This document shows, one piece after another, positions 1-31,783 of a stretch of 31,783 bases of DNA; positions within the stretch are counted from its first letter, which is position 1; every line of letters starts with the position of its first letter. A model generated the notes under the pieces. It worked only from the letters and a program-made list of their open reading frames with translations, was not told where the DNA came from and made no database searches. The DNA comes from a virus, in IMG/VR virus record IMGVR_UViG_3300020118_000081, positions 1 through 31,783 of that record. One strand, written 5' to 3'. A program made the translations under genes and the position numbers.

Positions 1-290
1 CCGAAGTCCGAATAGCTCATCGTCTCGCGGACTTTGACGACGCCGGGATAGAGCCGCTGGATCTCCATCAACGCGTAGTCATGCTGCGGCGCCATGGCTT
101 CGCGCAACAGGAACGGATCCTGCCGGCCGGAGGTCACATCGGCCAGTAACCGCGCCGCCGAATCGACGGAGCGCTGATAGCTTGCGGTGGCATCTGCCCG
201 CGCGCGGAAGAAGCCCTCCCGCATCATGAGGGACTGCAGGTCCTGGGTGCCGGTAAATTCGGCCACGGGTTGAAATCTTGAGTTTGTCAT
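1..290 (-). CDS. Probable major capsid protein, N-terminal part (cut by window edge)
   Basis: An open frame runs on the minus strand from ATG at 290 to the window edge, giving 96 residues. It begins MTNSRFQPVAEF and continues with GTQDLQSLMMREGFFRARADA in two stretches, then a Gln/Arg-rich helix-like part. The start overlaps the stop of the decoration-protein gene as ATGA, typical of a translationally coupled head operon. No capsid motif is visible in this short piece. The call rests on gene order: protease-scaffold, small gene, DUF2190-type decoration protein, then major capsid protein is a common order in siphoviruses. Another head protein is possible. Confidence 0.6.
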   Translation of the reverse strand, partial: MTNSRFQPVAEFTGTQDLQSLMMREGFFRARADATASYQRSVDSAARLLADVTSGRQDPFLLREAMAPQHDYALMEIQRLYPGVVKVRETMSYSDF

Positions 291-691
291 GCTGTTGCGC
301 TCTCCCTCAATTTCACGCGGGCCGCGGTGTCGGTGGATCCCGAGGTGATGCCGGTCCCGTCATAGGTCCCGAACAGCGTGCCGCCCGTGGCCTTGCTCAG
401 CGTCAATCCGGTGGTGACGTTGGTGGTCGAGTCCAGGGTGCCGGTGGCGTAAATGTTGTCGCCGGGCTTGGCCGCCGAGCCGGTCACCGGGGAGACCACC
501 GTGGCCGCGATCACCGTAAACTCGAAGGTGCCGGCCATGCGGAACACCGTGCCGCCGCTATTGCTGTTGTAGCTGTCCAGCGCCACCGCCGGCAGCTTGC
601 CGATGAGCACCGGATCGCCCGATAAAACCGTGCTCGGGCACGGATAAAACCGCGCGTCGGCCGGGCGGTCATTGCGAATCTCGTTGAGCAT
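287..691 (-). CDS. Capsid decoration protein, DUF2190-like
   Basis: 134 residues. The pattern GDPVLIGKLPAVAL, then GGTVFRMAGTFEFTV, then KPGDNIYATG resembles the beta-rich DUF2190 family of head-stabilising or decoration proteins, which bind the outside of the capsid shell. No signal peptide or membrane segment is seen. It lies between a small gene and the probable major capsid gene and overlaps the latter by 4 bp. The family call comes from motif spacing and context, not from a search. Confidence 0.65.
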   Translation of the reverse strand: MLNEIRNDRPADARFYPCPSTVLSGDPVLIGKLPAVALDSYNSNSGGTVFRMAGTFEFTVIAATVVSPVTGSAAKPGDNIYATGTLDSTTNVTTGLTLSKATGGTLFGTYDGTGITSGSTDTAARVKLRESATA

Positions 692-928
692 CTAGCGCCC
701 CTCCTTGGTATTTGTCCTCACCGGCTCGCTGGTCACCTCAGGCTTGGAAGTGACTGCCGGCTCGCGCAGCGCTACCGGCTGCTCGCTGCGCTCCGCGGGC
801 TTGTTGTTGCGCACTTCGTCATCCACGGCCTGAATCAGTTCGCGTGCCTTGGCGACCGCCGACTTGGCATCGTGATTGGTGCCCGAGGCGAGCGTGGCCG
901 CGACATGCAGCAATTCGTCGCGCGTCAT
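692..928 (-). CDS. Small hypothetical head-operon protein
   Basis: 78 residues. The N-terminal half (MTRDELLHVAATLASG) looks helical. The C-terminal half is charged and rich in Pro, Glu, Thr and Val (PAVTSKPEVTSEPV), probably unstructured. The start overlaps the stop of the protease-scaffold gene and the stop abuts the decoration gene, so it is part of the head operon. I do not recognise a family. A small structural or assembly role is an inference from position only. Confidence 0.6.
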   Translation of the reverse strand: MTRDELLHVAATLASGTNHDAKSAVAKARELIQAVDDEVRNNKPAERSEQPVALREPAVTSKPEVTSEPVRTNTKEGR

Positions 929-2607
929 GCCGCCTCCTCGTCGCGCGCCACAATCTTCTCGGCCGCTTCTTTCGACATCTTGAGGTCCATCCAGGTGCGG
1001 ATACGCGACTCCCGCAATTGCTTGGCGTCGATCTGCTTGCGCTCCGCCTCTTTGGCATCGACTTCCGGGGGAGGAGCCGCGCCCATGCCGACCACCCGGC
1101 CGCTGCCGGTCAGCGCGGCGACATAAGCGCCCTCGGCCTTGGCCGCGGCATTTACGGCTTCGGTGAAGACCACAAGGTCCAGTTGCACGTCCTTCTGAGG
1201 AATGGCGCGCGAGGTTACGGCCTCAATGACTCGCGGCCATGCCAGTTTTTCGAGACTCGTGGTTTTGAGGATGGACTCCGCTGCTTCGCGGGCATCCCCC
1301 CGGAGAGCACGCTCGAGCAGCCGCGCATTGTCCGCCGCCAGCTTCTGCTGCGCCTCCTGCAGTTTCGTAAGTTCGGCAGCGTCCATGCTGCTTGCCTCCT
1401 GATGTTGGGATTCGGCGGTTCGCGCCGCCTCGGTTAAAATCATGCCGCCTGCTCCGGCCTTGGTGACTACATCGACCGATTCGGCGCGCGTCAGTTCCTT
1501 GAGCACCGGCAACTCGCCGGACTTCGATGAGGCTTCGGCTACCCCGGCTGCACGGATTGACATGCCGACGTGCGGTGCCTTCTCCTCGACGGTCGCGGCG
1601 TGATCGGCAAATACTTTCATCCGGGCGTAAAGGCCTGGGCCTTTGGCATGGGATTCGTGGTAAGCGGCGTCCGTGGTGAGCACCCCGGCGAGGTTCGCAA
1701 CGTCGCCCTCCGGCCGCGCGGCTTCTTCGGCTGCGGTCGGATGGTTGAGGTAGACATGCGTGCCCGACCGGAACACCTTCGGCCCGTCGCGCTTCAGTAC
1801 CTCCGCCGGATAGACCGCCGAGGAGCCCTTGCCCGGCGCGATCAGTTTGATTTCGTAATCGCTGCGGGCTTCCCGCAGGACGATGGGCTCAATCGTGGCG
1901 GCGGCTTCGGTGAGCTTCAGTGCGCCAGTGGTGACCAATTCGTAATCGTATGTGGTTCCAACGCTCTCTTTGGCGTCGCCATCCTGCCAGGACTTCGGCA
2001 GATACTTACCCCAGCCCTTTTTCTTGGCGATGCGGATGATGTTGCGTTTGAGCGTGTCGGTCGAGTAGTTGCCCGATCCGGCGCGTCCCATCGAGCTCAC
2101 TGCCGCCATCACATCACCGGATTTCAAGATCGGGAAGGATCGGCCTTTGCCGGCGAAGTCGCTGCTGTCGGCGCTATCCCGTTCGCTTTTGGCGATGAAC
2201 CGTTCGTAGAGTGGGAGCCCGCTGTAAATCTTGTCCCGCTTGAATGCCTCCTCCATCGCGGCATAGTGGTCGTCTTCTTCCGCTTCCGGCTCGTACACCG
2301 TCCGCGGCACTACATCCTCGGCGTTGTCGGTGTCCACTACGCATTTGGCTGCTGTTGTGTCGCCTCCTGAGATGGAGTACGGCGCCCGCATAATGTCCGA
2401 GTCGCAGGAGTAGATCACATCGCCGGATTCGCCGTCGCCGAAGTGATCCACGTAGTAGGCCCACTGCCCGGTGCCCCGGTGCGCATCGGCAATCGCGTCG
2501 GAAAGCCGGGTGCGCACATCCCCGGCTGACAAGTCGGAGGCGGATTCCTGGATGTGGATAGCAAGTGCGACAGTGCCGGCCCGTAAGACCGTGCGGGATG
2601 CAGCCAT
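925..2607 (-). CDS. Prohead protease fused to scaffold-like domain
   Basis: 560 residues. Residues about 130-215 hold a segment (SFPILKSGDVMAAVSSMGRA, later IIRIAKKKGWGKYLP) common in phage head proteins. Residues about 250-370 match the style of phage capsid-maturation proteases: YPAEVLKRDGPKVF, then HVYLNHP, DVANLAGVL, GPGLYARMKVF and HVGMSIRAAG. Residues about 405-470 are an Ala/Glu/Leu/Gln-rich helical stretch expected of a scaffold, and the tail is charged (SKEAAEKIVARDEEAA). The family cuts scaffold and capsid proteins during head maturation. The ATG at 2607 follows the 2608-2692 divergent gap. Protease-scaffold fusion is inferred from the domain order, and the catalytic residues cannot be assigned with confidence. 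Confidence 0.75.
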   Translation of the reverse strand: MAASRTVLRAGTVALAIHIQESASDLSAGDVRTRLSDAIADAHRGTGQWAYYVDHFGDGESGDVIYSCDSDIMRAPYSISGGDTTAAKCVVDTDNAEDVVPRTVYEPEAEEDDHYAAMEEAFKRDKIYSGLPLYERFIAKSERDSADSSDFAGKGRSFPILKSGDVMAAVSSMGRAGSGNYSTDTLKRNIIRIAKKKGWGKYLPKSWQDGDAKESVGTTYDYELVTTGALKLTEAAATIEPIVLREARSDYEIKLIAPGKGSSAVYPAEVLKRDGPKVFRSGTHVYLNHPTAAEEAARPEGDVANLAGVLTTDAAYHESHAKGPGLYARMKVFADHAATVEEKAPHVGMSIRAAGVAEASSKSGELPVLKELTRAESVDVVTKAGAGGMILTEAARTAESQHQEASSMDAAELTKLQEAQQKLAADNARLLERALRGDAREAAESILKTTSLEKLAWPRVIEAVTSRAIPQKDVQLDLVVFTEAVNAAAKAEGAYVAALTGSGRVVGMGAAPPPEVDAKEAERKQIDAKQLRESRIRTWMDLKMSKEAAEKIVARDEEAA

Positions 2608-2677
2608 TAATTCGGAATCGTAACTGGGAATTGCCTCTATTCAGCGCAATTACATACAAAAATAGAGTCGATTGGGC

Positions 2678-2683
2678 TACAAT
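2678..2683 (+). promoter_or_regulatory. Candidate -10 box for the plus-strand island
   Basis: TACAAT (5 of 6 to consensus) lies 9 bp before the ATG at 2693. The best -35 at 17 bp is weak (TACAAA). If used, the transcript would start almost at the start codon. Confidence 0.35.
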
Positions 2684-2692
2684 CGCGGATAA

Positions 2693-2953
2693 ATGGCGTC
2701 TGAGACATGCAACAAATGCGGCGAGGCATTGGATACTACGGGATACCCCTTATGGTGTCTCAAATGTCGTGCCAAAGATAAACGCGACCGCGATGCCAAC
2801 AATAAAGAAAGGCGAGAGAGTCAGTGCTGGGCGCAGGGAGTCGCCGCCATGCGCGAGTACCTGGCGCAGCAGTTCTCGAGCTACGGCACGCAAGGCTCGT
2901 TCAGTGGTATCGAGATCGCGCGAGTCATCGCCCACTGCCGCGGCCCCGAGTAA
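2693..2953 (+). CDS. Small zinc-ribbon protein in reverse orientation to head genes
   Basis: 86 residues on the plus strand inside an otherwise minus-strand head region. Two CxxC pairs near the N-terminus (CNKCGEALD, then LWCLKCRAKDKRDRD) are a likely zinc site and are followed by a basic stretch. The rest (GVAAMREYLAQQF, IEIARVIAHCRG) looks helical. I do not recognise the family. DNA or RNA binding is a guess from the zinc knuckle and basic residues. The codons before the ATG give no strong ribosome site. Confidence 0.55.
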   Translation: MASETCNKCGEALDTTGYPLWCLKCRAKDKRDRDANNKERRESQCWAQGVAAMREYLAQQFSSYGTQGSFSGIEIARVIAHCRGPE

Positions 2954-3095
2954 ACCGTCCTTCGCCAAACTGGAGGAGTGCGACTGGGCGGGCGTAATCC
3001 GCCTGCTTCAAGATCGGGAGGAGCGGCAGCGGGCAATGAAAGAACGCCTCGATAAGCACTGGGAGCGGCTGCACCTGAAGCAGGCGCTACGGTAA
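2904..3095 (+). CDS. Possible small basic hypothetical protein
   Basis: An open frame of 63 residues from GTG at 2904 overlaps the end of the zinc-ribbon gene in another frame. Its C-terminal part (LEECDWAGVIRLLQDREE, then RAMKERLDKHWERLHLKQAL) looks like a real charged helix. An AAGG lies 8 bp before the GTG. It ends tail-to-tail with the MazG-like gene with a 9 bp overlap. The evidence is modest. The start could lie elsewhere, or the frame may be chance. Confidence 0.35.
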   Translation: MVSRSRESSPTAAAPSKPSFAKLEECDWAGVIRLLQDREERQRAMKERLDKHWERLHLKQALR

Positions 3096-3374
3096 GACGC
3101 GCTTCTGCCGGTCGGCGTAGACCTGCTGGGCCAGCATGGCTTGCCGCACGCAGTTCTCGGGATCAAATCCTAGATCGTCCGCCCAGCGGATGCAGGAGAA
3201 GATCATGTTGCCCAGTTCGTTCTCTACTTCTGCCGGATCGCTATCTCTCACCCCCCGGCAGACATCCCCGAAGACTTTGCCCATGCAGATGACGATATCG
3301 GGCGCCGCCATTTTGGCCGGCCAGATACGGCGCCCCGCACGCAACATGCTTTCCAGGGAGAAGCAGAGTCTCAT
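3087..3374 (-). CDS. MazG-like nucleotide pyrophosphohydrolase-type protein
   Basis: 95 residues from ATG at 3374, preferred over an upstream start because family-like sequence begins there and a GAGG lies about 10 bp before. The segment MGKVFGDVCRGV, then EVENELGNMIFSCIRWADDLG resembles MazG-like all-alpha pyrophosphohydrolases, with acidic residues (E, E, D) that would hold magnesium. Such enzymes hydrolyse nucleoside triphosphates and are common in phages. The full four-acid signature is not certain, so activity is unproven. It lies downstream of the head-morphogenesis gene on the same strand. Confidence 0.55.
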   Translation of the reverse strand: MRLCFSLESMLRAGRRIWPAKMAAPDIVICMGKVFGDVCRGVRDSDPAEVENELGNMIFSCIRWADDLGFDPENCVRQAMLAQQVYADRQKRVLP

Positions 3375-3430
3375 GGCGCCGGTGCCTCTATGATGCACGG
3401 GAATTACCCCGACCGCAACAGATTTTGCCC

Positions 3431-3874
3431 TTAGCGGGAGCGGCGCACGATCTCGGTGCAGCGGCAATTCGGATGGATGTCGCCGGGCTCCCCTTCATTC
3501 GGGTAGTCCTCATCTATGGCCAGCCATCCGGCGAGGCCGTTTTCGTCGCACTCCTCGCACGGGTCTCCATCCACGATCCAGTGTTTTTCGTACAGTTCGG
3601 TCTCGAGCTCTGCCGTGAGACCTGCGGCCAGAGCCTGGAGGGCCAGACCAAACGGCCGCCCTGCCGGATTGCGGCTGAGCATCCCTGCGGCGGGCTGGTG
3701 CGGATCCTGCAGTCTCAATTCATCGCCGATCAGGATGGGTGCGGGGTTGATCGGCTTGCCCCGTTTGTCGAAGCCTAATGCGGCGACGACCAGCAACTTG
3801 CGCTTGAACTTGTTTTTTTTGGGAGCTTCGAGCAGACGGGCGAGGGATTCGAGGGATTCGACCAGTTCAGTCAT
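3431..3874 (-). CDS. Short head-morphogenesis protein (Mu gpF-like C-terminus)
   Basis: 147 residues. The C-terminus has the hallmark of phage head-morphogenesis proteins: a DGDPCEECDENG region followed by GDIHPNCRC, where His and Cys residues form a conserved cluster. The N-terminal half is basic (PKKNKFKRKL). It is much shorter than full gpF-like proteins (usually 250 residues or more), so it keeps mainly the C-terminal motif. Such proteins act at the portal vertex during head assembly, which fits its place between portal and protease genes. Confidence 0.6.
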   Translation of the reverse strand: MTELVESLESLARLLEAPKKNKFKRKLLVVAALGFDKRGKPINPAPILIGDELRLQDPHQPAAGMLSRNPAGRPFGLALQALAAGLTAELETELYEKHWIVDGDPCEECDENGLAGWLAIDEDYPNEGEPGDIHPNCRCTEIVRRSR

Positions 3875-4039
3875 GCGGGGCAGTTACCACGGACATCGTA
3901 GTCACCGTTTCCAATCGGATGATCCAAGTCGCTTCCTCGTTAGGGTAGCACCGGCATTGACGCCGCCGGTTGACGGTCGTGCAATCTGCCCCGCGGATTC
4001 AGGTAAAGCCTTCAACATCACGTCTACATCTTGCAAGTG

Positions 4040-4045
4040 ATTATA
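4040..4045 (-). promoter_or_regulatory. Candidate -10 box TATAAT
   Basis: Perfect TATAAT on the minus strand about 165 bp upstream of the head-morphogenesis gene. The -35 region is poor, so this is a candidate only. Confidence 0.35.
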
Positions 4046-4119
4046 GCAATGGGCCGGTTTGAGTGCTCATTGAGGATGGCCCGGCCCACCGATCTAAACA
4101 GCGACGTACCTTGAGCGTT

Positions 4120-4125
4120 ATTATA
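4120..4125 (-). promoter_or_regulatory. Candidate -10 box next to repeat copy 1
   Basis: A second perfect TATAAT on the minus strand lies 5 bp beyond the left end of repeat copy 1, so the repeat would occupy its -35 region. No good -35 hexamer is visible. Confidence 0.3.
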
Positions 4126-4130
4126 AACCG

Positions 4131-4183
4131 CGTAGCCTCTCACCCGCAGTCTGCTCCGTCGGGAGTTCGTTGTCTCAGGAGTG
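4131..4183 (+). repeat. 53-bp dispersed element, copy 1
   Basis: Starts CGTAGCCTCTCACCCG and ends TTGTCTCAGGAGTG, with CTCCGTCGGGAG in the middle. It lies in the gap between the 57-residue gene ending at 4270 and the head-morphogenesis gene. The 13 bp GGCGAAATCGGCT just beyond its right end recurs beside copy 10. Confidence 0.9.
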
Positions 4184-4269
4184 TGGCGAAATCGGCTTGC
4201 CGCGTTTCAGCCATTCCCTCCGAATATCTTTACGGTGCCGTAAATTATTCCGCTGGCGTGTCCGCGCTT

Positions 4270-4443
4270 TCACGCCTGCGGGGGGATCAGTCGTTCGGGG
4301 CGGATCTCCTGGAAGTCCTCATCGAGCATTTCGGAAAGATGGATCGGTGAACACCAGCCGCCCAGAAACCAGTAGGCCACCATCCACTGGCGTTCCCACT
4401 TCACCCAGTAGTAGCCGTCCTCGCGTTCTGCTTTGGGCCTCAC
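4270..4443 (-). CDS. Small Trp-rich hypothetical protein
   Basis: 57 residues from GTG at 4443. It begins MRPKAEREDGYYWVKWERQW, continues with an aromatic stretch (MVAYWFLGGW) and ends in an acidic part (MLDEDFQEIRPERL). The high Trp/Tyr content and conserved-looking pattern resemble small phage accessory proteins, but I do not recognise a family. It follows the 53-residue gene by 25 bp on the same strand. There is only a weak ribosome-binding sequence before the GTG. Confidence 0.45.
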   Translation of the reverse strand: MRPKAEREDGYYWVKWERQWMVAYWFLGGWCSPIHLSEMLDEDFQEIRPERLIPPQA

Positions 4444-4468
4444 AGCCGCACCGCCCAGACGTGCGCCT

Positions 4469-4630
4469 TCACGGCTCGATTTCGACGCTCTTGCACAACT
4501 CCTCTACGAGAAACTGCTCCAGTTCTTCGTCGGTCATCAACTCGTTTTCCATGGCTACTTCCGCATGGGCTTCGATGACCTTCATCCGCTCCGGGTTCAG
4601 CCGGAGATGGATTACCACTTCGCTATCCAT
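4469..4630 (-). CDS. Small acidic hypothetical protein
   Basis: 53 residues from ATG at 4630, chosen over an upstream start because that would overlap most of the neighbouring gene. The sequence (MDSEVVIHLRLNPERMKVI, then ENELMTDEELEQFLVEELCK) looks like a short strand and two helices. It overlaps the end of the zinc-ribbon gene by 19 bp, so the two are probably coupled. Function unknown. Confidence 0.5.
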   Translation of the reverse strand: MDSEVVIHLRLNPERMKVIEAHAEVAMENELMTDEELEQFLVEELCKSVEIEP

Positions 4631-4800
4631 ACGTGGGCCCGCCAGATAGTCAATGCGCCGATGATCTCGGGCCGGTATTCCTGCCCGCACCTGGGACACG
4701 TCCAATTCTCGCCCGGCAACTGATCCTGCCGCGCCAGCTTGCGCCATGCCCGATGGCAGCAGGGATCAGCCTCCGGCGTGAGCGTGCTCAGCGGTTCCAT
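4612..4800 (-). CDS. Small zinc-ribbon protein after portal gene
   Basis: 62 residues from ATG at 4800, overlapping the portal C-terminus by 35 bp. The segment ENWTCPRCGQEYRPE holds a CPRCG knuckle, and an upstream CC pair (DPCCHRAW) may complete a zinc site. Phage head operons often carry such small proteins, but I cannot assign a role. A longer frame starts at 4893, which would lie wholly inside portal sequence and is less likely. Confidence 0.5.
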   Translation of the reverse strand: MEPLSTLTPEADPCCHRAWRKLARQDQLPGENWTCPRCGQEYRPEIIGALTIWRAHVWIAKW

Positions 4801-6751
4801 TGCGTTCGTCGATTGCAGCCTCGACGCGAGCCAATACTTCCCGGATGCGTTTCGCTTCCACCACTGATGGCGGCGCCGGAGCGCCCGCCGCAATCTTAGG
4901 TGCCGGTGCAGGAACGGGTGGAGGAGCGGGAACGAGATCGATGCCTTCCGGGTCCTCCTTGGTGCGGTCTAGTTCGTAAGTCGCATCCGGGAACACCTTC
5001 TCGACCAACTCTTCGGAGTTCTCCACATCCAATAACCGGCAGAACAGCCGCACGGCAGTCTTGTCGTCGATGCCATGCTGCCTCCCCTGTCGGTCAATGG
5101 CCATGGCGTCATTGACTGCCCGCACCAATGACGGGATGTCACCCTCTCGGATTGCGGGGAAGGTGCAAAGCACCTCTACCACGTCGGGCTGCTGTGTCTT
5201 AGCGGCTTCATGGGTCCAGTGGCCGCGGCGGATCTTGCGGCCGGCCTCGCGGATCGAAACTGCGCCGACGTCCTGCTGCCGCTTGGTCAAGGCCGCACGG
5301 AACTGGCCGGAGGGTGCCGACTTGCTGACCATCAGCGCATAGCGCCCCATCACGACCAAGTCTTCCTGCCACTCCTCCTGCTTGAGCATGAAACCTAATT
5401 CTGTCGGCCGGTCGAGCGTCAGCGCCGTGGAGAGATTGCTGGTCTCCATGTCACCGAGCCAGGTGGGCGGCACCTCGAGGGCGCAGGCCGCCATGTTGCG
5501 GTACTCTTTTACCTCGCCGGGGTCTGGGCCGGCGCCTCGTGTCTTGAATGCCTGCAGTTGCGTGCCTGGTCCCGAGGCGAACATCGAGCCTGCCATAGCC
5601 GGCGGGTTACCATCCATCGCTGCCATATCCGGTCCTGCGGTCGTCTCGAACTGCCCCTTGATGCCCTCCAGCGCCTGCTGGCCCCCTTTCGTCGTAATGG
5701 TCAGCGCGATCTGCGCTTGGGCTGCCACAACTGCCCGGCAGTGTTGCAGATGTTTGCGGCCCTCCCTGGCCCAGTCGATAGCAGCGTATGCCCTGGGACA
5801 TCCGAAGGCCCAGTAGGCGATGTGGCCGACTGCCCGGTGATACACCGGCTTGTCCCAGTTGACCCGCTTGCCGCCAATCGTCGGCATCCGCTTCCCGGAA
5901 TCGTCCGCCACCTCGAGGGCATAGCTCAGCGCCGGATACCACTCGTCGGCGGGGTCGTTGTGTACCTGTCCGGTGACCAGATCCGTGGTGCGTTGCGTCC
6001 AGACGCGGCGATAGAACTGCGGCTTATCCGCGTCGTTCGGGTCCTGTTGGATCTCCTGGATCTCGGTGGCATCGATCAATCGCACGTTGACTTCGCCCTT
6101 ATCCTGGGTATCGGCGAAGAGGCACCAGAACAGATTGCCGTCGTAGCTCTTGCGCTTCTCCTGCTCGACCAATGCGATTTGTCCGAGGGTCGATTTATTG
6201 CGCTCGCGGAATTGCTTCAGCACTTCGTTGGCATCGGGATCGGGGGAGGATATCTCCACGCCTTGCCCGAAGACATACGCCGCACTCAGGTTCACTCCAT
6301 GGCGTATCCACGGGTGCTTGATGTAGTGCAACCGGCAGATCAAAATAATCTGCTGTATCCCCCAGCGGCTGAACTCGAGCCAGGACAGATTGACTTCCCG
6401 CCGCCACTCGACATTCTGCAGCGCCAGTTCGATATCGCCGTACATCCCTGTCCCGGGCATGGATTCGCGCAACGTCTGCGGCTGCTGGAATCGCTCAATG
6501 GCGCGGTTGATGAGCCGATCCGTTTGGTTGAGGGTCTGCGGCGCCACCTGCCACGGACCCGCGCCGGCCATCTGCCGCGCCTCGATCAACTCCGAGACGC
6601 GCTCCATGTACGCCTCTCGGGCTGGGTCCTCCCGGGTGGCAAGACCTACCAGCGCATCGTTGAGCTTACGGATGGTGCTGGATTGATCCGGGGGCTTGGG
6701 CGAGGTTTTGGCTAACCAGGCCAGCAATAGCTTACGCAGGCGGCGGTTCAT
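4766..6751 (-). CDS. Phage portal protein
   Basis: 661 residues. The portal forms the ring at one head vertex through which DNA enters and leaves. Typical portal sequence is present: WGIQQIILICRLHYIKHPWIR and GVNLSAAYVFGQGVEI, then LIDATEIQEIQQDPND, then an AIDWAREGRKHLQHCRAVVAAQ helix region and a long C-terminal arm rich in Pro and Ala (LVPAPPPVPAPAPKIAAGAP). Length is at the upper end for the family. The ATG at 6751 follows repeat copy 2. It heads the head-gene operon and is separated from the terminase genes by the 7 kb glycan cluster, an unusual arrangement. Confidence 0.85.
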   Translation of the reverse strand: MNRRLRKLLLAWLAKTSPKPPDQSSTIRKLNDALVGLATREDPAREAYMERVSELIEARQMAGAGPWQVAPQTLNQTDRLINRAIERFQQPQTLRESMPGTGMYGDIELALQNVEWRREVNLSWLEFSRWGIQQIILICRLHYIKHPWIRHGVNLSAAYVFGQGVEISSPDPDANEVLKQFRERNKSTLGQIALVEQEKRKSYDGNLFWCLFADTQDKGEVNVRLIDATEIQEIQQDPNDADKPQFYRRVWTQRTTDLVTGQVHNDPADEWYPALSYALEVADDSGKRMPTIGGKRVNWDKPVYHRAVGHIAYWAFGCPRAYAAIDWAREGRKHLQHCRAVVAAQAQIALTITTKGGQQALEGIKGQFETTAGPDMAAMDGNPPAMAGSMFASGPGTQLQAFKTRGAGPDPGEVKEYRNMAACALEVPPTWLGDMETSNLSTALTLDRPTELGFMLKQEEWQEDLVVMGRYALMVSKSAPSGQFRAALTKRQQDVGAVSIREAGRKIRRGHWTHEAAKTQQPDVVEVLCTFPAIREGDIPSLVRAVNDAMAIDRQGRQHGIDDKTAVRLFCRLLDVENSEELVEKVFPDATYELDRTKEDPEGIDLVPAPPPVPAPAPKIAAGAPAPPSVVEAKRIREVLARVEAAIDERNGTAEHAHAGG

Positions 6752-6772
6752 ATTACCGGGAAGGATAACACT

Positions 6773-6825
6773 GATAGCCTATCGCCCGTATTCTGCTCCA
6801 TCAGGTGTATGCCGTTTCAGGAACG
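6773..6825 (+). repeat. 53-bp dispersed element, copy 2
   Basis: Starts GATAGCCTATCGCCCG and ends CCGTTTCAGGAACG. It ends exactly one base before the stop codon of the glycosyltransferase gene (6826) and lies upstream of the portal start. It belongs to the A9/T44 variant group with copies 12 and 13. Confidence 0.9.
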
Positions 6826-7560
6826 CTACAGTGCGTAAATCTTGAGCGGCCCGCCATGACTCGCTTTCGTCTCCGGCGGTAGCAAATCCCCGATGATCAC
6901 ATGACGATATCCATCTTCATAGGCGTTGTTCGGGTCCTTCTTGTTGTACCAGTGATATTTGCGGATGCGATCCTCTGGCAGCATATAGCCGAGGTGCAGG
7001 AGGGTGGCGTTGATCCACGCTCCGGTTCCCTTCAATCCTCGCGGCACGTTGCCGCAGTGCAGGCCGCACTTGGCCTGATCCCCACCGTGCTGGCCGAACT
7101 GTACGGCCCCCTGGCCGATAAGCGAGAAGATAGAAGTCCGTCCGCCAGCTGCATAGTTGCCATACACCCCATCGACGCGGTAGTGCTGGCGATCATTCCA
7201 CAGATATTTGATCGGCAGCGAATAGACGCAGGTGTCGGGCCTCAATCTAGGGACGATCTTGTCTGCTGCGCCCTGCTCGAGCACTTCGTCGCCATCGATG
7301 CACAGCACATACTCCGGGTTGATGGCGCGCCGCAAGATATCAAGCGCATAGTTTTTATCCCTCACCTCATCGGTATCTTTGGGATCTGCAAATGGGGAGC
7401 GGACGACGTACCCGCCGGCCTGGGTGGCAATGGCGGCAGTGTCGTCGGTGGAGTGGTCGTCGAAGACGAGAATGGTGCGGGTGAGCGGCTGGATCGACTG
7501 CAGGACTTCTCCGATCCAGCGCGCTTCGTTCTTGACGCGGAGCATCGCCGCGATACGCAT
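6826..7560 (-). CDS. GT-A glycosyltransferase (family 2-like)
   Basis: 244 residues. The start MRIAAMLRVKNEARWIGEVL, then DDHSTDDT (34-41) and CIDGDE (87-92) are the nucleotide-sugar and metal-binding signatures of family 2 glycosyltransferases (DxD-type). It moves a sugar from a nucleotide sugar to an acceptor. The acceptor is unknown. There is no membrane segment, so it is probably soluble in the cytoplasm. It is the last gene of the glycan cluster before the portal and is followed directly by repeat copy 2. Confidence 0.85.
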   Translation of the reverse strand: MRIAAMLRVKNEARWIGEVLQSIQPLTRTILVFDDHSTDDTAAIATQAGGYVVRSPFADPKDTDEVRDKNYALDILRRAINPEYVLCIDGDEVLEQGAADKIVPRLRPDTCVYSLPIKYLWNDRQHYRVDGVYGNYAAGGRTSIFSLIGQGAVQFGQHGGDQAKCGLHCGNVPRGLKGTGAWINATLLHLGYMLPEDRIRKYHWYNKKDPNNAYEDGYRHVIIGDLLPPETKASHGGPLKIYAL

Positions 7561-7563
7561 CGG

Positions 7564-7953
7564 CTATGCGGACGGGGTATTAGTGGTGACGGACTGCGCG
7601 AGGGTTTGGCTACTGGCTTGAATCTTCGTCCCCAGGTCCGTCAATGCCTGTAGTTGCTGCTGAGTTGCGCCGGCCGCCAGCGCTTGCTGGACGGCATTTT
7701 GGATCAGCGTCGGAACGCCGTCGATAAAGGTCTTGGCCGATTGCTCGACCGTGGTTTCCTGCTCCACCTGTTGCTGCAGTTGGGCAATTGCATCGTCCAA
7801 TTTAGACATCGTATTCCTCTCCTGAGCCTGGCCGGCCGTTACTCTCGCCATCTGCACCGTGAGTTGCGCGAGTTGCTGAGTGATCGCGTCCAACTTGCTG
7901 TAGACGGGATCGTCTTGGTGCAATCGCAAAGTGAACGTCACGGATGCAGACAC
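7564..7953 (-). CDS. Coiled-coil hypothetical protein, possibly two starts
   Basis: 129 residues from GTG at 7953. The first 45 residues contain a Leu/Gln/Val helix (YSKLDAITQQLAQLTVQM). The part from residue 49 (MSKLDDAIAQLQQQVEQET) resembles small phage coiled-coil proteins by itself. A strong purine-rich ribosome site (GGAGAGG) lies before the internal ATG at 7809, so a shorter 81-residue product is likely as well as, or instead of, the long one. Function unknown. Confidence 0.6.
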   Translation of the reverse strand: MSASVTFTLRLHQDDPVYSKLDAITQQLAQLTVQMARVTAGQAQERNTMSKLDDAIAQLQQQVEQETTVEQSAKTFIDGVPTLIQNAVQQALAAGATQQQLQALTDLGTKIQASSQTLAQSVTTNTPSA

Positions 7954-7980
7954 CTGCGGCTAGAGTAGCACGCAAGCCAG

Positions 7981-8121
7981 TCATTGGACCGCGATATGGA
8001 GCTTTTTAGCCTGCTGAAATTCGCGCCAGTCCCGTTCGAACTCCCCGCGCGTGGCGTCCGGCTTGAAAATGCGGTAGACATCCCACCACTCGTTGGCATC
8101 GAGTTCGTACAGGCTATCCAT
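7981..8121 (-). CDS. Small hypothetical protein
   Basis: 46 residues from ATG at 8121, with GGTGGA about 7 bp before it. The sequence MDSLYELDANEWWDVYRIF then RGEFERDWREFQQAKKL is acidic, aromatic and probably helical. It overlaps the end of the deacetylase-glycosyltransferase gene by 8 bp. I do not recognise it. Confidence 0.55.
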   Translation of the reverse strand: MDSLYELDANEWWDVYRIFKPDATRGEFERDWREFQQAKKLHIAVQ

Positions 8122-9511
8122 TCTGTTTCCACCATTGCCAAAGCTCCTTGTCTGCATCTGTATAGCGGCGCCACGGTCGTTGCCACCCGCGCTCTTCATA
8201 ACGCACACTCAAGCTCTTCCACGGCTCAAACGGCAGCCGGTCCAGTAGAAACACCGCAATCCCAGGCTTCAACCATGCCCGCGTCACCTCAAGATGCGCG
8301 TTCTGCCAATCTCCAAACCCACTGCGCCCGTTCGGCTCCGGCAACTCCGTAAACGCAGAAGTCCGCATCAAGCCAATGCCGCCGATATGCGAGCACGGCT
8401 CGGCTACCCGTGTTCCATCGCCAATGGGGTGTATGGCCTCAATCCCCAGCAGGTCGATAAACGGATGGCGCTCGAGCACCTCGAGGCATTGCGTCAGCCA
8501 GCCCGCAGGGAGCATTGTGTCATTGTCCACCTTGGCGAACCAGGCAGAGGGCGAGCGGGACAGGTAATCGTTCATCACTGCAACGGGCGAGCCAAAATCC
8601 GTGGTCAATAGAGATGCTTTGGGCCAGTCTCCCATCTCGGCCCGTAATGCCTGCCTGGTGCCGTCCTCGGAGTAGCCGTCGTGATACACAAAGACCTTGC
8701 GGACGCGCGCCCAGTCGGTATTGCGCCGCAGCGCGCGGAGGGATTGGACCGTAAATTCGCGCCGGTTGCTCGCCAGATAGATGATGTCGACCTGTGCCAA
8801 TGGGTCTACTGCCGGCAGGTCTGCCATGCCGATCAGTTGAATGTTCTCGGCATTCAGGAACTGGCGGAACTCCTGAGAGAGCAGATACTCCATCTCGCGT
8901 TCGCGCGCCTCGCACATTGTCGATCTGGCCCGTAACTCGTCGTCCGCATAGCCGGGGTGGCACATCAGATGCACCGTTTCGTAACGCTCGAAATCTCCCT
9001 GCAGGATGGGCGGCAGCGCCCGGTTGCCGACCCAGCGGATCTCCGCGTAGTCTGCCGTGCGTACTCCCATCTGCCGCAGGATCGTCCGCTGACGTGCAGT
9101 CAGTGGCACGCCGGGGCAGTGATACCGCTGGCACAATTCGGCATAAACTTCGAAGACTTCCGGGATGGAGTGCGAATGCGAATGCGTGTCGAGATGCGAG
9201 GGCGGCAGTTCATGGTCGCGGATCTGGGCTTCAAATTCGGCCTTCACTTCTTTCGGGTCTACCGCGCCGATCTGGTGGCGCTGCCGCGGGAACAGGCCAT
9301 TGGTGACGAGAGAAGGAATCAATCGTGGCGATAGTGCCGGGACTCCATCCGTGAGCCGGAGATGGACGCCGGAGCCGGGGAGCGGCATCCCACCTCCGCC
9401 CGCCAATTGGGATACGGAGGTGACAATGCCCGCGGCTTGCAGCTTGAGGATGGCTTTGTTCACCCCGAGCGTCATGCCGAAGTCGTCGGCGTTGATCACC
9501 AGCCGCTTCAT
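8114..9511 (-). CDS. ChbG/YdjC-type deacetylase fused to a GT-A glycosyltransferase
   Basis: 465 residues from ATG at 9511. Residues 1-235 look like a YdjC/ChbG carbohydrate deacetylase: VINADDFGM (Asp9, Asp10), GVHLRLTDG (His50), HLDTHSHSH (His106, His110) and CHPG (184-187) are the expected metal and catalytic motifs. Residues about 242-465 are a GT-A domain with a degenerate HDGYSEDGT nucleotide site, KVDNDT (327-332) and a C-terminal motif FLLDRLPFEPWKSLS shared with the gene at 10840. It would deacetylate an N-acetyl sugar and transfer a sugar, possibly on the same glycan. The frame is uninterrupted. Start choice rests on the family N-terminus, since the track start would add 26 residues. 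Confidence 0.8.
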   Translation of the reverse strand: MKRLVINADDFGMTLGVNKAILKLQAAGIVTSVSQLAGGGGMPLPGSGVHLRLTDGVPALSPRLIPSLVTNGLFPRQRHQIGAVDPKEVKAEFEAQIRDHELPPSHLDTHSHSHSIPEVFEVYAELCQRYHCPGVPLTARQRTILRQMGVRTADYAEIRWVGNRALPPILQGDFERYETVHLMCHPGYADDELRARSTMCEAREREMEYLLSQEFRQFLNAENIQLIGMADLPAVDPLAQVDIIYLASNRREFTVQSLRALRRNTDWARVRKVFVYHDGYSEDGTRQALRAEMGDWPKASLLTTDFGSPVAVMNDYLSRSPSAWFAKVDNDTMLPAGWLTQCLEVLERHPFIDLLGIEAIHPIGDGTRVAEPCSHIGGIGLMRTSAFTELPEPNGRSGFGDWQNAHLEVTRAWLKPGIAVFLLDRLPFEPWKSLSVRYEERGWQRPWRRYTDADKELWQWWKQNG

Positions 9512-10371
9512 ATCGCTACTTTCCTGTGGATGATTGCCGGTCGCACCCATACCCGCTGGAATTGCCGCCATTCGAGGGATGGTCGCCACTTCTGAGCGCT
9601 CGGCGTTTCCGGTTGCCAGAGCATCGCGTGTGGCGTGAATCCGATGGCTACCATGTCGCGCAGGCGCTTCTCAGCCGCATCAAAGGTGTCTTTGGGGTAG
9701 CCGATCAGGACGTAGCAGCGCAGCCGGTGCGACTCGCGGGTGAAGCCAGCCGCCAACATCCTCTTGGCTGCGCTCTGGAGCGTTTCAAACGGGTCGCCGG
9801 GATCGTAAGCGAAAAAGCAGGCCGGAAGCGGCTTCAGGTCTGCCAGGAGTCCGACGTGGTAGTCCTCCAGTGACAGCGCCTCCAGCCCGCCCGTGAATTG
9901 CGCGCGCCTCTCCTGAAGCCGGAGCATTTGAAACACGGCGCGTACATGCCACTCAGGGCAGGCTAGCAGATTGTCGTCCAGGATGTTCCAGCCGTCGGCG
10001 AACGGCCAGATCGGGACCGGCTGCGGCCGCCGCTTCCATACGGAGCAGAACCAGCAACGCCGCGGGCAGCCGCGGGACGTGAAGGTGTAGCCTGGCTTGA
10101 TGTACCTGCCGGGTGTGAAGTAGCCGCGCCCCTCGTCGCCATACGCCACGCCACCAACCTTTACCGGGGCGATCGCCTGCCACGCTTCCGCCAACTGTTC
10201 GGCTTTTGGCTTGTCGGCAGTGAACGTGACGCTGACGTGCACCTCGTCGGCTTCGGGCGGAAATAACCCCGGTGCGGCATCCATATGGCCCTTCCCGGGT
10301 CGGGGGGAGAATGCGAGCGCATCAAGCGGAGTGGCCTCCGTGCGACGGGGAAACACGCGAGCCAGAGTCAA
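9508..10371 (-). CDS. Radical SAM protein
   Basis: 287 residues from TTG at 10371, with GGAGG 6 bp before it. CPRRCWFC (102-109) is the CxxxCxxC cluster that binds the iron-sulphur centre and starts radical chemistry on S-adenosylmethionine. The following sequence (NILDDNLLACPEWHVRAVF, FTGGLEALSL, RCYVLIGYPKDTFDAAEKRL) has the barrel-like pattern of the family. The substrate cannot be told. It lies between the methyltransferase-like gene (4 bp overlap) and the deacetylase fusion (4 bp overlap), so it is in the same operon and probably acts in the same modification pathway. Confidence 0.8.
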   Translation of the reverse strand: MTLARVFPRRTEATPLDALAFSPRPGKGHMDAAPGLFPPEADEVHVSVTFTADKPKAEQLAEAWQAIAPVKVGGVAYGDEGRGYFTPGRYIKPGYTFTSRGCPRRCWFCSVWKRRPQPVPIWPFADGWNILDDNLLACPEWHVRAVFQMLRLQERRAQFTGGLEALSLEDYHVGLLADLKPLPACFFAYDPGDPFETLQSAAKRMLAAGFTRESHRLRCYVLIGYPKDTFDAAEKRLRDMVAIGFTPHAMLWQPETPSAQKWRPSLEWRQFQRVWVRPAIIHRKVAI

Positions 10372-10829
10372 CGTATCCTCCAGGCGGTCGTCTCATCCGG
10401 CCCGCTGCGAAACACGATCCTTGCCGTGCTCAGCTTCTCCGCGGCTTCGTGGGCTTCCCGGTACCGCGGGCGGTCGGAATCATCGAGCAGCAGCCAGCCT
10501 CCGTGCTGGATCTTGGGTAGTGCGTCGAGTACGCTGCGCACCCGGCCCCGTCCATCGATCAATGCCAGATCCACCAGAGACACCAGCCCTAAGCCTGCGG
10601 TCGGATAATCCGCCCAAAAGCGCAGCGTCACGTTCGGGATGGCTTCGACCTTGCGGGCCCACTCTGCGGTGTGCTCATACGTGATCACCCGGAATACCCG
10701 GCAGGCAAAAAACGGTGTGCTGCCTCCGGCTCCGGTTTCCAATACGATCCAATGCCGCTGGAGGGTGGCGGCGAGCCAGTCGATCACCTCCGGCATAAGC
10801 CAGGGCAGGGTATCGGAGACATGCTTCAA
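10368..10829 (-). CDS. Class I methyltransferase-fold protein
   Basis: 153 residues from TTG at 10829. A longer frame exists but its first 45 residues look like shadow sequence of the next gene. VLETGAGGSTPFFA is a glycine-rich SAM-binding loop, followed by VITYEHTAEWARKVE (acidic residue after strand 2) and DLALIDGRGR, WLLLDDSDRPRY. This pattern resembles FkbM- or type-24-like methyltransferases found next to glycosyltransferases. It is short for the family, and a true enzymatic role is likely but unproven. It overlaps the radical SAM gene by 4 bp. Confidence 0.6.
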   Translation of the reverse strand: MKHVSDTLPWLMPEVIDWLAATLQRHWIVLETGAGGSTPFFACRVFRVITYEHTAEWARKVEAIPNVTLRFWADYPTAGLGLVSLVDLALIDGRGRVRSVLDALPKIQHGGWLLLDDSDRPRYREAHEAAEKLSTARIVFRSGPDETTAWRIR

Positions 10830-10839
10830 TCGGCACCCA

Positions 10840-11535
10840 TTATTCCACGGGCCGCCACCAATTCCACATCGGTTCCTGCTCCGGCTTGTAGCGCAATTCC
10901 AAGCTCCAGGGCCGCTGCCAGCCCTTCTTGACGTACTCCTCGGACAAGGATTTCCACGGGTCAAAGGGCAGCCGGTCGAGCAGGAACGTGGGCAGGCTGG
11001 GCAGTATCCACCCGCACCGGCAGTGCTGGGTCATGAACTCCTCGAGGCCGAAGTAGCCGTTATCTTCAGGCAGCGCGTTCTCGAATACCTTGCGGCGGTA
11101 GAGCCCCAGGCCGCTGATGTACTTCGCCGGCAGGTAGCCGCGCGGGGATTCCGTGCCCATGACCGGCGTCCGCATACACTCCAGGCCGAGACAGTCCAAA
11201 CTGGGATATGTGTGCATGACCTCCAGTGCATCGTTGAGCCAGCCGGGTGGATAGATGGTGTCGTTGTCGAGCTTGGCGAGGATCGGGGCCGTGCTGCGCT
11301 TGATCCAGTCGAGCGTCACGCCCATGGGGGAGTGAAAGTTAGTCCTGTTGACGATGCGACGGTACCCTTCCGATACTTGCTCCTGTAGCCACTCGCGCGT
11401 GCCGTCCGTCGAGCCGTCGTCGTAGACGTGGAACTCGCTCACCAGCGACCAGTCGGTGTTGGCCATCAGCGCCGCCCAACTCTGGCGGGTGAACTCCAAA
11501 CGGTTGAAGGCGGGGAACAGCAGCGAGACGTTCAT
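10840..11535 (-). CDS. GT-A glycosyltransferase, paralogue of the fused domain
   Basis: 231 residues from ATG at 11535 (ATGA overlap with the previous gene). MNVSLLFPAFNRLEF, YDDGSTDGT and KLDNDTIYP are the family 2 signatures. Its C-terminus FLLDRLPFDPWKSLS then GWQRPW is nearly the same as that of the glycosyltransferase half of the fusion at 8114, so the two are paralogues that have diverged. Soluble and probably cytoplasmic. Donor and acceptor sugars are unknown. Confidence 0.85.
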   Translation of the reverse strand: MNVSLLFPAFNRLEFTRQSWAALMANTDWSLVSEFHVYDDGSTDGTREWLQEQVSEGYRRIVNRTNFHSPMGVTLDWIKRSTAPILAKLDNDTIYPPGWLNDALEVMHTYPSLDCLGLECMRTPVMGTESPRGYLPAKYISGLGLYRRKVFENALPEDNGYFGLEEFMTQHCRCGWILPSLPTFLLDRLPFDPWKSLSEEYVKKGWQRPWSLELRYKPEQEPMWNWWRPVE

Positions 11536-11735
11536 GCGCCCGTGCCCAGGTGCGCTGCTTCGGCGCTCAGCATGGCGCGGATCACCTCGGGGTCGTCGCT
11601 CGAACAGCAGTGGATGTGGGTGTCGCCCTCGGTATCCGAGAGCGCCAGCGTCACGCCGGATTCCTGCGCCCGGACGCAGAGCGTCATCATATCCATAGCC
11701 TTCTGTTGGTCTTCTGGCTTCACATGCTTTTCCAT
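11532..11735 (-). CDS. Small hypothetical protein of the glycan cluster
   Basis: 67 residues from ATG at 11735. Sequence MEKHVKPEDQQKAMDMMTL then DTEGDTHIHCCSSDDPEVI. The His-Cys-Cys group might bind metal, but no family is recognised. It is overlapped at both ends by glycosyltransferase genes (4 bp with 10840, 16 bp with 11720), so it is translated as part of that operon. The upstream GGAG is very close to the ATG. Confidence 0.5.
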   Translation of the reverse strand: MEKHVKPEDQQKAMDMMTLCVRAQESGVTLALSDTEGDTHIHCCSSDDPEVIRAMLSAEAAHLGTGA

Positions 11736-12409
11736 TTCTCCAGGTAGATCCGCCGCCCTTCCGAGATATCGCCGCCCGCATAAGCCGAACTGCGAAACGT
11801 GGATTGCAGCCGCGAGTGATCTACGAAGCAATCGTCTGAAATACCGATCTTCATGCCGCGCTGCCAGACCCGGCGGCAGTAGTCATTGTCCTCCCAACCG
11901 TAGCTGGTAAAAATTGGGTCGAGCTCGCCCACCAGATCCAAGGTGTAGCGCGGCAGCAGCACGCAGACGAACGCCACCGTAGGGAAGGAGTTGCCCAGCA
12001 TCAAACGGCACTCCCGCACCCCTGGGATTGCCCGGCGGTGCTGCTCCGGGTTGCCCGCCAGATTGGTGGTGGCCGAAATGAGCCCGTACTCCGGCTGCCG
12101 CTTGGCCGCCAGCTGCATCACGCTGAATCCGTAATGCGACTCCAGCAAGGCGTCGTCATTGCACAGCACCACATCATCCCGTCCCGCTTCATGGATGCCC
12201 AGGTTGCAGTTCGTTGCAAAGACGAAAGGCTTCTTGCCGATCAAAAACGTGCAGTCTTCGATCACCGGAGGGATCGGCTTGCCGTTCCAGTCCAGCCCAT
12301 CGTCTACCACGATGATTCGCACTTCTGGTTCGTGCCGGCGGATCGCCTCTACGCAGGGGATCAGGTTGTCTGCGTTGCGGGAGGGAATGACTACAGAGAG
12401 TCCGCTCAC
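11720..12409 (-). CDS. GT-A glycosyltransferase (family 2-like)
   Basis: 229 residues from GTG at 12409, with GGAGG about 7 bp before it and a GTGA overlap with the previous gene. The motifs VSGLSVVIPSRNADNLI, VVDDGLDWNGK and VLCNDDALLE fit family 2, the NDD being the metal site. Later SYGWEDNDYCRRVWQRG matches the catalytic ED motif of rhamnosyl- and other family 2 transferases. It closely resembles O-antigen-type glycosyltransferases. Product unknown. Confidence 0.85.
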   Translation of the reverse strand: MSGLSVVIPSRNADNLIPCVEAIRRHEPEVRIIVVDDGLDWNGKPIPPVIEDCTFLIGKKPFVFATNCNLGIHEAGRDDVVLCNDDALLESHYGFSVMQLAAKRQPEYGLISATTNLAGNPEQHRRAIPGVRECRLMLGNSFPTVAFVCVLLPRYTLDLVGELDPIFTSYGWEDNDYCRRVWQRGMKIGISDDCFVDHSRLQSTFRSSAYAGGDISEGRRIYLEKWKSM

Positions 12410-12852
12410 TTCACGGCCTCCAGGATGATCTTCAGCTTGTTCACTTGATCCTGCAATCGCGCCTCGACGAAAGTCTGCACCCGGAACCGCGCCTTCACCC
12501 CGTAGCGATCCCCAAAGCGCTCCCGGTGTGGATCGCCATGCGTGAAGTACAAAAACGAATTGCGGTTCCAGTAACTGACATGCGTCGGGTCCTGCCATGC
12601 GCCGCGGCCATCAGTGGTCGGCACGTCGATATCGAAGATGCCATACGGCACCAGGACGCGCCATGCCTCGTTCATGGTGTGAACCTTGTCGGGTAAATGT
12701 TCAATAACATCGTACGCGCGGATCTCTTCAATACTCGAATCGGCCCATGGCCACGGCTGGCGCAGGTCGGCGATGACATCCGCAGGAGGGAATAAATCGA
12801 CCGAAGTAAAGCCGGGGAAGTCTCGCCCGCACGCGCCGAGATTCAAACGCAT
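12406..12852 (-). CDS. SAM-dependent methyltransferase (type 11-like)
   Basis: 148 residues. MRLNLGACGRDFPGFTSVDL (SAM-binding loop and acidic residue), ADVIADLRQPWPWADSSIEEI, DVIEHLPDK and WRVLVPYG are the standard motifs of small type-11 methyltransferases that often act on sugars or lipids. The start codon ATG lies inside the left end of repeat copy 3, and the repeat also supplies the purine-rich ribosome-binding stretch (GGTGAGAGG). A 4 bp overlap links it to the next glycosyltransferase. Activity on the glycan is an inference. Confidence 0.75.
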   Translation of the reverse strand: MRLNLGACGRDFPGFTSVDLFPPADVIADLRQPWPWADSSIEEIRAYDVIEHLPDKVHTMNEAWRVLVPYGIFDIDVPTTDGRGAWQDPTHVSYWNRNSFLYFTHGDPHRERFGDRYGVKARFRVQTFVEARLQDQVNKLKIILEAVK

Positions 12853-12902
12853 AGCCTCTCACCCGTGGTGTGTTCCATCAGGATTCCGTTGTCTCAGGAG
12901 TG
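12850..12902 (+). repeat. 53-bp dispersed element, copy 3
   Basis: Starts CATAGCCTCTCACCCG and ends TTGTCTCAGGAGTG. Read on the minus strand it encodes the last residues of the 12878 gene and then supplies the start codon of the methyltransferase gene at 12852. It faces copy 4 across one small gene. Confidence 0.9.
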
Positions 12903-13150
12903 GAAGATTGCGGACCGGCCTTCCGCTGCTGCTCCAGCCATTCGTCACAGCAAATAGAGCAGTGCCACATGTAGAGTGGATCGACGGGCACGGCGAACCA
13001 TACCTCATGGCCGCACTCGAAAGTCACGCGACATCCGTCACGACCATGAGCCACTACCGATCTGATTGCGCGCAGCCAATTGATTGGCATTGTTCGAATG
13101 TTGCTCACGCGACACCTCCCGCCAATTCCCGTGCCCCGATTTCCTTTCAT
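12878..13150 (-). CDS. Small Cys/His-rich protein bracketed by repeats
   Basis: 90 residues from ATG at 13150, whose start codon lies in the end of repeat copy 4. CRVTFECGHEVWF then MWHCSICCDEWL form a probable Cys/His zinc site. The N-terminus is basic. The last eight or so residues (TPETTES) are encoded by repeat copy 3. The gene is thus framed at both ends by the dispersed element. Function unknown. Confidence 0.55.
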   Translation of the reverse strand: MKGNRGTGIGGRCRVSNIRTMPINWLRAIRSVVAHGRDGCRVTFECGHEVWFAVPVDPLYMWHCSICCDEWLEQQRKAGPQSSTPETTES

Positions 13151-13201
13151 TCCTGTGACGCCGGACTCTCACTCTCAACGACGTGCTGGTGAGAGGCTAC
13201 G
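13148..13201 (-). repeat. 54-bp dispersed element, copy 4
   Basis: In the minus-strand reading it begins CGTAGCCTCTCACC and ends GGCGTCACAGGAATG, where ATG is the start codon of the 12878 gene. A CCTTTTTT run follows on the plus strand at 13202-13209. The middle is one of the most divergent in the family. Confidence 0.85.
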
Positions 13202-13214
13202 CCTTTTTTGGTGC

Positions 13215-13901
13215 TCATAATTTCATCTGCTCCTTAGCCAATTGATCGTAGCCCTCCGCCCGTTTCCACTCCTGCGCGCCCTCAATGACGCGGCTCGAGG
13301 TATTCGCGCCGTGGATCTCGCAGATCAAACGCGGCCCGTCGCACACCAATGAACTCACGCCCATGCCTCTGACTCTCATCAGCCACTCGATATCCTCCCC
13401 GACCTGCTTCGCGGGAAACGGATACTTCTGCCATGTGCGGCGCCAGTAGACCAGGGAGGCTCCGATGGCATACCGGGAGTTGCCGTTGCTGTACACCCAT
13501 GCCTCTTGTTTGGTTGAGTCCCAGAACAGCACCTCCCGGTAGCCCACCACATCCGTCCTGCCGCCGTCGAGCATGGCCATCTGCTCCTCTAATCGTCTCG
13601 GATGGCTCAGGTCGTCCGAATCCCAATGGGCGATCACATCGCAGTCGAGGGCTCCGCTCAATGCCAGCGCATTCGCCAAGTTCCGCAGCGTGCCAATCGG
13701 CCGCCGTCCTTCTTCGGTGTCTGCCAGACGGTCGATGTAGATGCCGGCGCCGCGATCCACGATCAATGCTTCTGGTCCGTTGTCCAGGATGTAGAGGGCT
13801 CGCCGGTCTTCCGGCCAGTTCTGCCATTGCCAGCATTGAATGGCGCGCTGCACCATGGCTTGACGACCAGCAGCCAGCATCACGGAGAGCACGCGAATCA
13901 A
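13215..13901 (-). CDS. GT-A glycosyltransferase-like protein
   Basis: 228 residues from TTG at 13901. The start is served by GAGAGG inside repeat copy 5. MIRVLSVMLAAGRQAMVQRAI and YILDNGPEALI begin the fold, and VIAHWDSDDLSHPRRL carries the DSDD metal motif. A later EDIEWLMRVRG matches the catalytic acid region of family 2 enzymes. Soluble. It is the first glycosyltransferase of the cluster in transcription order and lies between copies 4 and 5. Acceptor unknown. Confidence 0.8.
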   Translation of the reverse strand: MIRVLSVMLAAGRQAMVQRAIQCWQWQNWPEDRRALYILDNGPEALIVDRGAGIYIDRLADTEEGRRPIGTLRNLANALALSGALDCDVIAHWDSDDLSHPRRLEEQMAMLDGGRTDVVGYREVLFWDSTKQEAWVYSNGNSRYAIGASLVYWRRTWQKYPFPAKQVGEDIEWLMRVRGMGVSSLVCDGPRLICEIHGANTSSRVIEGAQEWKRAEGYDQLAKEQMKL

Positions 13902-14581
13902 CTGCGTAGCCTCTCACCGTTGTTCTGTTCCATCAGGGTTCCCGTTGTCTCAGGAGCGCGGCCAAGGTATTCGAGCGCCTGTCTGCCGATGAACTCGCTG
14001 TATGCCGGGGGGATCGCCTCCGAAAGCTCGTTCCGGTTCATCCAGTCGATGCCCATGGCTTCGCGGTACTGCATGATGGTGGGGTTGTAGCCGAGTTGCG
14101 CCCGCACCCAGGACGGCGTGCCATGGCCGACGACGCTCACCACCGGGTGCTCATGGTTGCAGGCGTATACCAGATCGAAGGCTTGCCAACTCGTCTCGAA
14201 ATACCGCTTGCGGCGGATCTTCAGGCCTACTTGGCAGCCGCAGAGCACCAGATCGGCACGCATCGGAGCACCCGGAACGTTTTCGATTGTCCAAGGCACT
14301 CGAGCGCGGAGCAGACGTTGACGGGTGGGGTCGAGCAGATCCGGGTGGTTCACTCTCCTTGCGTGCGGAGTCGCCATCGAATACCGCTGGCATGGCGGGC
14401 TTGCCCAGATGAAATCGTACCCGTCCAGCGGAAACGTCAGCGCATCGGCCTGGTGGAACTCATCGCCGCAGTATCGCGGCTGCGGGCGGATATCCACGCC
14501 GGTCACATGGAAGCCGGCGCGTTGCAACCCCTTGGTTGCGCCTCCCGCACAACAAAACAGGTCCAACGCGCGGGGCCTCAT
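13898..14581 (-). CDS. DNA (cytosine-5) methyltransferase, short form
   Basis: 227 residues from ATG at 14581, which is in the end of repeat copy 6. LDLFCCAGGATKGL (motif I, 7-20), WASPPCQRYS (motif IV with the catalytic Cys, 59-68) and TIENVPG (motif VI, 98-104) identify a cytosine-C5 enzyme. It transfers a methyl group to cytosine in DNA. It lacks a clear target-recognition domain and has a short C-terminus, as in many phage versions. The last 20 residues, from GRAPETTG on, are encoded by repeat copy 5. A longer N-terminal frame (from 14644) would translate repeat copy 6. Confidence 0.8.
   Translation of the reverse strand: MRPRALDLFCCAGGATKGLQRAGFHVTGVDIRPQPRYCGDEFHQADALTFPLDGYDFIWASPPCQRYSMATPHARRVNHPDLLDPTRQRLLRARVPWTIENVPGAPMRADLVLCGCQVGLKIRRKRYFETSWQAFDLVYACNHEHPVVSVVGHGTPSWVRAQLGYNPTIMQYREAMGIDWMNRNELSEAIPPAYSEFIGRQALEYLGRAPETTGTLMEQNNGERLRS
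13905..13958 (+). repeat. 54-bp dispersed element, copy 5
   Basis: Starts CGTAGCCTCTCACCG and ends TTGTCTCAGGAGCG. On the minus strand it encodes the C-terminus of the methyltransferase and its GAGAGG serves the TTG start of the glycosyltransferase at 13901. It faces copy 6 across the methyltransferase gene. Confidence 0.9.
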
Positions 14582-14632
14582 TCCTGTGACGCATGACCCC
14601 TGATGGAACGCACGTACAGGCGAGAGGCTACG
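14579..14632 (-). repeat. 54-bp dispersed element, copy 6
   Basis: In minus-strand reading it begins CGTAGCCTCTCGCC and ends GCGTCACAGGAATG, with ATG as methyltransferase start. The flank CATGAACACAACG before it is nearly the same as that before copy 9, stop codon included. Confidence 0.9.
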
Positions 14633-14640
14633 CGTTGTGT

Positions 14641-14823
14641 TCATGCCGCCTGAGTTTCCTCGATGGAATCCACCAATTGCTTAATCTGTTTCCGTACCGA
14701 GTTGGGATCGGCTGCGGTCCATTCCCGGGCGATCTCGCATAACCGTTGGGCCCGTGCGGCCTGCTGCAATTCGTAAGCTGCCACGAGGTCGTCTTCCGTT
14801 AAATCATTCATCGAGGGGTACAT
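14641..14823 (-). CDS. Small acidic hypothetical protein
   Basis: 60 residues from ATG at 14823, with AAGGA 8 bp before it. A second ATG four codons later is possible. Sequence MNDLTEDDLVAAYELQQAARA then RKQIKQLVDSIEETQAA looks helical. It overlaps the zinc-ribbon gene by 20 bp and ends next to repeat copy 6. Function unknown. Confidence 0.55.
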   Translation of the reverse strand: MYPSMNDLTEDDLVAAYELQQAARAQRLCEIAREWTAADPNSVRKQIKQLVDSIEETQAA

Positions 14824-14995
14824 AGTGCAATTCCTTGGCTTCTGCCCTGCGCATCGGCTTGCGGATCAACGGCCGGCCGTCCTTCCATCGCGCGGATCGG
14901 CAATCCGGGTTGACGCATCGTTTGGGTTCGGGGTGGCCGCCGCGCGTCATCCACTGCCAGCCGCAGACGGCGCAATGCAGAGTAAATCTATCCAC
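14804..14995 (-). CDS. Small zinc-ribbon protein
   Basis: 63 residues from GTG at 14995. CAVCGWQW then CVNPDCRSARW give a four-Cys zinc ribbon, followed by a basic tail (RPLIRKPMRRAEAKE). Zinc-ribbon proteins of this size are often nucleic-acid binders in phages, but no function can be assigned. A minus-strand promoter with its -10 seven bases upstream suggests a leaderless transcript that begins at this gene. Confidence 0.55.
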   Translation of the reverse strand: MDRFTLHCAVCGWQWMTRGGHPEPKRCVNPDCRSARWKDGRPLIRKPMRRAEAKELHYVPLDE

Positions 14996-15002
14996 TGAAC
15001 GG

Positions 15003-15032
15003 ATGATATCCGCTTAAGGGATGCTAGCGCAA
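15003..15032 (-). promoter_or_regulatory. Candidate promoter for 14995 gene
   Basis: On the minus strand: TTGCGC at 15032-15027, an 18 bp spacer, and TATCAT (5 of 6) at 15008-15003, seven bases before the GTG. The -35 lies in a 13 bp motif that recurs at 18733. Confidence 0.45.
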
Positions 15033-15051
15033 TAGCGATTTAGTGATTTAG

Positions 15052-15067
15052 TGTTTCACGCGAAACA
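15052..15067. promoter_or_regulatory. parS-like palindrome
   Basis: TGTTTCACGCGAAACA differs from the bacterial parS consensus TGTTTCACGTGAAACA at one central base. ParB-family proteins bind parS to partition DNA. It lies between the zinc-ribbon and helix-turn-helix genes, next to tandem GATTTAGT repeats (15038-15053). Confidence 0.5.
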
Positions 15068-15076
15068 AGGGATGGT

Positions 15077-15295
15077 TTACGCCGAAGCCTCGCGCCGCCA
15101 GCCGCCGGGAAGGGTCCGCCCGCCCTCTGCGATGAATCTCTCGAGCTGCTGCGGGTCCACCCGATACTGGCGGCCGAGTCGCACTATGGGCAAGATGCCT
15201 TCACGCGCCAATTGCGAGGCGCGGGCATACGAGACATTGAGCACCCGAGCGACCTGCGCCAGCGTGAGCAGAGTTTGAGGCATATCGCAAGACAT
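15077..15295 (-). CDS. Helix-turn-helix DNA-binding protein (excisionase/MerR-like fold)
   Basis: 72 residues from ATG at 15295 (MPQTLLTL at residue 5 is another possible start). LTLAQVARVLNVSYARASQL then GILPIVRLGRQYRVDPQQLERFI is the helix-turn-helix 17 pattern of excisionases and small phage regulators, ending in a wing (RLGRQYRV). It probably binds DNA as a regulator or directionality factor. A TAGAAT box overlaps its start. It lies between repeat copy 7 and the parS-like site. Confidence 0.7.
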   Translation of the reverse strand: MSCDMPQTLLTLAQVARVLNVSYARASQLAREGILPIVRLGRQYRVDPQQLERFIAEGGRTLPGGWRREASA

Positions 15296-15322
15296 TCTAC
15301 AACATCAATTGAGAGATAGCCA

Positions 15323-15374
15323 CGTTCCTGAGACGCCGCGCGCCCCGTGCGAGCGATTCGGGTGAGAGGCTACG
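15323..15374 (-). repeat. 52-bp dispersed element, copy 7
   Basis: In minus-strand reading it begins CGTAGCCTCTCACCCG and ends GGCGTCTCAGGAACG. It follows the terminase stop by 9 bases and precedes the helix-turn-helix gene. Its middle (GCTCGCACGGGGC) is like copy 8. Confidence 0.9.
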
Positions 15375-15383
15375 CGTTGCGTT

Positions 15384-16703
15384 TTATACCGGGCTGATGA
15401 TGTAATCCGCCGGCTGCCGGAGCAACTGGCCGCTGTTCGGATCCAGATGCCGCGTCTCGACGCGCGGCGCCACCAGACCAGCCCAGGCAAAGGCTAGCGA
15501 CATTACCGTGTCGTCGTGCTGCCCTGCCGGCGCGGCATAGCGCATCATGCCCGAGGCCAGCGGGGTGGCCTCAAAGGCTTGCAACTCGCCGATCAGCACC
15601 GGGTCGTCCAGGATATGGATGGTCTGCCGCTCGAAGGCTAGGGCCAACTGGTCGATGATGGCGGATTTCGAGGCGTTGGTGGTCTGGAACCCTACCACCG
15701 GCAGCCCGTCGCGCTGCAATTGCTCTACGACTGGGCCACCCATAGAATTGACTTCGGCCATGATCCATGCCCGTTTGCCGTAGCGCTCCCACATGGCCCG
15801 GAGTCTCTGGCGTTGCAGTACGTACTCGATGCCGCGGAAGCGGTCGATCTCCAGCACTTCGCCGGCTTGGGATAGGGCGGTAAAGACCGTGTAGTCGTTG
15901 GTGCGGCCCCAGTCTACTCCGATCATGGCGCACTGCGCGGTAGGCTTGGCCGGATCGCGTACCGCGTCGGTGATTCTGCGGAATACGCTGCCGGCCCAGG
16001 TGACGAACTGGGCAAGGTATTCCTGGGCGAAGGCCAGATCGCTCATGTCCTCTTTGGCGGTCTCGATCTCGCCCGGTGGTAAATGCGGATTGAGCGAACT
16101 AGGCATCTGCCACGTCGCCCAATCCGGCTTGAGCGGATCCATGCCGTAGCCGTGCAACGTGTAGAAGGCGTTGGCTGTGCCGCGCGGCGTGGATAAGAAC
16201 CAGGCGCCCCCGGAGTAGTCGGTCAACATTGGACGTAAGGTGCGCTGCCATGCCTCCTCGAGCTCGCCGGTCTTGGCTGCCTCGTCAATCACCAGCAGGT
16301 GATAGGCCCGGCCGCGGCCGGAGTCCGGATTGTCCAGCGACCAGCCATCGAGCGAGCCGCCGCCATAGACCTCGAGCCGGTGCTCGCTGTCGTTGCGTCT
16401 TGCCGTAATGGGCTTCAAGGTCTGGGCCAGCGACCGCCATGCCTCGGATAAGTCCTTGTAAATGGGCGAGTACCACGCCACTTTGCGGCCTGCCAGAATG
16501 CCCTCCACGATGCGATCCAGGGCAATGGTGGTCTTGCCCCAGCGGCGGCCGCAGCAGAGCACGTTAAAACGTTTGGCCTCGTGCAGGACCTGGACTTGGC
16601 CGGGGTGCGGGCGGGGCAGCTTGAGACGGACGGTGGTCATCGGCTGCGCCCTCGCTGCGACTGCCGCGCCGGCCAGCGATTGCAGGAATACGCGCCTGTC
16701 CAT
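15384..16703 (-). CDS. Terminase large subunit
   Basis: 439 residues from ATG at 16703. Motor: CGRRWGKTT (51-59, Walker A) and LLVIDEA (136-142, Walker B). Nuclease: IGVDWGRTND (first Asp near 264) and a HDD near residue 400. It packages DNA into heads with the small subunit just upstream. The first 20 residues, MDRRVFLQSLAGAAVAARAQ, look like a complete Tat signal peptide, odd for a cytoplasmic motor. A start at ATG 16640 (MTTVRLKLP), with GAGGG 8 bp before it, would remove it and may be the real one. Stop codon TAA precedes repeat copy 7. Confidence 0.85.
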   Translation of the reverse strand: MDRRVFLQSLAGAAVAARAQPMTTVRLKLPRPHPGQVQVLHEAKRFNVLCCGRRWGKTTIALDRIVEGILAGRKVAWYSPIYKDLSEAWRSLAQTLKPITARRNDSEHRLEVYGGGSLDGWSLDNPDSGRGRAYHLLVIDEAAKTGELEEAWQRTLRPMLTDYSGGAWFLSTPRGTANAFYTLHGYGMDPLKPDWATWQMPSSLNPHLPPGEIETAKEDMSDLAFAQEYLAQFVTWAGSVFRRITDAVRDPAKPTAQCAMIGVDWGRTNDYTVFTALSQAGEVLEIDRFRGIEYVLQRQRLRAMWERYGKRAWIMAEVNSMGGPVVEQLQRDGLPVVGFQTTNASKSAIIDQLALAFERQTIHILDDPVLIGELQAFEATPLASGMMRYAAPAGQHDDTVMSLAFAWAGLVAPRVETRHLDPNSGQLLRQPADYIISPV

Positions 16704-16710
16704 GTGGTGG

Positions 16711-17061
16711 TCACTTCCCTTCGTACTCGACGATGACCTTGAGCGGCCCGGCCAAGCCAATCTGCCCTTCATGCTCCAGGACTTGCGTCTCGCGCCAGTG
16801 CTCGCGGGTCTTCAACCAGAAGCACGCCGCCGCCACCGCTCCCCGGCCGCCGCCCTTCATGGCCTTTACCAGCGTGGATATGGCTTGGGCGGTGACCTGC
16901 CGCTGGCCGGTGGTAAGCTCGCGCTTATAGGCTTTGTAGAGCGTGGGCTCGGAGCACTTTACGCAAGCCGCGATGAAATCGTGGGTGATCCCCCCGGCTG
17001 CCAGGAGCAGGACCAATTCGCGGTCTTCGGGGCGGGGTTCGTGCTTCTTGCCTTGCGCCAT
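16711..17061 (-). CDS. Terminase small subunit
   Basis: 116 residues. A helix-turn-helix (DRELVLLLAAGGITHDFIAA then SEPTLYKAYKREL) is followed by an alpha-helical oligomerisation region (KAMKGGGRGAVAAACFWLKT, EHWRETQ). Length, order and spacing (8 bp before the large subunit) fit a DNA-recognising terminase small subunit, which binds the packaging site. It is expressed with the large subunit. Confidence 0.8.
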   Translation of the reverse strand: MAQGKKHEPRPEDRELVLLLAAGGITHDFIAACVKCSEPTLYKAYKRELTTGQRQVTAQAISTLVKAMKGGGRGAVAAACFWLKTREHWRETQVLEHEGQIGLAGPLKVIVEYEGK

Positions 17062-17067
17062 TGCTTT

Positions 17068-18096
17068 TTAAGGAGTTAAAAGTCGCTCGCGGACGTGCTG
17101 CGCGATGGCCCGCATGAACAGCGGCGGCACGCTGTTGCCGATCTGGCTCCATTGCTCTCGAAAGCTTCCGGCAAATAGAAATGAATCAGGAAAGCTGGCA
17201 AGCCGTTTCAATTCGGGAATCGAAAGCCGCCGCAGTTCGGAAGGATGAATCATTCCCGGAGTGGTGTTGCCGCAGTCCTTGACGATTGTCGGCGCCGGTC
17301 TGGACACATTCGTTCGCAGCAGTCCAAAGTGTTTCTTCTGCTCCTTCCCGGTCAGCACTCGGTGCATCTGCCACGATTCCCGCAACTGCGTCGGCGCAAG
17401 ATCCGACTCCGATTGGCTGATGGCTTCGATTGCCTGGAAAAAGGCCGGAGGAGTATTCTGCGCCGCTGGATGGAATCCGGCAGAAGGATGGCGGCTTCCG
17501 ACGAACACCATGCGAGCTCGGTCCTGCGGCACGTTGAAGTACATGGCATTCATCAGCCGCGCGGAAACCTGGTAGCCGCAGCCCTTCAACTCGCGCAGGA
17601 TCTCGGCAAACACCAGCTTCATCTTGCCCTTCACCATGCCGGAGACGTTCTCCATGATGAAAGCCTTGGGCTGAAGCCCCTGCAACAGCCGCACGTACTC
17701 GCGAAACAGTTGATTGCGCGAGTCGTTCAGGTTCCGCTTGCCCGCCGTGCTGAAGCCCTGGCAGGGCGGCGAGCCGTCCAGCACGTCCAGTTCGCCCGGT
17801 TTGAGGCCGGTCCTCGCCAGCACGTCCGCTACACTCAATTGCGCGATATCCCATTTATATACAGGCACTTCAGGGAAGTTCAACTGAAACGTGGCCGCCG
17901 CGTTTTCGTCCCATTCGACAGCCAGCAGTTCACGGTATCCGGCCATCGAATAGCCCAGTGAAGAGCCGCCGCACCCGGCAAACAGGCTGATGACCGTCGG
18001 AGCATCCGGCGTCCGCGGCCGCAAGTGATCCTGCCATGCGGCACTGAGCAGTTGCGGGTACGTCAGGCGGGCCACTTGTGATTGCACTGCGGACAT
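17068..18096 (-). CDS. DNA (cytosine-5) methyltransferase, full length
   Basis: 342 residues. All main motifs are present: ISLFAGCGGSSLGY (36-49, I), DGSPPCQGFS (107-116, IV, catalytic Cys), FIMENVSG (VI), QDRARMVFVG (VIII), RPAPTI and QIGNSVPP (IX and X). A target-recognition region sits between VIII and IX. It methylates cytosine C5 in a specific DNA site that cannot be read from sequence. No paired restriction enzyme is seen, so it is likely a solitary phage protective or regulatory enzyme. It overlaps the ParB-like gene by 34 bp. Confidence 0.88.
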   Translation of the reverse strand: MSAVQSQVARLTYPQLLSAAWQDHLRPRTPDAPTVISLFAGCGGSSLGYSMAGYRELLAVEWDENAAATFQLNFPEVPVYKWDIAQLSVADVLARTGLKPGELDVLDGSPPCQGFSTAGKRNLNDSRNQLFREYVRLLQGLQPKAFIMENVSGMVKGKMKLVFAEILRELKGCGYQVSARLMNAMYFNVPQDRARMVFVGSRHPSAGFHPAAQNTPPAFFQAIEAISQSESDLAPTQLRESWQMHRVLTGKEQKKHFGLLRTNVSRPAPTIVKDCGNTTPGMIHPSELRRLSIPELKRLASFPDSFLFAGSFREQWSQIGNSVPPLFMRAIAQHVRERLLTP

Positions 18097-18572
18097 TGCA
18101 GGTACTTGACCTCGCCTTCTACCGATTCGTCGTATTCCCGAAACACCACGTCTGCCAGGTTGCCGTATTCTTTGGATTCAAACCCGGTGAATGACAGGTC
18201 CAGATCCAGCCCTTTGAGTTCCAGCAGTTCCCCGCCGAGCAGCTCCATCTCCCAGCCGGTGTACTCGTGGGATTTGTTGTCCATGAGCCGGTAGGCACGC
18301 ACCTGGGCTGCGGAGAGGTTCTCCGCTACCGTGACCGGGCCGTGCGTAAACCCCAATTGCTTCGCCGCCAGCCAGCGGGTGTGGCCTACGATGATCACCC
18401 CGGCAGTATCCACCACGATGGGCTGCTGCCAGCCGAACTCCGATAAAGATTTGGCGACAACGTCAATAGCCTGCTGGGTGATCTTGCGGGCATTCTTCGG
18501 GTAGGGCTGGATGGAGTCGAGCGGGCGGTCTAATACCTTCAAACGACTAAGGGTAATCCGATAGAGGGGCAA
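18063..18572 (-). CDS. ParB/sulfiredoxin-fold protein with zinc ribbon
   Basis: 169 residues from TTG at 18572 (an internal TTG at residue 11 is also possible). SIQPYPKNARKITQQAIDV, SLSEFGWQQPIVVD and VIIVGHTRWLAAKQLG are the ParB-like nuclease/CTPase-domain motifs. No helix-turn-helix follows, so it is not a full partition ParB. The C-terminus ends with CPQCNHKW, a zinc knuckle. Phage ParB-like proteins often lie beside DNA methyltransferases, as here. They may bind or nick DNA or modulate methylation. Confidence 0.75.
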   Translation of the reverse strand: MPLYRITLSRLKVLDRPLDSIQPYPKNARKITQQAIDVVAKSLSEFGWQQPIVVDTAGVIIVGHTRWLAAKQLGFTHGPVTVAENLSAAQVRAYRLMDNKSHEYTGWEMELLGGELLELKGLDLDLSFTGFESKEYGNLADVVFREYDESVEGEVKYLQCPQCNHKWPA

Positions 18573-18581
18573 AACACAAGG

Positions 18582-18633
18582 CTTAGCCTCTCACCCGCAG
18601 GGCTTGCACAGGGCGTCGTGCGTCACCGGAGCG
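18582..18633 (+). repeat. 52-bp dispersed element, copy 8
   Basis: Starts CTTAGCCTCTCACCCG and ends GCGTCACCGGAGCG. It lies in the divergent region between the ParB-like gene and the ribbon-helix-helix gene. GCAC and GTGC in the middle could pair. Confidence 0.88.
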
Positions 18634-18736
18634 GGGGCTTCTCCTCGAGCGTCTTGCGGGCCAACGCTGGTTCCCTTTTCTCCTGCCATTTGACACCGCT
18701 TTTCCCCGTTAGTGGCACGAAACCGCAAAATAGCTA

Positions 18737-18765
18737 TTGCGCTAGTTAGCTACTTAGTGTACTCT
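18737..18765 (+). promoter_or_regulatory. Candidate promoter for ribbon-helix-helix gene
   Basis: TTGCGC, 17 bp spacer and TACTCT (18760-18765) lie 6 bp before the ATG. Both hexamers are weak, but the -35 shares the 13 bp GCTATTGCGCTAG (18733-18745) with the 15003-15032 promoter in inverted orientation. Confidence 0.35.
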
Positions 18766-18772
18766 ACGTACA
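18758..18772. promoter_or_regulatory. Candidate operator of the ribbon-helix-helix protein
   Basis: TGTAC, five bases, then GTACA: a perfect inverted repeat overlapping the -10 box and start codon. Such sites suit dimeric ribbon-helix-helix repressors and would give self-regulation. Confidence 0.35.
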
Positions 18773-18954
18773 TGAGTTCACGCGTACACAAGCCTAGCAC
18801 ACAACAGAAAGAGCCGCGGGTGCCGCTGAAGGTGGTCATCCCGCACTCGCTCGATGCAGCGATAGAGAAAGCCATCGCAGGCACGGGAGCAACCAAACGT
18901 GGCTGGGTCGAGCAGGCTATCGCAGATCGTCTGCGCAAGCAGCCGGCCGCGTGA
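18772..18954 (+). CDS. Ribbon-helix-helix (Arc-type) regulator
   Basis: 60 residues from ATG at 18772 (an upstream frame from 18712 is possible but lacks a family N-terminus). VPLKVVIPHSLDAAIEKAIA is the strand and helix of an Arc/CopG fold, followed by TKRGWVEQAIADRLRKQ. It probably binds DNA as a dimer and controls the nearby divergent promoters. The palindrome at its own start is a candidate site. It is the first plus-strand gene of the early region. Confidence 0.7.
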   Translation: MSSRVHKPSTQQKEPRVPLKVVIPHSLDAAIEKAIAGTGATKRGWVEQAIADRLRKQPAA

Positions 18955-18963
18955 ACTCACGAG

Positions 18964-19011
18964 GTTAAGGCTCAAGGGCGCGTCCTGCTGAGCCTGTCAG
19001 CAAGCCTTAAC
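18964..19011 (+). other. Gene-leading sequence with mutually exclusive hairpins
   Basis: GTTAAGGCT (18964-18972) can pair with AGCCTTAAC (19003-19011). GGCTCA (18969-18974) can pair instead with TGAGCC (18989-18994), and GCTGA (18987-18991) with TCAGC (18997-19001). The stems share bases, so only some can form at once. Confidence 0.45.
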
Positions 19012-19070
19012 TTCTGGTGGCCCCGCAGAAGGCGCGGATACGGGGCGACTCGCTACTTAAGGAGGCGATC

Positions 19071-19706
19071 GTGAAATACTACATCGAACAACTTTCAAAG
19101 CACCTGAGCAAGCTGCAAACCGCGCTGGCCGCCACGCTGGCCGAAGTGGATTCGCCCGAGTTTGAGGCGCGCTGCAAGGAGCGCTACGGCGCAGACAACT
19201 ACGGCACCGTCCTGTCCGTCAAGCTGGGATGGGTCCACTCCGCAGCCGGGCAGGTCGCCCGCGACACCATGGCCCCCTGGTACATCGAGCAGATCCTGCC
19301 CGAAGTCGCGTATGCCGAGCGCATCGGGAAGGTCTGCGAAGAGTTGGGCATCGACGAGAGCCACCTCACTGCGCTGGAGTTGCTGACGACCAATGAGCGC
19401 TACCGCCACGAATGCGCCGGGCTGCACGAAGAGATCGCCAAGGCGGTCGAAGAAGTCGTCTCCGACGACCGGGAGCGCGAGCAGGACGAAGCCATCGTGG
19501 CATTGACCGCGGCGGGGTTCACGTACGACGAAGACCACGACATTTACTGCGGAGCAGCCGGCAGCGTGGATATCCAGTGGAACCGCAAGTCGGCATTGTA
19601 CGCCTGGAAGCTGTCCCGCCCCACCGGAGAACTGCTGGGCGGCGAGAGCGGCACGTTTCATGAGTTGCTGGCGGCGGTCGGTGCGAAACAGGAGGTGGCC
19701 CAGTGA
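19071..19706 (+). CDS. Hypothetical early protein
   Basis: 211 residues from GTG at 19071, chosen for the strong AAGGAGG 5-6 bp before it. The in-frame start at 19017 has none. N-terminal helix MKYYIEQLSKHLSKLQTAL, then an acidic helical middle (ECAGLHEEIAKAVEEVVSDD), and a beta-rich C-terminus (AAGSVDIQWNRKSALYAWKL). I do not recognise a family. It starts an operon leading to the pilin-like peptide and ERF recombinase, and may be an early-stage host-takeover or recombination factor. Confidence 0.6.
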   Translation: MKYYIEQLSKHLSKLQTALAATLAEVDSPEFEARCKERYGADNYGTVLSVKLGWVHSAAGQVARDTMAPWYIEQILPEVAYAERIGKVCEELGIDESHLTALELLTTNERYRHECAGLHEEIAKAVEEVVSDDREREQDEAIVALTAAGFTYDEDHDIYCGAAGSVDIQWNRKSALYAWKLSRPTGELLGGESGTFHELLAAVGAKQEVAQ

Positions 19707-19870
19707 TCCGCACGTTTGTCCACAGCGAACAAGGTCAGGAGTTGGCCGAGTACACCGTGCTGGTGGCGCTGCTCGCCATCATGGTGCTGGCGCTGGCCTC
19801 CCTGATGGGCACCGGCACCCCGGCATTGGATCGCTTCTGCCGCGTCGTCGGCCCGGCCTGGAGCAACTAG
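19703..19870 (+). CDS. Flp/Fap-type pilin-like peptide
   Basis: 55 residues from GTG at 19703, with GGAGG 7 bp before it and a GTGA overlap with the previous stop. The start MIRTFVHSEQGQELAEYTV fits the Flp class: Gly11 would be the cleavage site, with Gln at +1, Glu16 at +5 and Tyr17 at +6, then a hydrophobic stretch (18-35). Flp pilins are processed by a prepilin peptidase and built into Tad pili. No Tad machinery is seen here, so it may interfere with the host pilus or be an unrelated small membrane peptide. It was too short to stand out as an ordinary gene. Confidence 0.7.
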   Translation: MIRTFVHSEQGQELAEYTVLVALLAIMVLALASLMGTGTPALDRFCRVVGPAWSN

Positions 19871-19872
19871 CC

Positions 19873-20082
19873 ATGACCACAACCCATACCGACCCCGAGA
19901 AGCACAACTGCCTGGAACACCTCAGCCTCAAGCGCTACGAATGGGTTGAGACTCACGGCTTGGACTGCGGCCCGTACGAGCATTGCGCGGAGGAATGGTG
20001 GCACTGCGACGTGTGCGGCGAAGAGTTCACCGAAGCCGACTGCAAGCAGATGCAGATGGAGGCGATCAATGAACCGAAGTGA
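19873..20082 (+). CDS. Small Cys/His-rich protein
   Basis: 69 residues from ATG at 19873, two bases after the pilin-like stop. CLEHLSLKRYEWVETHGL, then CGPYEHC, WWHCDVCGEEF and TEADCKQ give several Cys/His pairs, a likely zinc site. It overlaps the ERF gene start by 14 bp. Function unknown. Confidence 0.5.
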   Translation: MTTTHTDPEKHNCLEHLSLKRYEWVETHGLDCGPYEHCAEEWWHCDVCGEEFTEADCKQMQMEAINEPK

Positions 20083-20764
20083 AAGCATCGATCAATTGGC
20101 CACGGCCCTGGCACTGGCGCAGGGCAAGATCCGCAGCGCCATCAAAGACACCGCCAACCCGTACTTCAAATCGCGTTACGCGGACCTGGCCTCGATCTGG
20201 GATGCCGTCCGCGAGCCGCTATCCAGCAATGGGCTGGCGGTGCTGCAGCTGCCCTGCGCCGATGGGCCGCGCGTCTCGGTGACCACGTTGTTGACGCACT
20301 CCTCCGGCCAGTGGATCTCCTCCGAGTTGACCATGACCGCCAAAGAGGATGCCCCGCAAGCTATCGGCAGCGCGATCACGTATGCCCGCCGCTACGGCCT
20401 GCAATCGATAGCCGGGGTGGCGCCGGACGACGACGACGGCGAATCGGCGCAGGGCCGCGCCGGCCAGTGGCAACAACAGAAGGCTGCTGCCGCCCAGGTG
20501 GCGGAGCGCAAGATCAAGGATCTCAGCCAGCCGCGCGTCGAGCCGGACCAGCCGCCGCAGCACGCCGCCGGCAGCATCAAGCAGCGCCTGGAAGCGTTCA
20601 AAAAAATGAAAGAGGCTCTCGGCGACGAGCCGTACTACCAGATCCTCGGCAGCAATGGATACTGCCACGCCAATGAAATCGAGTCCATCGCCAGGGCGCG
20701 GGAGATTTACAGCGAGATGCAGCAGCAGTATGACGACCAGGTCAAAAGCAGGAGTGTCGCATGA
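20069..20764 (+). CDS. ERF-family single-strand annealing recombinase
   Basis: 231 residues from ATG at 20069, with GGAGG close upstream. MNRSESIDQLATALALAQGK, NPYFKSRYADLASIWDAVR, LLTHSSGQWISSEL and AIGSAITYARRYGLQSIAG are classic ERF/RecT-superfamily motifs. ERF anneals complementary single strands in phage recombination and genome circularisation. The C-terminal half is a variable Ala/Gln-rich linker ending in a charged part. It overlaps the Gp157-like gene by 4 bp, its usual partner. Confidence 0.85.
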   Translation: MNRSESIDQLATALALAQGKIRSAIKDTANPYFKSRYADLASIWDAVREPLSSNGLAVLQLPCADGPRVSVTTLLTHSSGQWISSELTMTAKEDAPQAIGSAITYARRYGLQSIAGVAPDDDDGESAQGRAGQWQQQKAAAAQVAERKIKDLSQPRVEPDQPPQHAAGSIKQRLEAFKKMKEALGDEPYYQILGSNGYCHANEIESIARAREIYSEMQQQYDDQVKSRSVA

Positions 20765-21369
20765 TGATTACCGAACTAGAGAAACCGCGTTTCAGTTTGT
20801 TGGAAATCGAGTCCGCGTTGACGGAACTCGTTTGCGCCCGGGCCGAGGCGGAAGCGGTAGCCGACCCGCAGGAGAAGGAGCAGGCCCTCGCTGCCTGCGA
20901 TGAGGCGTTGTCCCAATACGTCAGCCGCGAGCTTGCCAAAGCCGACAACATCATCGACTTCTGCCGCCACCTAAAGCGAGCCACCGAAGCCGCGAAAGAG
21001 GACAGGGATTACTACGCGCGCCGGGCTTCGTTTCTGGAGCGTACCCGAGCCCGCGTCCTCGAATGCTGCCAGTACGCGATGGAGTATGTCGGAAAGAAGC
21101 GCATCGAGGGCCGCCACGGCTATCTGTCGCTGCGCGCGAACGGAGGGCTGGCGGCGCTGACGGTAGACGAGTCGCTGCTGCCCGACGAGTTTCGCGTGGT
21201 GACGCTCAAGGTGCCGCTCGATACCTGGAAGAAGTGGGGCATGCTGGACGAGGCCGAGGTGATCGGCACGCAGCCCAATCAACGCAAGATCCGCCATGTG
21301 CTGGAGAGCGGCGGCGGCGTGCCGGGGGCTTATCTCGAAGAGCGCGGGCAACACGTGGAGATACGCTGA
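20761..21369 (+). CDS. Gp157-like protein, ERF partner
   Basis: 202 residues. The N-terminal coiled-coil (ALTELVCARAEAEAV, KADNIIDFCRHLKRATEAA) and the middle (SFLERTRARVLECCQYAMEY, then GRHGYLSLRANGG) match the Siphovirus Gp157 family, which sits beside single-strand annealing proteins in many phages. It probably aids recombination. ATGA overlaps link it with ERF and with the next small gene. Confidence 0.8.
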   Translation: MMITELEKPRFSLLEIESALTELVCARAEAEAVADPQEKEQALAACDEALSQYVSRELAKADNIIDFCRHLKRATEAAKEDRDYYARRASFLERTRARVLECCQYAMEYVGKKRIEGRHGYLSLRANGGLAALTVDESLLPDEFRVVTLKVPLDTWKKWGMLDEAEVIGTQPNQRKIRHVLESGGGVPGAYLEERGQHVEIR

Positions 21370-21545
21370 TGGCGCGGCCACGCAGAGGCACCGAAGAGAC
21401 GTTTTACGACACCTTCGCCGACTGGGAGCCGGAGGATCAGGCCGCCGCATTGAAGGTGCTCGAAGCCCTGCACCGCCAGAAGGTGCGGGAGTCGAGACGC
21501 CGCGGGGGTGAGCCGCTGGAACTGACGCCGGAAGAGGCTGCATGA
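21369..21545 (+). CDS. Small hypothetical protein
   Basis: 58 residues from ATG at 21369, overlapping the Gp157-like stop. MARPRRGTEETFYDTFADWE then KVLEALHRQKVRESRRRGG: a basic helix with an acidic N-terminal part. Its end (TPEEAA, then stop and CATGAACACAA) resembles that of the 14641 gene (EETQAA), including the flank beside the repeat. Confidence 0.5.
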   Translation: MARPRRGTEETFYDTFADWEPEDQAAALKVLEALHRQKVRESRRRGGEPLELTPEEAA

Positions 21546-21553
21546 ACACAATG

Positions 21554-21606
21554 CGTAGCCCCTCACCCGCAGAGCGCTCCGTCAGGAGTTCGGCGTCACC
21601 GGAGCG
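21554..21606 (+). repeat. 53-bp dispersed element, copy 9
   Basis: Starts CGTAGCCCCTCACCCG and ends GGCGTCACCGGAGCG. It lies 8 bases after the preceding stop and faces copy 10 across three genes. The middle CTCCGTCAGGAG can form a small hairpin. Confidence 0.92.
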
Positions 21607-21646
21607 GAAGGAGACCGGCGCGCGGCTATGAAGCGGCCCCTGCATT

Positions 21647-21829
21647 TCAGCACTTGTGGCCACGCTGTTTGGCGCGATCTACCGTCATCGCACCGCAACG
21701 GCAGTGAGGCTTCCTGCGGGGGCGTCCCGGCCCAGCGGTTGTGGTTGTCCGCAGCGAGGCACACAGTTGGCCCCACAGAGAGCGGACCTGATCGGGGGTT
21801 AGCGGTTTATCGCAGTGCGGGCAATTCAT
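21647..21829 (-). CDS. Small zinc-ribbon protein (reverse gene)
   Basis: 60 residues from ATG at 21829, overlapping the previous stop as ATGA. MNCPHCDKPLTPDQVRSLW has a CxxC knuckle and HCRCGAMTVDRA the second pair, so a two-CxxC zinc ribbon, with a basic linker (GRPRRKP). It runs opposite to the neighbouring plus-strand genes, within the repeat 9-10 cassette. Function unknown. Confidence 0.6.
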   Translation of the reverse strand: MNCPHCDKPLTPDQVRSLWGQLCASLRTTTTAGPGRPRRKPHCRCGAMTVDRAKQRGHKC

Positions 21830-22074
21830 CGCCCGCAAGCATCCTTCAGCGGTTTTCCCGTCAGCAGTTCAGCGAGCCGATGAATCTCGGCAGAGGCGTC
21901 CTGCCATGCCTGCGAGGTCGGAGGGTTCCGCATCTGGATTTCCTGCTGCGCTTCAATGCAACGGATAATCTGAGCCTCTACCCACTGCTTGCCCCGCGCT
22001 GCGACTGCGGCGAAACGCTCTTCGGATATGCCGGTTTTCCGGCAGTAGGTTTTCTGGCTGCGGTTAAGTTTCAT
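21826..22074 (-). CDS. Small hypothetical protein with strong promoter
   Basis: 82 residues from ATG at 22074. MKLNRSQKTYCRKTGISEERF, then KQWVEAQIIRCIEAQQEIQ looks like a basic N-terminal helix and further helices, possibly DNA-binding. It is served by the best promoter in the window (22081-22109), whose expected start falls at the ATG. It is followed by the zinc-ribbon gene. Confidence 0.6.
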   Translation of the reverse strand: MKLNRSQKTYCRKTGISEERFAAVAARGKQWVEAQIIRCIEAQQEIQMRNPPTSQAWQDASAEIHRLAELLTGKPLKDACGR

Positions 22075-22080
22075 AGCCTG

Positions 22081-22109
22081 ACTATAAACTACATGGTGTT
22101 TAATGTCAA
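22081..22109 (-). promoter_or_regulatory. Strong sigma70-type promoter
   Basis: On the minus strand: TTGACA (22109-22104, perfect), 17 bp, TATAGT (22086-22081, 5 of 6). Six bases separate the -10 from the ATG at 22074, so the mRNA would be leaderless. Confidence 0.7.
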
Positions 22110-22873
22110 TAGGTAAATCGCGGCCCCTGTGCATAGACCTGTTCTGCGGGTTGGGTGGCTGGACCAAGGGATTCCTGGCCGAAGGGTACGACTGCATCGG
22201 GTTCGACATCGAGCGCAGACCGTATCCTGCCCAGCTGGTGTTGCAGGACGTTCTCACCCTGCACGGGTCGCAGTTCCGCAATGCCGCCTGCATCGTGGCC
22301 TCCCCGCCCTGCCAGGCGTATTCCTACCGGGCGATGCCGTGGAAACGCGCCAAGGCCCTGCCGCCGCCCGACAATACGCTGTTTGAGGCGTGCTTTCGTA
22401 TCCAGCGGGAAGCATCCGAAGCTGCGGGCCGGTATGTGCCGATGGTGGTCGAGAATGTCCGCGGGGCGCAGAGGTGGGTCGGTAGCGCAGCATGGCACTT
22501 TGGGAGCTATTACCTGTGGGGCGACGTGCCAGCGTTGATGCCGTTCACGGTGAATGGAGTAAAGGTTCCAGGACTGGACTGGAATGGATCAGACCAGCCG
22601 GGGTACGTCGCTAGGGCCTTCAACTTCACAGCACAGCAGCGGGCCTCTGACGCGACCAAAGGATTCACGCGACGGTTTGAGGATGCTCCGATGGCTCAAT
22701 TCTCCTCCCACTCCGTTTCCCGCAAGGCAGCCTCCGCTCTCATAGCCGAGATCCCCTTCGACCTGGCGCAGTGGATCGCCCGCTGCTTCACGCCGGAGCC
22801 GATTTCGCCCCGATCCGGTGACGCCGGACTCCTCACGGAACGGTCTTCGGGTGAGAGGCTACGCGCTGTATGA
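22103..22873 (+). CDS. DNA (cytosine-5) methyltransferase, short form
   Basis: 256 residues. IDLFCGLGGWTKGF (11-24, motif I), IVASPPCQAYSYR (64-76, IV with catalytic Cys) and MVVENVRGA (114-122, VI) define a cytosine-C5 enzyme, third in the window. It has no clear motif X or target domain of the full-length sort. The start codon overlaps the reverse promoter on the other strand. Its last 20 or so residues are read from repeat copy 10. It probably marks phage DNA. Confidence 0.8.
   Translation: MSIGKSRPLCIDLFCGLGGWTKGFLAEGYDCIGFDIERRPYPAQLVLQDVLTLHGSQFRNAACIVASPPCQAYSYRAMPWKRAKALPPPDNTLFEACFRIQREASEAAGRYVPMVVENVRGAQRWVGSAAWHFGSYYLWGDVPALMPFTVNGVKVPGLDWNGSDQPGYVARAFNFTAQQRASDATKGFTRRFEDAPMAQFSSHSVSRKAASALIAEIPFDLAQWIARCFTPEPISPRSGDAGLLTERSSGERLRAV
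22811..22863 (-). repeat. 53-bp dispersed element, copy 10
   Basis: In minus-strand reading it begins CGTAGCCTCTCACCCG and ends GGCGTCACCGGATCG. It encodes the C-terminus of the methyltransferase, and its GAGAGG lies 11 bases before the ATG at 22870. GGCGAAATCGGCT beyond its end matches the flank of copy 1. Confidence 0.92.
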
Positions 22874-23190
22874 TCGCACCCCGATCCAAGCCCCGCCGCG
22901 GAGAGGTGCATGACCCGGAGTTTATGGCATTTTCCAAACGCCGCGGCTGTGTGTTGATCGGAAGACGGAATCACCGCTGTATCGGCCCCATCACGTTTCA
23001 CCATATCCGGGAGTACGGCTCGCCGCGGGACGACACCAAAGGCTTCGCATTATGCGCTTGGGCGCATCTCATCGGATTCAACAGCAAGACGAGTATCGAG
23101 ATGTTGGGCAAAACGAACTGGCAGAAGTACTGGGGAGTCTCCATCGCTGACATACTGGCGCAGCAACGCCCCGCTTGGGAGCAGCGGTGA
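22870..23190 (+). CDS. HNH-like nuclease-type protein
   Basis: 106 residues from ATG at 22870 (4 bp overlap with the methyltransferase stop). FSKRRGCVLIGRRNHRCIGPITFHHIREYG has a His-His pair after Cys residues as in DUF968-type HNH proteins, with CAWAHLIGFNSK as a degenerate second part. It may cut DNA, but the Cys/His pattern is incomplete, so activity is unsure. It is followed by a VRR-NUC gene through a GTGA overlap. Confidence 0.55.
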   Translation: MIAPRSKPRRGEVHDPEFMAFSKRRGCVLIGRRNHRCIGPITFHHIREYGSPRDDTKGFALCAWAHLIGFNSKTSIEMLGKTNWQKYWGVSIADILAQQRPAWEQR

Positions 23191-23594
23191 GCCGCATCGC
23201 CGCCGTCACCGGGCAGGACCTCAAGCTGTTGGAGCGGCACGTCAGCCGGCAGGTGCGCGACTTCCTCGAGTACCGCGGCTGGCGAGCAATCCGTATGCAG
23301 CGGACGGTGATCCCCGGCTCCTTCCAGACCGGGGAGAAAGGCATGGCCGATTACTTGTTCGTGCGCTATCTGCCGGAGGTGAAACCGGGCTGCTCGTTGA
23401 CGCTGTGGGTGGAAACGAAACGCCCCGGAGGCCCCCTGCGCAAACATCAGCCCGAATGGCACGCCGAGGAGCGGCTGCGCGGGGCTCAGGTGTGGGTGGT
23501 GGACGACTTCGACTTGTTCGCACGGAACTACGAACGGGTCTGGGGCTGGCTGCACCACGGCGGCGCCCGCGGGCAACTGGAGTTCAGCCTGTGA
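23187..23594 (+). CDS. VRR-NUC nuclease
   Basis: 135 residues from GTG at 23187. Residues 23-35 (RQVRDFLEYRGWR), GMADYLFVR with the catalytic Asp, then LWVETKRPGGPLRKHQPEWH with the ExK pair and Gln, match the VRR-NUC (PD-(D/E)XK) family. Phage members act as Holliday-junction or structure-specific nucleases. It is in the replication module and overlaps the next gene by 4 bp. Confidence 0.75.
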   Translation: MSRIAAVTGQDLKLLERHVSRQVRDFLEYRGWRAIRMQRTVIPGSFQTGEKGMADYLFVRYLPEVKPGCSLTLWVETKRPGGPLRKHQPEWHAEERLRGAQVWVVDDFDLFARNYERVWGWLHHGGARGQLEFSL

Positions 23595-23908
23595 ACGAAC
23601 CGAATGCAATCGAGTTGATCCTTGCTCTACACGAGCACGACAAGACGGCGCCGATCGGCAAACTGCCGGGCTTGTGGGAGCGCAAGTTGGATGAGCGGTG
23701 GACGATCTGGGTGAACGGCCACCTGGAGCCGCTGCCCGCGGGAGATGGAGCGCAGATGATGGTTCACCCCGGCGATTGCTACGTGGAATACAACGGCTGG
23801 CCGGCTGGATCGTTCAGCATCATCCATCCCGGGCAGGGCATGATTGCGGCCGGCGCGAAGGCCAATTACCACACGTTCTGCGAAGCCATCGAGAAGGCCT
23901 TGAAGTGA
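23591..23908 (+). CDS. Hypothetical protein
   Basis: 105 residues from GTG at 23591. MNEPNAIELILALHEHDKTA, then LWERKLDERWTIWVNGH and EYNGWPAGSFSIIHP looks like a mixed alpha/beta small fold. I do not recognise the family. It follows the VRR-NUC gene and precedes the structured gap before the replication gene. Confidence 0.55.
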   Translation: MNEPNAIELILALHEHDKTAPIGKLPGLWERKLDERWTIWVNGHLEPLPAGDGAQMMVHPGDCYVEYNGWPAGSFSIIHPGQGMIAAGAKANYHTFCEAIEKALK

Positions 23909-24042
23909 TCGAACTGCGATGATATGCTGTGTTCGCCCGTATGTAGTACCGGCTGATCCCCGGATACGAGCGACATTTCGGTGCCCGGCTGATTGCCATC
24001 CTTGCCGTCAGCCGGCCCGATTCTGAGCAAGGACAGAATCAG
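23909..24042 (+). other. Structured non-coding gap before replication gene
   Basis: No gene is seen. CCGGCTGAT occurs twice (23949-23957 and 23985-23993) and CCGGCTGA/TCAGCCGG (23985-23992 with 24008-24015) can pair. GATTCTG (24019-24025) pairs with CAGAATC (24034-24040) over an 8-base loop. It could be a leader RNA, an operator region or part of the origin. Confidence 0.45.
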
Positions 24043-24114
24043 ATGCCTAAACGGCACAATTTAATTGTTTTCATTTCGCAATCCTTTAATTCCCTCCCCC
24101 GGAAAGAACTATGC

Positions 24115-24891
24115 GTGTCGAAAACACTCCCTTATTTCAAGTGGTACCCCGCAGACGCGGAGATGGACATCAAATACTCTTCCCTGAACGATCAGGAGCT
24201 TGGCTTTTACCACCGCTGTCTCAACCGGGCCTGGGCCAACGGAGGGCTGCCGGCCGACCTCGATGAACTTGCCAAAACCATGCACGTCACCAGAGAGTAC
24301 GTGAACACAGTTTGGCCCATGGTCGGGCGCTGTTTTGAAAAACGCAATTGCGTTTTGGTTTGCCCCAGACAAGAGGTCGAGCGCGCGGCCGCAATCACAA
24401 AGAGCAAACACATGAAACGCCCAAAGAACCGCAGTGCACACAAAACAGAGGAGATAGGTCAAAACGCAATTGCGACCCAATTGCATCGCAATTGCGGTAT
24501 ACGCGCGTATGAGTCTGTATCTGTATCTGAATCTTCTTCTTCAGAAGGGGGGTCTGGGGGGAAACCGGAGTGGAGGCGCGACGAGCAGTACATGCGGTTC
24601 GTGGCCGACTACCTCGGCACGGGCGCCGCACTGATCGACGCCGACTTCGCCGAGGCGTGGCAGTTCTGGAAGACCCTGACCTTCGACCAGAAGCTGCAAC
24701 GTTGCGCCGGCCAGGCTACCCACGCCGCGGAGTATGCGGAGAATCCCCGCTTCGTTCCCAAGCCATTGAAGTTCCTGCAGACCGAATGGGAGCGCCCGGT
24801 CAGACCCCCGCCCGCCGGGCAGATGACCGGAGCGGATCGGGTGAAGGCATTGGCGTTGAAAAATCTGGCGACGAGAGGACGGATTCTATGA
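24115..24891 (+). CDS. DUF1376 replication-initiation-type protein
   Basis: 258 residues from GTG at 24115, with GGAAAG before it. The longer frame from 24043 adds 24 residues. LPYFKWYPADAEMDIKYSSL, ELGFYHRCLNRAWANGGLP and ELAKTMHV match DUF1376 (YdaU-like) proteins used by phages at replication start. Residues near 110-150 are basic and followed by a Ser-rich linker. The C-terminal part (LIDADFAEAWQFWKTL, LKFLQTEWERP) is typical. The linker region carries palindromic iterons, as in lambda O. Confidence 0.7.
   Translation: MSKTLPYFKWYPADAEMDIKYSSLNDQELGFYHRCLNRAWANGGLPADLDELAKTMHVTREYVNTVWPMVGRCFEKRNCVLVCPRQEVERAAAITKSKHMKRPKNRSAHKTEEIGQNAIATQLHRNCGIRAYESVSVSESSSSEGGSGGKPEWRRDEQYMRFVADYLGTGAALIDADFAEAWQFWKTLTFDQKLQRCAGQATHAAEYAENPRFVPKPLKFLQTEWERPVRPPPAGQMTGADRVKALALKNLATRGRIL
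24339..24496. other. Iteron-like palindromes, candidate replication origin
   Basis: CGCAATTGCG occurs three times: inside an 18-bp perfect palindrome (24339-24356), at 24465-24474 and at 24487-24496, plus a partial CCAATTGC at 24477-24484. All lie within the DUF1376 gene, ahead of a Ser-codon-rich tract. Confidence 0.6.
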
Positions 24892-25403
24892 GATTCGAAA
24901 CCGTGAACGATCTGGTGTGCTCGATGGCGGGGATGCGCTACTTCCCCTCCGAGCCGGCCGCGCGGCTGGCCCTGGTGGAGTTGATGCGCGATCTGACCGA
25001 CGACGAGGAGAAAGTCCGCTGGCTGGTGAAGCGGATGCGAACCCTGTATGCCGAATGGCCCGGGGAGCGGGAGATGCGCGCCGCCTTCTGCTCCAAATAC
25101 AAGCCGAAGGACGGGATCAATGCCTACTCTTCGGTGTACCAGGAGGGCATACCCAGCGAACGGCAACAGAGTCAGCCGCAGATTGCAGGGCCGGAGGTGC
25201 GCGCCTTGCCACCCGCCCGGGAGGTGCTCGATCCCCAACTGGTGGACAAGGTAAAGCGCATAACACCACAGCAGGCTCGCCCAAAGAGCCAGGCTGCACC
25301 AAAAGTCGTGGATCAAGCCGATATCGAGCGAGCCGTGAGAGAACATCGCGCAGCCTCTCACCCGCACGGCACAGAGAGCGGGAGTGCGGCGTCACAGGAG
25401 TGA
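24888..25403 (+). CDS. Hypothetical protein downstream of replication gene
   Basis: 171 residues from ATG at 24888 (ATGA overlap). MRFETVNDLVCSMAGMRYFP then ALVELMRDLTDDEEKVRWLV and YAEWPGEREMRAAFCSKYKP suggest a helical domain, followed by a Pro/Gln-rich linker. It may be a helicase-loader- or primase-assisting protein, going by position next to DUF1376. This is inference only. Its last 17 or so residues (RAASHPHGTESGSAASQE) are encoded by repeat copy 11 with the stop TGA in the repeat's end. Confidence 0.6.
   Translation: MRFETVNDLVCSMAGMRYFPSEPAARLALVELMRDLTDDEEKVRWLVKRMRTLYAEWPGEREMRAAFCSKYKPKDGINAYSSVYQEGIPSERQQSQPQIAGPEVRALPPAREVLDPQLVDKVKRITPQQARPKSQAAPKVVDQADIERAVREHRAASHPHGTESGSAASQE
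25349..25402 (+). repeat. 54-bp dispersed element, copy 11
   Basis: Starts CGCAGCCTCTCACCCG and ends GGCGTCACAGGAGTG. It is fully translated as the C-terminus of the preceding protein. It faces copy 12 across three genes. Confidence 0.92.
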
Positions 25404-25422
25404 GGGGAGATCGGAGTACGGC

Positions 25423-26262
25423 ATGAGCGGGAGCGTTAGATGGGAGAGCGATGCGGAGGTGATCGCCTTGTGGTTGCAGAGGCATCCGGCGCACACTCAG
25501 CGGGCGTATCGCCATGATATCGACCGCTTCCTGAAACAGGTGACGCATCCGTTAGCAGAGGTGACGGTGCAAGACCTGACAGGCTTTTCTGATTCGCTGT
25601 CAGGCTTGGCGGTTGGAAGCCGCGCCCGTTGTCTTGCCGCCGTTAAATCGCTGCTCACGTTCGCTCAGAAGACCGGCCACATTCCGATCAATGTGGGGGC
25701 GGTGGTCAAGTTGCCGATTCCAAAAGACACACTGGAAGACCGCATTTTGCCGAAAATTGATGTGTGGGCCATGATCGATGAGACAGGCAAGTTCCGTGAT
25801 CGCGTCCTTTTGCGTCTGCTCTATTCGGCGGCTATCACAGTGTCAGAGTTGTGCGCGCTTCGCTGGAAAGACTCGAAGCCATCTTCTAGTGGCGGGGGAT
25901 TCATCCACGTATCCGGCAAGAACTCACGCTTGATTGAATTACGGCCGGAGATCTGGCGGAGTCTGGAGGTTCTCCGCAGCAATGCCGCTGATGATGAGCC
26001 GGTGTTTCAATCGCAGAAGGGCGGCGGACATCTTCATCCTTCGCAGGTTGCCCGCATCGTGCGCGCCGCTGCTAAGCGGGCCGGTATCGATCTGCGCGTA
26101 TCGCCGTTTTGGTTGCGCCATGCTCACGCAACACATGCCCTTGCAGATGGCGTGTCGATGTTTGCGGTGCAGCAGACGTTGGGCCATCAAAGCGTAGACA
26201 CTACGGCTCGATACCTGCGCGTCCGACAGCTGACGCCAAGTTCCAAAGAGATAGAGGACTAA
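25423..26262 (+). CDS. Tyrosine recombinase/integrase, catalytic residues altered
   Basis: 279 residues from ATG at 25423, with GGAG about 7 bp before it. N-terminal SAM-like domain (HTQRAYRHDIDRFLKQV), then catalytic domain: LLYSAAITVSELCALRW has Thr139 where the first catalytic Arg should be, SGKNSRLI holds the Lys, SPFWLRHAHATHAL has Phe229 in place of the His but keeps Arg232, and LGHQSVDTTARYL has His255 and Tyr264. Two of the canonical residues are thus replaced. It may be inactive, work with a host partner, or be a diverged family. It is set inside the repeat 11-12 bracket, as the nearest recombinase to the repeats. Confidence 0.8.
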   Translation: MSGSVRWESDAEVIALWLQRHPAHTQRAYRHDIDRFLKQVTHPLAEVTVQDLTGFSDSLSGLAVGSRARCLAAVKSLLTFAQKTGHIPINVGAVVKLPIPKDTLEDRILPKIDVWAMIDETGKFRDRVLLRLLYSAAITVSELCALRWKDSKPSSSGGGFIHVSGKNSRLIELRPEIWRSLEVLRSNAADDEPVFQSQKGGGHLHPSQVARIVRAAAKRAGIDLRVSPFWLRHAHATHALADGVSMFAVQQTLGHQSVDTTARYLRVRQLTPSSKEIED

Positions 26263-26274
26263 CGGAGCACGGCT

Positions 26275-26928
26275 ATGGCAGAGTGGCAGCGAAACCTGTT
26301 TTCCGACAACCTTGACCCAGCAGCACGAGCGCGCCTGCGGCACAGCACTTCGCCCTATCGACTCAGGGGCCGCACCCACAAAGCTTGCAGCATGTGCAAG
26401 CGCTGGTTAAAGCTGGATCAATTCTTGGCATGGCAGCAGGCCCATCTTCACACCATCACATATCACAATCTGTGCCATGACTGCCGCCGCAAATACCATC
26501 GCATGAGGAATTACGGCCTCACGGCAGAACAACATGATGCTTTATTTTCATCTCCACAGTGCGCTATCTGCGGAAACAGGAGCCCCAAAAGGCTGAACGT
26601 AGATCACGATCATCGTTCGGGCATGGTTCGCGGACTGCTATGCCAAAGATGCAACGTTCTCGTGGGATATCTGGAGCAACCCTCGGCGCTGATATTGGCG
26701 GCACATAAATACATCGGTAAATTCACGAGCGCCGATGCAACAACGGGGGTTGAAATGAAATACGCGATTCGATTCGAGAAGACGGCCACCGGCTATAGCG
26801 CCCATGCCCCAGATCTGCCGGGCTGTGTAGCCGCTGGTGCAACCCTCGAGGAAACCGGCGAGCTGATGGAGGAGGCTATTCAGATGCATCTGGACGGAAT
26901 GCGCGAAGATGGCGAGGTAAACGAATGA
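26275..26928 (+). CDS. Endonuclease VII-like domain fused to HicB-like domain
   Basis: 217 residues. Residues 38-126 hold four Cys pairs (C38/41, C67/70, C96/99, C123/126) and VDHDHRSGMVRGLLCQRCN, the endonuclease VII (His-Me finger) core that cuts DNA junctions or branched DNA. From Met161 the sequence changes to MKYAIRFEKTATGYSAHAPD and LPGCVAAGATLEETGELMEE, a HicB-like antitoxin fold. No stop separates them. An internal ATG at 26755 might give HicB alone. No hicA toxin is visible. Confidence 0.75.
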   Translation: MAEWQRNLFSDNLDPAARARLRHSTSPYRLRGRTHKACSMCKRWLKLDQFLAWQQAHLHTITYHNLCHDCRRKYHRMRNYGLTAEQHDALFSSPQCAICGNRSPKRLNVDHDHRSGMVRGLLCQRCNVLVGYLEQPSALILAAHKYIGKFTSADATTGVEMKYAIRFEKTATGYSAHAPDLPGCVAAGATLEETGELMEEAIQMHLDGMREDGEVNE

Positions 26929-27137
26929 CTCTGGAAGAATCGGTTCAGCAGTTGCGCGAGGCGTTGACCGTAACCCCCGCTATGGCGCTGCAGCAGGAGG
27001 AGCGGATCAGGGAACACCAGGAATGGCTGGCCGCCAATGAACGGGCGACGGCACAGCACCGCGAGTGGCTTCAGCAGCATGAAGCGGCGATGCAGTCGAT
27101 CACCGAGAAACTCGACCGCCTGCTACCTCGTTCCTGA
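26925..27137 (+). CDS. Small coiled-coil protein
   Basis: 70 residues. MTLEESVQQLREALTVTPAM, then repeated EEWL-like turns (REHQEWLAANERATAQHREW) and a C-terminal helix (SITEKLDRLLPRS) make a charged coiled coil. The stop TGA lies in the end of repeat copy 12 (TCCTGA). It overlaps the HicB fusion by 4 bp. Function unknown. Confidence 0.6.
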   Translation: MTLEESVQQLREALTVTPAMALQQEERIREHQEWLAANERATAQHREWLQQHEAAMQSITEKLDRLLPRS

Positions 27138-27181
27138 AACGCACGTCGCCTGATGGAACACACGACCGGTGATAGGCTACG
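27129..27181 (-). repeat. 53-bp dispersed element, copy 12
   Basis: In minus-strand reading it begins CGTAGCCTATCACCGG and ends TGCGTTTCAGGAACG. It gives the stop codon of the coiled-coil gene. GTCG and CGAC in its middle could pair. Confidence 0.92.
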
Positions 27182-27239
27182 CAGCTATTAACTAAAGTTC
27201 TAGTCCTCCCGGTACTGTAGTGTTATAGCGTTTTAGTGG

Positions 27240-27245
27240 TACGAT
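27240..27245 (+). promoter_or_regulatory. Candidate -10 box for outer-membrane-like gene
   Basis: TTTTAGTGG precedes TACGAT (TGnTACGAT form) 9 bases before the ATG at 27255. No good -35 is seen. TTTAGTG-type words also occur at other intergenic sites (15038, 18754). Confidence 0.3.
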
Positions 27246-27254
27246 ATCTCACAA

Positions 27255-27752
27255 ATGCGCCTGCGGCTATTCCTTCTCCTGATACTGCCGCTGCTGCCTA
27301 TTTCCGCTCAATCTCTCGATCCCTCCCCCCACTACCAATATTTCGGTGAAACGGGCGCGAGCGGTTCGGCTGCAGGCGCATTTGCCAGTACCACCGGGTT
27401 TGGCCTGCGTATCGGGTCTTCCAGCGCGTTCTGGACGACCGATGTCGATACGCAGCCCAAGTCCGGTGGTGCTATGTCTACGATCCGCTCCGGCGCGGAA
27501 TACCACGTCGCAGCGCTGGGCCGGTGGGAGTTTGTCGGCTTCGCTTCTGCCGGCGTCTCCGTCGATACTTCGCAGGCGAGCGCAGTTGGCCTGGGCAACT
27601 TCAGCGGCGGATTCGGGATCAGCTACGACGCGGGCTCAGCATTGAGCAAGGGCAAGATCAGCCTGCCGGTCATGGGCGAGTTCCGCATGACCGCAATCAA
27701 CAGTATGAGCGTGAGCCCGGTCTACGTGTTGCTCGCAAGGAAAACCTTCTGA
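27255..27752 (+). CDS. Secreted, outer-membrane-barrel-like protein
   Basis: 165 residues with a signal peptide: MRLRLFLLLILPLLPISAQS. The rest alternates short polar/hydrophobic strands (GFGLRIGSSSAFWTTDVD, GRWEFVGFASAGVSVD, SPVYVLLARKTF) and ends in Phe, as outer-membrane barrels do. It is probably exported and sits in the outer membrane. Similar phage proteins (Lom type) alter host surface properties. It may act in lysogenic conversion or superinfection exclusion. Confidence 0.65.
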   Translation: MRLRLFLLLILPLLPISAQSLDPSPHYQYFGETGASGSAAGAFASTTGFGLRIGSSSAFWTTDVDTQPKSGGAMSTIRSGAEYHVAALGRWEFVGFASAGVSVDTSQASAVGLGNFSGGFGISYDAGSALSKGKISLPVMGEFRMTAINSMSVSPVYVLLARKTF

Positions 27753-27931
27753 TGGTGATCACCGAAGCCCAGCGGCGAGACATGCTCCTCCGGCTGCAGG
27801 TCGTGCATGACCGGCAGATCGGCTGCCCTTCCTGCACCTCCACCTGCTCTTATGCCTGCCCCCCCGGCCCCATCGCCGAACACTGCAGCTTTTGCCTGCT
27901 TCGTTCGGTCATGGCGACTCTGGAGAAGTAA
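27752..27931 (+). CDS. Cys-rich small protein
   Basis: 59 residues from ATG at 27752, overlapping the previous stop. Seven Cys in the C-terminal part (GCPSCTSTCSYACPPG, HCSFC) suggest a zinc or iron-sulphur cluster site. I do not recognise the family. Confidence 0.5.
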   Translation: MVITEAQRRDMLLRLQVVHDRQIGCPSCTSTCSYACPPGPIAEHCSFCLLRSVMATLEK

Positions 27932-27936
27932 CCCCC

Positions 27937-28158
27937 ATGATGGATTGCACGGCTCTCCGCTTTCAGTACCGGGGCCGCTGCTACTGCGAGGACTGCAACG
28001 GAGCGGATGTGACGCCGCGCCATCAAATCGAACAGGACGCCGACCGGCCGCCCTTCCACCCCAACGAGGAACGCTACGACTGGGACCGGACCTCGATTGC
28101 GGACTACGGCCCGGCTGCCCAGCTGCGCCTCATTGCGCGAGGATTGCTCATCTCATGA
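27937..28158 (+). CDS. Small Cys-containing hypothetical protein
   Basis: 73 residues from ATG at 27937. CTALRFQYRGRCYCEDCNGA has a Cys cluster, and an acidic part follows. It overlaps the next gene by 4 bp. Function unknown. Confidence 0.5.
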   Translation: MMDCTALRFQYRGRCYCEDCNGADVTPRHQIEQDADRPPFHPNEERYDWDRTSIADYGPAAQLRLIARGLLIS

Positions 28159-28463
28159 ACATCGAAGACCCCGCCGTACTGGATGCCCTGCTGAAGAACG
28201 CAGACGCCGCCCTGAGCGCGCGCACCACCCAGGCCGCAGCCGAGATGGGAAAGGTAGTTAGCGATGCGCTGGCGGGGCTGCAAACGCTAATTAGGGGTGC
28301 CAGCCTCAATCTGCAGGCTACCGCAGACTCCACGGTGCTCAACACGGAGGCATTGCATAAGGTGATTGCCGGGCTGGACGGATGGACCGCGGAGATTACC
28401 TTAAGCGGTTCCCTGAGCGCGGTGGTAGGAACTGTCCGAATCCGATTGACGGGGCCGAAATGA
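28155..28463 (+). CDS. Hypothetical protein, small phage late gene
   Basis: 102 residues. MNIEDPAVLDALLKNADAAL, then TTQAAAEMGKVVSDALAGLQ are helical, and the end (AEITLSGSLSAVVGTVRIRL) is beta-rich. The mixed helical/strand order resembles small tail-fibre or tape-adjacent proteins, but I have no basis for a function. Overlaps link it to neighbours. Confidence 0.5.
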   Translation: MNIEDPAVLDALLKNADAALSARTTQAAAEMGKVVSDALAGLQTLIRGASLNLQATADSTVLNTEALHKVIAGLDGWTAEITLSGSLSAVVGTVRIRLTGPK

Positions 28464-28630
28464 AGCCGCTGATCGTGACGTGGGTTTTGGGTGGCGGCGC
28501 CGCCTGGGTGTTCAGTGCTGCGGTGCGGTCCCTGCCCGAGCCCCTGCCGGGCGAGCGCTTCTACTTGTTCGTGTTCCGGTTCTGTCACATCCTCGGAGCC
28601 AACTTTGATAAGGTCGAGAGTAAACCTTGA
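28460..28630 (+). CDS. Small membrane protein, possible holin-like
   Basis: 56 residues. MKPLIVTWVLGGGAAWVFSA forms one hydrophobic segment and RFYLFVFRFCHILGANF a second partly hydrophobic one. Membrane insertion is likely. A holin role is a guess from size. No endolysin is recognised next to it. Confidence 0.45.
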   Translation: MKPLIVTWVLGGGAAWVFSAAVRSLPEPLPGERFYLFVFRFCHILGANFDKVESKP

Positions 28631-28734
28631 GATTCCTGCGCCGCCTGCTGGTGCTGTTGCGCGACCTGCGGGAGGCGAAGTGCTCCCGAACCCAGGCCCT
28701 GCACCAGCTGGCGCGGTCGAAGCAGACCTCGTAG
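28627..28734 (+). CDS. Small basic peptide
   Basis: 35 residues from TTG at 28627, overlapping the previous stop (TTGA). MRFLRRLLVLLRDLREAKCS is a basic amphipathic helix. The stop TAG is the third to fifth base of repeat copy 13. It may be a lysis helper, or the frame may be chance. Confidence 0.4.
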   Translation: MRFLRRLLVLLRDLREAKCSRTQALHQLARSKQTS

Positions 28735-28782
28735 CCTATCGCCCGCCGTGCGCTCCGTCAGATGACGTGCGTTTCAGGAACG
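28730..28782 (+). repeat. 53-bp dispersed element, copy 13
   Basis: Starts CGTAGCCTATCGCCCG and ends TGCGTTTCAGGAACG. TAG in its left end is a stop codon. It faces copy 14 with only 7 bp between. Confidence 0.92.
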
Positions 28783-28789
28783 GGGGCTC

Positions 28790-28842
28790 CGATCCGGTGA
28801 CAACGGCTGCCCGATGGAACGGGACACGGGTGAGAGGCTATG
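28790..28842 (-). repeat. 53-bp dispersed element, copy 14
   Basis: In minus-strand reading it begins CATAGCCTCTCACCCG and ends GTTGTCACCGGATCG. It follows the stop of the 28845 gene and forms a head-to-head pair with copy 13 between convergent gene blocks. Confidence 0.92.
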
Positions 28843-28844
28843 CG

Positions 28845-30155
28845 TTAATCGAACTCGTTGAAGACCACGACCACTGGGGCCAAGTTGACGAAATCAAAGT
28901 CTGTCAGCACCCCGTCGTAATCCGCTGAGTCGATATTCCCGTTCGCCGATATGCCCAGCACTCCCACTGCGCCGGTCATCAGCCACACGATTGTCCCGTA
29001 GGCTCCCCAATCATCGTCCCCGGTGGTGGCGAACAGATCCGTAGCCGCGCCCCAGGTGCCCGGGTCCGACTGCGCCGCCACCGCATACTGCCAGCGGCCG
29101 TGGAATGGCGGGTCCTGCCCGTTATCGTTGAGCGTCCAGAAGGCGTACAGGTTGCCGTCCGATCCGATGGCCAGCGCATACGCCTTCCCCGGCTTGGCAA
29201 AGAAAGTCAATATGTCGGTCAGATGGTCGGCGACCACGGCTTTATGCCACGTCGGGTTATTCGTCCCCGCGTTGCCCCAATAAAAGTTGCAGCTGTCGGT
29301 AGCCCCGGAGTACGCGATGACGAGGCCGATGTTACTGCCGAACTGCCCCACTCCGCCATAGGCTTGGTTCGAGGCGTTATGCGGGATCAGGTTGAAGTTG
29401 GTGGTGCTGTCCAGCGTCTTCTCCGTGCCCCATGATCCTGACGGGTTGCGCGTCATGGCGTACAGGTTGGATTGGGGAATGGCGGCGCCGGTATGGTAGA
29501 AGACCGTCAGGTATCCGCCGCTATCGACAAAGGCATCCCCGAACAGGAAGTCATATCCTGCGCCCGACTCGCCCGGCAGTATCGTTGGCGTCCCGAAAGT
29601 CGAGCCGTCGAAGGTGGCGGTGTATATCCTCTGATCGGTGCCGGTCCAGGCTCCGCTCTCCGACGCCCCGAAGACGCAGACCAAGCTGCCGGCCGCCACT
29701 CGCAGCAGCTTGAGCGCGGGGGTGTATTCGGTGAGCCCCAGGCCGTACTGCGGCTTGATGACGCTCGAGGTGATCCCGGCAGCCCAGGTATCCGTGGAGA
29801 GGTTGAAGGTCCAGGTCTGGACTCCGTTGGTGGCGGCGAGAGCATACTTGGCCGCTACGAGATAAACCGTCGAGCCATCCCGGCAGATGCTCTGCGCCGG
29901 CCGCCATCCGGGGATCGCCAAGGCCCCTTCCCCGTCCGGCGCCGGCGCATTGGCCGCATCCATCTCCGTCCATGTCGCCCCGCCGTCCGTGGATTTGAGG
30001 GCGTGAAACTTGCCGTCGCCCTCCGCTCCCGAGGGGTAGCCGCCGCTCACCAAAATGGCGTATTGGTTGCCGTCATGCTCAAAGGCGGAATCCTGCTGGC
30101 AGCCGGAGCCGTTGGCAATGTAGGACTGCGGGCTGCCGGCAAGCTGGACTGCCAT
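28845..30155 (-). CDS. Beta-propeller-like (BNR/Asp-box) protein, likely tail-associated
   Basis: 436 residues. The segment HALKSTDGGATWTEMD is an Asp-box motif (S-x-D-x-G-x-x-W). Many Ser/Thr/Gly-rich strands (ALKLLRVAAGSLVCVF, GTNNPTWHKAVV) fit a sialidase-type beta-propeller. No signal peptide. In a tail module it could bind host sugars. Enzyme activity is not shown. The stop abuts repeat copy 14. Confidence 0.65.
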   Translation of the reverse strand: MAVQLAGSPQSYIANGSGCQQDSAFEHDGNQYAILVSGGYPSGAEGDGKFHALKSTDGGATWTEMDAANAPAPDGEGALAIPGWRPAQSICRDGSTVYLVAAKYALAATNGVQTWTFNLSTDTWAAGITSSVIKPQYGLGLTEYTPALKLLRVAAGSLVCVFGASESGAWTGTDQRIYTATFDGSTFGTPTILPGESGAGYDFLFGDAFVDSGGYLTVFYHTGAAIPQSNLYAMTRNPSGSWGTEKTLDSTTNFNLIPHNASNQAYGGVGQFGSNIGLVIAYSGATDSCNFYWGNAGTNNPTWHKAVVADHLTDILTFFAKPGKAYALAIGSDGNLYAFWTLNDNGQDPPFHGRWQYAVAAQSDPGTWGAATDLFATTGDDDWGAYGTIVWLMTGAVGVLGISANGNIDSADYDGVLTDFDFVNLAPVVVVFNEFD

Positions 30156-31783
30156 TTAAAAGTCGTACTCCCACTCGACCGTGATCTGCGCTACCCCGTT
30201 GATGTCCGTCTGCCCGTCCGATGCGAGGATATCGGCGGTGAACACGTCTTTGTCCAGGACCGGAACGGCTGTGGCCGGGGAGCCCTGCAATAGCGGAATC
30301 TCGAGCACCACATTGCTCGGTGTATGGGCGGGGATCGTCACCGTGATCATTTCGGCAATGGTGCCGGCGAGGTCGGTCTTGTTCAGCCGCACCACCAAGT
30401 CAGCCGTCATATCCTTGCGCGTCACCGCCAACACCCGCGTGCCGATGCCCGCGTGCCAGGCGCAGGTATGCGGGGCGATATCGTTGCCCACCGTCAAATC
30501 GCGTAACGTCAAGGTGCGGGTGAACAGCTCAGGCGGATCGACATCCGGCGTGCCGGTGCCTGCCGGCGGATCGGAGACGTTGGCGAGCCCTTCGAAGGTG
30601 TTGGTGAATGGCTGCGTGTCCGGCGTGGTGGCTCCCTGATATGGCACGGTCAATGTGCTGCCGAGCGGCGGGGCCGGCGTCACATCGATCAATGGTGTGC
30701 CGGGATTCCAGACCGCCGCGTATCCGCCGATGGGGAAGGGCGAGTTCTGCACCACCGGAGTACCGACCGCAGAGGGCACTTCGGGCAGCATGAAGCCGGC
30801 CGTCGAGCCGTCGCCCTGATATTGCGCGGTGGCTTGGAAATTGACCAGGTAGATCGTATACCGGAAATGCCCGTACGGCTCCGCCCGCTGCTCGAGCCCC
30901 GGGATCACCGATGCCCCGACCTCCACGATCTGCCATGTCCCATTCAGCAACCCATTCGCTTCGACCGGATACGAGATGGCCACGGTGAGCGCGCGCCCGA
31001 TGGTGAGCCCCGGCTTGTCCGTTTGGAAGCTGCACTCCGAGGGCAGCAGCGCATAACGGGCCAGTGCCGCCGTGCCCTGCTGGATGACGCCTTCGCGGGT
31101 GAAGCTCTGCGTGAGGGTGAATCGTCTCGTGCGGTGACCAACGGTGTTGCCGTACGCCGGAGCGGAGATGGTCACCTGTCCCGCATCGAGCCACGTCACC
31201 ACCAAAGATTGATCTGTTGCGAGCGCCGGGGTGCAGGTGATCTTGTTCGTACCCGGGACCCATGAAGTGTTGAACGGCTGCGGCGCCCCGACGATGCCCG
31301 TTCCGGTGGGTTCCACCACCATGGCACTCACGAATTGCGGGATCTGCGCCAGGGTGAATATCGTCTTGCTGCCGTCGCCCGCAAACGTGGTGCTCTGGCT
31401 GGACGTCGCTACACCCGGCAACTGCATCACCTGCGTGTCGGCGAAGTCCTGCCGGCTCTGTTTCCAGCTGATGCTCTCGAACAGCATCGTCTGATCGCCC
31501 AGCGTCCAGTCCGCGGCCCGCAATCCCGCGGCGTGGAAGTACAGACACATATCGCGGGGATCGACATACCAGATGTAGTCCGCAATGGTGCTCAACGTGT
31601 CGAGCGCTTGCTTGACGTTGGTCACCGAGAGCGCCTTCACTACCGGGCCGTCGCTGATCACTCCGAGGCCGATGATCGGGATATCCGAATCCGTGAATAG
31701 TTTGGTGACCATTGCCCCGGCTGTCAACGGCAAGTCTTCGGTGGAGACGAACTGCTCCTTATCGAGTTGCACACTGTCGAATA
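30156..31783 (-). CDS. Phage tail/baseplate-hub-like protein, 5' end cut
   Basis: The frame stays open to the window edge, so the true start lies beyond. Visible parts include TKLFTDSDIPIIGLGVISDG, YIWYVDPRDMCLYF, RTRRFTLTQSFTREGVIQQG and SYPVEANGLLNGTWQIVEVG. These resemble phage tail tip or hub proteins with galactose-binding and fibronectin-like folds. It is the upstream neighbour of the propeller protein on the same strand, with no gap between them. An internal GTG at 31772 is in frame. Confidence 0.6.
   Translation of the reverse strand, partial: FDSVQLDKEQFVSTEDLPLTAGAMVTKLFTDSDIPIIGLGVISDGPVVKALSVTNVKQALDTLSTIADYIWYVDPRDMCLYFHAAGLRAADWTLGDQTMLFESISWKQSRQDFADTQVMQLPGVATSSQSTTFAGDGSKTIFTLAQIPQFVSAMVVEPTGTGIVGAPQPFNTSWVPGTNKITCTPALATDQSLVVTWLDAGQVTISAPAYGNTVGHRTRRFTLTQSFTREGVIQQGTAALARYALLPSECSFQTDKPGLTIGRALTVAISYPVEANGLLNGTWQIVEVGASVIPGLEQRAEPYGHFRYTIYLVNFQATAQYQGDGSTAGFMLPEVPSAVGTPVVQNSPFPIGGYAAVWNPGTPLIDVTPAPPLGSTLTVPYQGATTPDTQPFTNTFEGLANVSDPPAGTGTPDVDPPELFTRTLTLRDLTVGNDIAPHTCAWHAGIGTRVLAVTRKDMTADLVVRLNKTDLAGTIAEMITVTIPAHTPSNVVLEIPLLQGSPATAVPVLDKDVFTADILASDGQTDINGVAQITVEWEYDF

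Follow-up and report, generated by a model that had tools for sequence, protein, structure and literature searches.

A modular glycosyltransferase cassette inside the head-gene operon of uncultivated phages that may glycosylate virion proteins

Introduction

Bacterial flagellin-glycosylation islands and O-antigen loci combine constant and variable glycosyltransferases (GTs) with DegT, RmlD, FdtA, WbqC, deacetylase and methyltransferase modules. SunS and ThuS are peptide S-glycosyltransferases, and GmaR is a flagellin glycosyltransferase. Direct proof that proteins of the phage particle are glycosylated exists for few phages. For mycobacteriophage Che8 and cluster F1, later papers state that the capsid and tail-tube proteins were reported to bear glycans (Freeman et al. 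2023, cited in PMC11256854 and PMC12619734). DNA-hypermodifying phage GTs are likewise known from a citing paper (Pyle et al. 2024, cited in PMC12619734).

Here we analyse the IMG/VR record IMGVR_UViG_3300020118_000081, a linear sequence of 31,783 bp that is probably a fragment and whose full length is referred to as the window. An earlier note, made from the sequence alone, had described in it a run of five GT-A domains, a deacetylase domain, a radical-SAM protein and two methyltransferase-fold proteins, which could build a decorated sugar and attach it to virion proteins, to DNA or to the host surface.

Results

Organisation of the Glycan Genes in the Window

The late operon of the window lies on the minus strand and reads from an HTH/TerS-like gene through the gene for the terminase large subunit (TerL) and small genes into the glycan run, followed by the genes for portal, protease and cement protein. 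The plus strand holds the genes for recombination, replication and integration (ERF, Gp157 and an integrase at 25423 to 26262). Table 1 lists the features of the late operon in the order of transcription; the run extends from the small C5-type methyltransferase to GT_A1. Scans with Pfam and PHROGs profiles confirmed the gene content given in the earlier note. Its description of the run as operon-like also stands, as the glycan genes are all on the minus strand and mostly overlap or lie close together, and the run does separate the terminase from the portal and other head genes. Overlaps of 4 nt were found at 9511/9508, 10371/10368, 11535/11532, 12409/12406 and 13901/13898, so that several of these neighbours are probably co-translated. 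As a correction to the gene list, the C5-type DNA methyltransferase gene overlaps the upstream end of the run.

Table 1. Late-operon features of the window in the order of transcription
Feature	Position	Strand	Evidence
TerS-like HTH gene, upstream flank	16711..17061	-	weak HTH_23 match; sits before TerL
Terminase large subunit (TerL), upstream flank	15384..16772	-	phrog_2 E 3e-40; PF03237
Small C5-type DNA methyltransferase, 4-nt overlap with GT_C, not a recurrent cassette member	13898..14644	-	PF00145 24.2 bits; phrog_363 E 3.5e-35
GT_C, first core glycosyltransferase (GT-A)	13215..13901	-	family alignment, invariant DxDD
MT11, core SAM-dependent methyltransferase	12406..12852	-	Methyltransf_11 just below cut-off
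GT_B, core glycosyltransferase	11720..12409	-	PF00535 24.5 bits; family alignment
Small overlapping ORF, 67 aa	11532..11735	-	gene call; without Pfam match
GT_A2, accessory glycosyltransferase	10840..11535	-	PF00535 46.9 bits; family alignment
MT24, methyltransferase-fold protein	10368..10829	-	Methyltransf_24-like; start chosen from its L234 homologue
Radical-SAM protein, independent phage family	9508..10371	-	phrog_9298 62.8 bits; TTG start backed by conserved N-terminus
YdjC/ChbG-type carbohydrate deacetylase (N-terminal) fused to GT_A2-type glycosyltransferase (C-terminal)	8114..9511	-	PF04794 157 bits
Short protein, probably coiled coil	7564..7953	-	homologue in L258
GT_A1, last core glycosyltransferase, cassette signature	6826..7560	-	PF00535 31.2 bits; family alignment
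Portal protein, downstream flank	4766..6751	-	phrog_10963 E 5e-51
Head maturation protease	925..2607	-	phrog_15531 E 1e-32
Head decoration (cement) protein, Ser/Thr rich	287..691	-	phrog_122; PF09956 22.1 bits; 25% Ser+Thr

GT_A1, GT_A2 and GT_B scored above the PF00535 cut-off of 23.3 bits. The GT half of the fusion protein (23.1 bits) and GT_C (16.4 bits) fell below it, and family alignments revealed that both keep the acidic metal-binding motifs. The YdjC domain is of full length (profile positions 1-265 of 266), clearly exceeded the PF04794 cut-off of 29.7 bits, and aligns with EF_3048 and a chitooligosaccharide deacetylase. The ADDFG, GVHL, DTH and CHPGY motifs of the YdjC/ChbG family are conserved in it, but the protein differs in carrying a fused GT and scores below the NCBI equivalog cut-offs. 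MT11 is 46-68% identical to the members of its family, except for one divergent member at 27%. MT24 is 53% identical to the product of a gene at 8111-8587 of the viral locus L234, and this homologue scored 28.9 bits with PF13578, above the cut-off.

The Core of the Run Recurs in Other Phage Loci

The set is not unique to the window. We gathered 90 viral loci, the window included, via GT_A1 or GT_A2; genes were called by a purpose-made codon-model caller, and all cassette loci are metagenomic fragments. Collapsing of loci with GT_A1 at least 80% identical left 73 non-redundant loci. Since the loci were selected through GT_A1 or GT_A2, the frequency of GT_A1 is uninformative, while the frequencies of its partners are informative: among the 73 GT_A1-bearing loci GT_B was present in 63, GT_C in 53, MT11 in 44, GT_A2 in 14 and the radical-SAM gene in one. 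The same profiles applied to 131 control loci, which were gathered via TerL or the radical-SAM gene and are not position-matched (44 are centred on TerL), found one GT_B and one GT_A1, and no GT_C, MT11 or GT_A2.

The core of the cassette is GT_C–MT11–GT_B–(variable genes)–GT_A1. On contigs with both genes of a pair in the cassette, GT_B preceded GT_A1 in 71/71 cases, GT_C preceded GT_A1 in 60/60 and GT_C preceded GT_B in 54/55, counted over a span that ended at the last GT_A1; in four loci a GT_B follows directly after GT_A1. Adjacent core genes overlap in 83 of 116 pairs. The presence of the gene families of the run in the same order across dozens of phage contigs is a recurrence beyond chance, and some 70 further uncultivated phages have variants of the cassette whose middle parts differ.

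For the structural labels of the surrounding genes, representatives were scanned with PHROGs or Pfam and the labels were extended by clustering. In all 69 scorable non-redundant loci, those with a recognisable head or tail gene, the nearest such gene is co-directional with the cassette, and in 45 it is directly adjacent. The usual site is between the genes for the major capsid protein and the head-tail connector. In contigs with the portal type of the window the cassette is found upstream of the portal gene (between TerL and portal); the portal of the window is 39-49% identical to those of L145, L147, L204, L220, L248 and L258.

The Same Glycan Set Is Found in an Unrelated Head Module

L234 carries all seven glycan gene types of the window (GT_C, MT11, GT_B, MT24, YdjC, GT_A2 and GT_A1), which are 33-53% identical to their counterparts in the window. 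There the set is placed between the capsid and connector genes, and for the TerL, portal, protease and cement protein of the window no homologue exists in L234. Unrelated head modules therefore share the glycan set as a unit. In L234 MT24 and YdjC overlap directly at the place of the window's radical-SAM gene, which L234 lacks. YdjC and GT_A2 are separate, overlapping neighbours in L234 and fused in the window, so that the deacetylase appears to be functionally tied to GT_A2. Independent support for this tie comes from the distribution of deacetylases of the PIG-L or YdjC type, which occur in 9 of the 17 loci that have GT_A2 versus 3 of 71 without it (Fisher p 7e-6).

These data also bear on the view that unrelated moron genes were gathered by chance in a tolerant gap between TerL and portal and have no joint function. 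The variable gene content of the middle would be in line with such an origin, as would the short TerL-portal gap in L003, a TerL relative of the window. The fixed order, the recurrent partners and the match to L234 argue against it, and near-identical contigs are not the cause of the recurrence, as GT_A1 differs by more than 20% between the 73 loci. We regard a chance gathering as extremely improbable.

The Radical-SAM Gene Is Outside the Recurrent Set

The earlier note had treated all genes of the run as one set. This view had to be given up for the radical-SAM gene. The CxxxCxxC motif of its product is intact in the window, and the three cysteines are invariant in 35 sequences; the PF04055 score (20.9 bits) is below the cut-off, and the predicted model is closest, weakly, to MiaB and TM_1862. 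Its closest relatives make up a tight family, with 101 viral stretches encoding one; 34 aligned members have 48-79% identity with the copy in the window. The genes beside them vary, and the recognisable recurring ones are those for DNA methyltransferases, helicase loader, Holliday-junction resolvase and terminase. Bacterial relatives are few (7 loci among 84,980 species genomes).

If all genes including that for the radical-SAM enzyme made up one dedicated pathway, the enzyme would modify the sugar or the acceptor, and the translational coupling of the gene to both neighbours in the window (overlaps 10371/10368 and 9511/9508) supports this. On the other side, it is present in a single one of the 73 cassette loci, close homologues of the gene come without any GT2 domain in 45 of 50 records, and L234 has the same cassette without it. 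On these grounds we rejected the gene as a member of the pathway, and a single pathway comprising all genes is very doubtful. Judged by its distribution, the radical-SAM gene belongs to an independent, widespread phage family and is an inserted passenger in the window's cassette.

The Middle of the Cassette Varies Between Phages

In the window the middle consists of MT24, the YdjC deacetylase-GT_A2 fusion and the extra GT_A2, plus the radical-SAM gene. Alternative middles form coherent sets of sugar-modifying genes and combine a DegT aminotransferase with GTx72 and a TOD1/MUCI70-type GT, or an RmlD-type reductase with an FdtA-type isomerase and GTx9, or PIG-L with a small GT (GTD) and GT_A2, where PIG-L takes the place of YdjC in relatives. 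WbqC and epimerase are also among the middle genes of other cassettes. Phages with 68-79% identical capsids, e.g., L216 and L225, can have different middles.

Structural genes diverge in step, with a Mantel rho of 0.64 for capsid and connector. MT11, GT_B and GT_A1 diverge together (rho 0.42-0.61), and capsid divergence is not tracked by GT_B (rho 0.10) or GT_A1 (0.14). The connector, which usually adjoins GT_A1, tracks GT_B and GT_A1 moderately (rho 0.41). GT_C, unlike GT_B and GT_A1, tracks both the portal (rho 0.87) and the capsid (0.45-0.51). This divergence pattern is that of a swappable glycan locus. GT_C may be the enzyme that recognises the acceptor; its co-inheritance with capsid genes could equally stem from physical linkage alone.

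One may tentatively see here, with slightly less than even confidence, a "virion serotype" locus in the head operon, in which constant outer GT genes flank an exchangeable middle and similar capsids would bear different protein-linked glycans. The cassette would then correspond, in a virus, to the O-antigen or flagellin-glycan loci of bacteria, a part of this reading that we hold just as tentatively.

Putative Function in Glycosylation of Virion Proteins

None of the 556 genes of 83 cassettes encodes a protein with more than one hydrophobic transmembrane-like segment, hence no flippase, polymerase or ligase. Export of a surface polysaccharide on a lipid carrier is therefore unlikely, and stepwise transfer from nucleotide sugars in the cytosol fits the gene content. 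The cassette could instead alter the surface polysaccharide of the lysogen or infected cell, e.g., to exclude other phages. The phage is probably temperate, as suggested by its integrase; the DegT, RmlD, FdtA, WbqC and PIG-L genes seen in related cassettes are characteristic of loci for O-antigen or capsule, and weak cellular relatives of GT_A1 are found in loci of this kind. Given that multi-pass membrane proteins are missing from the 83 cassettes, and that the cassette is embedded in and co-directional with the late head genes rather than being a separate lysogeny gene, such a modification of the host envelope is unlikely.

A further possible target is DNA, with the GTs decorating a hydroxymethylated base and neighbouring C5-type methyltransferases providing the first step. 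The window encodes three C5-methyltransferase-like proteins (at 17068-18096, at 22103-22873 and in the gene that overlaps GT_C), and the DNA-hypermodifying phage GTs mentioned above, as cited, provide a precedent. No other cassette contig, however, contains a homologue of any of the three, and the cassette is placed among head genes. A thymidylate-synthase-type hydroxymethylase was found in none of 26 cassette records, all of them fragments, while the positive control was detected. TET/JBP was also found in none of these 26 fragments, a weak result since no control genome gave a signal. Taken together, glycosylation of DNA appears quite improbable.

The proposal of a decorated-sugar pathway is supported, and of the three targets once considered the evidence favours the virion protein, with a co-directional head or tail gene in every scorable locus, no multi-pass membrane protein and no route to a hydroxymethylated base. 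Cytosolic glycosylation of a virion protein by a modular cassette inside the head-gene operon is the best explanation of these data and in our view a fairly probable one.

The properties of GT_A1 are of interest in this context. Its AlphaFold2 model (pLDDT 91.9) has SunS/ThuS as nearest solved folds, with a TM-score of only about 0.55 for SunS, and GmaR and SunS rank first in the profile search. The similarity is at the fold level, as GT_A1 reached 16.1 bits with the SunS family TIGR04195 versus a cut-off of 350. The resemblance of the model to SunS/ThuS supports, without proving, a protein acceptor; matches between GT-A folds cannot fix donor or acceptor, and the weaker cellular relatives of GT_A1 point to O-antigen-like loci. 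The strongest cellular relative of GT_A1 is part of a 1,679-aa fusion protein that also carries other GT and methyltransferase domains and is encoded on an Acidobacteriota chromosome, about 11 kb from csrA-fliW-like genes. A prophage source in bacteria was also considered; this strongest Acidobacteriota match is chromosomal and no prophage, and Alphaproteobacteria and their phylum (385 plus 398 genomes) gave one match at 1e-25 or better.

According to our model of virion-protein glycosylation, the cassette enzymes would be made late, alongside the head proteins. The GTs would take host nucleotide sugars in the cytoplasm and, one sugar at a time, build a short oligosaccharide on a virion protein, for instance a capsid, cement or tail-tube protein, with Ser/Thr or a different residue as the attachment site; the Ser/Thr-rich cement protein of the window is a candidate acceptor. 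One of the core GTs would attach the first sugar, with GT_C, which is co-inherited with structural genes, and GT_A1, which resembles peptide glycosyltransferases, as candidates. The YdjC half would deacetylate an N-acetyl-hexosamine adjacent to the linkage on which the fused GT acts, while capping or methylation of the glycan would fall to the methyltransferases. A swap of the middle would give the virion a different sugar coat. The foreign radical-SAM gene of the window has landed in this variable part.

Collagen-like proteins, also considered as acceptor, are encoded beside the cassette in L134, L137, L138 and L141 (4/27 versus 1/87 and 0/44 loci, which are not position-matched) and are absent from the window. 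A match of GT_B to a tail fibre in the PDB covered a short stretch only and is not interpretable. Single-sequence scans of viral contigs with the YdjC-GT fusion and GT_C yielded nothing useful.

Discussion

A tblastn search with GT_A1 gave no match in 50,697 phage records, and the other cassette proteins tested had only weak or partial matches there. No description of the cassette was found in the literature searched, the coverage of which missed several key papers, including those on Che8 and on DNA GTs. Within these libraries and papers, we agree with the earlier statement that no well-described pathway has this exact composition.

The fixed gene order, the position in the head operon and the swappable middle predict glycosylated virions with lineage-specific sugars in a whole environmental phage group. 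If true, such sugars would affect adsorption, stability and recognition of the virions, and the cassette would supply compact soluble enzymes for making protein-linked glycans.

Phage DNA hypermodification, as far as the citing paper describes it (Pyle et al. 2024), shares with our locus the presence of several viral GTs, and C5-methyltransferases are encoded in the window. It differs in that no source of a hydroxymethylated base was found for the cassette records and that C5-methyltransferase homologues are lacking in the other cassettes. The bacterial flagellin-glycosylation islands and O-antigen loci contain the same module types as the cassettes, but the cassette resides in a phage head operon and has no flippase, polymerase or ligase. 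SunS/ThuS and GmaR are cytosolic GT-A enzymes that act on a polypeptide and are the best structural and profile matches of GT_A1. These matches are partial, about 100 residues by profile and a TM-score of about 0.55, and to our knowledge the SunS/ThuS and GmaR systems are without the partner genes of the cassette.

Phage-encoded glycosylation of virions is already known from mycobacteriophages, according to the papers that cite Freeman et al. 2023, and the GTs of the cassette have no specific relation to those of Che8. The GT_C profile scored 30 bits against Che8 gp108 and the GT_B profile 14 bits against gp109, compared to up to 112 and 76 bits, respectively, against bacterial GT2s, and specific homology to gp108-gp110 was therefore rejected. 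In Che8 the GT genes 108-110 are located at the right genome end, unlike the cassette inside the head genes, and the annotated genes there include no deacetylase or swappable sugar-modification middle. Common to both are phage-encoded GT-A enzymes with no obvious membrane export apparatus, and, as far as it is described in the citing papers, Che8 provides a working precedent for the function proposed here.

Genes associated with the cassette

The radical-SAM protein, a passenger inside the glycan cassette of the window, belongs to a family of about 275–285 aa that was found in more than 100 uncultivated phage contigs, and also in a few bacterial contigs from phyla very different from one another. 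Family members share 48–79% identity with the window copy, keep the motifs VFPR..P and TSRGC..C.FC, and are without the extra cysteines that we would expect of a methylthiotransferase. Comparison of the protein to 50,697 phage records resulted in three matches, all weak and partial.

Collagen-like proteins were encoded in 4 of 27 cassette loci versus 1 of the 131 control loci (gathered via TerL or the radical-SAM gene, and not position-matched), and are possible glycan acceptors. The one in L134 additionally matches portal family phrog_1289.

Features in the window and in the comparison loci
Feature	Coordinates	Remark
Radical-SAM protein	window 9508-10371; L046-L132 (family members)	highly conserved family
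Collagen-like (G-X-Y) repeat proteins	L134:2060-3238; L137:6107-7156; L138:11425-13404; L141:8294-11362	near cassette
TOD1/MUCI70-type glycosyltransferase	L145:9171-10001 and relatives	PF04765
C5-cytosine methyltransferase-like genes	window 13898-14644, 17068-18096, 22103-22873	three different
Recombination endonuclease VII domain, then HicB-like antitoxin domain	window 26275-26928	single open frame
ORF, 55 aa	window 19703-19870	Flp-type pilin look, judged by eye
Fusion protein, 1,679 aa	L200:1923-6962	Acidobacteriota chromosome

Other genes of the window

This one small phage carries three distinct C5-cytosine methyltransferase-like genes, one of them adjoined by a ParB-like gene; the last listed shares 60% identity with a gene near the radical-SAM gene of locus L052. 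The endonuclease VII–HicB fusion may not be real, since our gene caller gave a start to the HicB part alone. Pfam gave no match for the pilin-like ORF.

Other glycosyltransferases

The TOD1/MUCI70-type glycosyltransferase is present in 26 cassette loci, in phages, one to three genes ahead of the core glycosyltransferase GT_A1. The Acidobacteriota protein, with csrA-fliW-like genes about 11 kb from its gene, combines GT_B-like, MT11-like and GT_A1 domains with further glycosyltransferase and methyltransferase regions.
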